Shown: in pieces, positions 1 through 64,000 of the stretch
Numbering within the stretch: position 1 is the first letter of the stretch
Layout: each line of letters begins with the position of its first letter
From: Candidatus Lustribacter telmatis
GTDB lineage: Bacteria > Vulcanimicrobiota > Vulcanimicrobiia > Vulcanimicrobiales > Vulcanimicrobiaceae
DNA length: 64,000 bases
Reading direction: 5' to 3'
NCBI GenBank assembly: GCA_003164045.1
Contig: PLRU01000032.1
Location: forward strand, 47,509 to 111,508
Position numbers and translations under genes: made by a program
The notes under the pieces: generated by a model
Seen by the model: only the letters and a program-made list of their open reading frames with translations
What the model was told of the DNA's origin: nothing
Database searches by the model: none

Positions 1-1188
1 GATGATGCCGCCGATGCGCTGAATGCCGATCGCCCAGCCGGCGCCGGTCGAACGCAGCGCGGTCGGATACACGATGGCCTGGAGTGCGCCCTGGCCCGTT
101 TGCGCGCCGACGACGCAGATGCCGACGATTGCCGCCATGATAAAGATCCACGACTCGTTGCTGCCGGTCATGCCGAGAATGATGATCGCCGGTACGGCGA
201 GCAGAAACGGTCCGACGACGGCGACGGCGCCGTAGCGATCGAGAAATGGGGTGACGGCGAGACCCCCGGCGATGCCGCCGAGCTGGTTGAGCGAATTCGC
301 CAGCACGCCTTGACTGACCGAAAGTCCGGACTGGTGCACCAGCGTCGGCAGCCAGCTGCCGAGGAAGAAGATCACGATGCCGTTCATGATGCCGCCGAAC
401 CACAGCGTGCACGTGGCCGGCAGGTTCTGTTTGTTGAACAGCGCCGCGATCGGGAATTTCGGCGGTGGACCGTCGCTCACGAAGTAGGTCGCGTCGGGCG
501 AAAACGGGGTATCGGGATAAAAGCGCGTCAGGAGCTTCGCGACCTTCGCGTTTTCACCGCGGATCGCCGATTGCATCGCGGTGTCGGGCAAGAACGCGAT
601 GAGCAAGAGGCACGTGACGATCGGAATGACGCCGCCGACGTAGAGCACGACGTGCCAATCGTAGCTGACGAGCAGTTTAGAGATGATATAGCCACCGAGC
701 GCGATGCCGCCGGTGAAGCCGCCGAGCAGCGCGACGGCGATGGTGAACGCGCGGCGCCGTTCGGGCACGGTTTCGGCGACGTAGGCGAGGATGTTCGGAT
801 TCGTTCCGCCGATCCCGAGGCCCGCGAGGAACCGCAACGCGGCGAGTTCGGGCAAATTCGTTGCGAACGCCGAGGCGAACGTAAACGCGCCGAAGATGAA
901 GCCGCTGATGATGATCACTTTGCGGCGCCCGATGCGATCGGCCAGCGGGCCGAAGATCAGCGACCCGATCAGGAGCCCGATCACGCCGATCGAGAAGACG
1001 GCGCCGAACGCGGCGCGGTTCGAATGCCAGTCGCCGATGATGGCGGGCGCGATGTTGCCGAGCACCCCGAAGTCGTAGCCGTCCGACAAGAACAGCAGCA
1101 CGCACCACAGGATGACGGTGATCTGGGCGCGTCCCATCTTGCGGTCGTTGATCAGCGCACCGACATCGATGGCTCCGGCTTGGGTCAT
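1..1188 (-). CDS. MFS transporter, aromatic acid:H+ symporter (AAHS) type, 3' end cut by window edge
   Basis: Proton-driven inner-membrane importer, probably for an aromatic acid. The 396 visible residues start at the ATG whose complement ends at 1188 and run off the left edge in frame. The first helix carries the DGYDF segment typical of the AAHS subfamily (residues 36-40), and the MFS loop 2-3 signature GPLADRIGRRK is at 80-90. Alternating hydrophobic helices follow, with a central cytoplasmic loop near residues 190-215. It is divergent from the amidohydrolase pair that begins at 1352, which suggests it imports their substrate or a precursor; the substrate itself is inferred only from family and context. 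Confidence 0.88.
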   Translation of the reverse strand, partial: MTQAGAIDVGALINDRKMGRAQITVILWCVLLFLSDGYDFGVLGNIAPAIIGDWHSNRAAFGAVFSIGVIGLLIGSLIFGPLADRIGRRKVIIISGFIFGAFTFASAFATNLPELAALRFLAGLGIGGTNPNILAYVAETVPERRRAFTIAVALLGGFTGGIALGGYIISKLLVSYDWHVVLYVGGVIPIVTCLLLIAFLPDTAMQSAIRGENAKVAKLLTRFYPDTPFSPDATYFVSDGPPPKFPIAALFNKQNLPATCTLWFGGIMNGIVIFFLGSWLPTLVHQSGLSVSQGVLANSLNQLGGIAGGLAVTPFLDRYGAVAVVGPFLLAVPAIIILGMTGSNESWIFIMAAIVGICVVGAQTGQGALQAIVYPTALRSTGAGWAIGIQRIGGII

Positions 1189-1351
1189 GCGAACGTCCTC
1201 CTCGGTGAGTGAAGCTACCCCTCACCTGCGAAAGACTTCTGCGCGATCCCTTGCGGCGGCCAAAGGATTTCTTCGCAAGCTCCGCTAGGTTCGGCCGACC
1301 GGCCAAAGAACACTCAGAGCTGGAGCGTGGAGACGCGCGGGAGGGCAAACC

Positions 1352-2464
1352 ATGACGACCGATACCCTCGTACGGCAAGAGATCGGGACCGCCGCACAGC
1401 CGAAGTTGCAAATCGTGGACGCCGACGTCCACCCCTACATGCGTTCGCCCGGCGACCTGGATCCTTACCTCTCGGAGCGCTGGCAGAAGCACCGCAAGAC
1501 CTACCGCGAGAACGTGCGCCGCGCGTTCGCGTCAACGTGGGTGTATCCGCGCATGGAAAATCAAGGGAACCGCATCGATGCGATGCCCGCCGACGGTACG
1601 CCGGCCGGGTCGAACCTCGATCTGATGCGCGAGCAGCTGCTCGACCTCTACAATATCGAATACGGCATCTTGCAGCCGCTCGGGAACGCCGGCTACGTGC
1701 GCAATCCGGATTACTCGAAGGCCCTGTGCTACGCGATGAACGAGTGGCAGGCCGATGCGTGGGTAGCCAAAGAGCCGCGGCTCAAAGCCTCGATCGTGAT
1801 CAACCCGGAGTATCCGGACGATGCCGTCGCCGAGATCGAGCGTTGCGGCACCAACCCGGCCTACGCGCAGATCACGCTGCCGCCGCGTGCCGGTCAGCCG
1901 ACGGGCAACCGTTCGTACTGGCCGATCTACGAAGCCGCCCAGCACTTCAACATTCCGCTAGGCATGCACGTCGGCGGCATCAACGGCTTTCCGTCGACCA
2001 GCGGCGGCTGGCCGTCGTTCTACATCGAAGAACATCACTCGAACGCGTTGACCGCGCAGTCGGTCGTGACGAGTCTCGTGCTCGAAGGCGTGTTCGAGGA
2101 ATTTCCGCAGCTCAAGGTCATCATGATCGAGGGCGGCTTTGCGTGGGTGCCGTCGCTGAGCTGGCGTCTCGACAAGCACTGGAACCGCATGCGCGACGAA
2201 GTGCCGCACGTGAAGCGTCCGCCGTCGGAATACATCAAGGAGCACATCTGGTTCTCGACTCAGCCGATGGAAGAGCCGCCGGATCGCCAAGACCTCAAGA
2301 CGCTCATCGACTGGATCGGCTGGGATCGCTTGCTGTTCGCAACCGACTATCCGCATTGGGATTTCGACGATCCGAATTACGCCTTCAAATTCAAGATGAG
2401 CGACGAACAGAAACAGATGATCTACGCCGGGAACGCTAAGAACGTCCTTCGCCTCAACTCTTGA
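1352..2464 (+). CDS. Metal-dependent amidohydrolase (amidohydrolase 2 / ACMSD-like family)
   Basis: TIM-barrel hydrolase or decarboxylase of 370 residues. The N-terminal metal motif reads DADVHP (residues 23-28), so the classical HxH is DxH here. A mid-barrel His sits in HVGG near residue 206 and the catalytic Asp in ATDYPH near residue 331. Family members act as decarboxylases or hydrolases of ring-cleavage products. The start is ATG with GGGAGG about ten bases upstream. The stop overlaps the TTG start of the next gene by four bases (TTGA), so the two are translationally coupled. The exact substrate cannot be read from the sequence. Confidence 0.85.
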   Translation: MTTDTLVRQEIGTAAQPKLQIVDADVHPYMRSPGDLDPYLSERWQKHRKTYRENVRRAFASTWVYPRMENQGNRIDAMPADGTPAGSNLDLMREQLLDLYNIEYGILQPLGNAGYVRNPDYSKALCYAMNEWQADAWVAKEPRLKASIVINPEYPDDAVAEIERCGTNPAYAQITLPPRAGQPTGNRSYWPIYEAAQHFNIPLGMHVGGINGFPSTSGGWPSFYIEEHHSNALTAQSVVTSLVLEGVFEEFPQLKVIMIEGGFAWVPSLSWRLDKHWNRMRDEVPHVKRPPSEYIKEHIWFSTQPMEEPPDRQDLKTLIDWIGWDRLLFATDYPHWDFDDPNYAFKFKMSDEQKQMIYAGNAKNVLRLNS

Positions 2465-3534
2465 GTACCAACATCGCCGAATACGGCGCGATCGATTGCG
2501 ACATTCACCCGGCGGTGCCGAACATGCGCGCGCTCTTGCCGTATCTCGATGAGTACTGGCGCGACGCGATCGTTTCACGCGGCATCGTCGGCGCGAATCA
2601 AGATCTCACCAGCTATCCGCCAAACGCGCCGCTCTCGGCGCGGCCGGATTGGAAGCCGGAAAAAGGCAACGCCGGCACCGATCTCGCGCTGCTGAAGTCG
2701 CAAGCGCTCGATGCCTTCGGCACGCGATTCGCCATCGCCAACCCGCTGCACGGAGCGCTCGTGTATGCCAACGAGTACATGGCGGCCGCGCTGTGCAGCG
2801 CCGTCAACGATTGGATGGCCAAGGAGTGGCTCGACGCCGAGCCGCGGCTGCGCGCATCGATCCTCGTGCCGGCGGAGTCGCCCGAACTCGCGGTCGCGGA
2901 AATCGAGCGTCTCGCGCACGACAAGCGCTTCGTGCAAGTGCTCTTTCTCGTGATGGGCAGCATTCCGCTGGGCAAGCGTTTCTACTGGCCGATCTATGCG
3001 GCGGCTGAAAAGCACGGCATGCCGATCGGCGTGCATGCCGGCAGCATGTATCGCAACGCGCCGACGTCGATCGGCTGGGGCAGTTTCCAGCTTGAAGATT
3101 ACGTCGCGCAGTCGCAAGCGTTCGAGGGGCAGCTCCTGAGCCTCGTCTCCGAGGGCGTGTTCGTGAAATATCCCGGGCTCAAAGTCGTGATGATCGAGTC
3201 GGGCTTCACCTGGCTGCCGGCCTACTTTTGGCGCGCCGATAAAACGTGGCGCGGCGTGCGCAGCGAAGTGCCGTGGCTCAACCGTCCGCCCTCGGACGTC
3301 GTGCGCGAGCACGTGCGCTTCACGATTCAGCCGACCGACGAGCCGCCCGATCCAAAGCAGCTTACGCGCGTGCTCGAACAGATCGGCTCCGACGACGTGC
3401 TGCTGTTCTCGACCGACTATCCGCACTGGCACTACGAAGGCGAAGATGTGATTCCGGCCGGGATTCCGCCCGAACTACTGCGCAAAATTCTCGTCGACAA
3501 CGCGCTCGCAACGTATCCGCGGCTCGCGAACTAA
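2461..3534 (+). CDS. Metal-dependent amidohydrolase, paralogue of the upstream gene
   Basis: 357-residue TIM-barrel protein clearly homologous to its neighbour: DCDIHP (residues 12-17), a central His in HAGS near residue 192 and STDYPHW near residue 317. The start is TTG, fixed by the TTGA overlap with the upstream stop and by alignment with the paralogue. Coupled translation suggests a heteromeric enzyme or successive steps on one substrate; this is inference. It has the same ACMSD-like family as the upstream gene and no recognisable specificity determinant. Confidence 0.84.
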   Translation: MSTNIAEYGAIDCDIHPAVPNMRALLPYLDEYWRDAIVSRGIVGANQDLTSYPPNAPLSARPDWKPEKGNAGTDLALLKSQALDAFGTRFAIANPLHGALVYANEYMAAALCSAVNDWMAKEWLDAEPRLRASILVPAESPELAVAEIERLAHDKRFVQVLFLVMGSIPLGKRFYWPIYAAAEKHGMPIGVHAGSMYRNAPTSIGWGSFQLEDYVAQSQAFEGQLLSLVSEGVFVKYPGLKVVMIESGFTWLPAYFWRADKTWRGVRSEVPWLNRPPSDVVREHVRFTIQPTDEPPDPKQLTRVLEQIGSDDVLLFSTDYPHWHYEGEDVIPAGIPPELLRKILVDNALATYPRLAN

Positions 3535-3893
3535 CTCGCAATTAAATAGCATGGATTTACCGGAACCACACCTCGCGTTGAGAGGCGTAAGACCATCTGT
3601 CATCCAGAGCGCAGCGAACGAAGTTCGCGGAGTCGAAGGACCGCCGCAATCATGCCCGATAGTGGCTAATCGACCGGTATCTACTTGCCCGATCTCCCCC
3701 AGCAAGTGATTGATCGCAAAGCAGGTTCGGGGAGTTATCCACCGGTCTAACCCGGTTCTCCACGGTTTATCCGGCTTTGCCACCGTGGTTACACAAGGCG
3801 GATCGAAATCGCGGTCGCACTCAAACTAAGGACAAGTTTCGTCGAAAGTCCGCAAGTGTACGCGGTCCTACGCGACGACCCTCGGAGCAGATT
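3535..3893 (+). repeat. Intergenic region with a palindromic repeat-like element
   Basis: No gene is convincing in these 359 bases. At 3600-3642 lies a stretch beginning TCATCCAGAGCG and ending GTCGAAGGAC around a perfect inverted repeat GCGAAC-GAA-GTTCGC (3614-3628). Sequences of this TCATCC...GTCGAAGGA type are common as dispersed intergenic elements in many bacterial genomes. A second inverted repeat, CCACGGT (3760-3766) and ACCGTGG (3782-3788), could form a hairpin upstream of dut. An antisense reading frame here has no protein character. Confidence 0.4.
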
Positions 3894-4520
3894 TTGCCAC
3901 AGCGGAATCCCACAAAGAAGGTCCCCGGCGCGAGCATTGAGATCGAACTCAGGGTTCTAGACGGTCGCGTCTACGAATGGGGTCTTCCTAAATTTCAAAG
4001 CGAGATGGCGGGCGCTGCCGACCTTTTTGCGTGTCTGCCCGAACCGATCACCATCGCTGCGGGTGACGCCGCGGTGCTCGTCCCGACGGGCATCGCCATA
4101 CATATCGGGGACCCGGGTTACGCGGCGATGGTGTTGCCCCGCTCGGGACTGGGGCACAAGCAAGGCCTTGTCCTCGGGAATCTCGTCGGGCTCATCGACG
4201 CGGACTATACGGGCCCGCTAATGGTAAGTCTCTGGAATCGTAGCGCCAATGCAGAACCGATTGTGGTAAAGCCCGGAGATCGAATCGCCCAGCTTCTGTT
4301 CGTGCCGATCAACCGGCCGGAATTCCGGATCGTGTCCCAATTCTCAACCGATACGAAGCGCGGTGCCGGTGGCTTCGGGTCTACGGGACTCGTCGCAGGC
4401 GAAACTGCGGGTAACGTAACTCATCTGGTCCTGGGCCCGAGGTCGACGTCGCCTGCCGAAGGAAGATTCGGTAGCGAACATGGCAGCCAACTCTCGATTT
4501 TTGAAAGCGACGATTTCTAG
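3894..4520 (+). CDS. dut: Deoxyuridine 5'-triphosphate nucleotidohydrolase (dUTPase) with C-terminal extension
   Basis: Hydrolyses dUTP to dUMP and pyrophosphate, keeping uracil out of DNA and feeding thymidylate synthesis; a cytosolic trimer. All five dUTPase motifs are present in order: AGAADL, PRSGLGHKQG, the GLIDADYTG stretch, KPGDRIAQLLF and the Gly-rich RGAGGFGSTG that closes over the substrate. The core closely resembles the proteobacterial E. coli type. I place the start at TTG 3894 with GGAG seven bases before it; a TTG at 3777 would add an unlikely basic tail. About 40 residues follow motif V, whereas E. coli Dut ends within a few residues; their role is unknown. Confidence 0.88.
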   Translation: MPQRNPTKKVPGASIEIELRVLDGRVYEWGLPKFQSEMAGAADLFACLPEPITIAAGDAAVLVPTGIAIHIGDPGYAAMVLPRSGLGHKQGLVLGNLVGLIDADYTGPLMVSLWNRSANAEPIVVKPGDRIAQLLFVPINRPEFRIVSQFSTDTKRGAGGFGSTGLVAGETAGNVTHLVLGPRSTSPAEGRFGSEHGSQLSIFESDDF

Positions 4521-4559
4521 CGGAGCATTTCCTCCGGTCTCACAGACGCTGGCGACCCC

Positions 4560-5552
4560 ATGAAGGTCTACGTGGTCGGCGCCGGCGCGGTCGGACGGTA
4601 TCTCGGCGAGCTGCTGCGCGCTACCGGCAACGAGGTCGTCTATGCGCCGCGCGATCTCGCCGCGGTCGAGCCCTACGCGGCCGACCTCGCGATCGTTGCG
4701 GTGAAAGCCTACGATACCGACGGTGCGATCGAGACGCTGCGCCGCGCGCTCGGCGCTGCGCCCACGGCGGCGATCGTCACGCCGCAAAACGGCGTCGGCA
4801 ACGAAGAAAAGCTGGCCGCGGCCTTCGGCGCCGATGCAGTCGTGGCGTGCGCGCTGACGGTGCCGGTCGAGATGGACCGAAACGGCAAGCCGCTCGCCTC
4901 GAACGGCGGCGGCATCGCGTTCGCACCGGTCGGAACGCAACCGCACAACTGGCTGTTGGCAACGTTCGCGGCGGCGGGTTTGCCGGTGAGCGCGGCGTCG
5001 GATTACCGGTCGCTCAAGTGGTCGAAGCTCGCGCTCAACGTCGTGGCCAACGCCTCGTGCGCGATCCTCAACGTGCTGCCCGAGCGCCTGGTGCACTCAG
5101 GCGATGCGTTCGAGTTGGAACTGCGCGCGATTCGCGAGGTGCGCAACGTGATGCGCGCGCTCGGGATCGCGGCGATCGATCTGCCGCGCTATCCGGTCCG
5201 CGCGCTGCAAAGCGTCGCAACCTTGCCTGCCCCGGTCGCGCGCGCGATCCTCGCCAACCGCATCGCGGGCGCGCGCGGGCGCAAGCCGCCCTCGCTGCTG
5301 CTCGATCTGCGCGCGATGAAGAACCGCACCGAGGTCGACTATCTCAACGGCGCGGTGGCGCGCGCCGCCCGCGAAGCCGGCGTGAAAGCGCCGGTGAACA
5401 CGGTGTTCGCGCGCATCGTCAGCGACATCGCGCACATGCCCCAACTGTGGGCGAAGTATCGCGAACGGCCGGACGCAGTTGCGGCCGAAGTCGCGGCGGA
5501 AGTCGCGCGCACGTCACACGGAGGCTCGTATGCGGCACCCCAACGTCCCTGA
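4560..5552 (+). CDS. panE: 2-dehydropantoate 2-reductase (ketopantoate reductase) family
   Basis: NADPH-dependent reduction of ketopantoate to pantoate in coenzyme A synthesis. The Rossmann motif GAGAVG is at residues 7-12. The catalytic Lys lies in KWSKLALN near residue 154 and the substrate-binding Glu in a TEVDYLNG segment in the all-alpha C-terminal domain. At 330 residues it is of normal length. The 3' end overlaps hemQ by 23 bases. Paralogues of this family (ApbA/PanE-like) occur in catabolic regions with other 2-oxoacid substrates, so the pantothenate role is probable but not certain. Confidence 0.85.
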   Translation: MKVYVVGAGAVGRYLGELLRATGNEVVYAPRDLAAVEPYAADLAIVAVKAYDTDGAIETLRRALGAAPTAAIVTPQNGVGNEEKLAAAFGADAVVACALTVPVEMDRNGKPLASNGGGIAFAPVGTQPHNWLLATFAAAGLPVSAASDYRSLKWSKLALNVVANASCAILNVLPERLVHSGDAFELELRAIREVRNVMRALGIAAIDLPRYPVRALQSVATLPAPVARAILANRIAGARGRKPPSLLLDLRAMKNRTEVDYLNGAVARAAREAGVKAPVNTVFARIVSDIAHMPQLWAKYRERPDAVAAEVAAEVARTSHGGSYAAPQRP

Positions 5553-6393
5553 ATCGCTCGACGGCTGGAACATTCTGCACCGGATGTTTCGCTTCGACCG
5601 CCGCCGCTGGGACGCGCTCGAACGCGAACGCCAGCAACGGATCGCGGCCGATGCGGCGGCGCTCTTCACCGAATTCGCCGGCAATCCGGAATCCGATTGC
5701 GGTCTAGCGCAGCTCCTTGGCGACAAGGGCGACCTGATGCTCACGCACTACGCGCGCACGTTCGACGCGCTCGGCGTCATGCAAGCGCGGACGGACAAGC
5801 TGGTGCTGCGCGATTTTCTCGAGCCGCTCTCCTCGTACGTCTCGATGCTCGAGCTCGGGCTTTATGGGGATACCGGTAAGATCCACGCCGACTTGCGCGA
5901 CCGCGGTCTCAAGCCGCAGACGCCGGAGTGGAACGCGGCGTTCGATGCGGCGCTGGCCGAGGTCGCGCGCGATCCGCGCAATGCGGGGCGGCTCGCGGCG
6001 CGCATTCCGCATCGCCGCTACGTGTGCTTCTATCCGATGAACAAGAAGCGCGACGGCACGGACAACTGGTACAATCTGCCCTTTGCCGACCGTGCCGCGA
6101 TGATGACCGAACATGGGAAGATCGGGCGCTCGTATCACGGGCTCGTCTCGCAAGTTATCTCGGGTTCGATCGGCTTCGACGATTGGGAGTGGGGCGTCGA
6201 CCTCTATGCCGACGAGCCCCTGGTCTTCAAGAAGCTCGTCTACGAGATGCGTTTTGATGAGGCATCGTCGCGCTTCGGCGAGTTCGGCCGCTTTTGGACG
6301 GGCATGCAGTTCTCGATTGCCGCCCTGCCCGATTTTCTGGCCGGCGAGCGTTCGCCGCAACTGCTCGCGGAGCGCGAACCCGCATTCCGGTAG
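5530..6393 (+). CDS. hemQ: Coproheme decarboxylase / HemQ (chlorite dismutase-like family)
   Basis: Converts coproheme III to heme b by two oxidative decarboxylations, the last step of the coproporphyrin-dependent pathway. The key block reads YPMNKKRDG and continues to DNWYNLP. The catalytic Tyr is residue 168 and the proximal heme His, in MTEHGKIGR, is residue 195; their spacing of 27 matches characterised HemQ proteins. ISGSIGFDDWEWGV and VYEMRFDE are further family signatures. The start is ATG 5530 with GGAGG eight bases upstream; a longer frame from 5479 lacks conserved sequence. The gene begins inside the panE 3' end, so the two are probably co-transcribed. Confidence 0.93.
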   Translation: MRHPNVPESLDGWNILHRMFRFDRRRWDALERERQQRIAADAAALFTEFAGNPESDCGLAQLLGDKGDLMLTHYARTFDALGVMQARTDKLVLRDFLEPLSSYVSMLELGLYGDTGKIHADLRDRGLKPQTPEWNAAFDAALAEVARDPRNAGRLAARIPHRRYVCFYPMNKKRDGTDNWYNLPFADRAAMMTEHGKIGRSYHGLVSQVISGSIGFDDWEWGVDLYADEPLVFKKLVYEMRFDEASSRFGEFGRFWTGMQFSIAALPDFLAGERSPQLLAEREPAFR

Positions 6394-6869
6394 CCGCAAC
6401 GCGAAGCGCCACAACGAAGAGCGCCTCGCTCCTGGCGGTCTGCCCCCTCTCGCGGGCGCGGCCCGGCGGCTGCGCCTGGTGCGGTGAGGCGCTGCCGCCG
6501 CGGCGGCGGACGTGGTGCAGCGACGCCTGCGGCGACGCCTTTTGGAACAATCACTGGTGGTCGCAAGCCCGGCGTGCGGCGAAGCGGCGCGACAAGTATC
6601 GCTGCAGCCGCTGCGGCCACGTCGCGCCGAAACGCCCCTCGCGCGTCCGATTTCCGACCGAGCGGGGCTATAAAGCCGCGATGCGGAGCTGGCGTGCCGG
6701 GAAGCCGCTCAACCGGCTCGAGGTCAACCATCTCCAGCCGGCGCTCGGGGCGCACCGGACGCTGAGTTGCGTTCACCACCTCGAAAACCTCGAGACGCTG
6801 TGCGTCACGTGCCACAAAGAGACGACGGCCGCGACGCGCCCGCGGCGGACGGTGGGTACCGCCGGGTAA
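6294..6869 (+). CDS. HNH endonuclease-type zinc protein, start uncertain
   Basis: A CAWCG...CSDAC double zinc knuckle is followed by RRDKYRCSRCG and then a LEVNHLQPALG...HHLENLETLCVTCHKE block. This is the His-Asn-His core with the usual CxxC pairs, so a small DNA-binding or DNA-nicking protein is likely. Conserved sequence begins near 6450. No ATG, GTG or TTG lies in frame between 6297 and that point, so either TTG 6294, inside hemQ, or a CTG start near 6450 is used. It is a lone HNH gene with no adjacent restriction, intron or phage genes. Confidence 0.72.
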   Translation: MDGHAVLDCRPARFSGRRAFAATARGARTRIPVAATRSATTKSASLLAVCPLSRARPGGCAWCGEALPPRRRTWCSDACGDAFWNNHWWSQARRAAKRRDKYRCSRCGHVAPKRPSRVRFPTERGYKAAMRSWRAGKPLNRLEVNHLQPALGAHRTLSCVHHLENLETLCVTCHKETTAATRPRRTVGTAG

Positions 6870-6905
6870 GTCGCCGAAGCGCGGGCGAGTGCGGAAGGTG
6901 CGACG

Positions 6906-7988
6906 TTGAGTAATAACGTTCGAAACGAGCCGGGCGGAGCAGTCCCGGATTTCGAACGCGACGAAGCGACCATCGGGGCTTATGAAAGCGCCAAACTGCG
7001 CTATATCCGGGCCATCACGCAGGACGCTGAGACGAAGCTCCGCGAGGCCTTCGGCAAACGCCGCGAAGCGATCAACGACGAGATCGCCAACCTGCGCAGT
7101 CTCTCCAAGCAACGTTCCGACACGGCCGAAAAAGCCGCGCAGAAGTATGCCGTCAAGCTGCCGCATCGCGTGCGCAAGACCGGCGTGCGGGCGCCGTCGT
7201 TCTGGGAACGCCTGATCACGTTCAACTCGGTCGACAAGTTCTACCGCGCCGCAATGAAGGCGGCCGAAGAACTCGACGAGGTCAACGATCTCTTGCGCAA
7301 GCGCCGCGACCGTCTCGATGCGATGGAACGCGAAACGCGCCGCTCGATTTATTTGCGCGAGGAAGCCGTGCGCAAAAAGCTGCAGACTCCCGAGGGGTTG
7401 GCGGCGCTGCACGCCGATCCGATGGTAAAAGCGGCGTTTTCCAAGATGCAAGGCGTGATGAACGAGCGCGCCAAGTACGACGAGCGCGTGAAGCGCGGCG
7501 AAGTGCCGCCGGAAGAAGCGCGCGACCGCGAGATGGCGCAGCGCGGGATGAAGTTCGCGGCCGTACCGCTCGAAGGCGTGATGATCTCGCGCATCGCGCG
7601 CTATGCGTCGGTCGAGTACTACGTGTTGCGCGATCTCTCGAACCACGAGTATCTGCTCTCGTGCGATCCGGCGCTGGAACCGCTGCGCGACGTCGTCTTC
7701 GATATATCGCGCTCGGCCGCGGGCTACGAGGCCTCGCTGCGGCATACGCCCGACGGCGCGCCGATGCGCGTGCTCGATCATCTCAAGGCGGGTTTCTCGA
7801 GCAACGACGCGACCGATTTGTACGCGCGTCACCGCGCGGCACTGCGCACCGATCGCGCGACCCAAAAGACGACCCCGCGCGACGAGAGCGAAGCAGAGAT
7901 GATCGCCATGCTCGGGCTGCTCGCCGAAGCCGTGCTCAAGCGCGTTACGAGCGCAGCCAACGCAGCCGCCGAGGGCAGCGAAGCCTAG
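6906..7988 (+). CDS. Hypothetical protein with coiled-coil N-terminal half
   Basis: 360 residues, no family recognised. The first half (about residues 20-230) is strongly charged, rich in Lys, Glu, Arg and Ala with heptad-like spacing, and should form long helices or coiled coils. The second half is more globular (segment ASVEYYVLRDLSNHEYLL). There is no signal peptide, membrane helix or catalytic motif. The start is TTG 6906 with GGAAGG upstream. It follows the HNH gene by 36 bases and precedes an RND operon, and it has the GC-rich codon use of a genuine gene. Confidence 0.7.
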   Translation: MSNNVRNEPGGAVPDFERDEATIGAYESAKLRYIRAITQDAETKLREAFGKRREAINDEIANLRSLSKQRSDTAEKAAQKYAVKLPHRVRKTGVRAPSFWERLITFNSVDKFYRAAMKAAEELDEVNDLLRKRRDRLDAMERETRRSIYLREEAVRKKLQTPEGLAALHADPMVKAAFSKMQGVMNERAKYDERVKRGEVPPEEARDREMAQRGMKFAAVPLEGVMISRIARYASVEYYVLRDLSNHEYLLSCDPALEPLRDVVFDISRSAAGYEASLRHTPDGAPMRVLDHLKAGFSSNDATDLYARHRAALRTDRATQKTTPRDESEAEMIAMLGLLAEAVLKRVTSAANAAAEGSEA

Positions 7989-8041
7989 AGAGCGGGCAAG
8001 CAGGGGTTTGAGCCACGGCGTACGCGGGCAATTACGCTTTC

Positions 8042-9355
8042 GTGGGTCGCTCGCGCTTGGACGCCATGTCGCTTTCGTTAGTCTTGCTCTGTGCAGGCTG
8101 TGGGTCGAGCGCGGCTAAACCCGCTCCGAGCGCGGCTCCCAAAGTTGCCACCACTGCAGTGACGTCGGGCACGATTCATCCGTCGCTGCAGATTGCGGGC
8201 GTCGTGACGCCGTACCGGCAAGTCGGGATCGCGGCCGATCTCACCGAGCCGATCGGCGACGTCGATGTGCAAGAGGGCGATCGCGTTCACGTCGGTCAAC
8301 CGCTCGCACACTTGCTCACCGACGACCTCGAGGCGCAACTCGCGTCGGCGCAGCGGACCGTTGCCGAAGATGTCGCGCGTTTTGCGCAGGCCGCCTATCA
8401 AACGAACGCGACCAACGCGCAAGACGAAGCCTCGATCCGCTCCGCGCAAGCGACACTGCATCAGGCGAACGTGAGTCTCGACGGCGCCCGCACCGATCTC
8501 AAGCGCTATGAAGCGCTCGAAGCGCAGGGCTACTTAGCGCCGCAGACCGTCGATCAGCAGCGCACCACCGTCGCCTCCGACGTTGCGGCCGTGAACTCAG
8601 CGCAAGCGTCGCTCAACCAAGCGGTGGCGAACGCAAGCGCCAACGGCCGCGGCAACAACGCCGGCGTGCAGCAAGCGGAATTGCAGTCCGCGCGCGCGGC
8701 CGCCGATGCTGCGCAGGCAACCGTCGAACAGCTCACGCGCCAGATCGGCCGCGCCGCAATCACTTCACCGATCGACGGCATCGTCGATGCGGTCAATGCC
8801 AATCCGGGCGAGTATCCATCGGGCCGCCAGCTCTTTACGATCGAGCAGCTCTCGAGCGTCTATGCGTTGCTGCCCACATCGACGGCGCAAGTCGTACAGA
8901 TAACGAATGGCGCCGCCGTATCGCTCGTAACCGCAAACAGCACGCAGAAGGACAGCGGCAAAGTCGCCGCCGTGCTCGATGCGCTGCAGCCGGGTACGAC
9001 GAATTTCACCGTAAAAGTGCTCGTGCCCAATCCCGACGGACATCTGCATGCGGGCATGCCGATCACCGGCACGGTCGCGCTGCCGCCGGTGAGCGGGATC
9101 GAAATACCCGTAACGGCGTTCGTCGACGATACCCATGTGAACGTCTACCTCGTCGAGAACGGCGTGCTCAAGTCGACGACTGTGCGCGACGTGAAAGATG
9201 ACGGCACGCATGCGATCGTTACCGGCCTCACGGCGGGACAAACGATTGTCAGCGATGTGAATTCGGTGGACGTCGGCAATGGCGACCGCATCAGTACGGG
9301 CGGCGGAGCCTCTCCCGCCCCCGGCGCGTCGGGTGCCGGGCACAAACACAAATAA
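8042..9355 (+). CDS. RND efflux periplasmic adaptor (membrane fusion protein), lipoprotein
   Basis: Links an inner-membrane RND pump to an outer-membrane channel. The N-terminus is a short lipoprotein signal ending in the lipobox LCAGC. A barrel-sandwich lipoyl half-motif (GDVDVQEGDRVHVGQPLA), a long alpha-hairpin (about residues 95-225) and the second lipoyl half (AAITSPIDGIVDAV) follow, then beta-barrel and membrane-proximal domains. The C-terminus is Gly/Ala/Pro-rich and ends in HKHK. The start is GTG 8042, with an alternative ATG at 8066. The stop directly abuts the ATG of the pump gene. No TolC-like gene is in the window. Confidence 0.9.
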   Translation: MGRSRLDAMSLSLVLLCAGCGSSAAKPAPSAAPKVATTAVTSGTIHPSLQIAGVVTPYRQVGIAADLTEPIGDVDVQEGDRVHVGQPLAHLLTDDLEAQLASAQRTVAEDVARFAQAAYQTNATNAQDEASIRSAQATLHQANVSLDGARTDLKRYEALEAQGYLAPQTVDQQRTTVASDVAAVNSAQASLNQAVANASANGRGNNAGVQQAELQSARAAADAAQATVEQLTRQIGRAAITSPIDGIVDAVNANPGEYPSGRQLFTIEQLSSVYALLPTSTAQVVQITNGAAVSLVTANSTQKDSGKVAAVLDALQPGTTNFTVKVLVPNPDGHLHAGMPITGTVALPPVSGIEIPVTAFVDDTHVNVYLVENGVLKSTTVRDVKDDGTHAIVTGLTAGQTIVSDVNSVDVGNGDRISTGGGASPAPGASGAGHKHK

Positions 9356-12300
9356 ATGTGGCTAACGCGCGTCTTCCTCAAGCGGCCGACGCTGGTCTTC
9401 GTGTTCATCGCGCTGACGCTGATCGCGGCCGTCATGGCGCTGCAGTCGCTGGTCGTTCAGGAACAGCCGAATAGCGGACTGCCCGGGATTACGATTTCTG
9501 TCGGCTTTGCCGGGGCGTCGACGACGGAACTGCAGACCGAAGTTGCGGAACCGATCGAAGATCAGCTCGCCGGCACGCCGTATCTCCTCACCCAGAGCAC
9601 GACGATCGAGAGCGGTTCGGTGTCGATCTCGGCGACGTTTTCGTTGCAATCGACGAATCCGGAAAATATCGCCAACGTTGAGAAAGCGATTCAGTCGGCG
9701 CAACGTCAATTGCCGGCCGGCATCACCTCACCGACGCTGCGAGTCGCGGATCCGAGCGAGCCGGTTATCGTCACCCTCGCGCTGCTCTCGAAGAAGTACA
9801 ATCAAGCCGAACTCGGCACGCTCGCGAACAACACGATCGTGCCGGTGATCGAACAACTCTCCGGCGTCTCGAACGTCAACGTCGCCGGAACGACGCAGCC
9901 GACGTTTACGGTCACCGTCGATCCCAATCTGCTCGCCGCGAACAACCTGACGCTCACCGACGTGGTATCGGCGATCGCGCCCAACAACGTGCGCGCCCCC
10001 GGCGGCTACGTGTATGGCCCCGGACGCGAAACGGAACTCGACGTGCGCGGCGACCTCGCAACGCCGCAGCAAGTCGCGGATCTGCCGATCCACGTCACGT
10101 ATAGCGGAACGACGGCCGCGGCGGCGACCGGCGCAGCCGGCTCGTTTACGAGTGGTCTCGGCGGCCCGGTCGGCGCGGCCAACGTCCCGATCATTGTGAT
10201 CGGTGCGTCGCCGAAGCCGGCCGCCGAGCGCGCCGAGCAGCCGCGTCCGGTGCGTTCCGACGTCGCGTATGGAACTTCGGGCGGAAACACGGCCGGTAAT
10301 TCGCAGGGTGCGGCCCTAGCGGCGTCCGGTTCGACGGCGAACACCGGCGCCAGCGTACCGGTCGATCAGCCGGTGAGCCCGCAGTCGAACGGCGGAGCGA
10401 GTGCGGCGAACGCGGCGAGCACGGCTGCAACGGCGGCCGGCGGCGCGCAGCCGGCAGGTGGAGCGAGCTCGTTCGGCAGCGGCAGCGGTACCGCGACGTC
10501 GCCGTTCATCGGCACGCTTCCGAACTGGGCCGTACCGAGCGCTGACCGGCGCATCTCCGACGTCGCGTCGGTCACGTCATCGACGGTGGTTCCGCGGATC
10601 TCGTCGTCGCAAAACGGCCGTCCGGGCGTTACGCTGAGCATCCAGAAGCAAGCCGACGCGAGCGAGGTGACGGTCTCCGACGAGGTGCTCAAAGCATTGC
10701 CCGCGCTCGAGCGTCAATTTCCGGATATCGAATTTCAGGTCGCGCACGTCCAGTCGACGTTCACCGAAGAACAAGTGGAAGGCGTCGAGCATACGCTGAT
10801 CGAGGGCATCATCCTCACCGCGATCGTGATGCTGTTCTTCCTCGGCTCGTGGCGCAACGCCATCGTCGTGATGGTGGCGATTCCGACGTCGCTCGGCGTG
10901 ACGTTGTTCATCATGAACGCGATGGGGCTAACGCTCGATACCGTCTCGCTGATGGCGATGACGCTGGTCATCGGCATCCTCATCGATGATTCGACGGTCG
11001 TGCTCGAGAACATCGAGCGCCATCATGCGGCCGGTGAATCACCGGCCGACGCAGCGATCAACGGACGCACCGAAATCGGGCAAGCGGCGATCGTCATTAC
11101 GGCGGTCGACGTCGTCGTGTTCTTACCGCTCGCGTTCGTGGGCGGCCAGATCGGGCGTCAGCTCAACGAGTTCGCGATCGTGATCGTGGTCGCAACGCTG
11201 ACGTCGCTGCTCGTATCGTTCACGATCACGCCGACGCTTGCCGGTCTTTGGTCGCTGAAGTCGACGTGGAAACCGTGGAAGCCGATTCTCTGGTTCGACG
11301 AGCGCTTCAATGGGCTGCGCACGCGCTACAGCGAGTCGTGGCTGCCGGCGTCGTTCGGCCGCCCGTGGCCGGTGCTGATCGCCGCAGTGGTCTTGTGCGT
11401 GCTCGCCTATCTGCTCGTGCCGACGGGACTGGTCGGTGAAGAATATATCCCGGCCGAAGATCAGGGCATCATTTACGCGCAGGTCGCGTTCCCCGCCGGC
11501 CATCCGCTGACCCAGACGATCGCGTCGATGAGCAAGCTCGAGACTGCCACAAAAGACACGGTCACGCCGCACGATCTGCAATATGAAACGACCGTTGCCG
11601 GGGCGTACAGCGCTGCCTTCGGCGGCTTCGCGCAAGAAGGCAACGTCGGACAGATCTCGATCTTCCTCAACACGAATCGGAATACGTCCACGTACGGTTA
11701 CGTCGCGAAGCTGATGCAAAAGTACGCGCAGGTCGAACCTTCGGCGACGATCAGCGTGGCGGCGGCCACGCAGCAGGGCGGCGGCAACCAGCAGCAGATC
11801 GACGAACTGGTGTCGGCGAGCGGCACCACCGATCCGACGGCAGCGGCGGGGAAGGTCTTCGAGGCGCTCGTTAACACGCCCGGCGCGACCGGCGTGCAGA
11901 ACAGCGTCACCAACGCCGCGCCGCAAATGGAGATCGACTTCAATCGTGCCGCACTGCAATCGCTCGACGTCAGCATCGGCACGGCCGCACAAGCGGTCGA
12001 GGCGGCGTTCGGCGGCGACGTGGCCTCGCAGATCGAAACACCCGACCGCGGACTCACCGATATCGAGGTGATGTATCCGCGCAGCGACCAAACCTCGCTC
12101 GAAACCGTGCTGGCGATTCCGCTGCGCGCTGAAAACGGCGGGATCGTGCGGCTCGGCGACGTCGCGTATCTGCGAAGCGTGCCGGCGCCGCTGATCATCA
12201 CGCGCCAAAACCGCGCGCAAGTCGTGCACATCACCGGCAACGTGGCCCCGGGTTACGAGCTCTCCAACGTGACGAACGCGTTCCAGAAACAAGTCGCTGG

Positions 12301-12928
12301 ATTGCACTTGCCCAAGACTATCACGATCCGCCCCGCCGCGCAGGGCCAGCAAGATTTGATGAGCCAAGCGCTCTCGGCCCTGCTCTCGTCGCTGGCGATA
12401 TCGATCGCGCTCGTCTTCCTGTTGATCGTCGCGCTCTACAACAGTTACCGCACGCCGTTCGTCACGCTCTTTGCGATTCCGGTCGCCATCATCGGCGCGC
12501 TCGGCGCGCTGTGGATCACCCGCAACACGCTCAATCTCTATTCGCTGCTCGGCATGATCCTGCTCGTCGGTTTGGTGACGAAAAACGGCATCTTGCTCGT
12601 CGACTACGCCGATACCGTGCGCCTTCGCGAGGGTAAGTCGCGGGAAGACGGGATCGTTGAAGCCGCTTCAACGCGTTTCCGGCCGATCATCATGACGACG
12701 CTCGCGATGGTGGCGGGCATGCTGCCGCTCGCGCTCGGGCTCGAACCGGGGACGTCAACGCGCACGTCGCTGGCGATCGTCGTCATCGGCGGTCTGCTCA
12801 GCTCGCTCGTGCTCACGCTGTTCATCGTGCCGATCATGTATCGTTGGATCGCACCGAAAGTGCTGAAGGAAGAGACGCATCTCTCCTCCGATGCGCCTCC
12901 CAGCGGGAGCCAACCCGCGCCCGCTTAG
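9356..12928 (+). CDS. RND multidrug efflux transporter, HAE1/AcrB family, with large Ala/Gly/Ser-rich insertion
   Basis: Proton-driven inner-membrane pump of 1,190 residues. TM1 is near residues 12-30. The proton relay Asp pair is in the IDDSTVVLENIERH block near residues 543-545 and the relay Lys in LVGLVTKNGILLVDY near residue 1076. Porter and docking domains are recognisable. Unlike typical members of about 1,040 residues, there is an extra low-complexity segment, roughly residues 252-400, rich in Ala, Gly, Ser and Thr, just before the RRISDVASV strand of the periplasmic domain. Substrate is unknown; solvent or aromatic efflux would fit the neighbourhood. Confidence 0.93.
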   Translation: MWLTRVFLKRPTLVFVFIALTLIAAVMALQSLVVQEQPNSGLPGITISVGFAGASTTELQTEVAEPIEDQLAGTPYLLTQSTTIESGSVSISATFSLQSTNPENIANVEKAIQSAQRQLPAGITSPTLRVADPSEPVIVTLALLSKKYNQAELGTLANNTIVPVIEQLSGVSNVNVAGTTQPTFTVTVDPNLLAANNLTLTDVVSAIAPNNVRAPGGYVYGPGRETELDVRGDLATPQQVADLPIHVTYSGTTAAAATGAAGSFTSGLGGPVGAANVPIIVIGASPKPAAERAEQPRPVRSDVAYGTSGGNTAGNSQGAALAASGSTANTGASVPVDQPVSPQSNGGASAANAASTAATAAGGAQPAGGASSFGSGSGTATSPFIGTLPNWAVPSADRRISDVASVTSSTVVPRISSSQNGRPGVTLSIQKQADASEVTVSDEVLKALPALERQFPDIEFQVAHVQSTFTEEQVEGVEHTLIEGIILTAIVMLFFLGSWRNAIVVMVAIPTSLGVTLFIMNAMGLTLDTVSLMAMTLVIGILIDDSTVVLENIERHHAAGESPADAAINGRTEIGQAAIVITAVDVVVFLPLAFVGGQIGRQLNEFAIVIVVATLTSLLVSFTITPTLAGLWSLKSTWKPWKPILWFDERFNGLRTRYSESWLPASFGRPWPVLIAAVVLCVLAYLLVPTGLVGEEYIPAEDQGIIYAQVAFPAGHPLTQTIASMSKLETATKDTVTPHDLQYETTVAGAYSAAFGGFAQEGNVGQISIFLNTNRNTSTYGYVAKLMQKYAQVEPSATISVAAATQQGGGNQQQIDELVSASGTTDPTAAAGKVFEALVNTPGATGVQNSVTNAAPQMEIDFNRAALQSLDVSIGTAAQAVEAAFGGDVASQIETPDRGLTDIEVMYPRSDQTSLETVLAIPLRAENGGIVRLGDVAYLRSVPAPLIITRQNRAQVVHITGNVAPGYELSNVTNAFQKQVAGLHLPKTITIRPAAQGQQDLMSQALSALLSSLAISIALVFLLIVALYNSYRTPFVTLFAIPVAIIGALGALWITRNTLNLYSLLGMILLVGLVTKNGILLVDYADTVRLREGKSREDGIVEAASTRFRPIIMTTLAMVAGMLPLALGLEPGTSTRTSLAIVVIGGLLSSLVLTLFIVPIMYRWIAPKVLKEETHLSSDAPPSGSQPAPA

Positions 12929-14247
12929 ACTTCGACGGCGGTTGCTTCGCGCGCTTTGATGAACCGGAGTAGCACGAAGACGCCGATGCTGGCGAGCACC
13001 GTTGGGATCGCGGCGATCATGAAGAGCTGCGCGGGCTGCCACTGCATCGCGAGCAGCACGCCGGCGATGGCCGGGCTGATCACCGAACCGATGCGGCCGA
13101 TACCGAAACCCCAGCCGACGCCGGTCGAGCGCATGATCGGCGGATACACGTTGGCGGTCGATGCGTTCAGGATGCTCTGCGTGCCGATGAGGAACATGCC
13201 GACGAGGAACGTCGCGATGGCGAGAAAGGCGAACGAGCCTTTCTCCATACTGAGCACGAGCATCGCAGCGGCCGCGATGAGGTAGCCGATCGACGCACTG
13301 CGGAACCCGCCGAACTTCAGCACGATTGGCGAGGCGAGCAGCGTTCCGACGACGCCGCCCCACTGCAGCGACGTCGTGATCGTCACGATCTCGTGTTTGC
13401 TCAGCCCGCCGCCGGTGAGCAAAATCGGGATCCAGTTGTTGAAGAAATAGAGTGCGACGAGCGAACTGAAGAAGACGACCCAAAGGGTGGTGGTCACTGC
13501 CGCGCGGCCGTCTTGGAAGAGCTGCGCGGGCTGGAAGCCTTGTTTGTTTTCTTTGTCGACGCTGAACGTCGTATCTGCAAACGTGCGGCCCGGTTCGAGG
13601 CGCGAAAGAATAGCATTGATGCGTGCCGGATCGGCGCCGTGCAGAACTTGTGCGACCAGCGATTCGGGCAGCAGGGCGATGAACAGCGGCGCGAGGATGA
13701 TCGGCGCGAGCCCACCGACGATGAACACCGTGCGCCAGCCGAACGCTTCCAAGTAGCCGTAGGAGTAGCCGGCGAAAACGCCGCCGACGGCGAGGCTGAT
13801 GTACATGATCATCACGATCGACGTGCGCAGTTTCTTCGGCATGAAGTCGCTGGCGATTGCGATCGAGATCGGCGATGCGCCGCCGAGCGCGAGTCCGGCG
13901 AGAAAGCGATAGGTGATGAGCACGGGGACCGTCGTCGCGGTTGCGGTGAGCAACGAGAAAATGCCGAAGAGGACGCCGCACAAAATGAACGTGCGTTTGA
14001 CGCCCCACCGGTCGCCGATGAAGCCGAAGCCGAGCGCCCCCAGCGTTAGTCCGAGCAGGCCGGCGGAGAAGACCGGCGCGATCATCGCGCGTTCGACGCC
14101 GAGCACTTTCACCACGTCGGGGGCGGCGAAGCTAATCGCCGATAGATCGAATCCGTCGAAGAACACCATCAGCCCGCAGAGCCCGACGATCAAGCGGTGA
14201 TACGCGTTGAAGCGCGCGTTATCGATAACGTCCGAAACGTTGGTCAT
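12925..14247 (-). CDS. MFS transporter, aromatic acid:H+ symporter (AAHS) type
   Basis: 440-residue, 12-helix importer. TM1 carries FFDGFDLSAIS and loop 2-3 carries GFIGDRWGVKRT, both typical of AAHS transporters such as those for 4-hydroxybenzoate or protocatechuate. The start is ATG 14247 behind GAGGGGGA; the open frame extends far upstream only because no stop intervenes. It lies 77 bases downstream of the Rieske oxygenase gene on the same strand, so the pair looks like an uptake-plus-hydroxylation operon. The 3' end overlaps the convergent RND gene by four bases. Confidence 0.88.
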   Translation of the reverse strand: MTNVSDVIDNARFNAYHRLIVGLCGLMVFFDGFDLSAISFAAPDVVKVLGVERAMIAPVFSAGLLGLTLGALGFGFIGDRWGVKRTFILCGVLFGIFSLLTATATTVPVLITYRFLAGLALGGASPISIAIASDFMPKKLRTSIVMIMYISLAVGGVFAGYSYGYLEAFGWRTVFIVGGLAPIILAPLFIALLPESLVAQVLHGADPARINAILSRLEPGRTFADTTFSVDKENKQGFQPAQLFQDGRAAVTTTLWVVFFSSLVALYFFNNWIPILLTGGGLSKHEIVTITTSLQWGGVVGTLLASPIVLKFGGFRSASIGYLIAAAAMLVLSMEKGSFAFLAIATFLVGMFLIGTQSILNASTANVYPPIMRSTGVGWGFGIGRIGSVISPAIAGVLLAMQWQPAQLFMIAAIPTVLASIGVFVLLRFIKAREATAVEV

Positions 14248-14324
14248 CGGTTCCCCCTCAGGCCCGGTGGCGTGGAGAAAATTTTCTCGCACATCCGCCG
14301 GGAAGCCTGCGTTGGGAACCGAGG

Positions 14325-15524
14325 CTATTCGGCTAAATAATAGTTGCCGGCTTGAACATGATAGAGTTCGCCGGACGCATCGAACGCCGTGCCGAGCGGG
14401 TCGCCGCCGCTCGCGACGAGGGCGATTTGCTGGCGCAAGAAGTGCCGCAGGCGACCGACGCCGCGGTCGCTGCCGGCGAGGTTTTCCTCGGAGTGGTACG
14501 TGATCGCGCCTTGCCCGACTTGCGCTTCCCAGTCGCCCGGGATCATCTGATGCTCGGCCTCGGTGAGCTCGCTCCACTTCTTGCCGTTGTGGTGGGCGCG
14601 TGGTAGCAGTGAGAAACCCTTCGGCGCGCGGATGATGTGAAAGAGGCGGAAGTTCGTATCGTCGACCGGCAGCACGAAGCCGACCGACGATGCCTTGCCC
14701 GCTTTGAGATGGATGTCGGGCACGATGCGCACGTGCGGAAAGAGCGCTTGCGTGACGCGGTTCATCTTGCGTCCGTCGGGCAACTCGCGGTACGCGGTGT
14801 ATTTCATGCCGTGATCGGCGTGATCGTAGGTGACGTCGGGCATCACGCCCATCTCGGGCGCGAACTGCGCGCCGCTGAACGACGTGTGCAAGATCGGCAC
14901 ATGGAACGGATCCATGATGTTCTCCCAATCTTGCAGCCAGTTGCACGGCACGATCTCACGCGTGTCGTCGCCGCCGGCGCCGAAGCTCGAGCCCGTGCAG
15001 AACAGTTCTTCGTCTGCAGCGAGGTTTTCAAGCGTATCGTAACGCGGCAGCACGGGCTTCCGCTCGGGCGGCCCCATGTACGTCCACACGATGCCGTAGC
15101 GTTCTTCGACGTGGTACCACGGTTGGCGCACGCGGTCTTTATGCGCGCCGCCGCCCGGCTCGCACGGCTGATCCAAGCATCGGCCATCGACGCTGAAGAG
15201 CCAGCCATGATAGCAGCAGCGAATGCCGTCGTCTTCGCACTTGCCGTAGTAGAGCGTGGTGCCGCGATGCGCGCAGCGCGGATACAAGAGGCCCGGCCGG
15301 CCTTTGCCGTCACGAAAGACGATCAGGTCTTCACCAAGAATCCGCACGTTTTGCGGCACTTGCACGACGTTGGCCGAGAGCGCAACCGGATGCCAATAGC
15401 GGCGCATCCACTCGCCGCACGGCGTGCCGGGTCCCACTTCGGTGATGTCGCGGTCGTAGGTTGACTCGGGACGGCCGTAGGCGGTGCCGAGGCCGGTCGA
15501 GGGACGGGATTCGGTGGTGCTCAT
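14325..15524 (-). CDS. Rieske non-heme iron ring-hydroxylating oxygenase, alpha subunit
   Basis: Terminal oxygenase for dihydroxylation or demethylation of an aromatic acid. The Rieske centre is C84, H86, C103 and H106 (CAHRG and CCYHGW). The mononuclear iron site lies in the WENIMDPFHVPILHTSF block with its Asp, His and His ligands. At 399 residues it resembles phthalate 4,5-dioxygenase-type, one-component-oligomer oxygenases. No ferredoxin, reductase or beta subunit is nearby, so electrons must come from elsewhere. The start is ATG 15524. It is divergent from the binding protein at 15577 and upstream of the MFS gene on the same strand. Confidence 0.9.
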   Translation of the reverse strand: MSTTESRPSTGLGTAYGRPESTYDRDITEVGPGTPCGEWMRRYWHPVALSANVVQVPQNVRILGEDLIVFRDGKGRPGLLYPRCAHRGTTLYYGKCEDDGIRCCYHGWLFSVDGRCLDQPCEPGGGAHKDRVRQPWYHVEERYGIVWTYMGPPERKPVLPRYDTLENLAADEELFCTGSSFGAGGDDTREIVPCNWLQDWENIMDPFHVPILHTSFSGAQFAPEMGVMPDVTYDHADHGMKYTAYRELPDGRKMNRVTQALFPHVRIVPDIHLKAGKASSVGFVLPVDDTNFRLFHIIRAPKGFSLLPRAHHNGKKWSELTEAEHQMIPGDWEAQVGQGAITYHSEENLAGSDRGVGRLRHFLRQQIALVASGGDPLGTAFDASGELYHVQAGNYYLAE

Positions 15525-15576
15525 GCCCGGGTGCTGCGGCGAGGAGAATGATGGCGCCTTCCAACACGGAGCGGGG

Positions 15577-16749
15577 ATGAAACGCTCGCTGTTTTCCGCG
15601 CTCGCCGCTGCCGGCGTTGCCCTGCTGATTACCGGCGCCGCCGGCGCCGACGCGCCGCCGCTGAAGATCGGCCTCGTTGCGACGCTCTCGGGAAATTTCA
15701 CGCAGGCGGGCAAAACCGGCGATGCCGCGATCGCCGCGTTTTTCAAGGAGCACGGCGATACCGTGGCCGGCCGTAAGGTGATCGTGATCAAGCGCGATGA
15801 CGGCGGCAACGCGCCCGACACCGCGAAGCGGCTGGCGCAAGAACTGATCGTCTCCGAGCACGTCGACTTCTTGATGGGCCTCGTGTATTCACCGAACGCA
15901 AAGGCGGTGGGCGACGTGTCGACCAGTGCGAAGAAACCGACGTTCATCACGAACGCCGCGGCGAACGGCATTCTCGAGCCGAATCCGTACATGGCGCGCT
16001 TCAGTTACACCGAGGGGCAATTGACGACGCCCCTCGCGCAGTGGGCGCTCAAGAGCAACATCAAGAGCGTCTACACGATCGTGCTCGATTATGCGACCGG
16101 CATCGATGCGGCGGGAGGCTTCTCGAGCGTGTTCACCGGCGGCGGCGGCAAGGTGCTGGGCGAAGTGCGCGTGCCGATCAACGCGCAAGATTACGCGCCG
16201 TACGTCCAGCGGATCAAGGACGCGCACCCGCAAGCCATCTTTGCGTTCTTGAGCGTATCGGCAGCGCCGTTTCTTAAAGCCTGGGATGCCGCGGGCGGCC
16301 CGGCAAGCGGGATCAAGATTCTCGCCACGGGCGATCTCACCAACGAAACGATGCTGCCGGCCTACGGCGACGCCGCGCTCGGCGTGATAACTTCTATGAA
16401 CTACGCCGCCTCGCACAATTCGCCGCTGAATAAACAGCTCACGCGCGATATGCGCGCGGCCGATCCGTCGCTCGACGGACCGGACTTCGCCAGCGTGGCG
16501 ACCTACGACGTGATGCAGGCGATCTATAAGGTCGTCGAGGCGCAAAAGGGCAACGTCGACCCCGACAAGACGATGCAGCTGGTGCGCGGCCTGAAGATCG
16601 AAAGCCCGCGCGGGCCGATCACGATCGATCCGCAAACGCGCGACATCGTGCAGAACATCTACATCCGCCGCGTCGAAAAGGTCGATGGAAAATACCAGAA
16701 CACCGAGATCGCGACGTATCCCAACGTGCGCGACCCGATCGAGAAATAG
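15577..16749 (+). CDS. ABC transporter substrate-binding protein, branched-chain amino acid (LivJ/Peripla_BP_6) type
   Basis: 390-residue periplasmic protein with an N-terminal Sec signal peptide (MKRSLFSALAAAGVALL..., cleavage after the GAAGA region). The mature start KIGLVATLSGNFTQAGK is the classic type I periplasmic fold of LivJ-like proteins. The start is ATG 15577 with CGGAGCGGGG before it. No permease or ATPase gene lies nearby. It is 52 bases from the divergent Rieske gene, so it may bind the aromatic substrate; homologues of this type bind aromatic acids in several soil bacteria. Confidence 0.9.
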   Translation: MKRSLFSALAAAGVALLITGAAGADAPPLKIGLVATLSGNFTQAGKTGDAAIAAFFKEHGDTVAGRKVIVIKRDDGGNAPDTAKRLAQELIVSEHVDFLMGLVYSPNAKAVGDVSTSAKKPTFITNAAANGILEPNPYMARFSYTEGQLTTPLAQWALKSNIKSVYTIVLDYATGIDAAGGFSSVFTGGGGKVLGEVRVPINAQDYAPYVQRIKDAHPQAIFAFLSVSAAPFLKAWDAAGGPASGIKILATGDLTNETMLPAYGDAALGVITSMNYAASHNSPLNKQLTRDMRAADPSLDGPDFASVATYDVMQAIYKVVEAQKGNVDPDKTMQLVRGLKIESPRGPITIDPQTRDIVQNIYIRRVEKVDGKYQNTEIATYPNVRDPIEK

Positions 16750-16751
16750 GT

Positions 16752-17486
16752 CTGCCGCGCCGGGATAGCGGCGTCCACGCGGTCGAGACCGCCTTCGCCG
16801 TACTCCAGCCGCTGCTCGCCGCGCGAGAAGCACAAACGCTCTCCGCGCTCGCGCTAACGGCCGGCATGCCGGCAGCGAAAGTCCACCGGTATTTAGTCAG
16901 TCTGATTCGGGTCGGGATGGTCGTTCAAGACGCGGCGTCGGGGCGCTACGATTTGGGGCCGGCCGCGGTGCGGTTCGGTCTCGCGTCGATCGAGCGCTTC
17001 GATACGGTGCGCTACGCTGCGTCGGATTTGCAGCGTTTACGGGACGAGATCGGCGAAACCGTGTCGCTCATCGTCTGGGCCGAGGGCGGACCGACGGTCG
17101 TGCGCACGGAGAACAGCCGGCACGATGTTGCCCTGACGATGCGCGTCGGCGCCGTCTTGCCGCTCGCGCGCAGCGCGTCCGGACGCCTCTTTCTCACGTA
17201 TCTGCCGCGTGAACGAACCGCCGCTGCCGAACTTGGCGAACGCAGTCGTAAGGCGTTTGCGGCTGATGCGCGGCGCCGCGGTTGTGCGCGCACGATCGGC
17301 GGCGTGCTGCCCGGCGTGAGCGGGCTTGCCGCGCCGATCTTCGACGAAGCGGAGGGCATCGTTGCGGTCGTCTCCGCCTACGGGCGCTCGGCGACGTTCG
17401 ATGCATCGTGGGATGGGCCGCTGGCAAACGCGGTCCGGGCGTTTGCGCGGCAGCTCTCCACGATTCCGCGCTTGCGTTCGAACTAG
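16752..17486 (+). CDS. IclR-family transcriptional regulator, non-canonical start
   Basis: N-terminal winged helix plus C-terminal effector-binding GAF-like domain, as in regulators of aromatic catabolism. The helix-turn-helix begins with HAVETAFAVLQPLL and runs through ALTAGMPAAKVHRYLVSL. The only ATG in frame, at 16866, would cut this domain in half, and no ATG, GTG or TTG occurs between it and the upstream gene. I therefore start at CTG 16752, three bases after the upstream stop and just behind GAGAAATAGG. The C-terminal block GVLPGVSGLAAPIFDEAEG is typical of IclR. The likely target is the Rieske/MFS/binding-protein cluster. Confidence 0.82.
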   Translation: MPRRDSGVHAVETAFAVLQPLLAAREAQTLSALALTAGMPAAKVHRYLVSLIRVGMVVQDAASGRYDLGPAAVRFGLASIERFDTVRYAASDLQRLRDEIGETVSLIVWAEGGPTVVRTENSRHDVALTMRVGAVLPLARSASGRLFLTYLPRERTAAAELGERSRKAFAADARRRGCARTIGGVLPGVSGLAAPIFDEAEGIVAVVSAYGRSATFDASWDGPLANAVRAFARQLSTIPRLRSN

Positions 17487-18067
17487 ACCGGCGTTGCCTC
17501 GGCGGCGGGATCGCGCGTCGCGCTCCACGATTCGCTCGTGCCTTGCACCATGTGCCGGACGTTCTCGATGCCTTGCGGTTCTTCGAAAAACAAGGTTCGT
17601 TTCGCGGCCATTTCCGGCATGTCTTGAACGACATACATGATCGTGTCTTCCGTGCCGCGAGCCGCATGTTCGTGATAGGCCCAGGCAGGGCACACGATCG
17701 TGTCGCCGCGCTTGTACGGATAGGCGACGCCCTCTACCGTCGTCGTGCCCTCGCCCTGCAGATAATGGTAGATCGCTACGGAGTTGTGACGGTGGTTCGG
17801 CACGAGTTCGCCCGGATGGATCAGTTGCACGCCGATGAAAATGCCGGGCGAGGCGCCGGCTAATTCGGCATGATCCTCATTGATGAGGGAGACGAAGCGC
17901 CGCTCGGCATGGCGGATCGGATCCTTGCCGAGTTCGTTGAGCGTCGCCATGACGTCTTCGCCGGCCCAATGCGCCCCGCGCACCGCCGTGTGCCGGACGC
18001 GTTTGAAATACTCATCGGCCGTCGCAACGCGCGCGTTGCCGAATCCGGGTTTGCCATTCGTCGACAT
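17483..18067 (-). CDS. Single-domain cupin protein, gentisate 1,2-dioxygenase-like
   Basis: 194 residues with both cupin motifs: HPGELVPNHRHNSVAIYHYLQGEG and, 20 residues later, GDTIVCPAWAYHEH, giving the His ligands for one metal. The sequence resembles one half of gentisate dioxygenase, which normally has two cupin domains and about 350 residues. It could be a small ring-cleaving dioxygenase or a non-catalytic relative. The start is ATG 18067. The 3' end overlaps the convergent IclR gene by four bases. Confidence 0.8.
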   Translation of the reverse strand: MSTNGKPGFGNARVATADEYFKRVRHTAVRGAHWAGEDVMATLNELGKDPIRHAERRFVSLINEDHAELAGASPGIFIGVQLIHPGELVPNHRHNSVAIYHYLQGEGTTTVEGVAYPYKRGDTIVCPAWAYHEHAARGTEDTIMYVVQDMPEMAAKRTLFFEEPQGIENVRHMVQGTSESWSATRDPAAEATPV

Positions 18068-18136
18068 GCTTGTGGCCCCACTTTCGCTACGACCATAGCA
18101 ACGGCGGAGCGGGCGGTCTAGGGCAGCCGTTACGGA

Positions 18137-20398
18137 TTACGTAATTTTTCCTTGCGCGTGCATCGCGGCCAGAACGTTCTTCGGGGTTAGCGGCGCCGTG
18201 CGTACCCGCACGCCGGTGGCATCGAATACGGCGTTGGCAATGGCGGCGGCGACTGGGCGCGACGAGGGTTCACCCGCTCCGCCCGGTGCGATCGTCGGCC
18301 GGCTGATCATGACGACCTTCACCTCATCGGGGATGTCGCGCATGTGCGCGATCGGGTAGGAGACCCAGTCCGACGAGGTGACGGTGTGGTCGTTGAACGT
18401 GGCTTCTTCGTAGATCGTTCGCGAGATCGATTGGATCAAGTTGGCCTCAATCGTACCTTGCAGCGCCTTCGGATTGACGATGAAGCCGCAGTCGTGAGCG
18501 CAGATGATGCGGCGCACGCGCACGGCGCCGGTCTTCGGGTTGACGCCGACTTCGGCTACCGTGGCCACGATGGTTTCGATGCGCGTTGCGAACGCGACCC
18601 CGCGCCCGATCAGCTCGCCGTTCGCTCCGACCCGCTTGCTCGAGGCCGACGGCCGCGTATCCCAGCCGGATGCTTTCGCGACGGTTTGCAAGGCCTCGAT
18701 GTGCCGCGGAACTTTCAGGTGATGGATGCGAAATGCGATCGCATCCACTCCGGCTCGGGCCGCGAGTTCGTCGACGAACGATTCGACGATGAACGTCGTG
18801 CCCGGCCCTTCGGGATCGCGCATGTGCGAGGTGCGCAGCGGCGAGTTGCCTGGTGCGAACGGAGCGATCAGCGCGGCGGTCGAGCGCACGTTCGGGATCT
18901 CGTACTTTGCGGTCGACTCACCGTACTGACCGAATTCATAAACGACCGCGTCGTTCGGGAATCCGGCCATCTGTCCGGCCAGAAAGCTACCGGCGACGCT
19001 CGGCTGCGAGAAGATCTCGTTGCCGTTGAATTGGCGGATGACCGCGTCGAATGCCACGATCCCGCCGTTTTGCACGTTGCCGCGCAGGCGAGCGGTCATC
19101 GCGGGTGACTTCGTGCCCCACTGCGTGTTGTCGGCGCGCATCGATTGCACGCGCACCGGGCGCCCGATCGCGCGCGAAAGAAATGCGGCTGCGGCGGCCG
19201 ACTCTTCCAAGCCGGCGCGGCCGTACGAACCGGCATCGGAGAGCCATACCACGCGGATCCCTTCCGGCGGCCGGTTGAGGAGTTTGGAGATGCCCTGGCG
19301 CAGCGCATGCGTTTTTTGCGTTCCCGACCAGACCGTTACGCCGTCGTCGCGCACGTCGACGACGGAACAGCCCGGTCCCATGTTGGCATGCGATTGGAAC
19401 GGCCAGAAGTACGACGCTTCGAGCGGTGCGTTCCCGATCGTCGCGTCGACGTCGCCGTTCTTGACCGTACTTTCTTTGATCGCCGGTTGGGCCCACATGA
19501 AGTCGGCGAGCTTGGCTTGCGCGGGCAGCGTGACGGCGGGTTGCGTCCAGGTTGTTTTCAGTGCGCGGGCGGCGCGGACGGCGTCCCACTCGCGCGTTGC
19601 AACGACTCCCGCAAAACCCGCAACGCGAATCACGCGCGCGTCGCCGATGCCGTGGATCGATGATTCGTCAACGCTCACGAGCGTCGCGCCGATGCTCGGC
19701 GGATAGACAAAACGTCCGTGGACCATACCGGCCGGCTTGACGCTGGTGACGTATGGATAGCGGCCGAAGGCTTTGCCCGCCGCGTCCTTGCGCGGCAGCG
19801 AAGAACCTGCGATGCGATAATCCGCCCAATCCTTCGGCTTGGCCGGTACCGTCAGGTCGACGCTGAAGCCGTCGCCCGTTTGGGGAAATTTCGGTACGGA
19901 CGTGAGCGCGCCCAGCACGTCGGTGTAGCGCAGCGTTTTCGTCGCATCACTTGCGACATGGATCACCCCGTCGTTGACGCTTAACTGCGTGACCGGAACG
20001 CCGAGCTGCAGCGCGGCGGCGGCAAGCAGCACGCGGCGCATTTCGGCTGCAGCGTTGCGGATCGGAAAGTTGCCGCGATAGGTCGAGAAGCTGCCGCCGA
20101 CGCCGCCGGCGGCCACCGTGTCGCTCGTGTCGCCAAGAATCGGCCGCACGCGATCGAACGATACGTCCAGATCGTCGGCAACGAACTGCGCGAAGCCGGT
20201 GGGCACGCCCATCCCGACTTCAACTTTATCGGTGTACATTTCGACTGTGCCGTCGGGCAGCATGCGCAGCCAGTCGCCGAGCGTCGTCATCTTGGCCGGT
20301 GCGTCGGCCGCGACCGCAAAGCTGCGAACGCCGCCGGCAGCTGCGGCAACAACGACCAGCGCCGTCGTCCCGGCGATGAACGTTCCGCGCGTGCTCAT
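18137..20398 (-). CDS. Molybdopterin-binding subunit of xanthine oxidase-family hydroxylase (isoquinoline 1-oxidoreductase beta-like)
   Basis: 753-residue catalytic subunit that hydroxylates aldehydes or N-heteroaromatics with water as oxygen donor. It has an N-terminal hydrophobic signal-like segment (residues 10-32), the duplicated aldehyde oxidase domain, and the near-terminal block PTIAPGGAGEPSSRPVAAAI, whose Glu is the expected catalytic base. The start is ATG 20398, overlapping the stop of the 2Fe-2S subunit as ATGA. Like IorAB-type enzymes it has no FAD subunit, so electrons probably go to a cytochrome rather than NAD. The substrate is not determinable. Confidence 0.9.
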   Translation of the reverse strand: MSTRGTFIAGTTALVVVAAAAGGVRSFAVAADAPAKMTTLGDWLRMLPDGTVEMYTDKVEVGMGVPTGFAQFVADDLDVSFDRVRPILGDTSDTVAAGGVGGSFSTYRGNFPIRNAAAEMRRVLLAAAALQLGVPVTQLSVNDGVIHVASDATKTLRYTDVLGALTSVPKFPQTGDGFSVDLTVPAKPKDWADYRIAGSSLPRKDAAGKAFGRYPYVTSVKPAGMVHGRFVYPPSIGATLVSVDESSIHGIGDARVIRVAGFAGVVATREWDAVRAARALKTTWTQPAVTLPAQAKLADFMWAQPAIKESTVKNGDVDATIGNAPLEASYFWPFQSHANMGPGCSVVDVRDDGVTVWSGTQKTHALRQGISKLLNRPPEGIRVVWLSDAGSYGRAGLEESAAAAAFLSRAIGRPVRVQSMRADNTQWGTKSPAMTARLRGNVQNGGIVAFDAVIRQFNGNEIFSQPSVAGSFLAGQMAGFPNDAVVYEFGQYGESTAKYEIPNVRSTAALIAPFAPGNSPLRTSHMRDPEGPGTTFIVESFVDELAARAGVDAIAFRIHHLKVPRHIEALQTVAKASGWDTRPSASSKRVGANGELIGRGVAFATRIETIVATVAEVGVNPKTGAVRVRRIICAHDCGFIVNPKALQGTIEANLIQSISRTIYEEATFNDHTVTSSDWVSYPIAHMRDIPDEVKVVMISRPTIAPGGAGEPSSRPVAAAIANAVFDATGVRVRTAPLTPKNVLAAMHAQGKIT

Positions 20399-20865
20399 GC
20401 CGTCACCGCTTTGGCGGCGCGTTCGACGGCGCGTAAGATCGCAACGTGCGCGCCGCAGCGGCACACGAGACTCCCTAGCGCTTCTTTGATTTGCGCGCGG
20501 CTAGGTTTCTTCTCGCGCGCAAGCAAATCGGCCGCGGTCATGATCCAGCCGTTGAGGCAGTATCCGCACTGCATCGCTTGCTCTTCGGCAAACGCCGTTT
20601 GCAGCGGGTGCGGGTGTTCGGGCGTTCCTAGGCCGGCGAGCGTCGTGACGGCGCGTCCCTCGGCAAACGAGACGGGCGTCACGCACGAACGGGTCGCCTT
20701 CCCGTCGATGTGGACGGTGCAAGCGCCGCACTGCGCGAGGCCGCAGCCGAAGCGCGGGTTCTCGAGCGCAAGATCGTCGCGCAGGGCGTAAAGTAACGGC
20801 ATATCGGGATCTGCGTGGACATCGTGGGCGTGTCCATCGACGCGCAGCCGGATCGTTTTGTCCAT
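20395..20865 (-). CDS. 2Fe-2S subunit of molybdenum hydroxylase (isoquinoline 1-oxidoreductase alpha-like)
   Basis: 156 residues carrying two [2Fe-2S] clusters. The plant-ferredoxin-like motif is CGLAQCGACTVHIDGKATRSC (first cluster); the second cluster has QCGYC and CRCG. It transfers electrons from the molybdenum centre to an external acceptor. It is the first gene of a two-gene operon with the catalytic subunit (ATGA overlap) and matches IorA/CoxS-like small subunits in length. Confidence 0.93.
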   Translation of the reverse strand: MDKTIRLRVDGHAHDVHADPDMPLLYALRDDLALENPRFGCGLAQCGACTVHIDGKATRSCVTPVSFAEGRAVTTLAGLGTPEHPHPLQTAFAEEQAMQCGYCLNGWIMTAADLLAREKKPSRAQIKEALGSLVCRCGAHVAILRAVERAAKAVTA

Positions 20866-20908
20866 AATCGACTCCCTCGCAGGCGCTAGCCTGTGGCGCT
20901 TCGGGGGT

Positions 20909-22111
20909 CTAGCCGAACGCTCCCGCAGTCCGCAAAGCGCCGATCTTTTGGTCGTCGTAGGCCAGCAACCCGTGCAAGATGTCGTCGGCGTCCTCGTTGC
21001 GCTGCGGCGCCCGGCGAGCGGGCGGCGGCATCTGCCCCACGCGCACGGGGCTACCGATGCTGCGCACGGTGCCGAAGCGCGGATGCGCGGTGGTGACGAT
21101 CAAGTCGCGCGCCGCCGTTTGCGGATCGAGAAATGCTTCTTCAACGGTGTTGACGGGACCGCACGGAACGCCGGCTTCGCGCAAGAGCGGAAGCCATTCG
21201 TCCGAGCGCTTTTCGCGCAAGGCATCCTGAAGAATCGGCAGCAGGTCGGCCTTGTGCTTGTAGCGCGCAGCCGCGCTATTGAAACGAACGTCGGCGGCAA
21301 CGTCGGCGCGGCCCAGTACGTCGCACAAACGCACGAAGAACTTCTCTTTCGCGCAGACGACGACGATCCAGCCGTCGGCGGTTTCAAACGCGCCGAAGGG
21401 CACGATCGAGGGGTGCGCGGAGTGCGCCATGCGTTGCGGTACTTGGCCCGCGGTGAGGTTCCAGGTTGCAATGTAGGTCAGCATGCCCATCGCAACGTCG
21501 AAGAGGCTGGTATCGCAATCCATGCCGATGCCGTCGCGGCGCGCGGCGTGGATGCCGCTCATCAGCGCGAGTGCGGCCACATAGCCGCCGGAATAATCGA
21601 CCAGCGACAAGCCGGATTTCGCCGGCGGGCCGTCGGGCTCGCCGGTCAAGCTCATCCAACCCGTCATGCCTTGCAGTATATAGTCGTAGGCCGGTTCGGC
21701 GCGCCGTGGACCCGTCATGCCGAAACCGCTGAGCGAGCAGCAGACGATGCGCGGATTGTATTCGCTCACATCGGCGTAGCGCAAACGCAGCCGGGCTGGA
21801 ATATCCCCGCGCAGGTTCGAGTAGACGGCGTCGCTGCAGGCCACCAGGTCGTGGAACACCGTTTGGCCCGCATCGGTGAGCAAATCGAGATTCAGCGAGC
21901 GCTTGTTGCGGTTGAAGGCTTCGAAGAAGAGGCTGTCCTCGCCCGATTGATGCGGCGGCACGTAGCGCCCCACGTCGCCGCCGTTGCGCGGGTCTTCAAT
22001 TTTGATCACGTCGGCGCCGAGATCGGCCAGGTGAACGCTGCCGAACGGACCCGCGCCGTACTGCTCGACGGCAACGATCCGGATATCCTCGAGCGGTCTG
22101 CGCGTCGCCAT
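20909..22111 (-). CDS. CaiB/BaiF CoA-transferase family III protein
   Basis: Transfers CoA between acyl-CoA and a free acid through an aspartyl-CoA intermediate. The 400-residue protein opens with PLEDIRIVAVEQYGAGPFGS. A GADVIKIEDP motif follows and the catalytic Asp is in SLVDYSGGYVAAL near residue 170. The start is ATG 22111; the open frame upstream has no conserved sequence. It is divergent from the acyl-CoA ligase at 22151 with only 39 bases between starts, so the promoters must overlap. The two genes together imply CoA activation of an aromatic or aliphatic acid. Confidence 0.9.
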   Translation of the reverse strand: MATRRPLEDIRIVAVEQYGAGPFGSVHLADLGADVIKIEDPRNGGDVGRYVPPHQSGEDSLFFEAFNRNKRSLNLDLLTDAGQTVFHDLVACSDAVYSNLRGDIPARLRLRYADVSEYNPRIVCCSLSGFGMTGPRRAEPAYDYILQGMTGWMSLTGEPDGPPAKSGLSLVDYSGGYVAALALMSGIHAARRDGIGMDCDTSLFDVAMGMLTYIATWNLTAGQVPQRMAHSAHPSIVPFGAFETADGWIVVVCAKEKFFVRLCDVLGRADVAADVRFNSAAARYKHKADLLPILQDALREKRSDEWLPLLREAGVPCGPVNTVEEAFLDPQTAARDLIVTTAHPRFGTVRSIGSPVRVGQMPPPARRAPQRNEDADDILHGLLAYDDQKIGALRTAGAFG

Positions 22112-22150
22112 ACGAGAGGTTCGGACACCGGCCGGACACAATCGGTTTCC

Positions 22151-23809
22151 ATGACGCTGCCCTCGTACGCGCACGGTCCGAGTGCGATCCCGCTTCGCGG
22201 TGAGACGATCGGCGACAACCTGGATCGCATCGCGGCGGCGTTTCCGTCGAGCGACGCCGTCGTTTCGGTCGCGCAGAATCGGCGCCTGACCTACGCGGAG
22301 TTTGCCGCCGAGACCGATCGCATCGCCCGCGCGTTTGTCGCGTCGGGGGTCGAGCATGGCGCACGCGTCGGCATCTGGTCGCCGAACTCGATCGAATGGG
22401 TGATCGTCCAGTACGCAACGGCGAAGATCGGGGCCGTTCTCGTGAACGTGAACCCGGCGTACCGCCTCACCGAACTCGACTTCGCCCTGCGGCAGAGCGG
22501 CGTGAGCACGCTCGTCACGCTGGACCGTTTCAAGACGAGCGCCTATCTCGAGATGGTGCGCGAGTTGCGTCCGCTGCCGGGCCTGAGCGAAGTGATCGTC
22601 ATCGGAACGGAACGGGCCGGGCCGGGTGAGGTGAGCTGGGACGTCTTCGGTGCGCGTGCGCAGAAATGCGACGATGCGTCGTTTGCCGCGCGCAAAGCCC
22701 GCCCGCAGTTCGATGAGGCGATCAACATTCAGTACACGTCGGGCACCACCGGCTTTCCGAAGGGCGCGACGCTCTCACACCACAACATCCTCAACAACGG
22801 ATTTTTTATCGGCGAAGGCTGCCGCTTTACCGAAGCGGACCGGGTCTGCATACCGGTGCCGTTTTACCACTGCTTCGGCATGGTGCTGGGCAACCTCGCG
22901 TGCACCACGCACGGTGCGGCCATCGTCATCCCGTCGGCGGCGTTTGACCCGGCGCTCGCGCTCGAGGCGGTCGAACGGGAGCGTTGTTCGGCGCTCTACG
23001 GCGTTCCGACGATGTTCATCGCCGAACTGGCGCTGCCCAACTTCGGCGATTACGATCTCAGTTCGCTGCGCACGGGGATCATGGCCGGCTCGCCTTGTCC
23101 GGTTGAGGTGATGAAGCGCGTGCAGAGCGAGATGCACATGCCCGAAGTTACGATATGCTACGGCATGACCGAGACGTCGCCGGTCTCGACCCAGACGATG
23201 ACGGACGACCCGATGCAGAAGCGGACTGAGACGGTCGGCCGCGTGCACCCGCACATCGAAGTGAAGATCGTCGATGCCGACGGAGCGATCGTACCGCGGG
23301 GAACGCCGGGCGAATTGTGCACGCGCGGGTACAGCGTCATGCTCGGCTATTGGCAAAACCCGACTGCAACGATGGGCGCCATCGACGCGGCCCGTTACAT
23401 GCACACGGGTGATATCGCCATCATGGACGACGACGGTTACGTGAACATCAGCGGGCGGATCAAGGATATGGTGATCCGCAGCGGCGAGAACATCTATCCG
23501 CGCGAGATCGAGGAATTTCTCTACCGTCACCCCGGCATCCGCGACGTGCAAGTGATCGGCGTTCCCGACGAGCGGTATGGCGAGGAACTGTGCGCTTGGA
23601 TCATCCGGCATGACGGCGCCGAGATAACGGAAGAAGACATCCGCGAGCACTGTCGCGGCCAAATCGCGCATTACAAGATCCCGCGCTACGTGCTCTTCGT
23701 CGAAGGTTGGCCGATGACGGTAAGCGGAAAAGTACAGAAATATAAAATGCGCGAGGAGTCGATCGAGATTCTGCATCTCGAGGCTGCCGCCAAAATCGTC
23801 ACCGCCTGA
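22151..23809 (+). CDS. AMP-dependent acyl-CoA synthetase / ligase
   Basis: 552-residue adenylate-forming enzyme that activates a carboxylic acid to its CoA thioester. The P-loop-like motif is YTSGTTGFPKGATLSHHN. It also has the CYGMTETSPVS motif, the hinge region GDIAIMDDDGYVNISGRIKDMVIRSG and the C-terminal SGKVQKYKMR Lys. The GEN(I)YPREIEEFLY stretch is typical of medium- or long-chain acyl-CoA synthetases. The start is ATG 22151 by alignment, although the frame is open far upstream. It is followed ten bases later by a carboxymuconolactone decarboxylase-like gene. Confidence 0.92.
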   Translation: MTLPSYAHGPSAIPLRGETIGDNLDRIAAAFPSSDAVVSVAQNRRLTYAEFAAETDRIARAFVASGVEHGARVGIWSPNSIEWVIVQYATAKIGAVLVNVNPAYRLTELDFALRQSGVSTLVTLDRFKTSAYLEMVRELRPLPGLSEVIVIGTERAGPGEVSWDVFGARAQKCDDASFAARKARPQFDEAINIQYTSGTTGFPKGATLSHHNILNNGFFIGEGCRFTEADRVCIPVPFYHCFGMVLGNLACTTHGAAIVIPSAAFDPALALEAVERERCSALYGVPTMFIAELALPNFGDYDLSSLRTGIMAGSPCPVEVMKRVQSEMHMPEVTICYGMTETSPVSTQTMTDDPMQKRTETVGRVHPHIEVKIVDADGAIVPRGTPGELCTRGYSVMLGYWQNPTATMGAIDAARYMHTGDIAIMDDDGYVNISGRIKDMVIRSGENIYPREIEEFLYRHPGIRDVQVIGVPDERYGEELCAWIIRHDGAEITEEDIREHCRGQIAHYKIPRYVLFVEGWPMTVSGKVQKYKMREESIEILHLEAAAKIVTA

Positions 23810-23819
23810 TTGGAACGTT

Positions 23820-24335
23820 ATGACGCGTACGCCCGCTATTGATGCCACCGCCCTCAGCGCCGATGACCGGAAGATCTACGATGCGATCGCCGGGCCGCGC
23901 GGCGGGATGGGCGGGCCGTTTGCAGCGTGGTTCGCGGTGCCGGATATCGCCGGGCACGTCAACGCGCTCGTCGATCGCCTGCGCTACGGCAGCAAACTCG
24001 ATCCGCGGGTCTACGAGCTGATCACGCTGGTCGTGGCGCACGAGTGGTCGGCGGAGTTTGTGTGGCGCGCACACGTGAAGGCCGCTCTTAAAGCCGGCGT
24101 CGATGAGGCGAGTATCGCCGCGATCGAGGCAAACGGGACGCCGTCATTCGCGCAGCCCGACGAACGGCTGGCCTACGAATTCGTGCACACGCTGCTGACC
24201 ACGCACAAAGTGAACGACGACCTGTATGCGCGGGCTGCCGAAGTGCTCGGCACGGCCGCTCTGGTCGAAATCGTCACCGTTGCCGGCTACTATGCGATGA
24301 ACGCGATGATCAACAAGGCCTTCGACGTCGCCTAG
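23820..24335 (+). CDS. Carboxymuconolactone decarboxylase / AhpD-like family protein
   Basis: 171-residue all-alpha protein. The segment KLDPRVYELITLVVAHEWSAEFVWRAHVKAALKAG is the CMD-domain core. The usual CxxC of AhpD peroxidase-type members is absent (EFVWRAH in its place), so a decarboxylase-like or structural role is more likely than peroxiredoxin reduction. It sits in an operon with the acyl-CoA ligase, and the convergent amidohydrolase ends two bases further on. The start is ATG 23820. Confidence 0.85.
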   Translation: MTRTPAIDATALSADDRKIYDAIAGPRGGMGGPFAAWFAVPDIAGHVNALVDRLRYGSKLDPRVYELITLVVAHEWSAEFVWRAHVKAALKAGVDEASIAAIEANGTPSFAQPDERLAYEFVHTLLTTHKVNDDLYARAAEVLGTAALVEIVTVAGYYAMNAMINKAFDVA

Positions 24336-24337
24336 CG

Positions 24338-25234
24338 TTAGTCGAAGTCGAACAAGCCCTTGGGGTTGTCGACGAGGATCTTGTTGCGCACGGCTTCGTC
24401 AGGCGCGAAGTCGAGCAGCATATCGATGAGGTCGCCGTCGTTGGGCATTCCGTTCGCCCGGAACACGTACGAATGCGGCCAGTCCGAGCCCCAGATGATG
24501 CGGTCTGGAGCTTTGGCAATCACCGCGCGCGACATCGCGACGATGTCTTCATAGCGCTGACCCTGATAGAGGTAGCGGTCGGCGCAAATGAGCTTCAGGT
24601 ACACGTTGGGTTTTGCCAACAGGTCGAGCAGCGTGCGAAACGCCGGCTGATCGAGGCCGTCGGCCGGCTGGATACCGGCAAACTCATCGATGATCGTCGG
24701 CAACGGCACGTTGCCGATGAGATCGGCATGCACTTCGAGGCTATCGCCGTCGATCTGGAATTCGACCACCCAATTCGCCGATTGAATGCGTGCGATGTTC
24801 GCGTGGAACTCGTCCGCGTTGAACTCGCGGCGGACGACTTTGGCAAACGGAAACCGCAGGCCGCGAATCCCGCCCGCGTGCAGACGCTTCACTTCGTCGG
24901 ACGTCATGCTCGCATTGGCGCGAACCATGCCGCGAATGCGGCCGTCGGCGCGCGCGATGGCATCGAGCGTGACGGCTGGATCTAAATCGTGGACGCTGGG
25001 AGTAACGACGAAGCCGCGTTCGATGCCGATGGCTGACGAGATGGCGAGCCAATGTTCGATCGCGGCCGTCGGCGGCGAGTAGCGGCGGCTTTCGGCATAC
25101 GGAAAGCGATGCGGCGGCCCGAAGATGTGAAAGTGGGAATCCCAGCTGCCGGCCGGAACGCGCAGCTTCGGCTTATGCGGATTCGGGTCGGGCCCAAACG
25201 GAATATCCGAGTGCGTGGTGTTGGTGGTGGTCAT
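24338..25234 (-). CDS. TIM-barrel amidohydrolase, 2-pyrone-4,6-dicarboxylate hydrolase (LigI)-like
   Basis: 298 residues. The N-terminus WDSHFHIFGPPHRFPY and the C-terminal IIWGSDWPHS are hallmarks of PDC-lactonase-like members of the amidohydrolase superfamily, which open a pyrone or lactone ring in lignin-type aromatic degradation. The His pair (HFH) and the C-terminal Asp are present. The start is ATG 25234, overlapping the upstream gene's stop as ATGA. Substrate assignment to PDC itself is tentative. Confidence 0.84.
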   Translation of the reverse strand: MTTTNTTHSDIPFGPDPNPHKPKLRVPAGSWDSHFHIFGPPHRFPYAESRRYSPPTAAIEHWLAISSAIGIERGFVVTPSVHDLDPAVTLDAIARADGRIRGMVRANASMTSDEVKRLHAGGIRGLRFPFAKVVRREFNADEFHANIARIQSANWVVEFQIDGDSLEVHADLIGNVPLPTIIDEFAGIQPADGLDQPAFRTLLDLLAKPNVYLKLICADRYLYQGQRYEDIVAMSRAVIAKAPDRIIWGSDWPHSYVFRANGMPNDGDLIDMLLDFAPDEAVRNKILVDNPKGLFDFD

Positions 25235-26268
25235 GCAACGGCCACGGAGATATTGAGCAGGCGGGCGGGATTGTCGGTGCACATCGTGCGTATTTCGTCC
25301 GCATCCATGCCGAAGGCGGCCATGTAGCCGGAAATCAGGCGCATGCATTCGACGGAGTGCGGAAACAGCGGCTCGCCCGCGTCGCTCGAGAGCGTACAGT
25401 GCTCCGGGCCGACGGCGCGGATCGCGGCATACATCTTGGCCGGATCGATGCCGAGCAGCGGCGAGAGTTCGTCGAACGTGAAGTTCAACGTGATTCCGCG
25501 GCCTGCAAGATGCTGCATCTCGGCGATCGTCAGGTCGATGAACGGGCTGAACGGATGATCGATCACGGTCTGACGGAAACCGATGCGGTCGCACAGATCG
25601 GCGATCGCCCAGATTTCGGGATGCGTAGCGTGGCCGGTGTAGAGCACGACGCCCGCGTCGGCGATCGCGCGGATATATTCCGCGTATTCTTCCTTGAGTT
25701 TCCCGGCGCCGTCGAGCATATAGTAACCGCGCTCGACCGCGAGGTCCCATGGCAGCGGGTCGGAATGCTCGCCGGGCTTCGCCGTTTCGTCCCACCAGCG
25801 TACGAGGCCGCCGACGGTATTGAGCGTGTTCGCATGATTGAACACGGGCAGCCAAACGGCCGCGATGCCGTCGGCGAGATTCTGCCGCAGACGCTCCATC
25901 GAAGGCGGCCGGTTGTCCATCGTGATGCCGTAGCCCGCGTAGCACGTAATCGGCTCGACGTCTTCGGCTTCCGCCCAACGCTGCAACGCCGCGTTGAGGT
26001 CCCGGACGTCTTGCGCCGGACGGTACTCGCCGGTGATCGAACCGAGCGTCTTGTAGACGATGCCGCGCATGTGGCTCTGTGAGGCAAGTTTTGCGAGTGC
26101 GAGCGCATCTTGCTGACCTTCGTGCGCGTGGCAGTGGATGTCGAACATATCCGCGACGCCCGGTACGGCCGGGGGAAACACCACCCCGGGGCGGTAGCGC
26201 CGCCGCGTCGGATAGGAGGTTACGCAGCGCTCGCGTGAGGGAGTGGCGTTGTTCGGTCGGTCAGTCAT
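25231..26268 (-). CDS. Metal-dependent hydrolase-like protein, probably DUF6282 family
   Basis: 345 residues. After a Pro/Arg-rich leader comes DIHCHAHEGQQDALALAKLA, a TIM-barrel metal-binding strand, then later HATHPEIW, DHPFSPFIDL and SSDAGEPLFPHS. This suggests an amidohydrolase-fold enzyme distinct from its neighbour. I associate it with the DUF6282 group from memory; no biochemical role is established there. It is co-transcribed with the LigI-like gene (ATGA overlap) and divergent from the GntR regulator. No clear ribosome-binding site precedes ATG 26268, so an inner start is possible. Confidence 0.72.
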   Translation of the reverse strand: MTDRPNNATPSRERCVTSYPTRRRYRPGVVFPPAVPGVADMFDIHCHAHEGQQDALALAKLASQSHMRGIVYKTLGSITGEYRPAQDVRDLNAALQRWAEAEDVEPITCYAGYGITMDNRPPSMERLRQNLADGIAAVWLPVFNHANTLNTVGGLVRWWDETAKPGEHSDPLPWDLAVERGYYMLDGAGKLKEEYAEYIRAIADAGVVLYTGHATHPEIWAIADLCDRIGFRQTVIDHPFSPFIDLTIAEMQHLAGRGITLNFTFDELSPLLGIDPAKMYAAIRAVGPEHCTLSSDAGEPLFPHSVECMRLISGYMAAFGMDADEIRTMCTDNPARLLNISVAVA

Positions 26269-26320
26269 GCGTCACGGACATTTTCTCGGTGCATGGGGCG
26301 AGGGAGGTGGAAGATATTTA

Positions 26321-26346
26321 AATCATTAACGAAAATCATTAATCAT
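26321..26346. promoter_or_regulatory. Candidate GntR operator: AT-rich direct repeats
   Basis: In the 109-base divergent gap, the nonamer AATCATTAA occurs at 26321-26329 and again at 26334-26342, 13 bases apart, with a further AATCAT at 26341-26346. This AT-rich block stands out in very GC-rich sequence and lies between the DUF6282-like gene and the GntR gene, the expected place for an autoregulated operator and overlapping promoters. Confidence 0.5.
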
Positions 26347-26377
26347 CCTCCGCCCCACCCCGGCAGCACCGTGCTGG

Positions 26378-27076
26378 ATGAAAGCGCCGTCCATGAACGA
26401 TCGCATCGTCACACCGCCCTCCGCGGTCGATGTTACCCGCGTGCAGTGGCTCAAAATGGTCGTCCGCAAGCGAATCCTGGCCGGTGAGTACCGGCCCGGG
26501 TCGTGGATCCGCGAGGTGGAACTGCAGCGGGAGTTTGGGCTTTCGAACGGGCCGGTTCGCGAAGCGTTGCAGAGCGCAGTCGCCGACGGACTGGCGGAGC
26601 GGGCGCCGTTTCGGGGCGTTCGCGTCATCGACCTCAGCGAACGCGAAATCGTCGAGCTCTTTGAAGTGCGGTTCGCGCTGCTCGGGTTCGCAGCGGAGCT
26701 TGCCGCCGAACGCGCCGGTGCGGCGGCCCAGGCAAGTGCGGCGGAACTCAAGGCGACGGTCCACAAGGCGGCGAGCGATGATACTGCGGCCGACGTGTGG
26801 CTGCGCGGTGATCTCTCGCATTGGGTCTTCGAACTCGCCGGGAACGAACGGCTGCGCGAAGCGTACGAGCGCCCATTGTTGCAGTCGTTGCTCTACGTTG
26901 CGGTCGCCCGCAAGCAGGAACGCGTGCGGATCGCGCTCGTGCCCGCAGTCGTCGACGTAATCGATGCGATCGCGAACGGTCAGGCCGCCCAGGCGCGCGA
27001 AGCCGTGCGCGCCCTAACGCTCCAAACTTTGCGCCATCTTCGGCACGTTGCGCCGATCGACAACGGAGAACTCTGA
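26378..27076 (+). CDS. GntR-family transcriptional regulator (FCD/FadR subfamily)
   Basis: 232 residues. The winged helix spans about residues 20-85 (KRILAGEYRPGSWIREVELQ, then FGLSNGPVREALQ, then ADGLAERAPFRGVRV). An all-alpha FCD effector domain follows from about residue 90. Such regulators usually repress an adjacent catabolic operon until an organic acid binds. The start could be ATG 26378 or ATG 26393. The stop overlaps the next gene's start (TGATG), so regulator and binding protein are coupled. Confidence 0.9.
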   Translation: MKAPSMNDRIVTPPSAVDVTRVQWLKMVVRKRILAGEYRPGSWIREVELQREFGLSNGPVREALQSAVADGLAERAPFRGVRVIDLSEREIVELFEVRFALLGFAAELAAERAGAAAQASAAELKATVHKAASDDTAADVWLRGDLSHWVFELAGNERLREAYERPLLQSLLYVAVARKQERVRIALVPAVVDVIDAIANGQAAQAREAVRALTLQTLRHLRHVAPIDNGEL

Positions 27077-28245
27077 TGCTGACCCGATCGTTTGCGTGCG
27101 CCTTGTTCGTTGCCCTGATCGCGCCGCTGGGCAGTTCGCCTGCCCGCGCGGCCGAAACGCCGTTCGTCATACCGTCGATCAACTCGATGACGGGCTCCGG
27201 CGCGTTCATCGGAAAGCTGAACGAAGATACGATTCGGCGGCTCGAAACGGCGGTGAATCGGCAAGGCGGGATCAAAGGCCGCCCGATCCACTTCGAGATT
27301 TACGACGATCAGAGCAAACCGCAAGTTGCGGTTCAACTCTTGAATCAGATTCTCACGAGCGGATCGCAGGTCGTGTTGGGCCCGGAACTCACGAATTCGT
27401 GTCTGGCCGTGGTGCCGCTCGCGCAAACGAAGATCGTGCAGTACTGTCTCTCACCGGGCCTCGACCCGCCAAAAGGTTCGTTTACGTTTGCACCGAGCGT
27501 AAGCGGGCCCGACATTTTCAGCGCGATGGTCCATTATTTCCACCGTAAGGGCTGGAATCGCATCGCAACGTTGACCACGGCGGATGCGACCGGACAGCAG
27601 GCCGATCAACGCCTCGGCGGCGCCGTGGCGTTGCCGGAAAATAAAGGCGTAACGATCGTCGATCAAGAGCATTTCGCCCCGACCGATCTCACCGTGGCGG
27701 CACAAGTCGCGCACTTGAAGGCGACCGCGCCGCAAGTCGTGATCGTCTGGGTGATCGGCACGCCGTTTCAGACGGCGCTGCGCGGAATGGCCGACGCAGC
27801 GTTCGACGTTCCGGTTGTGGCGTCGAATTCGAACATGATCTACGACTTGATGAAGCAATGGACGCCCTATCTGCCCTCGCAATTGATCTTCTCGGGACCG
27901 GCCTTTCTCGGCGGCGTGGTGCCGCACGCGCAAGCCGGCGCGGTCCGACAATTCAACTCCGTGAGCAAAGACGTCGGCGTAACGCCGGACTTCGGTCTCG
28001 CGCTTGGCTGGGACCCGGCGCTGATCGTCATCTCGGCGTTGCGCGAACTCGGTACCGGTGCGACCGCGGAGCAGCTCCACGCGTACATCGAGAAACTGCA
28101 CAACTTCCCGGGCATTTTGGGCGTGTACGATTTTACCACCGGCGATCAACGCGGGCTCACGCAAAAAGACCTGACGCTCATGCGCTGGGATGCAAAAAAA
28201 GACCAGTGGGTCGCAATCAGCAAGGGCGGCGGAGAGCCGTTTTGA
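27076..28245 (+). CDS. ABC transporter substrate-binding protein, LivJ/Peripla_BP_6 type
   Basis: 389 residues with a Sec signal (MLTRSFACALFVALIAPLG..., cleaved near SPARA-A). The fold is type I periplasmic: INSMTGSGAFIGKLNEDTIRR, then GGIKGRPIHFEIYDDQS. It is closely related to the protein at 36641 (shared DDQS-x-PQ-AVQL and C-terminal GIYxFTxGDQxGL patterns). The start is ATG 27076, one base into the GntR stop. No permease or ATPase is adjacent. Confidence 0.9.
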   Translation: MLTRSFACALFVALIAPLGSSPARAAETPFVIPSINSMTGSGAFIGKLNEDTIRRLETAVNRQGGIKGRPIHFEIYDDQSKPQVAVQLLNQILTSGSQVVLGPELTNSCLAVVPLAQTKIVQYCLSPGLDPPKGSFTFAPSVSGPDIFSAMVHYFHRKGWNRIATLTTADATGQQADQRLGGAVALPENKGVTIVDQEHFAPTDLTVAAQVAHLKATAPQVVIVWVIGTPFQTALRGMADAAFDVPVVASNSNMIYDLMKQWTPYLPSQLIFSGPAFLGGVVPHAQAGAVRQFNSVSKDVGVTPDFGLALGWDPALIVISALRELGTGATAEQLHAYIEKLHNFPGILGVYDFTTGDQRGLTQKDLTLMRWDAKKDQWVAISKGGGEPF

Positions 28246-29174
28246 ATCGGCGCGCGTTCGTAGCCGGTTCGACGGCCGGTGCGCTCATACTCGGTGCGCC
28301 GAGGAGCGCCTCGGCCGCGGACCTTCCAGCCGTTTCAATCGGAACGATCCCGAGCGAAATGGACGCGATCATCGACTACGGTTTGGACCTGGGCTACTTT
28401 AAGAGCGCGGGCATCGACGTGCACAATACGGTGCTGCGCAGCGGGCCGGCCGTCGCCGCGGCGCTCGCCGGCGGGTCGCTCGACGCGGGTCTGATCAACA
28501 CGGGCACGCTCGCCGCGGCCCGTTCGCGCGGCGTGCCGCTCAAGTTCTTTGCGTCGTGCGCGATTCAGACGCCGGGCAACGACCTGGCGCTCGTGCGCAA
28601 AGACTCGCCCATCAAGTCGGTCACGGATCTCGGCGGAAAAACCGTCGGCATCGTGGCGATCAACACGGTGCAAAACGCCGTCGTGCGCTTGTGGCTCGAT
28701 AAAGCCGGCGTCGATTCGAAGAGCGTGAAGTTTCTCGAAGTGCCGTATCCGCAGATGCAAGCCGCGCTCGAGCAGGGCCGCGTCGACGTCACGCTGCCGG
28801 CCGAGCCGTTCCTCACCGCTGCCCGCGCCACGACGCGGAGCATCGGCGATCCGGACGAAGCGATGCCGCCGCGCTACCTGATCTTCGGCTTCGCCGCAAA
28901 CGAAGCATGGCTCAAGGCGAACGCGCCGCTCGCGAAGTCGCTGGCAGCGGCGATCAGCCGCTCGGCGGCGTGGGGCAACGGCCATCGTGGCGAGTCCGCG
29001 CAGACGCTCGTGCGCACGTTGAACCTCGATCCGGCGAAGGTCGGTGAGATGTTGCGCACCGACTACGGTACGGCGATCGATCCGGCGCAGATCAAACCGG
29101 TGATCGATCTGATGGTCAAGTACGGCTTATTGGATAAACCGGTCGACGCGAACGATTTAATCTGGCGTCCGTAA
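28242..29174 (+). CDS. ABC transporter substrate-binding protein, SsuA/TauA/NMT1-like, Tat signal
   Basis: 310 residues. The start is TTG 28242, overlapping the previous stop as TTGA. The N-terminus NRRAFVAGSTAGALILGAP is a twin-arginine signal, implying export of a folded protein. The mature part begins with SIGTIPSEMDAIIDYGLDLGYFKSAG, the type II fold of nitrate/sulfonate/taurine and thiamine-precursor binding proteins. It is the third gene of a GntR-LivJ-SsuA operon, and two unrelated binding protein families in one operon without a transporter is unusual. Confidence 0.9.
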   Translation: MNRRAFVAGSTAGALILGAPRSASAADLPAVSIGTIPSEMDAIIDYGLDLGYFKSAGIDVHNTVLRSGPAVAAALAGGSLDAGLINTGTLAAARSRGVPLKFFASCAIQTPGNDLALVRKDSPIKSVTDLGGKTVGIVAINTVQNAVVRLWLDKAGVDSKSVKFLEVPYPQMQAALEQGRVDVTLPAEPFLTAARATTRSIGDPDEAMPPRYLIFGFAANEAWLKANAPLAKSLAAAISRSAAWGNGHRGESAQTLVRTLNLDPAKVGEMLRTDYGTAIDPAQIKPVIDLMVKYGLLDKPVDANDLIWRP

Positions 29175-29181
29175 AGCGCCC

Positions 29182-29883
29182 TTACGCGACGGGTGCGCTT
29201 ACGAGCGTATCGAGGCAGGCGAATGCCCGCTCTTCGGAGAGCTTCGCTACCGCGGGATCGTAGCGCGGCGATTCCTCGCGCGCAAAGCCGTGATGCGCGC
29301 CGTCGTACACCGCGATCTCGCCGGTCTTTCCCGCGAGAGCCGTGCGAATCTGCTCGACTTGTTCGAGCGGCACGAGCGGGTCGATCCCGGCGAAGTGAAA
29401 GCTGAACGGCTTCGTTACGGCGCCGGCCTCGTTCAGGTACCGGTGGATGTGCGAGCCGTGGAACGCGACCGCCGCGTCGGCGCCGAGCCGCGTCAAACCG
29501 AGAAACGCGTGCCGTCCGCCGAAACAAAACCCCAATACGGCGAACTTTCCGTTCCACTCCGGGCGGCGGGCGAGTGCATCGCGCGTGCGGCGCATGTCGT
29601 CGACCCCGTCTTCGTTGTCGTAGCCCTTGATGCGCGCTTCGGCTGCTTCGCGCTGCGTATCGTCGAGCGCTCCGCCGCCCACGCGCCAGAAAAAGTCCGG
29701 CGCGACGGCGATGAAACCGCGTGACGCGTAGCGATCCATGGTGTGTTTCAAACCCGCCGTCACGCCGTAGATCGATGAAACGACGATGATCGCCGGCGCC
29801 GGCTTGCGCTCGGGCAAAACGAGATGCGCCTCGAACGTGCCGCCGTCCGCGCGTGGTATCGCGATCGTTTCCGCCGTTGCCAT
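29182..29883 (-). CDS. Dienelactone hydrolase family protein
   Basis: 233-residue alpha/beta hydrolase. The nucleophile is Cys in GFCFGGRHAF, the acid lies in FAGIDPLVP, and the His is in YDGAHHGFA: the Cys-Asp-His triad of dienelactone hydrolase, which opens the lactone ring of muconate-derived dienelactones. I choose ATG 29883 because it overlaps the upstream stop as ATGA; a longer form from 29919 adds 12 unconserved residues. It forms a two-gene operon with the HD-domain gene. Confidence 0.88.
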   Translation of the reverse strand: MATAETIAIPRADGGTFEAHLVLPERKPAPAIIVVSSIYGVTAGLKHTMDRYASRGFIAVAPDFFWRVGGGALDDTQREAAEARIKGYDNEDGVDDMRRTRDALARRPEWNGKFAVLGFCFGGRHAFLGLTRLGADAAVAFHGSHIHRYLNEAGAVTKPFSFHFAGIDPLVPLEQVEQIRTALAGKTGEIAVYDGAHHGFAREESPRYDPAVAKLSEERAFACLDTLVSAPVA

Positions 29884-30647
29884 CAGAGCATCCGGGTCGG
29901 CATGTTGATCGTGCGCCACATGTGCGCCGACGAGGAATCATCGAAGCCGAGGCCCTCTTCGGGCTGACGAAAGTGCTTCTCGATGATGTCGATGAAGTCG
30001 TCGATCGACACGTTCACCGTGGGGTCGAACGAGTAGATATCGTTGCACGTGATCATGCGCGCAGTCATGTACCACTTGTGCTTGCGCGCGCGTTCGTAGT
30101 CGCGCTGGATGTGCGGGTCGGGCTTGTAGTCGGCCCCGAAGTTCTGGATGTAGACTTGCGGGTACTCGTAGCCGACATCGGGGTCGGCATAGAAACGCAA
30201 CGATTGGTGCGCGCGCACGGCCCACGTAATCTCTTTATCGACATAGGGCTCGATCAACTGCGCGCCCCAGTAGCCGTGATCGCCTTGAATCAAGCCGGTA
30301 ACGGCGATATCGTGCAGCAGGCAGGCCAGAACGATCTTGTCCTCGAGCCCATTGAGCCGCGCGATGCGCGCCGATTGCAGCAAGTGCGTCGGCGCAAAGC
30401 GCAGACGGAAGAAGTCGACCAGCGTCGGCTTATCGGGCATCCTCGGCAGCCGCGGATCGGGACCCATCAGCATTTTCTTGCCGCGGTTATTGGGATCGCG
30501 CGACTTCACCAGCGGCCCGAGCCGCGGATCGCGCTCGCCCGACAGAAACAGCGCGGACTTCACCGGTATGAGGTTCTCGAGTTCGAGTGCCATGCGCGCT
30601 TCCAACTCGTCCGCAAGCACCGAGAGCGACTTCTCGCCGTTCACCAC
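29883..30647 (-). CDS. HD-domain metal-dependent protein, possible HD-type diiron oxygenase
   Basis: 254 residues. A histidine in THLLQSARIARLNGL is followed by LLHDIAV, then HGYWGAQLIEPY, VRAHQSLRFY and TCNDIYSFD. This order of His, His-Asp, His, His and a late Asp is the HD superfamily metal site. The HGxxGAxxL and VRxHxxxRxY elements recall PhnZ/MIOX-like HD oxygenases more than phosphohydrolases. The start is GTG 30647 (or GTG 30644). It is operonic with a dienelactone hydrolase, which favours a catabolic oxygenase role; that role is inference. Confidence 0.7.
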   Translation of the reverse strand: MVNGEKSLSVLADELEARMALELENLIPVKSALFLSGERDPRLGPLVKSRDPNNRGKKMLMGPDPRLPRMPDKPTLVDFFRLRFAPTHLLQSARIARLNGLEDKIVLACLLHDIAVTGLIQGDHGYWGAQLIEPYVDKEITWAVRAHQSLRFYADPDVGYEYPQVYIQNFGADYKPDPHIQRDYERARKHKWYMTARMITCNDIYSFDPTVNVSIDDFIDIIEKHFRQPEEGLGFDDSSSAHMWRTINMPTRML

Positions 30648-30733
30648 CGGCTAAGCCTCAGAAGAACTGCGAAATGTTTCATGCGGCGACGTTCGGAACC
30701 TCAGGCACGCACCCTTTCGTGCGGCTTGCCCGG

Positions 30734-32230
30734 CTACGAGCGCCGGTAGAGCAACGCCTCCGCGACGTGTTCGCGGGCGAGACGTTCGGCGCCGGCGAGG
30801 TCGGCGATCGTTCGCGCGACGCGCACGATGCGGTCGAAGCTGCGGGCGCTCAACCGTTCGCGCTGCATCACGCCTTCGAGCAGCGCGGACGACGGCGCGT
30901 CGAGCGCGGCGTGTGCCCGCAGGTCGCCGCCGCGCAGGTGCGCGTTGACGGTGCGGTTACGCGCCCATTGCCGCTTTCGCGCCGCTACGACGCGCGCCCG
31001 GATCGCGGCGGATGGTTCGGACTGCTGTGCCGCTGCAAGTTCGCCGTATGGGACGCGCACGACGTTGACGTGCAAGTCGATGCGATCGAGCAGCGGTCCC
31101 GAGATGCGGCCGCGATAGCGTTCTACCGCCGCGTCGTCGCAGCGGCAGTCGGCGTTGCGTTCTCCGCGGTTTCCACAGGGACACGGATTCATCGACGCGA
31201 CGAGCGAGAAGCGCGCCGGAAACGTGCACGTGCCGGCGGCGCGGGCGATCGTGACGGTGCCGTCTTCCAACGGCTGCCGCAATACTTCGAGCGTCGAGCG
31301 TGGGAACTCGGCGATCTCGTCGAGATAGAGCACCCCGCGCGAGGCCAGCGTCACTTCGCCCGGCCGGGGCGTGCTGCCGCCGCCGACGAGCGCGATGCGG
31401 CTGCTGGTGTGATGCGGTGCGCGGAACGGCCGCCGGTGGACGATGTGCGGTTCGCTGCCGAGCAGCCCGGCAATGCTGTAGATCGAGGTGACGTCGAGCG
31501 ACTCGTCCGGCGTCATCGGCGGCAGGATCGAGGGCATGCGCCGCGCGAGCATCGTCTTGCCGCAGCCGGGCGGTCCGATCAGGATGACGTTGTGGCCGCC
31601 GGCGGCCGCGATCTCGAGCGCGCGCTTCGCGACGATCTGTCCGCGGACGTCGGCGAAGTCGTCGCCTCCGTCCTCGTGTGCCGGCGCCGCTGCCCCGGGA
31701 ACGACGCGGAACTTCGCGCCGTTGCCGAGCACGACCGCGACCGCTTCGGCGAGTTCCGGCACGGCGTAGGTCTCGATGCCGGGAATGAGCGCCGCCTCGG
31801 CCCGATTGGGAAGCGGAACGATGGCGCGCGTTATGCCGGCACGTTTGGCGGCGATCAGCATCGGCAGCGTTCCGGACACGGCCCGCAGCGTGCCGTCGAG
31901 CGCGAGTTCGCCGAGCATGATGAATTCGGCCAGCGGTTTGGCCGGCACTTGTCCGTCGTAGGCTAAGAGCGCGAGCGCGATGGGAAGGTCGAACGATGGG
32001 CCTTCCTTGCGCACTTCTGCCGGAGCGAGGTTCACTAGCAGGTGCCCGGCCGGCAGCATGAAGCCGGAGTTGACGATGGCCGAGCGGACGCGGTCCTTCG
32101 ACTCGTTCAGCGACCGGTCGGGCAACCCGATCAGCACGAGCGACGGAGTGCCCGGATACGAGTCGGTCTCGACGCGGACGATCAGGCCTTCGATACCGTG
32201 CATCGCGCAGGCAAACGCACACGACTTCAC
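30734..32230 (-). CDS. comM: YifB/ComM-family Mg-chelatase-like AAA+ ATPase
   Basis: 498 residues. It has an N-terminal Lon-protease-like S5 fold region (VETDSYPGTPSLVLIGLPD, then the FDLPIALALLA block), Walker A GPPGCGKTMLARR, Walker B VLYLDEIAEF, and the zinc-like CPCGNRGE...CRC segment. Homologues act as a branch-migration helicase in natural transformation. The family is widespread and conserved, and full length here. It is a core gene sitting inside the catabolic region; there is no obvious operon link with its neighbours. Confidence 0.93.
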   Translation of the reverse strand: MKSCAFACAMHGIEGLIVRVETDSYPGTPSLVLIGLPDRSLNESKDRVRSAIVNSGFMLPAGHLLVNLAPAEVRKEGPSFDLPIALALLAYDGQVPAKPLAEFIMLGELALDGTLRAVSGTLPMLIAAKRAGITRAIVPLPNRAEAALIPGIETYAVPELAEAVAVVLGNGAKFRVVPGAAAPAHEDGGDDFADVRGQIVAKRALEIAAAGGHNVILIGPPGCGKTMLARRMPSILPPMTPDESLDVTSIYSIAGLLGSEPHIVHRRPFRAPHHTSSRIALVGGGSTPRPGEVTLASRGVLYLDEIAEFPRSTLEVLRQPLEDGTVTIARAAGTCTFPARFSLVASMNPCPCGNRGERNADCRCDDAAVERYRGRISGPLLDRIDLHVNVVRVPYGELAAAQQSEPSAAIRARVVAARKRQWARNRTVNAHLRGGDLRAHAALDAPSSALLEGVMQRERLSARSFDRIVRVARTIADLAGAERLAREHVAEALLYRRS

Positions 32231-32297
32231 CCCTTACGTCTGTGCGCCCAGCGTGTTTCGGCAAGAGTACATGACCGCTTTGGGGGACCATGCGTCT

Positions 32298-33221
32298 ATG
32301 AGTCCCACCATAAGTCGCGTCGCAGTCATCGGCGCCGGTACGATCGGCGCGAGCTGGGCGGCGTATTTTCTTGCTCGCGGCTGCGAGGTCAACGTCACCG
32401 ACCCGTTTCGGGAGGCCGATGCGATTCGGCGCGCCGTCGCCGGGCTGTGGCCGGTTCTCGAGCGCGCCGGCTTGAGTCCCGGCGCGACGCTCGAACGCTT
32501 GCGGGTCGTTGCCGATCCGGGAAGCGCGGTGCGGGACGTGGGTTTCGTGCAGGAGAGCGGTCCGGAAGACGAAGCCGCGAAGATCGATCTCTTCGAACTC
32601 TTGGATGCGGTTGCTCCCGACGCAACGCTCATTGCATCGAGCTCGTCTGGACTCTTGATGAGTCGCATTCAATCCCGTTGCAAACATCCGCAACGCTGCG
32701 TCATCGGACATCCGTTCAATCCGCCCCATCTGATGCCGCTGGTCGAAGTCGTCGGCGGCGATCGAACCGGCGAAGCTGCGATTGCCGCAACGATCGCGTT
32801 TTACCGGAGCATCGGTAAGTATCCGATACACATCCGCAAAGAGGTCCGTGGACACATTGCCAACCGGCTGCAAGCCGCGCTGTGGCGGGAAGCGATTCAC
32901 TTGATGGATAGCGGCGTCGCGAGCGTGGCCGACATCGATGCGGCCGTCGCCTACGGGCCCGGATTACGGTGGGCGTTCATGGGACCGTCGCTGACCTTTC
33001 ACCTTGCCGGCGGCGAGGGCGGCATGCAATATTTTCTCGATCATCTCGGCGATGCGGTGCAGAGCTGGTTCGACGATCTCGGCGCTCCTTCGCTCACTCC
33101 CGAGATTCGCAAGCAACTCGTCGACGGGGTCGCCGCTTCCACCGGCGAACGATCAATTGGCGATCTCGCGAAAAAACGAGACGCCTATCTCATGGAAGTG
33201 ATCAAACTACTCGACCGTTAA
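32298..33221 (+). CDS. 3-hydroxyacyl-CoA dehydrogenase family (L-carnitine dehydrogenase / lambda-crystallin-like)
   Basis: 307 residues. The NAD-binding motif is VAVIGAGTIGASWAAYF. The catalytic His is in CVIGHPFNPPHLMPLVEVVGG, a form typical of carnitine dehydrogenase and CRYL1 rather than FadB. An ANRLQAALWREAIHLMDSG helix and the C-terminal domain follow. The start is ATG 32298; ATG 32271 in the same frame is an alternative. It oxidises a 3-hydroxyacid or its CoA ester to the 3-keto form. It is followed by the TetR gene on the same strand. Confidence 0.88.
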   Translation: MSPTISRVAVIGAGTIGASWAAYFLARGCEVNVTDPFREADAIRRAVAGLWPVLERAGLSPGATLERLRVVADPGSAVRDVGFVQESGPEDEAAKIDLFELLDAVAPDATLIASSSSGLLMSRIQSRCKHPQRCVIGHPFNPPHLMPLVEVVGGDRTGEAAIAATIAFYRSIGKYPIHIRKEVRGHIANRLQAALWREAIHLMDSGVASVADIDAAVAYGPGLRWAFMGPSLTFHLAGGEGGMQYFLDHLGDAVQSWFDDLGAPSLTPEIRKQLVDGVAASTGERSIGDLAKKRDAYLMEVIKLLDR

Positions 33222-33281
33222 CGCAACGAATGGAGAGGGGGATGGTCACGCAATGGTAATGGACCAGACGACAGTCTTACT

Positions 33282-33950
33282 ATGAAAAAGCCTCCTGCCA
33301 AGCGCCCCCGCCGGTCCCAGGAAGATCGAAGCCGCGAGACGCGGCTGCAAATCCTAGAAGCCGCGCTCAAGGTCATGCTGAAAAGTGGGTACACCGGCTT
33401 TCGCGTCGCGGATGTTGCAACGCGCGGCGGAGTTTCGCGCGGGGCCATCTTGCATCACTTTCCGACCAAAGATGACCTCGTTGCGCATACGATCGAGCAC
33501 GCGTACGAGCGGGCGCTCGCGCGGAGCCGCAGTCGCGCGTCGCATCTTGACGCATCCAAGGATCCTATCGAAGCGATGATTATCGATTCGAAGGAATTCT
33601 ATTTTGGCGACTTCTTCTTTTTGTTAGCGACGATGGGCGCTTCTAAAGGCACCGGTGGAAGAGCGATCACCGTCCCTCTGACGCGTCAGTATCGCCTCCC
33701 GGCCGAATACGCGTGGCAGCAGACGTTGGAAGCCCGTGGCCTCCCCCGTGAGTTGGCGGAGGACACCGTTTGGCTAGCCCTCAGCATCGTCCGCGGCCTA
33801 GCAATACGAACCGCGTTTCAGAACGAGCCCGAGCGCTTTCAACGGCTGTTCGATCTTTTTCGCGAAATCTTCTGGACATATTGGGACGTGAAAACGGCGT
33901 CGAAACCTTTAGGTGGCCGAGGTGCTGCTAAGAAGGCCACGAGTCGCTAA
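33282..33950 (+). CDS. TetR-family transcriptional regulator
   Basis: 222 residues. The DNA-binding domain spans about residues 17-65: TRLQILEAALKVMLKSG, then VADVATRGGVSRGAILHHFPTKDDLV. A helical ligand domain follows. The C-terminus is basic (GAAKKATSR). Composition is noticeably less GC-rich than genes further left. It probably controls the ring-cleavage cluster that follows, where a divergent promoter carries repeated TCCGGT palindromes. The 3' end overlaps the convergent dienelactone hydrolase by 42 bases. Confidence 0.92.
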   Translation: MKKPPAKRPRRSQEDRSRETRLQILEAALKVMLKSGYTGFRVADVATRGGVSRGAILHHFPTKDDLVAHTIEHAYERALARSRSRASHLDASKDPIEAMIIDSKEFYFGDFFFLLATMGASKGTGGRAITVPLTRQYRLPAEYAWQQTLEARGLPRELAEDTVWLALSIVRGLAIRTAFQNEPERFQRLFDLFREIFWTYWDVKTASKPLGGRGAAKKATSR

Positions 33951-34628
33951 GAACTCTCTGGAAAGCGACCACGCCTGACGTGCAGCGTTCGCGTTGTAGA
34001 CGGCCGGTCGCCGATCGCAGAAGAAGCCGTGGTCGGCGTGCGAAAACGTTACTTCCGTGAAGTCTTTTTTCGCTTCGTTCAGCGCGTCGGCAGCCTTTCG
34101 CGTTCCTTCCGGGCGAATATACTCATCGAGGCCGGCCCAAAACAGGAGCAACGGTCCGAGTTGTTTATCTGCGAGGTCGAGCGCCGCAGGCGTAATACTG
34201 CCGTAGAAGTCAATGGCTGCTGCGAGCGGGTGATGAGCGTTCGCGATGAACGAGACTCGCCCGCCCATGCAAAAGCCGACCGCCGCCAGCCGCTCCGGAC
34301 CGAGTCCGGCGCTCACCCCGAGCCATTTCACGGTTGCGCCGATATCGTCCACGAGGCCATCTCGCGTAATCGTCTCGTTCATAACCCGCACCGCCGCAGC
34401 CATATCGGAATAAGGAACCTCAGCGATGCCCGCGCGGTGGTAGAGCTCCGGAACAACTGCGAGTAAGCCCAGGTCCGCGAAGCTGCGAGCGACGTCTCGC
34501 ATGTGGTCATTGACCCCGAAGGCTTCCTGAAACACCATGATGCCGGCGCCGGCAGCGCGTTCGGCATCCGGCGTTGCGACATGCAAACGCATAGTGCCCG
34601 CGCGTTCTACCGGGACCTCGACTACCAT
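33909..34628 (-). CDS. Dienelactone hydrolase family protein
   Basis: 239 residues. Cys nucleophile in VGFCMGGRVSF, acid in LFWAGLDEYI and His in SHADHGFFCD complete the triad. It begins with a strand-rich segment and MVFQEAFGVNDHMRDVARSFAD, the classical DLH core. The start is ATG 34628, four bases after the stop of the C-C hydrolase, so they share an operon. It could act on a lactone or enol product downstream of ring cleavage. It is only distantly similar to the copy at 29182. Confidence 0.9.
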   Translation of the reverse strand: MVVEVPVERAGTMRLHVATPDAERAAGAGIMVFQEAFGVNDHMRDVARSFADLGLLAVVPELYHRAGIAEVPYSDMAAAVRVMNETITRDGLVDDIGATVKWLGVSAGLGPERLAAVGFCMGGRVSFIANAHHPLAAAIDFYGSITPAALDLADKQLGPLLLFWAGLDEYIRPEGTRKAADALNEAKKDFTEVTFSHADHGFFCDRRPAVYNANAARQAWSLSREFLATRGLLSSTSAT

Positions 34629-34632
34629 GCGC

Positions 34633-35484
34633 TTAGCGTCCGCCTTCGAAAAAGAGTGCGGCCAGCGCGTTGAATTCTGCGGCGCGCTCGACTTGTGTCC
34701 AATGACCGCACTTCCCAAAAACGTGCAGCTGCGCGTCCGCAATGAGCTCCAATAAACGATAGGAGACGGACAACGGCACGACTTTGTCCTCTCGGCCATG
34801 GAAGAGGAGCGTCGGGGCCGTGATCTTGCGTATATCGTCCTCCGGCGTCGACAACTTCGCGATCCACGGTTCGCGCGGCGCGGGAAAGAGGGCCGCGTAC
34901 GATTCTTGGAAGCCAGGCTGCATGCTCGCCTCGTACCGCATTCTCACCAAATCGCGTGTCGCGAGCGCGGGGTCATAGGCGAAGTGCTCCGCGATCATCG
35001 CGTGCATGTTTTCGATGCTGGGCGTATAGCCCCAGATCGCCTCGAGCGACGGCGACATCTTGAATTCCAGGCCGCCGGACCCCATCAGCGCCATGCGCCG
35101 CACGAGGTCGGGACGCTCGGAAGCCACTCGCAGAGATAGCGCCCCGCCCAGGGAATTGCCGAGCAACATCGCCGGTTCGCCGACCACATCCTCGATGACG
35201 GCAATTAACTGATCTACCCAGTCGCGGTAGTGGTAGCGTTCACCGGGCTTGCGCTCCGTATAGCCAAATCCAAGAATGTCATAGGCGTAGACGTGAAAGC
35301 CCTTCGACGCTAAGAACGGCAGCGTGCTCCGCCAATTCGCCCAGGCAGTTACTCCGGGTCCCGATCCGTGAATGAGCACGATCGGCGCCCCGGTTCCCGC
35401 CGTGTGGATGTGGGTCTGAAAGCCACGTACGTTTACGAACTCGCCCTTCTCGACGGACGAACCCGCGGCAGCCTCGGTGGTCAT
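34633..35484 (-). CDS. Alpha/beta hydrolase, meta-cleavage product C-C bond hydrolase (BphD/MhpC-like)
   Basis: Hydrolyses the vinylogous 1,5-diketone formed by extradiol ring cleavage. 283 residues; oxyanion region LIHGSGPGVTAWANW (a signature of this subfamily); Ser111 in GNSLGG; Asp233 in HGREDKVVP; His261 in GKCGHWTQVE. The start is ATG 35484 with GGAGGGG upstream. It lies 16 bases downstream of the extradiol dioxygenase gene on the same strand, giving the expected order of ring-cleavage enzyme then hydrolase. Confidence 0.92.
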   Translation of the reverse strand: MTTEAAAGSSVEKGEFVNVRGFQTHIHTAGTGAPIVLIHGSGPGVTAWANWRSTLPFLASKGFHVYAYDILGFGYTERKPGERYHYRDWVDQLIAVIEDVVGEPAMLLGNSLGGALSLRVASERPDLVRRMALMGSGGLEFKMSPSLEAIWGYTPSIENMHAMIAEHFAYDPALATRDLVRMRYEASMQPGFQESYAALFPAPREPWIAKLSTPEDDIRKITAPTLLFHGREDKVVPLSVSYRLLELIADAQLHVFGKCGHWTQVERAAEFNALAALFFEGGR

Positions 35485-35500
35485 AGTATTTACCCCTCCG

Positions 35501-36436
35501 TTAGTGTAACGATCCCGCAGGATCTTCCGCGCCGTCGAGCGCTGCAAATTTGCCGACCGCGCCAAATGCGGCCGCCGGTTCACTGCCCCAATAGTCGAAT
35601 GATTCCGGCACAAAAGGCAGGTGTCGCGCCGCACGTGGATCCACTTCCGGGAACTCTTCCATGCCGCTGCTGAATTCGAACGTGAAGCCGTCCGGGTCGG
35701 TGAAGTATAAGAAGACGCTTCCGGATGGCGGATGGCGGCCGGGCCCATACACGACGGGCACCTCTTGATGCTTTAAGCGATAGATTGAGCGACCGATATC
35801 GTCGAGGTGGTCCACCATGAAGTTGACGTGCTGTAGGCGGTTCTCACTACCCGGTACGACCGCGAAACTATGATGGTAGACGTTCGGAAAGCAGCGCAGG
35901 AACGCACATTCTCCGATGTAGTCGGAAACGCGAAAGTTCAACTCGTCGAGGAAGAACCGTACGAAGGAGCTGAGATCGGTAACGCTCACGACGGCATGGC
36001 CGAGCCGGGCGATGTTGGTGAAGGTGCGCCGAAAGGCCGGCAACGATGCGGCGGCCGCCGGGCTGTACAACTCGACGGTGAGGCCGCAGGAAGGCTCGCG
36101 AAAGCGAAAAGCGGCTTGCTGTCCGAAGGCGGCGCGTTCGGCATCCGGTACCGTCCAGACCGGGATCCCGAGTTGCTGTAGATGTGCGTGCGCGAGCTCG
36201 AGAAAGCCCTCGTCCTCCATCTCGAAAGCGATGCGGCGCATCGCCGGCGCGTCACCGTCGTAAAAGGCGAGATCGCACGACGAGGTGCCGCTCGTCAAGA
36301 GAGAAACGCCGGCGGACTCTTCTGAACCTGGGACGAGCTCGAGTCCCATCGTTTCTCGCTGGAACGCAATCGAGCGCGCGCGGTCCGTCACGTTCAAAGC
36401 GACATATCCGAGGCGTCGGTAACGGAGATTCGGCAA
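35501..36436 (-). CDS. Type I extradiol dioxygenase (VOC family, catechol / 2,3-dihydroxybiphenyl dioxygenase-like)
   Basis: Cleaves a catechol ring meta to the hydroxyls. 311 residues in two VOC modules. Iron ligands are His147 (LGHAVV), His203 (LQHVNF) and Glu254 (FTFEFS); catalytic His188 or His189 (VYHHSFAV) and Tyr244 (YFTDPDG) are in place. All active-site residues of the BphC type are thus present. It is the first gene of the minus-strand arm and is divergent from the binding-protein/Rieske arm. A polycyclic or substituted catechol is likely but not proven. Confidence 0.93.
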   Translation of the reverse strand: MPNLRYRRLGYVALNVTDRARSIAFQRETMGLELVPGSEESAGVSLLTSGTSSCDLAFYDGDAPAMRRIAFEMEDEGFLELAHAHLQQLGIPVWTVPDAERAAFGQQAAFRFREPSCGLTVELYSPAAAASLPAFRRTFTNIARLGHAVVSVTDLSSFVRFFLDELNFRVSDYIGECAFLRCFPNVYHHSFAVVPGSENRLQHVNFMVDHLDDIGRSIYRLKHQEVPVVYGPGRHPPSGSVFLYFTDPDGFTFEFSSGMEEFPEVDPRAARHLPFVPESFDYWGSEPAAAFGAVGKFAALDGAEDPAGSLH

Positions 36437-36476
36437 CAGGCGCTCCTTAAGCGTGCTTCACGGCCGCCGGAAAGTT

Positions 36477-36607
36477 ACCGGCTGGCAGTCCGGTTTCTGG
36501 TCATCCTAGACCTGTCGTTGCGACGCTGTCAAGCTGTATACAAAGCCTTCTGGTGGCTTGACACCTCGAACGTCCGGTGCTATGCAGATACCGGATGGAA
36601 ATCCGGT
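36477..36607. promoter_or_regulatory. Candidate operator cluster with TCCGGT half-sites, including a perfect palindrome
   Basis: A perfect inverted repeat ACCGGAT-GGAA-ATCCGGT lies at 36590-36607, just downstream of the -10 element. Further half-sites are ACCGG (36477-36481) facing CCGGT (36490-36494) and GTCCGGT (36572-36578) inside the promoter spacer. Two-fold symmetric sites overlapping a promoter fit a TetR repressor, and the nearest regulator gene is the TetR at 33282. Confidence 0.55.
36558..36586 (+). promoter_or_regulatory. Sigma70-type promoter of the Rieske operon
   Basis: A perfect TTGACA -35 box (36558-36563) is followed by a 17-base spacer and TATGCA (36581-36586). A TGn extension lies directly upstream of the -10. 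The expected transcription start is about 36593, inside the palindrome at 36590-36607, and about 48 bases before the TTG start codon at 36641. Confidence 0.6.
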
Positions 36608-36640
36608 TTACGTCGCCGCGAGTGGCATTAGGGGGTTATC

Positions 36641-37807
36641 TTGACCCGTTTCCTCACCCGATGCTTCGCCTTTTTTTGTGCCGCCGTGTGGGTCGGCAGT
36701 AGTCCTGCGAATGCCGCCGACCCCGTCGAGATCAATGTCATGGTCTCGCAAACGGGCTCCCTTGCGTTCTACGGCGGGAAGCAGGCCGAAGCGTTTCGTG
36801 CGATCGAGATGTACGCAAACGCAAACGGGGGGGTCGGGGGCCGCCCGGTCAAGTTCGTCCTCCACGACGATCAGTCGAATCCGCAGACGGCCGTACAACT
36901 TGCGAACCAACTTATCGAGCAGAAGGTCCCGGTCATCGTTGGGCCGGTACTGACATCCGCCTGCGCTGCAATAATGCCGTTACTCGCGCAGAACGGCCCG
37001 GTCGACCTGTGCTATTCGCCGGTGATCACGCCTCCAGCGAGAGGCTACGTGTTCCGCGCCGCACCGCGTATCGAAGACGTGCAATCGGTCATGTTACGTT
37101 ACTTCAAGAATCGCGGTCTGAAAAAGCTTGCGATCATCACGGCGACCGATGCGAGCGGACAGACGTTCGATCAGAAGCTCGATGTGACGCTGACACACAA
37201 AGAGTTCCAAGATCTGGCGATCGTCGCCCACGAGCACTTTAGTCCGGGCGATCTCGGCGTCGCTGCACAAGTGGCGCGTATCAAAGCGGCGCAGCCCGGC
37301 GCGATCATAACCTTTGCCGTCGGTACGTCGTTCGGCACCGTCCTGCACGCAATATCCGATTCAGGGCTCGACGTCCCCGTGTATGGCTCCGGTGCCAATC
37401 TCAGCGAGCTGCAGATGCAATCGTACGCCGCCTTCATGCCGAAGGAGCTCATCCTCAACAACGCCCAGGGACTCGTCGAATACCCCGGTGCGCCAGCAGC
37501 CGAGAAACTCCAGCAAGCGGCATTCTTCAAAGCGATGAAAGCCGCCGGTCTTCGCGGTGAGCCCCCGCAGCAGATTGCCTGGGACTTTGCGATACTCGCC
37601 ATCGACGCGCTGCGCGACTTGGGTCCAAAAGCGACGGCGATGCAAATCCGCGACTACATTCTGCATCAGCGCTCGTGGGCCGGTCTCCAGGGCATCTACA
37701 ACTTCACTTCCGGAGACCAAACGGGGCTCGGCGAGAGTGGAGTAGCGCTACTGCGCTGGAACCCGTCGAAAAACACTTGGGAACTTGCGGCCAGCGGGGC
37801 GCAATAG
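36641..37807 (+). CDS. ABC transporter substrate-binding protein, LivJ/Peripla_BP_6 type
   Basis: 388 residues with a Sec signal (MTRFLTRCFAFFCAAVWVG..., cleaved near SPANA-A) and a type I periplasmic fold (VMVSQTGSLAFYGGKQAEAFRA, then GGRPVKFVLHDDQS). The start is TTG 36641 behind an AGGGGG site. It is the first gene of the operon driven by the promoter at 36558 and is followed by the Rieske oxygenase gene, so it probably binds the oxygenase substrate. No transport permease or ATPase is present. Confidence 0.9.
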   Translation: MTRFLTRCFAFFCAAVWVGSSPANAADPVEINVMVSQTGSLAFYGGKQAEAFRAIEMYANANGGVGGRPVKFVLHDDQSNPQTAVQLANQLIEQKVPVIVGPVLTSACAAIMPLLAQNGPVDLCYSPVITPPARGYVFRAAPRIEDVQSVMLRYFKNRGLKKLAIITATDASGQTFDQKLDVTLTHKEFQDLAIVAHEHFSPGDLGVAAQVARIKAAQPGAIITFAVGTSFGTVLHAISDSGLDVPVYGSGANLSELQMQSYAAFMPKELILNNAQGLVEYPGAPAAEKLQQAAFFKAMKAAGLRGEPPQQIAWDFAILAIDALRDLGPKATAMQIRDYILHQRSWAGLQGIYNFTSGDQTGLGESGVALLRWNPSKNTWELAASGAQ

Positions 37808-37842
37808 CAAACCAACATACGTCCGAGGAAGGGCCAGGAGCC

Positions 37843-39114
37843 GTGGAACTCAACACAGGCAGCGGAAATGCGGAAGCGGCGAGCGAGGTAAAAAGGCCGC
37901 GCGTACGCGACATGCGACGCTATATCCCGGAGCTCGGATTATTCGAGTACTGGCATCCGGCGATTGAGGCCAAACGCGTCGGGTGGAAGAAGCCCGTGCC
38001 GCTGACGATTCTCGAGCAGCCGCTGGCGCTGTTCCGGGACGGCGAGGGTAATGTCGCAGCGGTAACGGACATCTGCCCCCATCGAGGTGCATCGCTGTCC
38101 AAGGGCGCGTGTCATTTCAAGGGGACGATCACGTGCCCGTATCACGCCTGGACGTTCGATGCGCTGGGGGAGTGCCTGGCCGTCCTTGGTGAGGGTCCGA
38201 CCTCTGTCATTCCCGGCCGCAAAGATGCGCGCATTCGCACGTTCCCGACCAAAACAATCCACGGCATGGTCTTCATCTGGATGGGAACCGGGGTGCCGGC
38301 TCCCATCGAAGAGGATGTTCCCATCGAGTTCTTTTTGCCGGACTTTACGATTCGCTACGAGACCGTCATCTGGAACGTGAACTGGCGGCCGTCGGTTGAG
38401 AATATTCTCGACGCGCATCCGTTCTACGTGCACCGCAACTCGGTCGAATTTATGTTTACCTCTCGCGACGCTTTCGTCGGCTTATCGCATCTCGGACCTC
38501 GGCGACCAAAAGCGGAGGTCCATAACGGGCGGGCCGTCGGGTTCAACTGGCACAATCCCGGGGATCCAGGCTTCAAGCGCGACCCGGCCGAGCCGGAGAA
38601 GAGCTATAGCCAAAGCTATCCGGGACTCGGCGGGCAGAAGTGGCCGCCGACCGAGCATCGGCTGCTTTGGCATTCGATCGTATCGCGCTTCCAGCGTAGC
38701 GTCCCACCGCTGCTCGAATCACGTGAATGGAGCTGCGCGTTTCATTTACCGGGGTATGCACGCTTCGACTACGGCTCGTTTGTCTATAGCCGGGCCACGG
38801 TTCCGATCGATAAGAAGACCTGCCGCATCATCTACTTCTTTGCCACGCGATCCAAGAGCAAAGCCGGTAAGCTCTATCATTTCCTGCGCTTCCATCTTTG
38901 GAAGAACTGGTCGATGCATTTCAATTTTTCCGGGCAGGACGAGGTCGTGATCGTTCCGCAGAATTACGACGCCCCCGAGCATCTCTCACCGACCGATATC
39001 ATCCCTGTATCGGTACGAAGGTTGATCCTCAGTCACGCACGCGATCTCCAAGGGAAAGCGCAGGAGGCCGTCCCTGATGAATTTCGAGTCGCCCCAGCCG
39101 AGGCGGTTCATTGA
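37843..39114 (+). CDS. Rieske non-heme iron oxygenase, alpha subunit
   Basis: 423 residues. The Rieske cluster is C78, H80, C98 and H101 (ICPHRG, CPYHAW). The mononuclear iron block is NWRPSVENILDAHPFYVHRN with Asp190, His192 and His197. Several aromatic-rich stretches (LRFHLWKNWSMHFNF) recall oxygenases for large substrates. The start is GTG 37843 with AGGAG immediately before it; ATG 37911 is an alternative. No ferredoxin or reductase lies in the cluster. It would supply the diol or hydroxylated ring cleaved by the extradiol enzyme; the missing diol dehydrogenase makes monohydroxylation or demethylation possible. Confidence 0.9.
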   Translation: MELNTGSGNAEAASEVKRPRVRDMRRYIPELGLFEYWHPAIEAKRVGWKKPVPLTILEQPLALFRDGEGNVAAVTDICPHRGASLSKGACHFKGTITCPYHAWTFDALGECLAVLGEGPTSVIPGRKDARIRTFPTKTIHGMVFIWMGTGVPAPIEEDVPIEFFLPDFTIRYETVIWNVNWRPSVENILDAHPFYVHRNSVEFMFTSRDAFVGLSHLGPRRPKAEVHNGRAVGFNWHNPGDPGFKRDPAEPEKSYSQSYPGLGGQKWPPTEHRLLWHSIVSRFQRSVPPLLESREWSCAFHLPGYARFDYGSFVYSRATVPIDKKTCRIIYFFATRSKSKAGKLYHFLRFHLWKNWSMHFNFSGQDEVVIVPQNYDAPEHLSPTDIIPVSVRRLILSHARDLQGKAQEAVPDEFRVAPAEAVH

Positions 39115-39373
39115 CGGTCCGTGGCCGGCGCGCGTCGCGCTAGGCGCGGCGCTGAAGCAGGCCTACGATCGAACCGTGAGCCTCTTGTGCGCAGACGGCG
39201 AGTTGATCGTCGGCGACATCGTGTTTGTTTCGGAAGAGAACCAAGAAGTGCTGTACGACTTGGTGAGTTCGAATAGGCCGGAACTCTATCATGATCGCTG
39301 GGTCGGCTTCCACGTCTTTAGTCTCCCACTCGACCAAATCGTCTCCGTAACGCTCGAAGAATCGTGGAACTGA
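39077..39373 (+). CDS. Hypothetical 98-residue protein within the Rieske operon
   Basis: No family recognised. It overlaps the Rieske gene by 38 bases and ends one base before the lactonase start, so it is very likely translated with them. The sequence is soluble-looking and strand-rich (DGELIVGDIVFVSEENQEVLYDLVSS, FHVFSLPLDQIVSVTLEESWN), somewhat like a small beta-barrel such as an Sm-like or SH3-type fold, and acidic overall. It may be an accessory or stabilising factor for the oxygenase; that is speculation. Confidence 0.65.
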   Translation: MNFESPQPRRFIDGPWPARVALGAALKQAYDRTVSLLCADGELIVGDIVFVSEENQEVLYDLVSSNRPELYHDRWVGFHVFSLPLDQIVSVTLEESWN

Positions 39374-39374
39374 A

Positions 39375-40232
39375 GTGAGCAAACCGGTCGCCGTCGACAC
39401 CCATCACCATTTCTGGCGTTACGTCAAGGGTCGCGACGCCTGGCTCGACAACCGCGAGGACTTCGCCCAACTTCGACGCGACTTTCTCGCGCCTGAATTC
39501 GAAGCGCATCTACGCGCGAGCGGCGTGGACCGGACCGTGATCGTTCAGGCGGCGAATACGGTCGAAGATACCGAGTCCATGGTGGCTACCGCAAAACAGT
39601 TTCCATTTATCGCCGGCATCGTCGGTTGGCTGCCGCTCGATGACCCGAAGGCAACCGAAGCGCGGCTCAATCTGTATGCCGACGAGCCGCTGATAAAAGG
39701 CGTGCGTCATCTGATCTTGATCGACCCGGATCCCAATTGGCAAGTGCGTCCGGGAGTGATCGAGAGCATGGGGCTGCTTGCGGAGCGCGGCTACACCTGG
39801 GACAGTAACGCCGGTACGGTGGCGCATCTCGAGCAAGTCGTAATGCTCGCTGAACGGTACCCGCACTTAAAACAGGTCATCGACCATCTGGGAAAGCCGA
39901 CCATCGCAGCGGGCCTCGAGCAACCTTGGACCTCGCTGATGGCGCGCATTGCGACCTACCCGAATGTCTTTGTAAAAATATCCGGAATTGGGCACGTTAC
40001 GTCGATCACGGATGGCGGACGGGTTGCCTTCCAGCCGTTTGTCGACCACATCCTCGAACGCTTCGGACCGCAACGGGTCATGCTGGGCAGCAACTGGCCG
40101 GTGGCGGAACTCTTTGGTAACTTTGAGCAGACGTGGAGCACGACGCTCGCGCTACTCAACGGATGCTCACCCATCGACCGCGCGCAGATTCTGGGCCAGT
40201 CGGCCTCACGGTTCTACGGTCTCGGGTTATGA
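39375..40232 (+). CDS. TIM-barrel amidohydrolase / lactonase (L-fuconolactonase-like family)
   Basis: 285 residues. The N-terminal metal motif is DTHHHFWRYV; a central IDHLGKP strand and C-terminal MLGSNWPVAEL follow, all typical of the fuconolactonase/PDC-hydrolase branch of the amidohydrolase superfamily. GSNWP has Asn where many members have Asp (GSDWP), which is common in fuconolactonase-like proteins. The start is GTG 39375. It is the last gene of the binding-protein/Rieske operon and probably hydrolyses a lactone intermediate. Confidence 0.87.
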   Translation: MSKPVAVDTHHHFWRYVKGRDAWLDNREDFAQLRRDFLAPEFEAHLRASGVDRTVIVQAANTVEDTESMVATAKQFPFIAGIVGWLPLDDPKATEARLNLYADEPLIKGVRHLILIDPDPNWQVRPGVIESMGLLAERGYTWDSNAGTVAHLEQVVMLAERYPHLKQVIDHLGKPTIAAGLEQPWTSLMARIATYPNVFVKISGIGHVTSITDGGRVAFQPFVDHILERFGPQRVMLGSNWPVAELFGNFEQTWSTTLALLNGCSPIDRAQILGQSASRFYGLGL

Positions 40233-40415
40233 CCAAAGCAGCGTTCCGCTGAGTTCGCGGCACGTGGTCCGGATTTCGGCCACCAGATGGCGCGCCGCGC
40301 CTTGCCCTTCAGCGAGCATTCCGCCGTTCTTCTCGAACCCGGTGAGACCGCGATCGCAACCGGTGTCTCGGAAGCCACCGAGCTAATCGAACTCGCGTTG
40401 CCGAATTTCAGTTAA
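40233..40415 (+). other. Short region with a possible coding remnant
   Basis: Directly after the lactonase stop, the same frame stays open to a stop at 40413-40415. It contains protein-like sequence such as ARRALPFSEHSAVLLEPGET followed by AIATGVSEATELIELALPNFS. The only ATG is at 40287, giving 42 residues without a convincing ribosome site. It may be the surviving C-terminus of a lost gene at the edge of the ring-cleavage cluster. I could not assign the parent family. Confidence 0.25.
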
Positions 40416-40966
40416 CGGCTGACGCAGTCGTCGACGATATTTCGCGAATCGGCCATTGCGACGCGGTATTGCTTCGCGTCCAGCGCGGCAAGGGCGCCGC
40501 GATACTCCGCAGCAGCGGTCTTCGAGGCGCTGCAACTCGCCATCGCGCGATGCGCCAGGGCGACGTACCTTTGCGCATTTGCCTGCGTCGACGGCAGCTC
40601 GTCGGGAATCATGTAATATCGTGGCCCCGGAAAGGCCGGTGCGGCTATTGGCGCGTGCGCCACGGGTGCGACGGGCGGGGGCGGCGCTGCCGACTGGATG
40701 ATCGCCGCTAACGCGCTTGCACGCGCCCGTTCGTACTGGTGAGCGCGCAACTGCTCGATGGCAGCATTATAGTTTAATGCTGCACTTTGCGCAGCTGCAG
40801 GGTTGGTCGAAGCGGCCCGCTCGATCGCGATCATTGCATCGCGGAGCGTCGCCGAAACGGGCGTTCCCGGCGGCGGCGCGGGAAGCGGCACCGAGCCTGC
40901 AGCAGACGCGGCCTGCGTTACGCTTAGCGCCGCAGCCACGAGCGCCGCTACCATCAAGACGTTCAT
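40412..40966 (-). CDS. Hypothetical secreted protein, Ala/Pro-rich
   Basis: 184 residues. A clear Sec signal peptide (MNVLMVAALVAAALSVTQAASA) is followed by a Pro-rich linker and two helical Ala-rich segments separated by a second Pro-rich stretch (APPPPVAPVAHAPIAAPAFPG). Two Cys residues near the C-terminus could form a disulfide. No family was recognised. The start is ATG 40966, preceded by AAAAGAG; a longer frame from 41110 would mask the signal peptide. It is divergent from the diguanylate cyclase gene. Confidence 0.7.
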   Translation of the reverse strand: MNVLMVAALVAAALSVTQAASAAGSVPLPAPPPGTPVSATLRDAMIAIERAASTNPAAAQSAALNYNAAIEQLRAHQYERARASALAAIIQSAAPPPPVAPVAHAPIAAPAFPGPRYYMIPDELPSTQANAQRYVALAHRAMASCSASKTAAAEYRGALAALDAKQYRVAMADSRNIVDDCVSR

Positions 40967-41083
40967 TACGCTCTTTTTACCCCGGATGAACGACCCCGTT
41001 CGACCCCCAGGGCCGACAAGTCTTGCGGCCCGAATCGCGAAGGTAGCCCGGCACGGTTCCCAAGACAAGGAGCATTTTTCGTT

Positions 41084-42367
41084 GTGGTGTTGACGCCGCT
41101 GGCCCAGCAAATACTGCTGATGGTTGGGGAAACGGTCTTCGTCGGCGTGTTGCTGGTGCTGTCGTTCCGGCTGCGGCGTATCTTCGGCGCTCCGCTGCTC
41201 TACATCGTCTTCGGCGTCATCTTCCAGTACGCGAACCTGCTGGCCGGCACCATGTACGTGCAGCTCTCCTCGTGGCTCGTCGTGAGCCCGGGTTCCGTCG
41301 TGCTCTTTCCGGCGATTCTCTTTCTCGTGCTCTTCGTGTACTTGAGCGACGACGCGGTCGAGGCGCGTAAACTGATCTACGGCGTCGCTATCGCCAACGT
41401 CATCTTCGTGCCGCTAGGCTTGCTCGTAGCGCTACAGTTGCAATCGCCGTTGGCGATCAACCCCTACCACCTTTCGCCGGATATCTTCGGCGTGCAGCCG
41501 CGCATCGTGATTTCGAGCGCGGTCGTGCTCTTCATCGACACGCTGCTGGTCTGTTTGCTCTACGAATGGATCAGCCGGTACACGCGCTCGATATTTCTGC
41601 GCGTGTTCCTTTCGCTGCTCGCAACGCTGTATTTCGACTCGGTCGCATTTTCGACGCTGGCGTTCGCCGGCAGTCCGTTCTACCGCGACATCATGCTCTC
41701 GCAGCTTGCCGGCAAGACCGTTGCCGCTCTGCTTTATTCGGCGATCCTCACGATCTACTTGCGCCACTTCAACGTCACCGAAAGCGTGGTCGTCGGAGAG
41801 GGCCGCGAACTCGGCGCGATGTTTCGCGTGCTGACCTACCGGCAGCGCTACGAAGAGCTGCAGAAGATCGTCGTGCGCGATCCGTTAACGAACGTGTACA
41901 ATCGCGGCTTCTTCGATGAGGCGATCGAGAAATACGTGGCGCTGGCGCACCGCTCGGGCCGGCCGATGTGCATGATGATGCTCGATATCGACGCGTTCAA
42001 GAGCGTGAACGACACCTATGGGCACGCCGAGGGTGATAAGGTCTTGCAACTGATCGCAGCGTCACTCGTCAATGCGGTGCGCTCCTCGGACTACGTTTGC
42101 CGCTACGGCGGCGAGGAGTTTGCGATTTTGCTCCCCGGAACGGAGCTCGAGCAAGCAAACGTTCTGGCCGAACGGATCGTGGCGGACATTCCGCGCGCGC
42201 TCTCGACCGGCTGGGCCGGCGCGGGCGTGCGCACCGTCACCGTGACGATCGGAGTCGCCGAATATCCGCGCGAAGCGACGAGCAGCTCCGATCTGCTGAG
42301 CGTCGCCGACCGCCGGCTATACGCGGGCAAGAACGCCGGCCGCGCGCGCGTCGTCGCCGCCGGCTAG
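41084..42367 (+). CDS. Membrane-bound diguanylate cyclase (GGDEF)
   Basis: 427 residues. The N-terminal half has about six or seven hydrophobic helices (residues 5-225) forming a membrane sensor module. The C-terminal GGDEF domain starts near residue 265 (RDPLTNVYNRGFFDEAI), has MMLDIDAFKSVNDTYGHAEGD, and an intact RYGGEEF active site. An RSSD allosteric I-site lies five residues upstream of GGEEF, so product inhibition by c-di-GMP is expected. The start is GTG 41084 with AAGGAG about 11 bases before it. Confidence 0.93.
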   Translation: MVLTPLAQQILLMVGETVFVGVLLVLSFRLRRIFGAPLLYIVFGVIFQYANLLAGTMYVQLSSWLVVSPGSVVLFPAILFLVLFVYLSDDAVEARKLIYGVAIANVIFVPLGLLVALQLQSPLAINPYHLSPDIFGVQPRIVISSAVVLFIDTLLVCLLYEWISRYTRSIFLRVFLSLLATLYFDSVAFSTLAFAGSPFYRDIMLSQLAGKTVAALLYSAILTIYLRHFNVTESVVVGEGRELGAMFRVLTYRQRYEELQKIVVRDPLTNVYNRGFFDEAIEKYVALAHRSGRPMCMMMLDIDAFKSVNDTYGHAEGDKVLQLIAASLVNAVRSSDYVCRYGGEEFAILLPGTELEQANVLAERIVADIPRALSTGWAGAGVRTVTVTIGVAEYPREATSSSDLLSVADRRLYAGKNAGRARVVAAG

Positions 42368-42406
42368 GCACAGGGCGGCTCGCGGCTTCGCAGAAGGCGC
42401 CCTGAG

Positions 42407-43279
42407 ATGGATGACAGCGGTCGCATCGCGCTCTTGTGCACCTCGCACGGACCGTTGATGCTCAGAGACCCGGAGCACGTGCAAGGTCGCGAGTTCCGCG
42501 CCGCGTTCGCACGAGCGCAGGCGTTCGTGAAACGCTTCGATCCCGAACTGCTCGTGTTCTTCGGCACCGAACATCGGCGCACGCTGCAGGATATCGTGGC
42601 GCCGTTCACCGTGTTCTGCACGGCGCGCGGATACGGTGATTTCGAAACGTCGGATGGCCCGTACGACATCCCCACAGAATTGTCGGTCGCGCTGCTCGAT
42701 GCGCTCGCCGCTGCCGATATCGACGCGGCGCACGGCGAGGATGCGAAGTTGGATCACGGTTTCGGGTTGACGATGGGCGAGCTCTTCGGCGCGAACGACG
42801 CGTTGCCGGTGATTCCGATCCTCATCAATTGCGTCAACCCGCCGATGCCGTCGATGAAGCGCTCGCGTGCGCTGGGCACCGCGGCCGGCCGCTACCTGCG
42901 CACGCTGAAGAAGCGCGTGCTGGTCTTGGCGTCGGGCGGGCTCTCGCACAGTCCGGTTACGTTGACGCGCGCCAATCAGAAGCTTACCGAAGCCGAGCGC
43001 GTTTACCGTCCGCCGGACTATATCGAATCGGCTGGGCGCATGATCAATCCCGATTGGGATAGAGCGTTTCTGAGTGCGTTGCGCAGCGAAGACTGGGCGA
43101 CGCTCGAGCGGTTGTCGACCGACGAGATCGAAGCGGCCGGGGTCGGCGCGAACGAAGTGCGCACGTGGCTAGCCGCGACCGCTGCCGCGCAGCCGGCGTC
43201 GATGCACACCGACTACGAGCCGGTGCCGGCCTGGATCACCGGCATGGGCATCGCCTACGGCCCGCTCGAGGCGGCATGA
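42407..43279 (+). CDS. Type II extradiol dioxygenase (LigB superfamily, MhpB-like)
   Basis: 290 residues. Family blocks are LLCTSHGPLML (iron-ligand His14), KLDHGFGLTMGELFG (second His), and LVLASGGLSHSPVT. The fold matches 2,3-dihydroxyphenylpropionate 1,2-dioxygenase. It cleaves catechol-type rings but is unrelated in evolution to the VOC-type enzyme at 35501. The start is ATG 42407. The stop overlaps the next gene as ATGA, pairing it with an alpha/beta hydrolase just as MhpB is paired with MhpC. Confidence 0.9.
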   Translation: MDDSGRIALLCTSHGPLMLRDPEHVQGREFRAAFARAQAFVKRFDPELLVFFGTEHRRTLQDIVAPFTVFCTARGYGDFETSDGPYDIPTELSVALLDALAAADIDAAHGEDAKLDHGFGLTMGELFGANDALPVIPILINCVNPPMPSMKRSRALGTAAGRYLRTLKKRVLVLASGGLSHSPVTLTRANQKLTEAERVYRPPDYIESAGRMINPDWDRAFLSALRSEDWATLERLSTDEIEAAGVGANEVRTWLAATAAAQPASMHTDYEPVPAWITGMGIAYGPLEAA

Positions 43280-44169
43280 CGACGGCGGCAACGCCGAGCC
43301 TATGGGTGCGCGCGCTCGGCTGGGAGATCGGCACCGGCGGGAAGCGCTATCGTTCGCGCGTGCTGCGCGCCGGTAGCGGAACGCGCACGGTCGTGATGCT
43401 GCACGGTCAAGGCGGCCATCTGGAGAACTTCAGCCGCACGATTCCGGCCTTCGAAGCGCACTACCGCGTGCTCGCGTACGACATGCTCTGGCATGGCCTC
43501 GGTGCGAAGCCGGAATTCGACGAGCGGCTCATCCCGGCGTTCGTCGATCAACTCGTCGACATGCTCGATGCGGAAGGTCTTGCGACGTGCACCTTGCTCG
43601 CGCAGTCGCTCGGCGGCTGGGTGGGAGCGGCGTTCGCCGCGCAATTTCCCGAGCGCGTCGATGCGATCGTGCTCGTGACGCCGATGGGCCTCGGCACGCC
43701 GGCGCGCGCGATGCCCGATCCCGAGCGGCGTGCATCGACGCTGGACGCGATGCGCGATGCGCTCGGCGATCCGACCCCGGCGGGCGTGCGCCGGCGCATG
43801 GAGCGGTTGGTGATCGATCCGCGCGAACTCGACGATGAAGTGATCGCGGTGCGCACCGCACTCTACCAACGTCCGGACGTGAACGCATCGCTGCGGCGCG
43901 TCGCCGAAGCGTATCTCGGTGCAGGCGGCAGCGCCGAGCAATTTACCGTCGGACCCGAGACGCTCGCGCGCATCACCGCACCCGCGCTCGTGTATTGGGG
44001 CTCGGCAAACGCGCAGCCGCCCGAAGCGGGCCGCGAGATCCAAGCCGCGCTCGGCGATCCCAAGGCGGAATTCCACTGCGCCGAGGCCGGTCATTGGGCG
44101 CACTACGAACGCAGCGATGAATTCAATCGCGTTGCGCTCGACTTCTTGGCGCGGAGGCTGCCCCGATAA
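43276..44169 (+). CDS. Alpha/beta hydrolase paired with the extradiol dioxygenase (MhpC-like), altered catalytic acid
   Basis: 297 residues. Oxyanion region MLHGQGGHLENF, nucleophile Ser111 in LLAQSLGGWVG, His273 in EAGHWAHYE. Where the paralogue at 34633 has Asp (GREDKVVP), this protein reads GSANAQPP, placing Asn245 at the acid position. The triad may use another acid or the reaction may differ. The start is ATG 43276 (ATGA overlap with the dioxygenase) and the stop shares one base with the next start (TAATG), so the three genes are co-translated. Confidence 0.85.
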   Translation: MTTAATPSLWVRALGWEIGTGGKRYRSRVLRAGSGTRTVVMLHGQGGHLENFSRTIPAFEAHYRVLAYDMLWHGLGAKPEFDERLIPAFVDQLVDMLDAEGLATCTLLAQSLGGWVGAAFAAQFPERVDAIVLVTPMGLGTPARAMPDPERRASTLDAMRDALGDPTPAGVRRRMERLVIDPRELDDEVIAVRTALYQRPDVNASLRRVAEAYLGAGGSAEQFTVGPETLARITAPALVYWGSANAQPPEAGREIQAALGDPKAEFHCAEAGHWAHYERSDEFNRVALDFLARRLPR

Positions 44170-45113
44170 TGCGCCGCGCCGATCTTCTCGCGCTTGCGAG
44201 CGCCGCTGCGGCCTATGCCGCCGTTCCACTGCCCGCGCGTGCCGCGGCGCCGCTGCGCGTCGCGCTCGCTGCAACGGATTCGTCGATCCTCATTCCCGCG
44301 GCGGACACGTTCGGTTATCTCTCGCGCGTCGGCTTGGCAGTAGACACGCAGTTCATGTCAAACGGCGCGGCAACGATGGCGGCGTTGTTGGGCGGCAGCA
44401 TCGATCTCGGCGCTACGAATAGTTTGTCGTTCTTGCAAGCGCGCGACAAGGGGCTGCCGTTGAAGATCGTTGCGGCCCAAGCGATCTATCGCGCGGGGGC
44501 GGCCTCGACGGCGCTGGTGACGGGCAAGGATTCGCCGTTGCGGACGGCTCGCGACCTGACCGGCAAGATCGTTGCGGTGAACGGCCTCGGGGGTTCTCCC
44601 CACATTGCGGTCAAGGCTTGGATCGACAAGAACGGCGGCGACGCAAACGCCGTGCGCTTCGTCGAGCTCGCGTTTCCGGCGATGCCCATGGGGCTCGCCG
44701 GCGGGCGCGTGGATGCGGCGATGATCGCGGAGCCGGCCCTTAGCGCGGCGCTCGAGAACGGCCGCCTGCTCGGAGACGCATACGGGGCGATCGGTCCGCT
44801 CTGGATCTCCGACTGCATCGCGGCGACGGAGTCGTGGCTCGATTCCCACGGCGACGCCGCCCGAGGGCTCTCGCAGGCGCTCCACGCCGCGGCGATCTGG
44901 GCCAACCGCAACCACGATAAGACGGCCGACCTCGCCGCCCGGACGCTCAAGCTCGACCCGCTGGTCGTGCGCACGATGCGGCGCGCGGTCTTCGCCGAGA
45001 CCGTGACCCCGCGCATGATGCAGCCGGTGATTGACGCGGGCGTGACGTACGGCGCGCTGGGGAAGGCCCAGCCCGCCGAAGACGCCTTCAGCCGCGTCGC
45101 CCTCTGGCCATAG
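44169..45113 (+). CDS. ABC transporter substrate-binding protein, SsuA/NMT1-like
   Basis: 314 residues. The N-terminus MRRADLLALASAAAAYAAVPL looks like a twin-arginine-type or Sec signal, followed by a type II periplasmic fold (GAATMAALLGGSIDLGATNS, DLTGKIVAVNG, then AKAWIDKNGG-like helices). It is related to the protein at 28242 in layout. It is the last gene of the MhpB/MhpC-like operon and has no transporter partners. Confidence 0.88.
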   Translation: MRRADLLALASAAAAYAAVPLPARAAAPLRVALAATDSSILIPAADTFGYLSRVGLAVDTQFMSNGAATMAALLGGSIDLGATNSLSFLQARDKGLPLKIVAAQAIYRAGAASTALVTGKDSPLRTARDLTGKIVAVNGLGGSPHIAVKAWIDKNGGDANAVRFVELAFPAMPMGLAGGRVDAAMIAEPALSAALENGRLLGDAYGAIGPLWISDCIAATESWLDSHGDAARGLSQALHAAAIWANRNHDKTADLAARTLKLDPLVVRTMRRAVFAETVTPRMMQPVIDAGVTYGALGKAQPAEDAFSRVALWP

Positions 45114-45557
45114 CCGAATCTAAGAATCCCTCTCCACACGGTACACAGCCGCCCGCCCGATGGCTGTGGATAACCTCGGTGACGCATGCTCCGAACGTGG
45201 CCCATGTCTGGGAAACGCCCGTATTTCAAGGGTCCGTCGCGCACGAGACCGCGTTCCCGCAGCTTGCGGACAGCTTCCCGAACCTGCCGTTCGGTGCAGG
45301 GAAATCCCTGACGATCCTGCGGGAAAATAGCTGATTTCATGCGCTAATCGCGGCAATTCCGGCCATTTTTCACGCGCCCGCCGGGCGGCGACCGGACGAA
45401 CTGAAATCGCACGTAAGCGTGCCTTCTGCCGCTTGCGATCAACGTAGCACGAGCCGCCAAACGTCGGAGGGTCTCCTTCTTGAGAAGTCTTGTCAATTAC
45501 AGCGCCCGAGTGCGGCCGCAGGGCGTCCCAATGGCCTCCGACAAGTCGGAGTGCGGT
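45114..45557. other. Intergenic region with a possible winged-helix gene remnant on the minus strand
   Basis: No intact gene is evident in this 444-base gap. On the minus strand from ATG 45340, about 60 codons read like a small DNA-binding domain (GFPCTERQVREAVRKLRERG, then GRFPDMGHVRSMRHRGYPQ) before the frame runs on antisense to the binding-protein gene, so it may be a truncated gene. A TTATCCACA nonamer (minus strand, 45165-45173) matches a DnaA box but one copy is within chance. The sugar-transporter promoter should lie in the right half. Confidence 0.3.
45536..45551 (+). promoter_or_regulatory. Palindrome overlapping the ribosome-binding site of the sugar-binding protein gene
   Basis: A perfect inverted repeat CTCCGAC-AA-GTCGGAG spans 45536-45551. 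Its right arm contains the GGAG (45548-45551) that serves ATG 45558, six bases away. As RNA it would fold with the ribosome site paired (loop CAAG); as DNA it has the size of a LacI-type operator. Confidence 0.45.
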
Positions 45558-46475
45558 ATGAAACGACTCGCTCTTCTTGCGTGCGCGCTCGTCATTGCGA
45601 CGGGCTGCTCGAAAAACGCTGACACGACAACCCCCGGCGGCAAAACGATCGGCGTCTCGATCCAGAATCGCGAGGCGCAGTTCTACCAGGATATGGAATC
45701 CGGGATGAAAGCCGAAGCGCAAAAATTCGGCTATACCGTCAACGTAGTTGACGCTAGCCGCGATAATTCAAAGCAGCAGAGTCAGGTCGAGGATTTCATC
45801 TCGCAGAAGGTCGCTGCGATCGTCCTCACCCCCTACGATTCGCAGGCCATCGGCTCGGCCATCGTCGAGGCCAACAAGGCCGGCATCCCCGTGTTCACGG
45901 CCGATATCGCCAACGGCTCGAGCCAGGGCGTGGTGGTCTCGCACATCGCCAGCGACAACGTTCAAGGCGGGGGCCAGGCCGGTAAGCTCATGTGCGCGGC
46001 CGTTCCGGGCGGCGGGCCGGTGGCGATTCTCGACGAGCCCGAAGTGACCAGCGTTCAAGACCGGGTCAAAGGCTTCAAAGCGGCCGTCGCCGCCGGCTGC
46101 CCGACGGTGCGGATCGTGGCCGATATCGACGGCGGCGGCGAACGCGCGAAGGCCTCCTCCGCGACCGAGGACATCCTCCAGTCGCACAAAGATCTCAAGG
46201 GCATCTTCGGGATCAACGACGACTCCGCACTCGGCGCGGCCAAGGCCGTCGAAGCCGCCGGCCTCACGGGCAAGATCGCGGTCATCGGCTACGACGCGAC
46301 GCCCGAAGCGCGCGACGCGATCAAGGCCGGCACGATGTACGGCGACGCGATCCAGCATCCCGATCAGATCGGCGCGAAGACGATCGATGCGATCGCCGAT
46401 TCGTTCGCTGGAAAAGCGGTGCCGAAGAAAGTCGCCGTGCCCGTCGGCACGTTCACCAAAGCCGACGCGAAATAG
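45558..46475 (+). CDS. Sugar ABC transporter substrate-binding lipoprotein (RbsB-like, Peripla_BP_4)
   Basis: 305 residues. The N-terminus MKRLALLACALVIATGCSK is a lipoprotein signal with Cys at the lipobox. The mature part begins TIGVSIQNREAQFYQDMESGMKAEAQ and contains IVLTPYDSQAIGSAI and GIFGINDDSALGA, typical of ribose/allose/xylose-type binding proteins. The start is ATG 45558. It is the first gene of the RbsB-RbsA-RbsC-PatB operon and supplies substrate specificity; the sugar cannot be read from the sequence. Confidence 0.93.
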   Translation: MKRLALLACALVIATGCSKNADTTTPGGKTIGVSIQNREAQFYQDMESGMKAEAQKFGYTVNVVDASRDNSKQQSQVEDFISQKVAAIVLTPYDSQAIGSAIVEANKAGIPVFTADIANGSSQGVVVSHIASDNVQGGGQAGKLMCAAVPGGGPVAILDEPEVTSVQDRVKGFKAAVAAGCPTVRIVADIDGGGERAKASSATEDILQSHKDLKGIFGINDDSALGAAKAVEAAGLTGKIAVIGYDATPEARDAIKAGTMYGDAIQHPDQIGAKTIDAIADSFAGKAVPKKVAVPVGTFTKADAK

Positions 46476-46477
46476 TT

Positions 46478-47977
46478 TTGGCAGCAGAACCTCTGCTGCG
46501 CATGGCGGAGATTACCAAATCGTTCCCGGGCGTGCGCGCGCTCGACGGCGTCTCGTTCGAAGTCGCCGCGGGTGAAGTGCACGCGCTCGTAGGCGAAAAT
46601 GGGGCGGGCAAATCGACGCTTATGAAAGTGCTCGCCGGCGCGTACGTTGCCGAGAGCGGCACGATCGAAATCGACGGGCAACGCGTGACGATCGACGGAC
46701 CGAAGGCGGCCGAGCGGCTCGGCATCGGCATGATCTACCAGGAGTTCAATCTGGTTCCGGATCTGGGCGTGATCGAAAACATCGTGCTCGGTATCGAGCC
46801 GACGCGCGGACTCTTTCTCGACACCGGCGCCGCAACGGCGCGCGCGACGGCGGTGCTGGCCGAACTCGGCATCACGCTGCCGCTCGACCGCCCGGCGCGG
46901 CGCCTCTCGGTTGCCGAACAGCAGCTCACCGAAATCGCGAAGGCGCTCGTGCGCCACGCGCGCCTGATCGTGATGGACGAACCGACCGCCGCGCTGACCG
47001 ATCGCGAAACCGACGCGCTCTTCGCGCTGATCGGCAAGCTCAAAGCGCAGGGCGTCGCGTTCGTGTACATTTCGCACCGGCTCGAAGAGCTGCCGCGCAT
47101 CGCCGACCGCATCACGGTCATTCGCGACGGGCGTGCGATCGAAACGCGGCCCACGAGTGCGATGCCGCAGGATGAGATGATTCGGCTGATGGTCGGCCGC
47201 GCGCTCGAAGCGCACTTTCCCGAACTCCCGGCGGTGGCGTCCGATGCGCCGGTGCGTCTTGCCGTAAAAGATCTGCGCGCCGCCAGCAACGTGAACGGCG
47301 TGTCGTTCGAAGTACGTGCAGGCGAGATCGTGGGACTGGCCGGACTCGTCGGCGCCGGACGCACCGAAATCGTGCGCGCCATTGCCGGCGCCGATATTGC
47401 GACCAGCGGCGAAATCGCGGTCGACGGCCGGGCCGTTGCGGTGCGCAGTCCGCATGCCGGCATCGAGGCCGGCATCGCGTTCATCACCGAAGACCGCAAA
47501 GCACAAGGGCTCGTGCTCGGCATGACCGTGCGCGAGAACACGACGCTCGCGCACCTCGCTACGTATTCGCGCGGCCCGTTCATCAGCCGCGCGGCCGAAG
47601 TCGGGGTCACCAACCGCGAGATCGCCGAACTCCGCATTCGCACGCCCTCGAGCGAACAAGCCGTGAAGAACCTCTCAGGCGGCAACCAGCAGAAGGTCGT
47701 GCTCGCGAAGTGGCTCACCGGCGATGCGCGCGTGTTTCTGTTCGACGAACCGACGCGCGGGGTCGACGTCGGCGCCAAGGCTGAGATCTACGCGCTGATG
47801 CTGCAATTGCTCGCGCGCGGTGCCGGCATCGTGATGGTGTCGAGCGAATTGCCCGAAGTGCTCGGCATGTCGCATCGCGTCCTCGTCGTGCGCGATGGAA
47901 AAATCGCCGCCGAATTCTCGCGCGCCGATGCGACGCCGGCCGCCGTCATCGCCGTCGCGGCGGGGGTGGCTGCGTGA
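46478..47977 (+). CDS. Sugar ABC transporter ATP-binding protein (RbsA-like, two ATPase domains)
   Basis: 499 residues. The first nucleotide-binding domain has Walker A GENGAGKST, a signature region (RLSVAEQQLTEIAKAL) and Walker B LIVMDEPTAAL. The second has the degenerate Walker A GLVGAGRTE usual in RbsA/XylG proteins, then NLSGGNQQKVVLAKWL and FLFDEPTRGVDVGAK. The start is TTG 46478, two bases after the upstream stop. It energises uptake through the adjacent permease. The stop overlaps the permease start as GTGA. Confidence 0.94.
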   Translation: MAAEPLLRMAEITKSFPGVRALDGVSFEVAAGEVHALVGENGAGKSTLMKVLAGAYVAESGTIEIDGQRVTIDGPKAAERLGIGMIYQEFNLVPDLGVIENIVLGIEPTRGLFLDTGAATARATAVLAELGITLPLDRPARRLSVAEQQLTEIAKALVRHARLIVMDEPTAALTDRETDALFALIGKLKAQGVAFVYISHRLEELPRIADRITVIRDGRAIETRPTSAMPQDEMIRLMVGRALEAHFPELPAVASDAPVRLAVKDLRAASNVNGVSFEVRAGEIVGLAGLVGAGRTEIVRAIAGADIATSGEIAVDGRAVAVRSPHAGIEAGIAFITEDRKAQGLVLGMTVRENTTLAHLATYSRGPFISRAAEVGVTNREIAELRIRTPSSEQAVKNLSGGNQQKVVLAKWLTGDARVFLFDEPTRGVDVGAKAEIYALMLQLLARGAGIVMVSSELPEVLGMSHRVLVVRDGKIAAEFSRADATPAAVIAVAAGVAA

Positions 47978-49044
47978 ATCCGGTCGAGCCGCCGGGCGAG
48001 AGCGTTCACGAGGTCAAGGCCGCGCTCGACGCGCGTGCCGGCGACGCCCAATCCAAGAAGACGCGCCAGGTCGCGCTGCGCACGGGCATCGCGGTCGTTG
48101 CGTTCGTCGCGCTGATCGTCGTCGTCAACGTCCTGACGAACGGCAACTTCTTTACCGCCGGCAACCTCACCAACGTCCTGCGGCAGATCACGTACAACGC
48201 GATCCTCGCCGTCGGCCAAACCTTCGTCATCATCACGGCCGGAATCGACCTGTCGGTCGGCTCGCTGATCCAGCTCACGGGCGTCGTGATGGCGCAGTTC
48301 GCGAACGCGAGCGGCCTGAGCGGCCCCGTGCTCGTGATCGCGACCACGACTGTCGGCGTCGCCGTGGGCTGCTGCGCCGGACTCGTCAACGCGCTGCCGG
48401 TCGTGCGCCTCAACTTGCCGCCGTTCATCACCACGCTGGCGATGATGCTGATGGCGCGCGGACTCGCGTTCAAGCTCGCGCATGGCCAGCCGGTTCCGCT
48501 CAAGAGCAATGCCTTCGACGCGCTCGGAACGCAGTATGCGCTGCACGACCTGCTCGCGCCGCTCGGGATGCCGGGGATTCCCTGGGCCGTCCTCGTGATG
48601 CTGATCGTCGTGATCGCTTTTGCGATCGTCCTCACCCGCACGCGCTTCGGCCGCTACGTGCTCGCGATCGGCGGCAACGAAGAAGCGGCGCGTCTGGCCG
48701 GCATCAACGTGCGTTTGGTCAAGACGATGGTGTACGTGATCTCCGGCGGCTGCGCGGCGCTGGCCGGCATGCTTCTGATGGCGCGATTCTCGTCGGGTTC
48801 GCCGCAGACCGGCGTGGGCAGCGAACTGCAATCGATCGCGGCGGTCGTCGTGGGCGGCACCTCGCTGATGGGCGGTCGCGGCAGCGTCGTCGCAACGTTC
48901 TTCGGCGCGCTGCTGATCGGTGTGCTCAACAACGTGATGAACCTCTTGAATATCGAATCGTACACGCAAGACATCGTGCTCGGCGGCGTCATCCTCCTCG
49001 CCGTGATGGCCGAGGAAATCCGCAAGCGGGTCTTCGCGCGCTGA
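47974..49044 (+). CDS. Sugar ABC transporter permease (RbsC-like)
   Basis: 356 residues, about ten hydrophobic helices after a 33-residue hydrophilic N-terminus. Family signatures: AVGQTFVIITAGIDLSVGS, NLPPFITTLAMM, and the coupling segment GGNEEAARLAGINV. C-terminal GGTSLMGGRGSVVATFFGALLIGVL is also typical. The start is GTG 47974 and the stop shares one base with the next ATG (TGATG). Confidence 0.94.
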   Translation: MNPVEPPGESVHEVKAALDARAGDAQSKKTRQVALRTGIAVVAFVALIVVVNVLTNGNFFTAGNLTNVLRQITYNAILAVGQTFVIITAGIDLSVGSLIQLTGVVMAQFANASGLSGPVLVIATTTVGVAVGCCAGLVNALPVVRLNLPPFITTLAMMLMARGLAFKLAHGQPVPLKSNAFDALGTQYALHDLLAPLGMPGIPWAVLVMLIVVIAFAIVLTRTRFGRYVLAIGGNEEAARLAGINVRLVKTMVYVISGGCAALAGMLLMARFSSGSPQTGVGSELQSIAAVVVGGTSLMGGRGSVVATFFGALLIGVLNNVMNLLNIESYTQDIVLGGVILLAVMAEEIRKRVFAR

Positions 49045-50198
49045 TGCCCGCGAAGCCGAACTTCGATAACCTCTCGATCGCCGAGCTGCGCAAGCGGCGC
49101 AGCGCGAAGTGGACGATGTTCCCGCCCGACGTGCTGCCGGCGTGGGTCGCCGAGATGGATTTCCCGCTCGCCGACGCGGTGCGCAACGCACTGCTGGATT
49201 CGATCGAGCACGACGATTGCGGCTATGCCAACGGCGCGGGCGTCGGTGCGGCGTTCGCCGCGTTCGCGCAGGAGCGCTACAGCTGGACGCTCGATCCGCG
49301 CGGCGTGTTCGTCATCCCCGACGTGCTCGTCGGCGTGTCGGAAATCTTACGCACGCTCACGCAACCGGGCGACCGCATCGTGGTGAACTCGCCGGTATAT
49401 CCGCCGTTCTATCGCGTGACCGGCGAAGTCGAGCGGCAGATCGAAGACGTGCCGCTGCTGCGTGCCGAGGACGGTTCGTGGAGCCTCGACCTCGCCGGGC
49501 TCGAGCGCGCCTTTGCCGGCGGCGCCAAAGCGTATCTGCTGTGCTCGCCGCACAACCCGCTCGGCATGATCTTCGACTTGACCACGCTGGCGTGCATCGC
49601 CGAGCTGGCCAAAGAACACAACGTGCTGGTGATTTCCGATGAGATCCATGCGCCGCTGACGATGTCCGGCGCGACGTTCGTGCCGTTTCTGCCGATCGGC
49701 GACTACATCGATTGCGATGCCGTCGCGCTAGCATCCGCCTCAAAGGCCTGGAATCTGCCGGGCCTCAAGTGCGCGGTTGCCGTTGCGGGCTCCGAGCGGA
49801 TGCGCAAGAAGCTCGCGTTGATGCGGCCGGAACTGCCGTGGAGCGCGGGCAACCTCGGCGTCGTGGCGTCGATCGCGGCTTTCACGCAAGGCGCGCCCTG
49901 GCTCGACGAGCTGCTGGCGTATCTCGACGGCAATCGCAAACTGCTCACCGAACTGATCGCGCGCGAATTGCCGGGCGTACGCTACATCGAACCGGAGGCG
50001 AGTTACCTCGCCTGGCTCGATTGCGCCGCGCTCGAGCTCGGCCCCGATCCGGTGGGAGTGTTTCTCGAACGCGGGCGCGTCGCGCTGACGCGCGGCCGCG
50101 ACTTCGGCCCAGGCGGCGCAACGTTCGTGCGCGTCAACATGGGTACGTCCGCCGCCATCCTCACCGAGATCGTCAACCGGATGCGCGCCGCTCTTTAA
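49044..50198 (+). CDS. PatB/MalY-type pyridoxal-phosphate aminotransferase / C-S beta-lyase
   Basis: 384 residues, fold-type I PLP enzyme. N-terminal VLPAWVAEMDFPLADAV and YANGAGVGAAF are hallmark PatB/MalY sequences. PLP contacts are in CSPHNPLG and VISDEIHAPL, and the Schiff-base Lys is in SASKAWNLPGLK. It normally releases a thiol or homocysteine from cystathionine or S-conjugates. Its tight coupling to a sugar transporter operon is unusual. The convergent universal stress gene overlaps its stop by four bases. Confidence 0.9.
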   Translation: MPAKPNFDNLSIAELRKRRSAKWTMFPPDVLPAWVAEMDFPLADAVRNALLDSIEHDDCGYANGAGVGAAFAAFAQERYSWTLDPRGVFVIPDVLVGVSEILRTLTQPGDRIVVNSPVYPPFYRVTGEVERQIEDVPLLRAEDGSWSLDLAGLERAFAGGAKAYLLCSPHNPLGMIFDLTTLACIAELAKEHNVLVISDEIHAPLTMSGATFVPFLPIGDYIDCDAVALASASKAWNLPGLKCAVAVAGSERMRKKLALMRPELPWSAGNLGVVASIAAFTQGAPWLDELLAYLDGNRKLLTELIARELPGVRYIEPEASYLAWLDCAALELGPDPVGVFLERGRVALTRGRDFGPGGATFVRVNMGTSAAILTEIVNRMRAAL

Positions 50199-50815
50199 AC
50201 GGGGCGTGCGGTCTCGTTGTCGCGGCGGTCCTCACCGAGCAGCACGCCGTAGGGCCCGGGCACGCCGATCAGCACGTCGCATTTGGCGCGTGTGGCGATC
50301 TCTTCGATCGCCCGTCCGAGCGGAGCGCCGGAGTATTTTCCTTCGCGATACGAGCCGAGAACGATCAAGTTGGCATTCTCGCGTTTGGCCAATTCGATCA
50401 CGCCGGAACTCACCGAGCGTGCGTGAAGCACCTCGGTATGCAGCTGGACGTCGTGATGCTGCGCGATCACTTCGGCCGTCGCGAGCATATCGTAGCCCGC
50501 GCGGTCTTCGTCGGGCATTTCCGCTCCCTCCGGGAGAATCAACGGCACCTCGATGACGTAGACCGCGAGCAGGTCGGCACGTTCGCGCCGGGCGAGGCGC
50601 GCCGCGAGCACCATCATGTGTCCGGAGTGAATCTCTTCTGAAAACACGATGATGATGCTGCCGACCATCTTGTGGAGCATTGCTTCGGCCTGTTTCGCCT
50701 CGATGTCGGCCTTGGTGCGCGGCGGATGCAGCATCCAGTAGATCGTCGCGGTTACGGCGGCGACGACGGCAAGTGCGATGAGCACTCCCAGCGGATGGAC
50801 GGCAATCGTGGTCAT
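50195..50815 (-). CDS. Membrane-anchored universal stress protein domain
   Basis: 206 residues. One N-terminal transmembrane helix (about residues 8-28, GVLIALAVVAAVTATIYWML) precedes a UspA domain: GSIIIVFSEEIHSGHMMVLAARLA, then LIVLGSYREGKYSGAPLGRAIEEI with the G-x-G-type nucleotide loop, and CDVLIGVPG. A membrane-tethered Usp next to an amino-acid permease suggests a regulatory nucleotide-binding partner, as with permeases that carry fused Usp domains. The start ATG 50815 overlaps the upstream stop (ATGA). Confidence 0.87.
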   Translation of the reverse strand: MTTIAVHPLGVLIALAVVAAVTATIYWMLHPPRTKADIEAKQAEAMLHKMVGSIIIVFSEEIHSGHMMVLAARLARRERADLLAVYVIEVPLILPEGAEMPDEDRAGYDMLATAEVIAQHHDVQLHTEVLHARSVSSGVIELAKRENANLIVLGSYREGKYSGAPLGRAIEEIATRAKCDVLIGVPGPYGVLLGEDRRDNETARPV

Positions 50816-51015
50816 GGTCCGAGCTCGTTCTTGACCTTGAGATACATGCGGACGCGGACGAGTCCGAGGCCGATCAAAACGACGGAAAACGCCAGTCCGA
50901 GCAACTTTTGGTTCATCGCTCCGGGGCGCAGTAAGAGTTGGATGCCGACTGCCACGCCGAGGATCGCGAAGACCATCCCGATGATGGCGCGAATTTTGGC
51001 GACGCGAAGCGTCAT
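50812..51015 (-). CDS. Small membrane protein, 67 residues
   Basis: Two hydrophobic helices (IIGMVFAILGVAVGIQLLL and GLAFSVVLIGLGLVRVRMYL) joined by a short loop, with a basic C-terminus. No family recognised. It sits between permease and stress protein with ATGA overlaps on both sides, so it is clearly part of their translation unit and may be a small subunit of the permease complex. Confidence 0.8.
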   Translation of the reverse strand: MTLRVAKIRAIIGMVFAILGVAVGIQLLLRPGAMNQKLLGLAFSVVLIGLGLVRVRMYLKVKNELGP

Positions 51016-52637
51016 TTGACGCGGCCCGGACCGGCGACGTTACGCCCGCGCACGCGGAGTTTTTCGATGAGCTCGTCCATGCCCTCCAGCTCGCCGGCGT
51101 CTTTGAGGATCTGCACTTGTTGCGCTTCCCAGTCTTGCGGTCGCGAACGGAACATCGGCAACCCCTTGTGCTTGCGATAGAACAAATAACCGATGAAGCC
51201 CACGATAATCCACGTCGGCCCGGCAACGCGCCCGATTTCGTGCGTGATCAACGTGTCGATCAGGATCGAGAAGATGCCCAGAAACCCGATCACGCCGACG
51301 ATCGGGAACTGCACGCGCTCGCCGCGATAGGTGAACGGGATGTTGAGCGGGATGCGAAATTTTCGCGGGCTGAGCGGATCGTTGAGGCGTAACGCAATCA
51401 ACGCGATGAAGACGAACGAGTAGCTCGTCGCGGCGCCGAACGCGTAGAGGTCGCCAAGCACGACGATGCCGGCCTCGCCGCGGAAGGCGTGCTGGTAGAG
51501 TGCTTGCATTCCCGGATCGAGACTCGGGAGCGCGGCGAAAATCAGCACGACGACCGCGATCGCGCAAAACGTGATCGTCGCAACTGCCGGCGTGCGGAAA
51601 CGGCGGCTAACGCGCTCGAAGACCGACGGCAGGAGACGCGAGCGGCTCATGGCATACGCGATGCGCGACGCGCCGAACACGCCGGAATTGCTGGAAATCA
51701 GGAGCAATATCGCGCCCAGCACCGGGACGTAGATGCCGGCGATGGTGCCGAAGTAGGGCACGTTGGCGGCGAGGACGGCCACGGCTTTGCCGTTGTTCAC
51801 GTCGTTGCCTAAGTATTGGAAGAACTGTTGCGTGTGGCCGTGAGCGTCGAGCGGTATCGGATGCGCGGGCGTCATTCCGAGCGCGAGGTTGGCATAGGCA
51901 AGCGCGTAGATAAGGATGGTCAGGATCAGGCCGATCGACGTACGCGGTATTACCGATGCCGGACGTTGCGTCTCTTGGGCCGCTTGCGAGATCGACTCGA
52001 GGCCGACGAACGAGATGATCGCGAACGAAACGCCCAGCAGCAGATGATCGGTCGAAGGCCAGTACACCACCATCGTGTGCATCAGCAACTCGGGATTGAA
52101 CGCGAAGAGGAAGCCGAAGAAGAGGATCGACGTTTCGCTGATGACGTCGAGCGCGCTGACGATGCCGTTGAACGTCGTCGATTCGCGCACGCCGATCACG
52201 TTGAGCGTGCACAATCCGACGATGAGGGCGAGTACGGCGCCGAAATGCACCCACGGGTGCAATTGCAACACGAGGACCGGGAGCAGCTGGCCGAGGTAGT
52301 CGATGCACGACCAAGCGAAGAGCGTGATGTCGATCGTGAAGTCGAGCAAGACTGCCCATCCGGCGATGAAGCCGAAGATGTCGCCGAGGCCGCGCATGAC
52401 GAAATACTGTCCGCCGCCGGCGACCGGGTAGGTCGCTGCCAGTTCCGTGTAGGCTAGGCCAATGCAGACGTAGACGATTCCGGCGAACAGAAAGGCAATA
52501 TTTGATGCGCCGCCGGCCGCGCCAAGCACGAGTCCGAGCCCGACAAAAATGTCGGCCCCAACGTCAGAATAGCCCCATGAGAACGAACCCCACGGCGTGA
52601 CCGAACGTCGCAGTGTTGGTTTTGCCTTAGCGGCCAT
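51012..52637 (-). CDS. APC-superfamily amino acid permease
   Basis: 541 residues with about 12-13 transmembrane helices. The N-terminal WGYSDVGADIFVGLGLVLGAAGG resembles the unwound TM1 substrate site of the APC fold, and FVGLESISQAAQE on TM6 and SNSGVFGASRIAYAMSR on TM8 are typical. A cytoplasmic C-terminal tail of about 70 residues is mostly helical. The start is ATG 52637, directly behind the kinase stop. Amino acid or polyamine uptake is likely; specificity is unknown. Confidence 0.9.
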   Translation of the reverse strand: MAAKAKPTLRRSVTPWGSFSWGYSDVGADIFVGLGLVLGAAGGASNIAFLFAGIVYVCIGLAYTELAATYPVAGGGQYFVMRGLGDIFGFIAGWAVLLDFTIDITLFAWSCIDYLGQLLPVLVLQLHPWVHFGAVLALIVGLCTLNVIGVRESTTFNGIVSALDVISETSILFFGFLFAFNPELLMHTMVVYWPSTDHLLLGVSFAIISFVGLESISQAAQETQRPASVIPRTSIGLILTILIYALAYANLALGMTPAHPIPLDAHGHTQQFFQYLGNDVNNGKAVAVLAANVPYFGTIAGIYVPVLGAILLLISSNSGVFGASRIAYAMSRSRLLPSVFERVSRRFRTPAVATITFCAIAVVVLIFAALPSLDPGMQALYQHAFRGEAGIVVLGDLYAFGAATSYSFVFIALIALRLNDPLSPRKFRIPLNIPFTYRGERVQFPIVGVIGFLGIFSILIDTLITHEIGRVAGPTWIIVGFIGYLFYRKHKGLPMFRSRPQDWEAQQVQILKDAGELEGMDELIEKLRVRGRNVAGPGRVK

Positions 52638-53945
52638 TTAGCGGAGGCGGACTCCCATTCGTTGGAGCGCGTGGAGGACGCGTTCACCGTCGTCTACTTC
52701 GGCGGTGAGGTTGCGGGCGCGCAGAACGAGCAGCGCGCGGCCCAGCGTTTCGATCGCGTTCTCGACTTCGTGCCGATCGGGTTTTTCGCTCTCCGCGCCC
52801 TTGGCCAGCACCATCGTCGCGTATTTGAGCGCCGTCTTCGCGTGCTCGACGTGGTTGCGCACTTCGGAGAAGGCCTTGAGCGCGGCGACGTACGCGCGCG
52901 TGGCCTCGCTCCAATCGCGTTTGCGTGCGGCGAGCATGCCGGCTAACGTGTTCGCGTAGCCTTCGTTGAGCGTCTGCGTGTTGCCGAAGGTGCGCTCGAG
53001 TACCGAACGGGCCTCGACTTCAGCGGCCGCGCTGCCGCCGCCGCTCGATGGCGCCGGGCGCGGTTGCTGGAACCCCGCCGCTGCGCCGACCGCGGCCGAC
53101 GGCGCCGCTTCGCCCGGACCGTTGAGTCCGAGCAGCGTGCGAATGTCGACGATCACTTCGCGCGCTGAGGGATAGCGGCGCTCGGGATCCTTCTCGAGCA
53201 GGCGCAGCACGATGCGTTCGATCGGTGCCGGCACTGCGGGGTTGATGGTGCGCAGCGCGGCCGGCGGTTCGTTGACGTGCGCGAAGATCACCGCAACGAG
53301 GTCGTCCGATTCGTTCTTGAACGGCACCGTGCCGGTGAAGACTTCGTACATCACCACGCCGACGCTGTAGAGGTCGCTGCGCGCGTCGGCGATCTTGCCG
53401 AGAAAGCGCTCCGGCGAGAGATAGGCGATCGTGCCCACGATCTCGCCCGCGTTCGTCACGCTCGACATCTCGCTCGTGCGGCGCGAAAGACCGAAATCCA
53501 TCACCTTGATCGCACCGGCCGGGAGCACCATGATGTTCGCCGGTTTGACGTCGCGGTGAACGACGTTGTTCTCGTGCGCGAACGCGAGCGCTTCGAGCAG
53601 GTCGAGGATGTAGCGCAGCGCGGTGTGGACGGTCAGTTCGCTCGGCGAGATCGTCGCGAGCGTGCGGCCTTGCACGAGCTCCATCACGATGTAGGAGACG
53701 CCGTCGTTTTGGGCCGCGTCGTAGACGCCGACGATATTCGGATGGTTGAGGCGCGCCATCGACTGCGCTTCGCGCAGGAAGCGCTTGCGGAGATCTTCGC
53801 TGCGGTCGGTGAGGATCTTGATCGCGACCTGCCGCTGTAAGACGACGTCCATGCCGCGATAGACGTCCGACATGCCGCCGCGCCCGATCAGCGCGTCGAT
53901 GCGATATCGTCCGCCGAGCAGTTTTTTCTCCATCTCCCCGCTCAC
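52638..53945 (-). CDS. Serine/threonine protein kinase (Hanks type) with helical C-terminal region
   Basis: 435 residues. Gly loop IGRGGMSDVYRG, ATP-binding Lys in VAIKIL, catalytic loop VVHRDVKPANIMV, DFG followed by an activation loop rich in Ser/Thr, and GTIAYLSPERF. After residue 280 comes an Ala/Pro/Gly linker and a helical TPR-like domain, without a transmembrane helix or PASTA repeats, so the kinase is soluble. I place the start at GTG 53945, which overlaps the yraN stop as GTGA; the ATG four codons later has no ribosome-site spacing. It could regulate the permease or translation factors encoded beside it. Confidence 0.92.
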   Translation of the reverse strand: MSGEMEKKLLGGRYRIDALIGRGGMSDVYRGMDVVLQRQVAIKILTDRSEDLRKRFLREAQSMARLNHPNIVGVYDAAQNDGVSYIVMELVQGRTLATISPSELTVHTALRYILDLLEALAFAHENNVVHRDVKPANIMVLPAGAIKVMDFGLSRRTSEMSSVTNAGEIVGTIAYLSPERFLGKIADARSDLYSVGVVMYEVFTGTVPFKNESDDLVAVIFAHVNEPPAALRTINPAVPAPIERIVLRLLEKDPERRYPSAREVIVDIRTLLGLNGPGEAAPSAAVGAAAGFQQPRPAPSSGGGSAAAEVEARSVLERTFGNTQTLNEGYANTLAGMLAARKRDWSEATRAYVAALKAFSEVRNHVEHAKTALKYATMVLAKGAESEKPDRHEVENAIETLGRALLVLRARNLTAEVDDGERVLHALQRMGVRLR

Positions 53946-54286
53946 GCGAAGGCTCCGCGATGGAGGCGCGGCGTGCCGTTTTCGATCGTGATCACGTCGA
54001 AGCGCGCGGTGGCGCCGGGGGCGGATATCTGGAGCCAATCGGCGGCGATCGCGCGCAGCGTGCGGCGTTTGCGAGCGTCGACGGCGGAAAGCGCCGAACC
54101 AAAGCGCGCCGATGCGCGCGCTTTGACTTCAACGAAAACGATGACGTCGCGGTCGCGCGCGATAACGTCGATCTCGCCGCCGGGCAACCGCACGTTGCGT
54201 GCGATCACCGCGTACCCGGAATCTTCGAGGAGTCGCACCGCAGCGTCTTCACCTTCACGACCGAACCGTGTTCGTCGGTTTATCAC
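53942..54286 (-). CDS. yraN: YraN/UPF0102 family endonuclease-fold protein
   Basis: 114 residues, the normal family length. The core GREGEDAAVRLLEDSGYAVIARNVR, GGEIDVIARD and VFVEVKARAS matches the restriction-endonuclease-like fold with Asp and ExK metal ligands. Function in the cell is not established. It follows rnhB in many bacteria. The start GTG 54286 overlaps the rnhB stop as GTGA; an in-frame ATG at 54328 lies deeper inside rnhB. Confidence 0.9.
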   Translation of the reverse strand: MINRRTRFGREGEDAAVRLLEDSGYAVIARNVRLPGGEIDVIARDRDVIVFVEVKARASARFGSALSAVDARKRRTLRAIAADWLQISAPGATARFDVITIENGTPRLHRGAFA

Positions 54287-54963
54287 GATATGCCCGGCAA
54301 AAGTTGGGCGGCATCCCGGACCCGCCAAAATCCCCGGCGGTGGGCGGCGCAGGGGCCATGGGCGCTCAGAGCTTCGATGTGCCGTTGAGTCGCGTACCCC
54401 TTGTGTTCGGCAAACCCGTACTGCGGATAGAGCCCGTCGAGCTCGACCAGGAGCCCGTCACGGTGGACCTTGGCCACAATAGAGGCGGCGGCCACACTCG
54501 CGCACTTGGCGTCGCCCTTGATGACCGGCTCCTGGGGACCGGCGAACGACTTGATGCGGACGGCGTCGGTGAGCAGGTAGTCGATCGCGCAGCCGGCAGC
54601 CTCAATCGCCCGCTCCATGGCCAGGACCGAGGCCCAGTAGATGTTCAGCCGGTCGATTTCCGCCACGCTCGCCTCGCCGATCGCCCAGCCGACGCAGCGC
54701 ACTTTGATGATCTCGGCGAGCTCCGCGCGCAGCTCGGGGCGGACTTGTTTTGAGTCGTTGAGCCCGCGCAAGTACAGCGGTCCGTCGAGGACGACCACCG
54801 CCGCCACCACGGGGCCCGCTAGCGGTCCGCGCCCTACCTCATCGGTGCCGCCGATGAAGCGGTGGCCGTTCGCGCGGGCGGCGTCTTCGTAACGGTGCAG
54901 GCGGACGAGCCGGCGCTGTTCCCGCTCCCGCGCGTTGCGGCGTTTCCGCGCCGAATCGTTCAC
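54283..54963 (-). CDS. rnhB: Ribonuclease HII
   Basis: 226 residues. Removes ribonucleotides from DNA-RNA hybrids. Active-site block GTDEVGRGPLAGPVVAA (Asp41, Glu42), LNDSKQ, and GDAKCASVAAASIVAKVHRD with the further Asp ligands. HKGYATQRHIEAL-HGPC is the conserved C-terminal segment. The start GTG 54963 overlaps the ylqF stop as GTGA. The N-terminus carries an Arg-rich extension of about 35 residues before the catalytic core. Confidence 0.95.
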   Translation of the reverse strand: MNDSARKRRNAREREQRRLVRLHRYEDAARANGHRFIGGTDEVGRGPLAGPVVAAVVVLDGPLYLRGLNDSKQVRPELRAELAEIIKVRCVGWAIGEASVAEIDRLNIYWASVLAMERAIEAAGCAIDYLLTDAVRIKSFAGPQEPVIKGDAKCASVAAASIVAKVHRDGLLVELDGLYPQYGFAEHKGYATQRHIEALSAHGPCAAHRRGFWRVRDAAQLLPGIS

Positions 54964-55763
54964 GCGGCCTCCGGCGGTTCTTCGAACGTGATGCGGCCGA
55001 ACTTGGCCTCGCCGAACGCGCGCATGTACGCGCCCGCCGCGTTGTGAGAGTCGATCTCGTCGCCGCGCCGCACGAAGCCGCGGGCACGGGCAAAGCGTTC
55101 GAGATCCGGCACCTTGAGTTTCGGCACGTGGAGCTGCGCCCACGCGGCAAAGCGCTCCACGACGTCTTCGGGATCGTAGCGTTCGCGCGGTAACGCCCCG
55201 GTCAAAGCGAGCATCCACTGCGCTTCGGCAGTGGGAATTTTTGGAACGAGAATGCCGGGCGTGTCCATCACTTCGAGCTGGTCGTTCGCGCGGATCCAGC
55301 GGAGCTGTCGCGTCACGCCCGCTTTGTTCTCCGTCTTCGCGGCGGTTCGTTTCGCCAAGCCGTTGATGAGCGAGGATTTGCCGGTGTTCGGAATGCCGAT
55401 CACGATCGCGCGCGATGGTCCGCGGCCGGCAACGAAGCGGTCGAGTTCGGCCCGCGCCCGGTTGACGCTGGGCTGCAAGCGGCCGTCGACGGCGATGGCG
55501 GGGCGGTGCTGGGCGGCGTACCACGCCAGCCATCTGCGCGTTGCGAACGGGTCGGCGAGGTCTTCGCAGCCCAAGATGACGAGCCGCGGCCGCGTACCGA
55601 CGATCCGGTCGAGCTCGGGATTGGAACTCATCAGCGGCAACCGCGCATCGAGGACTTCGATCACGACATCGACGAGCGCGAGGCGCTCTTCGAGTAGCCG
55701 CATCGCCCGCACCATGTGCCCGGGAAACCACTGAATCGTCTGCGGTGCCGGCTCGTCTTTCAC
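54960..55763 (-). CDS. ylqF: Ribosome biogenesis GTPase YlqF/RbgA, atypical G4 motif
   Basis: 267 residues; circularly permuted GTPase assisting late 50S assembly. IQWFPGHMVRAM is the family N-terminus. The permuted order is G4-G5-G1-G2-G3. G1 is GIPNTGKSSLINGL and G3 is MDTPGIL. The G4 position, normally NKxD, reads GCED (residues 65-68) within VILGCEDLADP, so the usual Asn and Lys for guanine recognition are absent. The C-terminal ANTAR-like RNA-binding helices are shortened but present. The start is GTG 55763 (GTGA overlap with lepB). Confidence 0.92.
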   Translation of the reverse strand: MKDEPAPQTIQWFPGHMVRAMRLLEERLALVDVVIEVLDARLPLMSSNPELDRIVGTRPRLVILGCEDLADPFATRRWLAWYAAQHRPAIAVDGRLQPSVNRARAELDRFVAGRGPSRAIVIGIPNTGKSSLINGLAKRTAAKTENKAGVTRQLRWIRANDQLEVMDTPGILVPKIPTAEAQWMLALTGALPRERYDPEDVVERFAAWAQLHVPKLKVPDLERFARARGFVRRGDEIDSHNAAGAYMRAFGEAKFGRITFEEPPEAA

Positions 55764-56260
55764 GACTGCAGGCCTTCGGGCGGCCAGAGGCCCACGATCG
55801 CTTTGCCGATGACGGCGTTTTCGTCGACCGGGCCCCAGACGCGCGAATCTTCGCTCTCGGCACGGTTGTCGCCGAGCACGTAGAGCGAGTGCAGCGGCAC
55901 CGTCACTTCGGCGACGTCGTGCCGGTCGGGGAACGAGACGTACGGTTCGGCGACTGGGCGATCGTTGACGAAGAGCGTGCCGCGATCGATGCGCACGCGA
56001 TCGCCGGGCAATGCGACGACGCGCTTGAGAAACGTTTGCGCGGTCGCGTCATCGTGATCGAGCGCGATGATATCGCCGCGTTTGATCGGACCCATGCGAT
56101 ACGCGAGGGTATTGATCAAGACGAGTTCACCCGGCTGTACGTGCGGCAGCATCGAGGGACCCGTCACTTGCGGTATCCGCAGGAAGAACGCCATTCCGAT
56201 CGCGAGCAAGACCACCACTTGCACGCCGACCCGAAGGGCATGACGCGTGTGCGAAAGCAC
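55760..56260 (-). CDS. lepB: Signal peptidase I (second copy)
   Basis: About 166 residues. A single N-terminal membrane helix (VQVVVLLAIGMAFFL) precedes VTGPSMLPHVQPGE with the catalytic Ser, then FLKRVVALPGDRV with the general-base Lys, and VLGDNRAESEDSRVWG (box E). It cleaves Sec signal peptides on the outer face of the membrane. The start is taken as GTG 56260; no ATG lies between the upstream stop and the helix. It sits directly after a longer lepB paralogue. Confidence 0.88.
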   Translation of the reverse strand: MLSHTRHALRVGVQVVVLLAIGMAFFLRIPQVTGPSMLPHVQPGELVLINTLAYRMGPIKRGDIIALDHDDATAQTFLKRVVALPGDRVRIDRGTLFVNDRPVAEPYVSFPDRHDVAEVTVPLHSLYVLGDNRAESEDSRVWGPVDENAVIGKAIVGLWPPEGLQS

Positions 56261-56301
56261 AGCGCGTTCTTCGCCACCTATGCCGCGAGCCCCGGCGCGC
56301 G

Positions 56302-57039
56302 TTATCGAAGGATGTGCAGGCGGTCGAGGGGCCAGAAGATCAGGAACGCGTGGCCGGTAAACGAGGCCTTCTGTCCCTTGAGCGGGCCGGCCAAAAACGT
56401 GCCGTCGGCCTGCGCGAAGCCCCAGATGTGCGAGTCCTCGGAGTTGTTCCGGTTGTCGCCCATCATGAAGTAGCAGCCGTCGGGAATCTTGTCGGGCGCC
56501 TGCCATTTGTCTTTCGGCGGAATGTTAGCGAGCGTCGGATCGAGTGCCGATCCGTCGACGTACACGCCGTAGTTTTTGACTTCGAGTTCGTAGTTCGGCT
56601 TCTGCGCTTCGTACGGTTCGACCAGCGCCTCGCCGTTGCGGTACACGATCCCGTTATGGATGCGCAGCGTATCGCCCGGCGCGCCGATGAGGCGCTTGAT
56701 GAAGTCGTTGGGCGACGAGATCGGCGGCGGGAACACGACGACGTCTTCACGTGCCGGCTTGCTGAAGCGGTACTCGAACTCGTTGACCAGCAGCACGTCG
56801 TGGATCTGCAGCGTCGGAATCATCGAGCCCGACGGAATGAAGAACGTGCGCACGACGAACGTGATCAGGAAGAGTGCCACGAGACCTGCGACGATGAACG
56901 CGTCGAGATATTCGCGGATAACGGTGCGGGCCGACGGACTTGCGTCCGCGCCTACGACGACCGGGGTCGGCTTAATGCTGATCGCGACGCGTACGACGGC
57001 GAAGATGCAGATCAGCGCGAGAAGTTCGAGCGGAGTCAC
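56302..57039 (-). CDS. lepB: Signal peptidase I (first copy)
   Basis: 245 residues. An N-terminal hydrophobic segment (residues 4-20) and a second membrane helix (AFIVAGLVALFLITFVV) precede FFIPSGSMIPTLQ with the catalytic Ser. The Lys is in FIKRLIGAPGDTLRI, and MMGDNRNNSEDSHIWG forms box E. A roughly 40-residue insertion around YELEVKNYGVYVDG distinguishes it from the shorter neighbour. The start is GTG 57039, seven bases after the rplS stop, so it is co-transcribed with L19. Confidence 0.92.
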   Translation of the reverse strand: MTPLELLALICIFAVVRVAISIKPTPVVVGADASPSARTVIREYLDAFIVAGLVALFLITFVVRTFFIPSGSMIPTLQIHDVLLVNEFEYRFSKPAREDVVVFPPPISSPNDFIKRLIGAPGDTLRIHNGIVYRNGEALVEPYEAQKPNYELEVKNYGVYVDGSALDPTLANIPPKDKWQAPDKIPDGCYFMMGDNRNNSEDSHIWGFAQADGTFLAGPLKGQKASFTGHAFLIFWPLDRLHILR

Positions 57040-57046
57040 CTGCCGC

Positions 57047-57397
57047 TTACTTCGCGACCTTCTTTTCCTTGATGCGAGCGGCCTTACCGATCTTATCGCT
57101 CAAGTAGTAGAGGCGGCTGCGGCGCACGATGCCGCGCTTGGATACTTCGATCCGGTCGACGCGCGGGCTGTGCAGCAAGAACGATTTCTCGACGCCGACG
57201 CCGTGGGCGATGCGCCGAACGGTGACCGATTCGGCCGAACCGCCGCCCTTGCGGACCGTCACGGTCCCCTCGAACATCTGAATGCGTTCTTTGCCGCCTT
57301 CGACGACTTTCGAGTAGACTTTAACCGTGTCGCCCGGACGAAAATCCGGGACGCTCGGCTTTTCCTGTTCCTTCTGGATCAGGTCGATGACGTTCAT
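57047..57397 (-). CDS. rplS: 50S ribosomal protein L19
   Basis: 116 residues, normal length. MNVIDLIQKEQEKPSVPDFRPGDTV and the block FEGTVTVRKGGGSAESVTVRRIAHGVGVEKSF are unmistakable L19 sequence. L19 sits at the 30S-50S interface. It heads a long minus-strand operon of signal peptidases, ylqF, rnhB and downstream genes. A promoter candidate lies about 60 bases upstream. trmD, usually its immediate neighbour, is about 1.8 kb away. Confidence 0.97.
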   Translation of the reverse strand: MNVIDLIQKEQEKPSVPDFRPGDTVKVYSKVVEGGKERIQMFEGTVTVRKGGGSAESVTVRRIAHGVGVEKSFLLHSPRVDRIEVSKRGIVRRSRLYYLSDKIGKAARIKEKKVAK

Positions 57398-57457
57398 GAC
57401 TGCTCTCTAGTAGGACGCGCGCGACAATAACCGCACAGGGGCGGCGACAACCCGCCG

Positions 57458-57486
57458 AGTGTATCACGAATCCGGTACTCGTTCAA
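57458..57486 (-). promoter_or_regulatory. Candidate promoter of the rplS operon
   Basis: Read on the minus strand: TTGAAC (57486-57481) as -35, a 17-base spacer, then TACACT (57463-57458) as -10. This would give a leader of roughly 55 bases before rplS. Both boxes match the sigma70 consensus at four of six positions. Confidence 0.4.
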
Positions 57487-57593
57487 GCTCGGAAGGTTGC
57501 TGCCGGGCCCTGGGCGTTGCCCAATTAAGCATAGCAAGCGAGCTCATTGCCGGCCGGCGTATTGCCAGCCTCTTGTAAGGATTTGGCCGAGAA

Positions 57594-57619
57594 CTCTTTA
57601 GTAATCTTTTAGTAAAGAG
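57594..57619. promoter_or_regulatory. Repeat block upstream of the sulfotransferase-like gene
   Basis: CTCTTTA (57594-57600) and TAAAGAG (57613-57619) form an inverted repeat, and TTTAGTAA occurs twice, 11 bases apart (57598-57605 and 57609-57616). This AT-rich block lies about 45 bases before the GTG start at 57661 and could be an operator or promoter element. Confidence 0.35.
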
Positions 57620-57660
57620 CGACCGGCCGATCGCCAAACCGGCGTTTGCCGAGGGGTGGT

Positions 57661-58491
57661 GTGCTTCTGTCGGTTCTTGTTCAGGTCCACATACCGAAGT
57701 GCGCCGGCACTTCGGTAGCTGCGTGGCTTCTCCAGGCATCGGAAACCGGCACGCTCTCTGGCTTCGGCTCGTTCTACTCGGACTTCGTCTTCGACGACGA
57801 TTCTTTGTGGCAGGCCGGCCTGCACGATCTGCGTTTGAGCGCGGTAAGTGCCCACAACATCCGGCGCTTCGCGCCCGAAATCCACGGGCGGCAGATGCTG
57901 TACTTTACCATCCTGCGGCATCCGCTCGCCCATTTTCTCTCGATCGTGCGCTACATGCTCCAGGAACGCGAAGCGTTCGAAGTCCCGCCTGACGTGCCCG
58001 ATACCTCGCGCGCGGTCACGGCCTGGCTGCTCGAGCGGCCGCCCGGTTCGCTCTTTCGCGAGAACACGCAAACGAATCATCTTGCGCTATATCCTTGGTG
58101 CGATGCGACGTTCGGGCGCTGTGACCCCGACCACGTCGAGCGTTGGGCGCCGGCAGACCGGGCGGCGTTCGAACGCGAGCGGCTCGATCTTGCAAAGCAC
58201 GTGTTGCGTTCGTTCGTCACGGTCGGCGCGGTCGAGCGGCTCACCGACACGCTCACCGTTCTGCGCCGGCGCAGCGCGCTGCACGGTCTCGATTTGCTTC
58301 CCGTCGAAGACGTGCCGCACGACAACGTAACGCGCGTACCGCTCGACGACATCTCGTGGATCGAACACGAGCCGCTCGGACGTCGTCTGCTCGAATCGCT
58401 CGCGGACGATTGGGAACTCTATGTCTACGCGCTGGAGCTGCTCGACGAAGCCCGCGAGCAAGACGCTATGGCGTCGGAACAAGCGCTGTAG
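57661..58491 (+). CDS. Sulfotransferase-family protein
   Basis: 276 residues. The N-terminal VHIPKCAGTSVAAWLL matches the PAPS 5'-phosphosulfate loop of membrane-type carbohydrate sulfotransferases (HIPKTAGTS in many), and TILRHPLAHFLSIVRYML matches the 3'-phosphate-binding motif RxPxxxFxSxxR. The remainder is helical and variable. The start is GTG 57661 behind GAGGGG; TTG 57646 is also in frame. It is alone on the plus strand within a minus-strand core-gene block and may be an insertion between trmD and rplS. Confidence 0.78.
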   Translation: MLLSVLVQVHIPKCAGTSVAAWLLQASETGTLSGFGSFYSDFVFDDDSLWQAGLHDLRLSAVSAHNIRRFAPEIHGRQMLYFTILRHPLAHFLSIVRYMLQEREAFEVPPDVPDTSRAVTAWLLERPPGSLFRENTQTNHLALYPWCDATFGRCDPDHVERWAPADRAAFERERLDLAKHVLRSFVTVGAVERLTDTLTVLRRRSALHGLDLLPVEDVPHDNVTRVPLDDISWIEHEPLGRRLLESLADDWELYVYALELLDEAREQDAMASEQAL

Positions 58492-59164
58492 CGCCGGTTG
58501 TGTCGAAGCGCTGATCGATGGGGATCGCCGCGCCGAGTTTCCCGTCGCTGAGCGCGATCGCCGCGGGATTCGCGCACGGTCGCTTGACGACATCGACGAG
58601 TGCGTCGGCCGGGGTCGTGCCGATGATGATCGCTTGTTCGCCGGTGACGAGTTCGTAGCTGTGCGTCCCGACGGTGACCGTAACGTCGCCGCCTTTGCAG
58701 TCCACGCAATAGAAATCCGTGCCGCTCGGACCGGTGACGATGTAGCCGTCGGTTCCGCGCACGGCGATTTGTGAGGTCGGCGTTTCGAAGCGGTAGTTCG
58801 AGCGCCCGCCGGCGGGGTGACGGATCGTGAAGTGCACGGCGCCGCCTTCGAGCACGACGACGTTCGGATTTCCGGTATCGATCGCATTGAATGCGCCGAG
58901 CCGGACGCGCGTGGTCTCGCCGATATCGATCGAACTCGAGTCGGGCAACGTCAGTTGCGCGCGAGACTGCGCGAGCGTGATCGCCGTCGCCTCGTCGGCA
59001 AGATCGATCCGCCCGACGATCGCGTGCGGCGCCGTACCGGTGCCGAGTTGATATTGCACGGTTCCCGCAACGCGCGCGAGTTGCTTGTCACCGTCGCCCG
59101 CCGCGTCGAGCGGGGCGCAGAGCGCGAGCACCGTTAGCGCGACGAGCGCCGCGCGCGCGATCAC
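58466..59164 (-). CDS. FecR-domain secreted protein
   Basis: 232 residues with a signal peptide (IARAALVALTVLALCAPLDAA). The core TLPDSSSIDIGETTRVRLGAF, VVVLEGGAVHFTIRHPAGG and TPTSQIAVRGTDGYIV is the beta-rich FecR domain, here as an exported stand-alone protein without the sigma-factor regulator module. The segment YCVDCKGGDVTV holds a CxxC-like Cys pair. The start GTG 59164 overlaps the trmD stop as GTGA. Its 3' end overlaps the convergent sulfotransferase-like gene by 26 bases. Confidence 0.85.
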   Translation of the reverse strand: MIARAALVALTVLALCAPLDAAGDGDKQLARVAGTVQYQLGTGTAPHAIVGRIDLADEATAITLAQSRAQLTLPDSSSIDIGETTRVRLGAFNAIDTGNPNVVVLEGGAVHFTIRHPAGGRSNYRFETPTSQIAVRGTDGYIVTGPSGTDFYCVDCKGGDVTVTVGTHSYELVTGEQAIIIGTTPADALVDVVKRPCANPAAIALSDGKLGAAIPIDQRFDTTGATALVPTP

Positions 59165-59835
59165 GTCCGGCGTGCCGCGGCGCGTTCGCGCGAACGTTGA
59201 CGTCGCCACTCCGCGATTTTCGCGTGATCGCCCGAGAGCAGGACGTCGGGAACGGCGATGCCGCGAAAAACCGGCGGCCGGGTAAAGGCTGGATGGTCGA
59301 GTGCGCCGGGGCCGTCCGCGAACGATTCCGCAGCGCGCGATTCGGCCGCGATCACGCCGTCGATCAAGCGCGCGGTCGCATCGAGAAACGCCATCGCGGC
59401 GATTTCGCCGCCGGTCAGCACGAACGGTCCGAGCGAGAATTCTTCGATCGGGTAGAGCGCCGCGAGCCGCTCGTCCACGCCCTCGTAGTGTCCGCAAATC
59501 AGGATCAGGCGGTCGAGTTCGCCGAACGCGACGGCGTCGGGATGCGTGAACGGCCGGCCGGCCGCGGCCGTGAGGACGATCCGGCGGCGTTCGTTCGCGG
59601 GCGCAGCGGCGATGATCGCATCGAGCGTGCGCGCCAGCGGTTCGATGCGCAGCACCATGCCCGGTCCGCCGCCGTAGGGCCGCTCGTCGGCGCGCGCGCC
59701 CGGTTCGAGTCCGTCGAGCAGATCGTGCACGCGGACGCCGATCAGGTCGCGCTCGATCGCGCGCCCGACGATCGAGAGCCCGATGACCGGGGCGAACATC
59801 TCCGGAAAGAGCGAGATGACGTCGACGTGCAACAT
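59161..59835 (-). CDS. trmD: tRNA (guanine-N1)-methyltransferase
   Basis: Methylates G37 of tRNAs with S-adenosylmethionine, preventing +1 frameshifts. 224 residues; MLHVDVISLFPEMFAPV at the N-terminus, ADERPYGGGPGMVL, the trefoil-knot block LILICGHYEGVDERL, and EEFSLGPFVLTGGEIAAM are all standard. The start is ATG 59835; no strong ribosome site precedes it. It is divergent from the TPR gene with start codons almost touching, and followed by the FecR gene rather than rplS. Confidence 0.96.
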   Translation of the reverse strand: MLHVDVISLFPEMFAPVIGLSIVGRAIERDLIGVRVHDLLDGLEPGARADERPYGGGPGMVLRIEPLARTLDAIIAAAPANERRRIVLTAAAGRPFTHPDAVAFGELDRLILICGHYEGVDERLAALYPIEEFSLGPFVLTGGEIAAMAFLDATARLIDGVIAAESRAAESFADGPGALDHPAFTRPPVFRGIAVPDVLLSGDHAKIAEWRRQRSRERAAARRT

Positions 59836-59842
59836 GGGAGCG

Positions 59843-60319
59843 ATGTCGTTCTTCGCGCGGCTGTTTCGAATCGCCCCGGTCGTCCCGGCGGGCCCACTCG
59901 AGCGCGGGTCGCAGGCCCTGCGCGCCGGCGACCTCGTCGAGGCCGAGCGCGCCTTCACCGAAGCGCTGGCGGCGGCGGATTCCGAGCGCGAGCGGGCCTT
60001 GGCGCACAACAAACGGGCCCTGGTGGCGCTGGCCCGGGGCGACCGCCCGGCGGCCGAGGCGGCGCTCGACGAGGCCCTGCGCACTTACGCGGCTTGCGTT
60101 CCGGCGATGGTCAACGCGGGCAATCTGCTGTTGGAAGACGGCGACGTCGATGGCGCCATCGCCCGGTTCGAGGCGGCGATTCTGCTCGATCCGGACTATC
60201 CCGAGGCCCACCACAACCTCGGCGTGGCGTTTCGGCGGGCCGGCCGCCGAAGTGACGCGGTGCGCGAATTGCGCCGGGCGACGGGGTTGGAGCGGCGGCG
60301 CAAGAATGACCGCTCCTGA
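59843..60319 (+). CDS. TPR-repeat protein
   Basis: 158 residues. Helical repeats: ERGSQALRAGDLVEAERAFTEAL, then ALAHNKRALVALARGDRPAAEAAL, then MVNAGNLLLEDGDVDGAIARFEAAILLDPDYPEAHHNLGVAFRRAG, the last two being clear tetratricopeptide repeats. It is a protein-protein interaction scaffold; partner unknown. The start could be ATG 59843 or ATG 59834. The stop shares a base with the next start (TGATG), coupling it to the Clp N-domain-like protein. Confidence 0.85.
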   Translation: MSFFARLFRIAPVVPAGPLERGSQALRAGDLVEAERAFTEALAAADSERERALAHNKRALVALARGDRPAAEAALDEALRTYAACVPAMVNAGNLLLEDGDVDGAIARFEAAILLDPDYPEAHHNLGVAFRRAGRRSDAVRELRRATGLERRRKNDRS

Positions 60320-60813
60320 TGGATCAGGATCAAGTACTCCTATCGGATGAACTGCTCGCGGTCTGTCGCGCGGCGGTCACGTTTGCCGTCGAGTACGGGG
60401 CCTCGTTCGTCGCCCCGCCGCACGTTCTGCTGGCGCTGCTCGACGATTCAAAAGTCGGCGGCGCGCTCGCCGAAGTGCTCGAGCGCGGGCGTATCGTCGC
60501 CGCAGCGCGTCAACCGTCGGCCGGGGGCGTGCACGAAGTTCCCGAGGGTATCATGCCGCGTGGCGAAAAGCCGCCGTTCGTGCGCTACGACACGGTCGTG
60601 TTCCATTCCAGCGACGGACAGTATCAGCGTTGGTTCAACCGCGATTCGTTCAAATTGTTCAACGAATCGGCGAAGCGCGCAAACGGCGGACGCTTCATGC
60701 CCAAACACCTTGCGCTCGGCATGACGGTCGTCGCGCAAGACGATCAGAACGTGCGCGCGCTGCTCGGCAAAGACCCGGAAATCTTTAAAGAAGTCGTCTA
60801 CGCGCTCAAATAG
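60319..60813 (+). CDS. Stand-alone Clp N-domain-like protein
   Basis: 164 residues. Two segments resemble the repeated Clp_N helices: YGASFVAPPHVLLALLDDS near residues 27-45, and ANGGRFMPKHLALGMTVVAQDDQNVRALL near residues 118-147. The middle part (FVRYDTVVFHSSDGQYQRWF) is atypical. No AAA+ ATPase domain follows, so it could be an adaptor or decoy for ClpC/ClpA-type unfoldases. It is translated with the upstream TPR protein. Confidence 0.65.
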   Translation: MDQDQVLLSDELLAVCRAAVTFAVEYGASFVAPPHVLLALLDDSKVGGALAEVLERGRIVAAARQPSAGGVHEVPEGIMPRGEKPPFVRYDTVVFHSSDGQYQRWFNRDSFKLFNESAKRANGGRFMPKHLALGMTVVAQDDQNVRALLGKDPEIFKEVVYALK

Positions 60814-61306
60814 CAGAATTCGGGTGCGCCGAATCCTGTGCCGAAGCAATGGCGTCGATGCTGCGGATTTCTTCTAAGTATTCGAAGAGCTGCGGCAACG
60901 TGATTTTCTCGAGTTCGCAGCGCGCCTGGATCGCGTCGCCGTCCTCGCCTTCGTCGCGTAGATAACAGCGCGATTCTACACCCGCGCTCTCGCTGAGGAA
61001 CGACACCGCGAAGCCCTTACCGAGGGTATCGTCGTAGATGCGCATCGCGGCGGGGTTGAGGATCTCGATCGAGTGCGCGTTGTTGTGCGCATCGAAGATC
61101 GTGATCGTGAGATAATCGCGATTGGCGATTTCGATCGAACCAACGACGAACGCGTTCTTGGCCGAAAAGAACTCATGACCGCGCTTGTTTCGTGAACTCA
61201 CCTCGTAGAAAACGCGGTGGGCAACGAAGCGGTTGAGAATCTTGCGGAGCGTAGCAATCGACGCCAGCGTTTCGGTGCGATTGCCGCGGGTGTAGATGAT
61301 CTTCAA
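60806..61306 (-). CDS. Hypothetical protein
   Basis: 166 residues, no family recognised. Mixed alpha/beta composition: an N-terminal helix (TLASIATLRKILNRFVAHRVF), then several likely strands (FFSAKNAFVVGSIEIANRDYLTITIFDAHNNAHSI) and an acidic C-terminus with an EYLEEIRSIDAI helix. No signal peptide. The start is ATG 61306. The 3' end overlaps the convergent Clp-N-like gene by eight bases. Confidence 0.65.
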   Translation of the reverse strand: MKIIYTRGNRTETLASIATLRKILNRFVAHRVFYEVSSRNKRGHEFFSAKNAFVVGSIEIANRDYLTITIFDAHNNAHSIEILNPAAMRIYDDTLGKGFAVSFLSESAGVESRCYLRDEGEDGDAIQARCELEKITLPQLFEYLEEIRSIDAIASAQDSAHPNSAI

Positions 61307-61398
61307 GAAGGGGCGCCGCCGGCTCTCAAAAATTTTGCCCGTCGCTACGAGCAGCGGGGCATGTGCCGTTACCCGGGGCCGGGAAGAAACCCTACCGG

Positions 61399-61800
61399 AT
61401 GCTCTCGATTCCCGATATGGCCCTGCTCGGCGCTGCCGCCCTCATGTTTTTCGGTCCGGAACAACTCCCGAAGGTCGCGCGGAAGGTTGGGCTGTTGGTC
61501 CGGGACGTCCAAAACACGTCGCAGTCGTTCATCCGCGAGATGGAACGGGCGGGCGACGACCACAACTATGGCCCGGACATTTCTCGCGCCCATCTGCTCG
61601 AGGACCCCGTCGCACCCACTGCCACGCACGCGTCCTATGAAGCACCGGTGCACGACGCCTACGCAGCCGAGCCGTACGCCAGTACCCCCGCCTGGGAGCA
61701 TCCCTACGCCGCAAGCGAACCCGCTCCGGTGTCGCCGTTGCACGACGTGGTTCCACCGCGTGCGCCAAGCGTGAGCGCGGACCACGACCTACCGCCTTAG
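61399..61800 (+). CDS. Twin-arginine translocase TatA/TatB-family protein
   Basis: 133 residues. A single N-terminal membrane helix (IPDMALLGAAALMFF) leads into the FGPEQLPKVARKVGLLVRDVQ amphipathic helix, the hallmark of TatA/TatB. The C-terminal 80 residues are Pro/Ala/His-rich and probably disordered. FGPE at the hinge and the length lean towards TatB, but A and B cannot be separated here. The start is ATG 61399. It would export the Tat-signal binding proteins seen in this window. Confidence 0.88.
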   Translation: MLSIPDMALLGAAALMFFGPEQLPKVARKVGLLVRDVQNTSQSFIREMERAGDDHNYGPDISRAHLLEDPVAPTATHASYEAPVHDAYAAEPYASTPAWEHPYAASEPAPVSPLHDVVPPRAPSVSADHDLPP

Positions 61801-61834
61801 GCGGCCGGGCGAAGGATTCGCTTGAAGCGAATCC

Positions 61835-62065
61835 TCAGAGGTTGAAGTTTTGGCGGATCTCGTTGATCCGCGATTCCAACAGGCCGCGCACCTGGCGATG
61901 CAGGCGGTCTTTCTGCTCTTCCGGCAGGCGCTGATACACGAGGTATCCGGCGGCTGAAATGATGCCGCCGAGAACGCCGACCATGACGGTGCGTCCTGCA
62001 TCCCCGGCATCGGGGCCATTCGGGACGGGTTCGTTGGTGCCGGGGGTCTTGCTCGAGTCGCTCAT
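61835..62065 (-). CDS. Small membrane protein, 76 residues
   Basis: A Pro/Gly/Asp-rich N-terminus is followed by one hydrophobic helix (VMVGVLGGIISAAGYLVY) and a charged amphipathic tail (LPEEQKDRLHRQVRGLLESR), a layout like YtxH-type small stress proteins. The start is ATG 62065 with GAGGTGAG upstream. It lies downstream of prp on the same strand, in the place often held by rpmA. Confidence 0.7.
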   Translation of the reverse strand: MSDSSKTPGTNEPVPNGPDAGDAGRTVMVGVLGGIISAAGYLVYQRLPEEQKDRLHRQVRGLLESRINEIRQNFNL

Positions 62066-62112
62066 CGTCTCACCTCGCTTCGACGTGCAGCTACCCAAAA
62101 ACTTCGCCGCAG

Positions 62113-62442
62113 TTACGGTTCTGGGGCCTCTTTTGCACGCACGTGCTTCGGGTATTGACTCGCGATCTGCACGATTGCGAGTTCTGCCGTCGCGACGATC
62201 GCTCGAACGTCATCGCGGTCGCGCGCGGCTTCGGGCCAGCGCATTGCGAGCCGTCCGCCCGTACGCTCGCCTTCGACGTCGATTCCCGCATGTTGGGCGA
62301 GTCCGAGCCAGGCGGCTTGGAGAATTGCCGAAGCCGCCGCGCAGACCACGTCTTCGCCCGGATCGGCCCAGCCGGCGTGACCCTCGGCAAAAACAGAAGA
62401 CAGCCGGTTACGGCTGTCCCTGCGAAATGTTACCGTGACCAC
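62113..62442 (-). CDS. prp: Ribosomal-processing cysteine protease Prp
   Basis: 109 residues. The catalytic pair lies in EGHAGWADPGEDVVCAAASAIL: His and Cys at the family positions. Prp trims the N-terminal extension of ribosomal protein L27 in bacteria that have one. The start is GTG 62442, four bases after the rplU stop. Normally the order is rplU-prp-rpmA, but no L27 gene follows here. A hairpin with a T-run lies within its first 20 codons. Confidence 0.9.
   Translation of the reverse strand: MVTVTFRRDSRNRLSSVFAEGHAGWADPGEDVVCAAASAILQAAWLGLAQHAGIDVEGERTGGRLAMRWPEAARDRDDVRAIVATAELAIVQIASQYPKHVRAKEAPEP
62389..62417 (-). terminator. Hairpin plus T-run inside the 5' end of prp
   Basis: On the minus strand, ACAGCCG (62417-62411), loop TAAC and CGGCTGT (62406-62400) make a perfect 7-bp stem. 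Then comes CTTCTGTTTTTG, with five T at 62393-62389. It has the shape of a rho-independent terminator or attenuator just after rplU, but lies in prp codons 9-18. Confidence 0.45.
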
Positions 62443-62446
62443 CGGA

Positions 62447-62764
62447 TTAAACCGGCAGCGTGATTTTTTCGATACGGATTTCCGCGAAGCGCTGGCGATG
62501 GCCGACGAGCTTGCGGACGCGCTTCTTCGGCTTGTATTTGAAGACGAGGATCTTCTTGTCTTTGGCCTGGCGCAGGACGGTCCCGGAGACGGCGGCTCCG
62601 CTGACGATCGGGGTGCCGATGCTCACGGCGGTGCCGTCCGAGCTCAGGACCACGCGATCGAAGGTAACCGTGGAGCCGACTTCTTGGTCGATAAGGTCGG
62701 TGCGGATGACGTCGCCTTCGGCAACGCGCAGCTGCTTGCCGCCGGTCTCAATGATCGCGTACAT
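62447..62764 (-). CDS. rplU: 50S ribosomal protein L21
   Basis: 105 residues, normal length. MYAIIETGGKQLRVAEGDVIRTD and the C-terminal KKILVFKYKPKKRVRKLVGHRQRF are diagnostic. The start is ATG 62764. The promoter at 62774-62802 places transcription start within about three bases of the ATG, so the message is probably leaderless. It forms an operon with prp. Confidence 0.97.
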   Translation of the reverse strand: MYAIIETGGKQLRVAEGDVIRTDLIDQEVGSTVTFDRVVLSSDGTAVSIGTPIVSGAAVSGTVLRQAKDKKILVFKYKPKKRVRKLVGHRQRFAEIRIEKITLPV

Positions 62765-62773
62765 AACCGCGGT

Positions 62774-62802
62774 ATTTTATCAGAACGAAGGCTCCTCGTC
62801 AA
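62774..62802 (-). promoter_or_regulatory. Strong sigma70-type promoter of rplU
   Basis: On the minus strand: TTGACG (62802-62797), a 17-base spacer, then TAAAAT (62779-62774) preceded by TGA as an extended -10. The -10 ends nine bases before the ATG, leaving almost no leader. Confidence 0.65.
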
Positions 62803-62892
62803 CGAGCAGCTCGTCGCTGATGCCCGCTTGTGTTGATTGATAAAGAGAGTGTGGCGGAGGAGCCGCGTGAGGCGCGCCGCAAGCGCCCCAAA

Positions 62893-64000
62893 ATGACCGT
62901 GCTCACTCAATCTAGCTTGGACACCCTGCGGGTCGACATCGTCGGCAGCTTTTTGCGGCCGCCGGGCCTCAAGGCGGCCGAGACGGCCTTTGCTGCCGGC
63001 TCCGGCAACGCCGCGGAGCTCCACCGCCTCGAGGATGAGGCAATCGCCGCGCTGATCGCCCAAGAAGAGCAGCACGGCTTGCCGATCGTCTCCGACGGAG
63101 AGTACCGGCGCCGCCATTTCATGGAAAGCTTCGCTCAGGTTGCCGGTATGGAGCCGTGGTACGCCGTGCTCAACGGGGCCGCCGCGACCAAGGCGCCCGA
63201 GACGGCCGAGAAACCCAAAGTGCTCGACAAAGAGCACGGCAACGAAGTGCGCTGCCCGGTGACGCAGCGGCTGGAACTGGTGCGCAACGCGCCGCTCGAT
63301 GAGTACACGTTCGCGGCGAGCGTCGCGACGCGGCCCGCCACCGTGACCTTGATCGGTCCCGATCGCATCGGTCAGCGCTACGCCTACGAAGAGTCGCGCG
63401 CGATCTACCCCGGCGGCCTGGATGAATTTCTCGGCGAGGTGGTGCGCGTCGAGCGCGAGATGATCGCCGGCCTGACGGCCGCGGGTTGCCGCTACGTGCA
63501 CATCGACGGCCCGGGCTACACCGCCTACGTCGACGACGACACGCTCGCCGCGATGCGCGGCCGCGGCGAAGATCCGGCGAGCAATCTCGAGCGTTCGATT
63601 CGCGCCGACAACGCGGTGGTGGCGAACTTCCCCGGCACGACGTTCGGCATCCATCTCTGCCGTGGGAACAGCCGCAGCCAGTGGCACCGCAAGGGCAGCT
63701 ACGAAGCCGTGGCCGAGAAACTCTTCGGCAGCCTCGCGCACCAGCGGTTTTTGCTCGAATACGACGACGAACGTTCGGGCGGTTTCGAACCGCTGCGCTT
63801 CGTGCCGAAGGGCAAAGTCGTCGTGCTCGGTTTGATTACGACCAAGCGCGGCGCGCTCGAATCGATGGACGAGTTGCAGCGCCGGATCGAAGAAGCGAGC
63901 AAATATTTGCCGCTCGAACAACTTGCGCTTAGCCCGCAGTGCGGCTTTGCGTCGGGACTTGCCGGTAATCAGTTAACCGAAGACGAGCAATGGCGCAAAG
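62893..64000 (+). CDS. MetE C-terminal-domain-like (cobalamin-independent methionine synthase family) protein, 3' end cut
   Basis: About 369 visible residues, running off the right edge. The UROD/MetE-like barrel contains VDIVGSFLRPPGLK, LPIVSDGEYRRRHFMESF, YVHIDGPGYTAYV, FGIHLCRGNSRSQWHRKG (His and Cys zinc ligands) and ALSPQCGFASGLAGN (late Cys ligand). Short MetE-like proteins without the N-terminal domain transfer methyl groups in methionine synthesis or in O-demethylation and other methyl-transfer pathways. The start is ATG 62893, or GTG 62851 in the same frame. Confidence 0.87.
   Translation, partial: MTVLTQSSLDTLRVDIVGSFLRPPGLKAAETAFAAGSGNAAELHRLEDEAIAALIAQEEQHGLPIVSDGEYRRRHFMESFAQVAGMEPWYAVLNGAAATKAPETAEKPKVLDKEHGNEVRCPVTQRLELVRNAPLDEYTFAASVATRPATVTLIGPDRIGQRYAYEESRAIYPGGLDEFLGEVVRVEREMIAGLTAAGCRYVHIDGPGYTAYVDDDTLAAMRGRGEDPASNLERSIRADNAVVANFPGTTFGIHLCRGNSRSQWHRKGSYEAVAEKLFGSLAHQRFLLEYDDERSGGFEPLRFVPKGKVVVLGLITTKRGALESMDELQRRIEEASKYLPLEQLALSPQCGFASGLAGNQLTEDEQWRK

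What the first reader, a model, noticed from the sequence alone, without database searches (positions are those of the whole stretch)
33282..40232. Self-contained ring-cleavage module with an unusual gene set
TetR, dienelactone hydrolase, C-C hydrolase and type I extradiol dioxygenase face a divergent binding protein, Rieske oxygenase, unknown 98-aa protein and TIM-barrel lactonase. All active-site residues of the ring-cleavage enzymes are present, but no diol dehydrogenase, ferredoxin or reductase is included, and a lactonase plus dienelactone hydrolase is an unexpected addition to a meta-cleavage route. The sequence here also looks less GC-rich than its surroundings, suggesting transfer. A new aromatic (perhaps polycyclic or lactone-forming) pathway is plausible.
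Basis: partly seen in the sequence, partly recalled or inferred. Interest (0 to 1): 0.72.

Follow-up and report, generated by a model that had tools for sequence, protein, structure and literature searches.

The report
Ring-opening cassette in Rieske-hoarding bacterium
Two back-to-back gene sets here are predicted to turn a one-ring aromatic compound into a catechol and break the ring open; they lie in a genome with 114 Rieske oxygenase domains, more than twice as many as any of 25 comparison genomes searched, so the helper enzymes missing from the set are likely shared across the genome.

Summary

The missing reductase and lower pathway are a feature of the genome: 114 Rieske domains (genus-mate 139; 115 other genomes of the class 0–14; 25 hand-picked comparison genomes 4–53), three FNR-type reductases (one PaaE-like), no BphA4-type reductase and one DmpG aldolase. 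A paralogous Rieske cluster elsewhere does carry a ferredoxin and a BenD-like dehydrogenase. I read the module as one 'spoke' of a shared-electron-supply system, probably making a catechol by attack on a substituted carbon of an unknown one-ring substrate. Function is inferred throughout.

The parts
33282..33950 (+). TetR-family regulator, 222 aa, convergent with DLH (3' ends overlap by 42 bp); candidate repressor of both operons
   Evidence: PF00440 46.7 bits; 35% and 34% identical to TetR proteins of two plasmid clusters that also carry relatives of the extradiol enzyme and C-C hydrolase
33909..34628 (-). dienelactone-hydrolase family protein, 239 aa from ATG 34628; Cys120-Asp168-His200
   Evidence: PF01738 141.5 bits; residues and start
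34633..35484 (-). meta-cleavage product C-C hydrolase, 283 aa; Ser111-Asp233-His261 counted from ATG
   Evidence: CumD 297 bits with aligned triad; about 50% identity to the best plasmid hydrolases
35501..36436 (-). type I two-domain extradiol dioxygenase, 311 aa from TTG after AAGGAG; His147, His203, Glu254, HH188-189
   Evidence: PF00903; alignments; positions; many relatives named 2,3-dihydroxy-p-cumate/2,3-dihydroxybenzoate 3,4-dioxygenase by JGI
36476..36496 (.). operator-like site 1, TACCGGCTGGCAGTCCGGTTT, 6 bp downstream of the minus-strand -10
   Evidence: 18 of 21 identical to site 2; 0 of 300 shuffles above 16; only two copies at 0-1 mismatch in 5.0 Mb
36503..36532 (-). promoter-like TTGACA-N18-TAGGAT for the extradiol operon
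   Evidence: 10 of 12; promoter-like sites are at chance level over the scanned 8.5 kb as a whole
36558..36586 (+). promoter-like TTGACA-N17-TATGCA with TGc before it (extended -10) for the binding-protein operon
   Evidence: read from the sequence; not listed by the scan
36589..36609 (.). operator-like site 2, TACCGGATGGAAATCCGGTTT, just downstream of the plus-strand -10; perfect dyad ACCGGAT-N4-ATCCGGT
36641..37807 (+). periplasmic substrate-binding protein, 388 aa
   Evidence: PF13458 139.7 bits; 40% to the binding protein beside the paralogous Rieske cluster at G000:C55
37843..39114 (+). CarAa-like Rieske oxygenase alpha subunit, 423 aa from GTG 37843; Rieske Cys85/His87/Cys105/His108, iron ligands His199/His204 and, inferred, Asp373 (numbered from codon 37822)
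   Evidence: PF00355, PF11723; CarAa best in PDB by sequence and by fold; residues invariant in an alignment of 38 sequences
39077..39373 (+). 98-aa orphan protein, start overlapping the end of the Rieske gene by 38 bp; no conserved Cys, so not a [2Fe-2S] ferredoxin
   Evidence: 5 clusters, its own included, in a word-based search of about 5.8 billion proteins; no Pfam match at E 10 for any of 5 members; 1 of 149 phylum genomes
39375..40232 (+). Amidohydro_2 protein nearest to sugar-lactonase and PDC-hydrolase sequences, 285 aa; His10, His12, His171, Asn240 in place of Asp
   Evidence: PF04909 142.8 bits; NF052480 150.5 bits, far under its cut-off 400; alignments

Best explanation
The region holds two divergent operons predicted to act together as a catabolic cassette for a one-ring aromatic compound, in which a CarAa-like Rieske oxygenase would make a catechol, an extradiol enzyme would open it, and a CumD-type hydrolase would split the product. 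Shown: the genes, their order, intact catalytic residues in the extradiol enzyme, C-C hydrolase and DLH, the two matching operator-like sites, the composition, and the genome-wide counts. Inferred: the TetR protein represses both operons through the two sites; the binding protein captures the substrate; the Rieske enzyme attacks a ring carbon that carries a leaving or heteroatom substituent, so that the product re-aromatises without a diol dehydrogenase, as CarAa does; electrons come from one of two reductases encoded elsewhere in the genome; the 2-hydroxypentadienoate is finished by the single DmpG-type pathway on another contig. DLH and the amidohydrolase would open an ester or lactone of the substrate or of a side product, which is the weakest step.
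Against: No substrate, product or expression data. The nearest paralogous Rieske (39-43%) in the same genome sits beside a Rieske ferredoxin and a BenD-like dehydrogenase, so this subfamily may make true cis-diols. CarAa similarity by sequence covers only the N-terminal half. JGI names many extradiol relatives as acting on carboxylated catechols, which would need a decarboxylase that was not identified here. The Asn in place of Asp may mean the amidohydrolase is not a lactonase. Contig-length linkage is indirect. TetR-operator pairing is a guess; there is no such site upstream of TetR. Reductases of other families were not searched for.
Confidence: 0.45

Rival explanations
1. The Rieske enzyme makes an ordinary cis-dihydrodiol and a dehydrogenase encoded elsewhere (such as the BenD-like enzyme at G000:C55) re-aromatises it; the cassette is simply split across the genome.
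For: The paralogous C55 cluster has a BenD-like SDR (246.6 bits to PRK12823, under the cut-off 322) and a Rieske ferredoxin next to a 39-43% identical Rieske enzyme. The genome already seems to share reductases and the lower pathway. Two plasmid relatives of the extradiol enzyme sit next to an SDR.
Against: The C55 enzyme is under 45% identical, and its dehydrogenase lies with its own oxygenase. On the closest contigs no dehydrogenase linkage could be tested.
Confidence: 0.3
2. True angular dioxygenase pathway for a fused or bridged two-ring heterocycle (carbazole, dibenzofuran, diaryl ether).
For: CarAa is the best match by sequence and fold. The six plasmid records hit at 1e-20 are pCAR1, two further Pseudomonas plasmids with the same match, two Novosphingobium sp. 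KA1 records and one Sphingobium baderi plasmid; pCAR1 and KA1 are carbazole replicons.
Against: The C-C hydrolase is of the one-ring CumD type, not CarC or BphD. The extradiol enzyme is type I, unlike the ring-cleavage enzyme of pCAR1. Identity to CarAa is only about 32% over half the length.
Confidence: 0.12
3. The amidohydrolase and DLH are passengers or serve sugar or ester hydrolysis, and only SBP-Rieske and TetR-extradiol-hydrolase form the pathway.
For: Amidohydrolase relatives on two plasmids lie among sugar-related genes (a third region has no annotation), and its best NCBIfam model is L-fuconolactonase. It has no significant similarity to the amidohydrolases of four plasmid genes in meta-cleavage clusters (best E 0.85).
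Against: The amidohydrolase gene begins 1 bp after the 98-aa gene, and DLH 4 bp after the C-C hydrolase gene; tight packing suggests a shared role.
Confidence: 0.2
4. The Rieske count reflects binning of several organisms or redundancy in the assemblies, not a real expansion.
For: Contamination estimates are 6.8% (G000) and 8% (G077).
Against: A second assembly of the same genus shows 139 domains, and the matches in G000 are spread over 43 contigs by my count. Such contamination is unlikely to supply about 100 genes when none of the 115 other class genomes exceeds 14.
Confidence: 0.07

Closest known systems
CarAa, carbazole 1,9a-dioxygenase oxygenase (pCAR1, pCAR3)
   Different: About 32% identity over half the length; no CarAc/CarAd partners in the cassette; different ring-cleavage enzyme and hydrolase class; has a 98-aa downstream partner gene
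CumD/XylF/DmpD/EtbD one-ring meta-cleavage hydrolases (these short names are recalled)
   Same: About 50% identity to the best plasmid relatives, Ser-Asp-His triad, GNSxGG motif
   Different: Gly at the position aligned with CumD Ala129 (residue number recalled); operon partners differ
cmt/dhb/opa pathways (p-cumate, 2,3-dihydroxybenzoate, o-phthalate; passages of PMC6362003)
   Same: Many extradiol relatives carry this database name; a CumD-like hydrolase is present; so is a metal-dependent-hydrolase-superfamily enzyme, as OpaD is
   Different: No diol dehydrogenase, no recognisable decarboxylase; oxygenase of the CarAa type, with no beta-subunit gene
SAR202 group VII/IV ring-hydroxylating dioxygenase expansions (passages of PMC6946804)
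   Same: Lineage-specific expansion of ring-hydroxylating oxygenases, some annotated as carbazole dioxygenase
   Different: 62 COG4638 copies at most there; 114 and 139 PF00355 domains here (ferredoxins included), in a lineage that is probably another phylum, with reductases counted

Membership tests
CarAa-type (PF11723) Rieske oxygenase | Rieske CxH...CxxH and 2-His-1-Asp iron site | tested here: met
   Cys85, His87, Cys105, His108, His199, His204, Asp373 invariant in 38 sequences; Asp373 as the ligand is inferred from its position
CarAa-type (PF11723) Rieske oxygenase | PF11723 domain above the curated cut-off | tested here: met
   31.8 bits, cut-off 24.4
CarAa-type (PF11723) Rieske oxygenase | CarAa fold | tested here: met
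CarAa-type (PF11723) Rieske oxygenase | homotrimer; angular dioxygenation | not testable with these tools
   needs biochemistry
car (carbazole) gene cluster | Rieske ferredoxin and pCAR1-type (two-subunit) ring-cleavage enzyme alongside | tested here: not met
   absent from 33282-40232; present on pCAR1
CumD-type C-C hydrolase | best match among meta-cleavage hydrolases, triad intact | tested here: met
type I extradiol dioxygenase | two VOC domains, His-His-Glu, HHS acid-base motif | tested here: met
type I extradiol dioxygenase | an NCBIfam equivalog (HpaD, BphC, C23O, HsaC) above cut-off | tested here: not met
   best 90.5 bits against cut-offs of 320 and more
L-fuconolactonase / PDC hydrolase lactonases | NF052480 cut-off | tested here: not met
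   150.5 bits against 400
L-fuconolactonase / PDC hydrolase lactonases | HxH and active-site Asp | tested here: not met
   HxH present, Asp replaced by Asn240; 4dlf and 2ffi have Asp, 6uvz has Asn there; two of three plasmid relatives read have Asp, the third gave no match to the motif searched
p-cumate/2,3-dihydroxybenzoate 3,4-cleavage pathway | dihydrodiol dehydrogenase and carboxy-semialdehyde decarboxylase | tested here: not met
   no SDR in the cassette; amidohydrolase without significant BLAST similarity to those of plasmid clusters
dienelactone hydrolase family | Cys-Asp-His triad and PF01738 | tested here: met
   (triad definition recalled)

The most novel reading that the evidence does not exclude
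A bacterial genus outside the usual degraders runs a hub-and-spoke oxidation system: about a hundred Rieske oxygenases in small regulated cassettes, many with their own binding protein and ring-cleavage enzymes, all fed by one or two reductases and drained by one lower pathway. The cassette here is such a spoke, with a private two-site operator and a new 98-aa partner protein made with its oxygenase.
Probability: 0.4. Interest if true: 0.75.

Novelty: new variant of a known kind. Interest (0 to 1): 0.55.

Why it matters
If true, one organism would carry the largest set of Rieske oxygenases I met in my searches, with a ratio of oxygenases to dedicated reductases near 50 to 1. That makes promiscuous electron transfer testable: which features let one reductase serve many oxygenases? 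It would also offer a large natural library of oxygenases for plant- and humus-derived aromatics from a lineage whose other sampled members carry few. The cassette itself gives a tractable first case: a defined operator pair, an orphan partner protein and an oxygenase-extradiol-hydrolase chain.

Tried and rejected
Carbazole or dibenzofuran pathway: set aside as the main reading because the C-C hydrolase is of the one-ring type.

98-aa protein as a ferredoxin: rejected, no conserved cysteine. Its fold could not be predicted (mean pLDDT 41 from 5 sequences), so no structure search was made with it. Pfam at E 10 gave nothing and PDB nothing above noise.

Amidohydrolase as the decarboxylase of plasmid clusters: no significant similarity; three of those plasmid amidohydrolases match no NCBIfam model.

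Finding the module by the Rieske protein in named species genomes: 581 stretches encode a relative, the 80 kept loci have 23-48% identity, mostly over the Rieske domain and its neighbourhood only. One looked like a fuller relative (L063, 32% over residues 35-393). Its neighbourhood was not analysed. The tool warns that records near the window's own genome may be left out.

Operator upstream of TetR: none. Terminator and promoter scans: at chance level over the region.

Naming the organism: no tool names it. A 57% identical extradiol relative is named Candidatus Lustribacter, a genus placed beside Vulcanimicrobium in the phylum Eremiobacterota (passages of PMC9758169). I take the phylum as likely, not shown.

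Literature: searches, of which I saw the listings. I noticed no report of Rieske expansion in that phylum there; PMC9535955 (passages) reports some aromatic-degradation genes in it. PMC6946804 gives 62 copies as the largest in SAR202 (passages); PMC6123686 gives smaller numbers (passages). Most subscription journals are not in the library.
Full report
What is there. The window lies at G000:C98:47509-111508 of a 5.0-Mb assembly in 102 contigs, 93.5% complete with 6.8% contamination. Between 33282 and 40232 there are two divergent gene runs. On the minus strand: extradiol dioxygenase (35501-36436), C-C hydrolase (34633-35484) and DLH (33909-34628), with gaps of 16 and 4 bp. On the plus strand: binding protein (36641-37807), Rieske oxygenase (GTG at 37843 to 39114), a 98-aa protein (39077-39373) and an amidohydrolase (39375-40232), the last three overlapping or 1 bp apart. 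TetR (33282-33950) is on the plus strand and meets DLH tail to tail. That each run is one transcript is inferred from spacing.

Control region. The 204 bp between the runs hold two direct copies of TACCGGnTGGnAnTCCGGTTT, at 36476-36496 and 36589-36609, identical at 18 of 21 positions. In 300 dinucleotide-preserving shuffles of the region the best pair reached 16 once and never more. The pattern was derived from these two copies, so their match to it is by construction. But a search of the whole genome with 20 of its bases and up to 2 mismatches found only three other places, all at 2 mismatches, and none for the reversed control. Site 2 has a perfect dyad of 7-bp arms; site 1 is a weaker dyad. 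Each copy lies just downstream of a TTGACA-type promoter-like sequence on its side: TTGACA-N18-TAGGAT on the minus strand and TTGACA-N17-TATGCA, with an extended -10, on the plus strand (my reading; one search does not list it). This looks like joint repression of both operons. TetR as the repressor is inferred.

Composition. GC dips to 0.588-0.614 in 2-kb windows over 32-41 kb; two windows elsewhere are as low (0.602, 0.609). GC3 of the eight genes averages 0.714 against 0.805 for 27 hand-picked window genes (p 0.0003; 5 of the 27 are below 0.76) and 0.794 for 88 ORFs from other loci of the same genome (p 0.00006, 10 of 88 below 0.74). The gene at 32283-33221 shares the low GC3 (0.69). Acquisition from elsewhere is plausible. 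The module was not found in the one genus-mate held, G077 (84% complete): no Rieske at E 1e-40, best extradiol 33%, no 98-aa protein.

The ring-opening part. The C-C hydrolase matches CumD at 297 bits, an uncharacterised serine hydrolase at 162, 1j1i (CarC, name recalled) at 137 and BphD at 133, with the triad aligned to CumD. The best of 113 plasmid records at 1e-40 are about 50% identical, among them Rhodococcus jostii RHA1 and Pseudomonas putida plasmids; that these are ethylbenzene and toluene/xylene pathway enzymes is recalled. This points to a one-ring product. The extradiol enzyme has its ligands. Many relatives are named 2,3-dihydroxy-p-cumate/2,3-dihydroxybenzoate 3,4-dioxygenase by JGI, but no NCBIfam equivalog cut-off is reached. 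Of four plasmid regions read around extradiol relatives, two Alphaproteobacteria plasmids also carry relatives of the C-C hydrolase and TetR, so this trio may be an older core.

The odd additions. DLH has a Cys-Asp-His triad. The amidohydrolase falls nearest to L-fuconolactonase and a putative 2-pyrone-4,6-dicarboxylate hydrolase but well under the curated cut-off, and has Asn240 where 4dlf and 2ffi have Asp; 6uvz, an amidohydrolase of no stated function, also has Asn. Whether it is a lactonase is open. The 98-aa protein has five clusters in all, its own included (a word-based search). Two of them share contig length and source tag with Rieske relatives of 92% and 75% identity (8365 and 9890 bp). 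It occurs in 1 of 149 genomes of the phylum. It keeps no cysteine and has no recognised domain.

Linkage elsewhere. The protein search gives no neighbourhoods, so I compared longest-contig length and source tag. In the 120 rows shown of 379 Rieske and of 1122 extradiol matches, four lengths coincide: 8365 (lgn), 9635 (jgi) and 10537 (lgn) bp with the same tag, at 92/88%, 63/56% and 66/55% identity, and 2583 bp with different tags, which I dropped. This is indirect evidence for a conserved pair.

The genome. A search for PF00355 in G000 gave 114 matches on 43 contigs (contigs by my count). Of these, 97 lie in open frames of 300 codons or more, 5 in 200-299 and 12 below 200 (from the rows). Only 18 PF00848 domains were found, so most of these proteins do not match the classical alpha-subunit domain. 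The genus-mate G077 has 139. The other 115 of 117 class genomes have 0 to 14. Twenty-five named comparison genomes, chosen by hand from 80 loci with Rieske hits and so biased towards oxygenase-rich species, have 4 to 53, the highest in a 9.2-Mb Cupriavidus. Against this the genome has three FNR-type NAD-binding domains. One is close to PaaE, the phenylacetyl-CoA epoxidase reductase (419.9 bits, cut-off 420.8). One lies beside a LigXa_C-type Rieske oxygenase, and the third has FAD/NAD/Fer2 order. Reductase_C of BphA4-type reductases: none (the control detects it in 3 of 14 genomes). DmpG: one, in a cluster with an aldehyde dehydrogenase and an FAA-hydrolase-family protein, and three Rieske-domain ORFs nearby. 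Reductases of other families were not searched, and the assembly is not complete.

Reading. The absent reductase, ferredoxin and lower pathway are therefore what one expects of many cassettes in this genome. The absent diol dehydrogenase is more telling, because the paralogous cluster at G000:C55 does have a BenD-like dehydrogenase and a Rieske ferredoxin next to its oxygenase, with a binding protein and an extradiol enzyme nearby. Either the module's oxygenase makes a catechol directly, or the dehydrogenase is supplied in trans. I favour the first, moderately.

Novelty. The parts, apart from the 98-aa protein, belong to known families. The gene combination, the operator pair and the 98-aa partner are new as far as I could see. 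The size of the Rieske set exceeds the 62 copies given as the largest for SAR202 (passages of PMC6946804), the largest figure I met in the searches named under Tried and rejected. The counts use different models (COG4638 there, PF00355 here, which also counts ferredoxins).

Noticed in passing
whole assembly G000; genus-mate G077: 114 and 139 Rieske domains in 5.0 and 5.4 Mb, against 0-14 in the other 115 class genomes; only three FNR-type NAD-binding domains in G000.
   Followed up: partly
window 42407-45113: A second ring-cleavage set: LigB-type extradiol enzyme of the 3-carboxyethylcatechol 2,3-dioxygenase kind, an alpha/beta hydrolase and an NMT1-type binding protein, at normal GC3.
   Followed up: no
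window 14325-15992: Another Rieske oxygenase on the minus strand, near an IclR-like regulator (16866-17486) and a molybdopterin-binding protein (18137-20464).
   Followed up: no
window 26821-29919: Two further binding proteins (Peripla_BP_6 and NMT1 types) and a second DLH-family protein 27.5% identical to the module's.
   Followed up: no
L099 (G000:C55:9000-28900): Paralogous cluster: Rieske ferredoxin, CarAa-like Rieske oxygenase, BenD-like SDR, FAD hydroxylase, FAA hydrolase, binding protein, extradiol enzyme.
   Followed up: partly
L118 and L119 (G000:C35 and C41): Two similar cassettes, each with a 101-aa Rieske ferredoxin, a 294-aa protein and a 113-aa protein with like beginnings (first 40 residues seen only).
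   Followed up: no
L116 (G000:C80:225000-244900): The only DmpG match of the genome, with three Rieske-domain ORFs nearby.
   Followed up: partly
L099:9902-11269: 455-aa protein with an AHSA1 domain at its C terminus and no recognised N-terminal domain, beside the extradiol enzyme gene.
   Followed up: no
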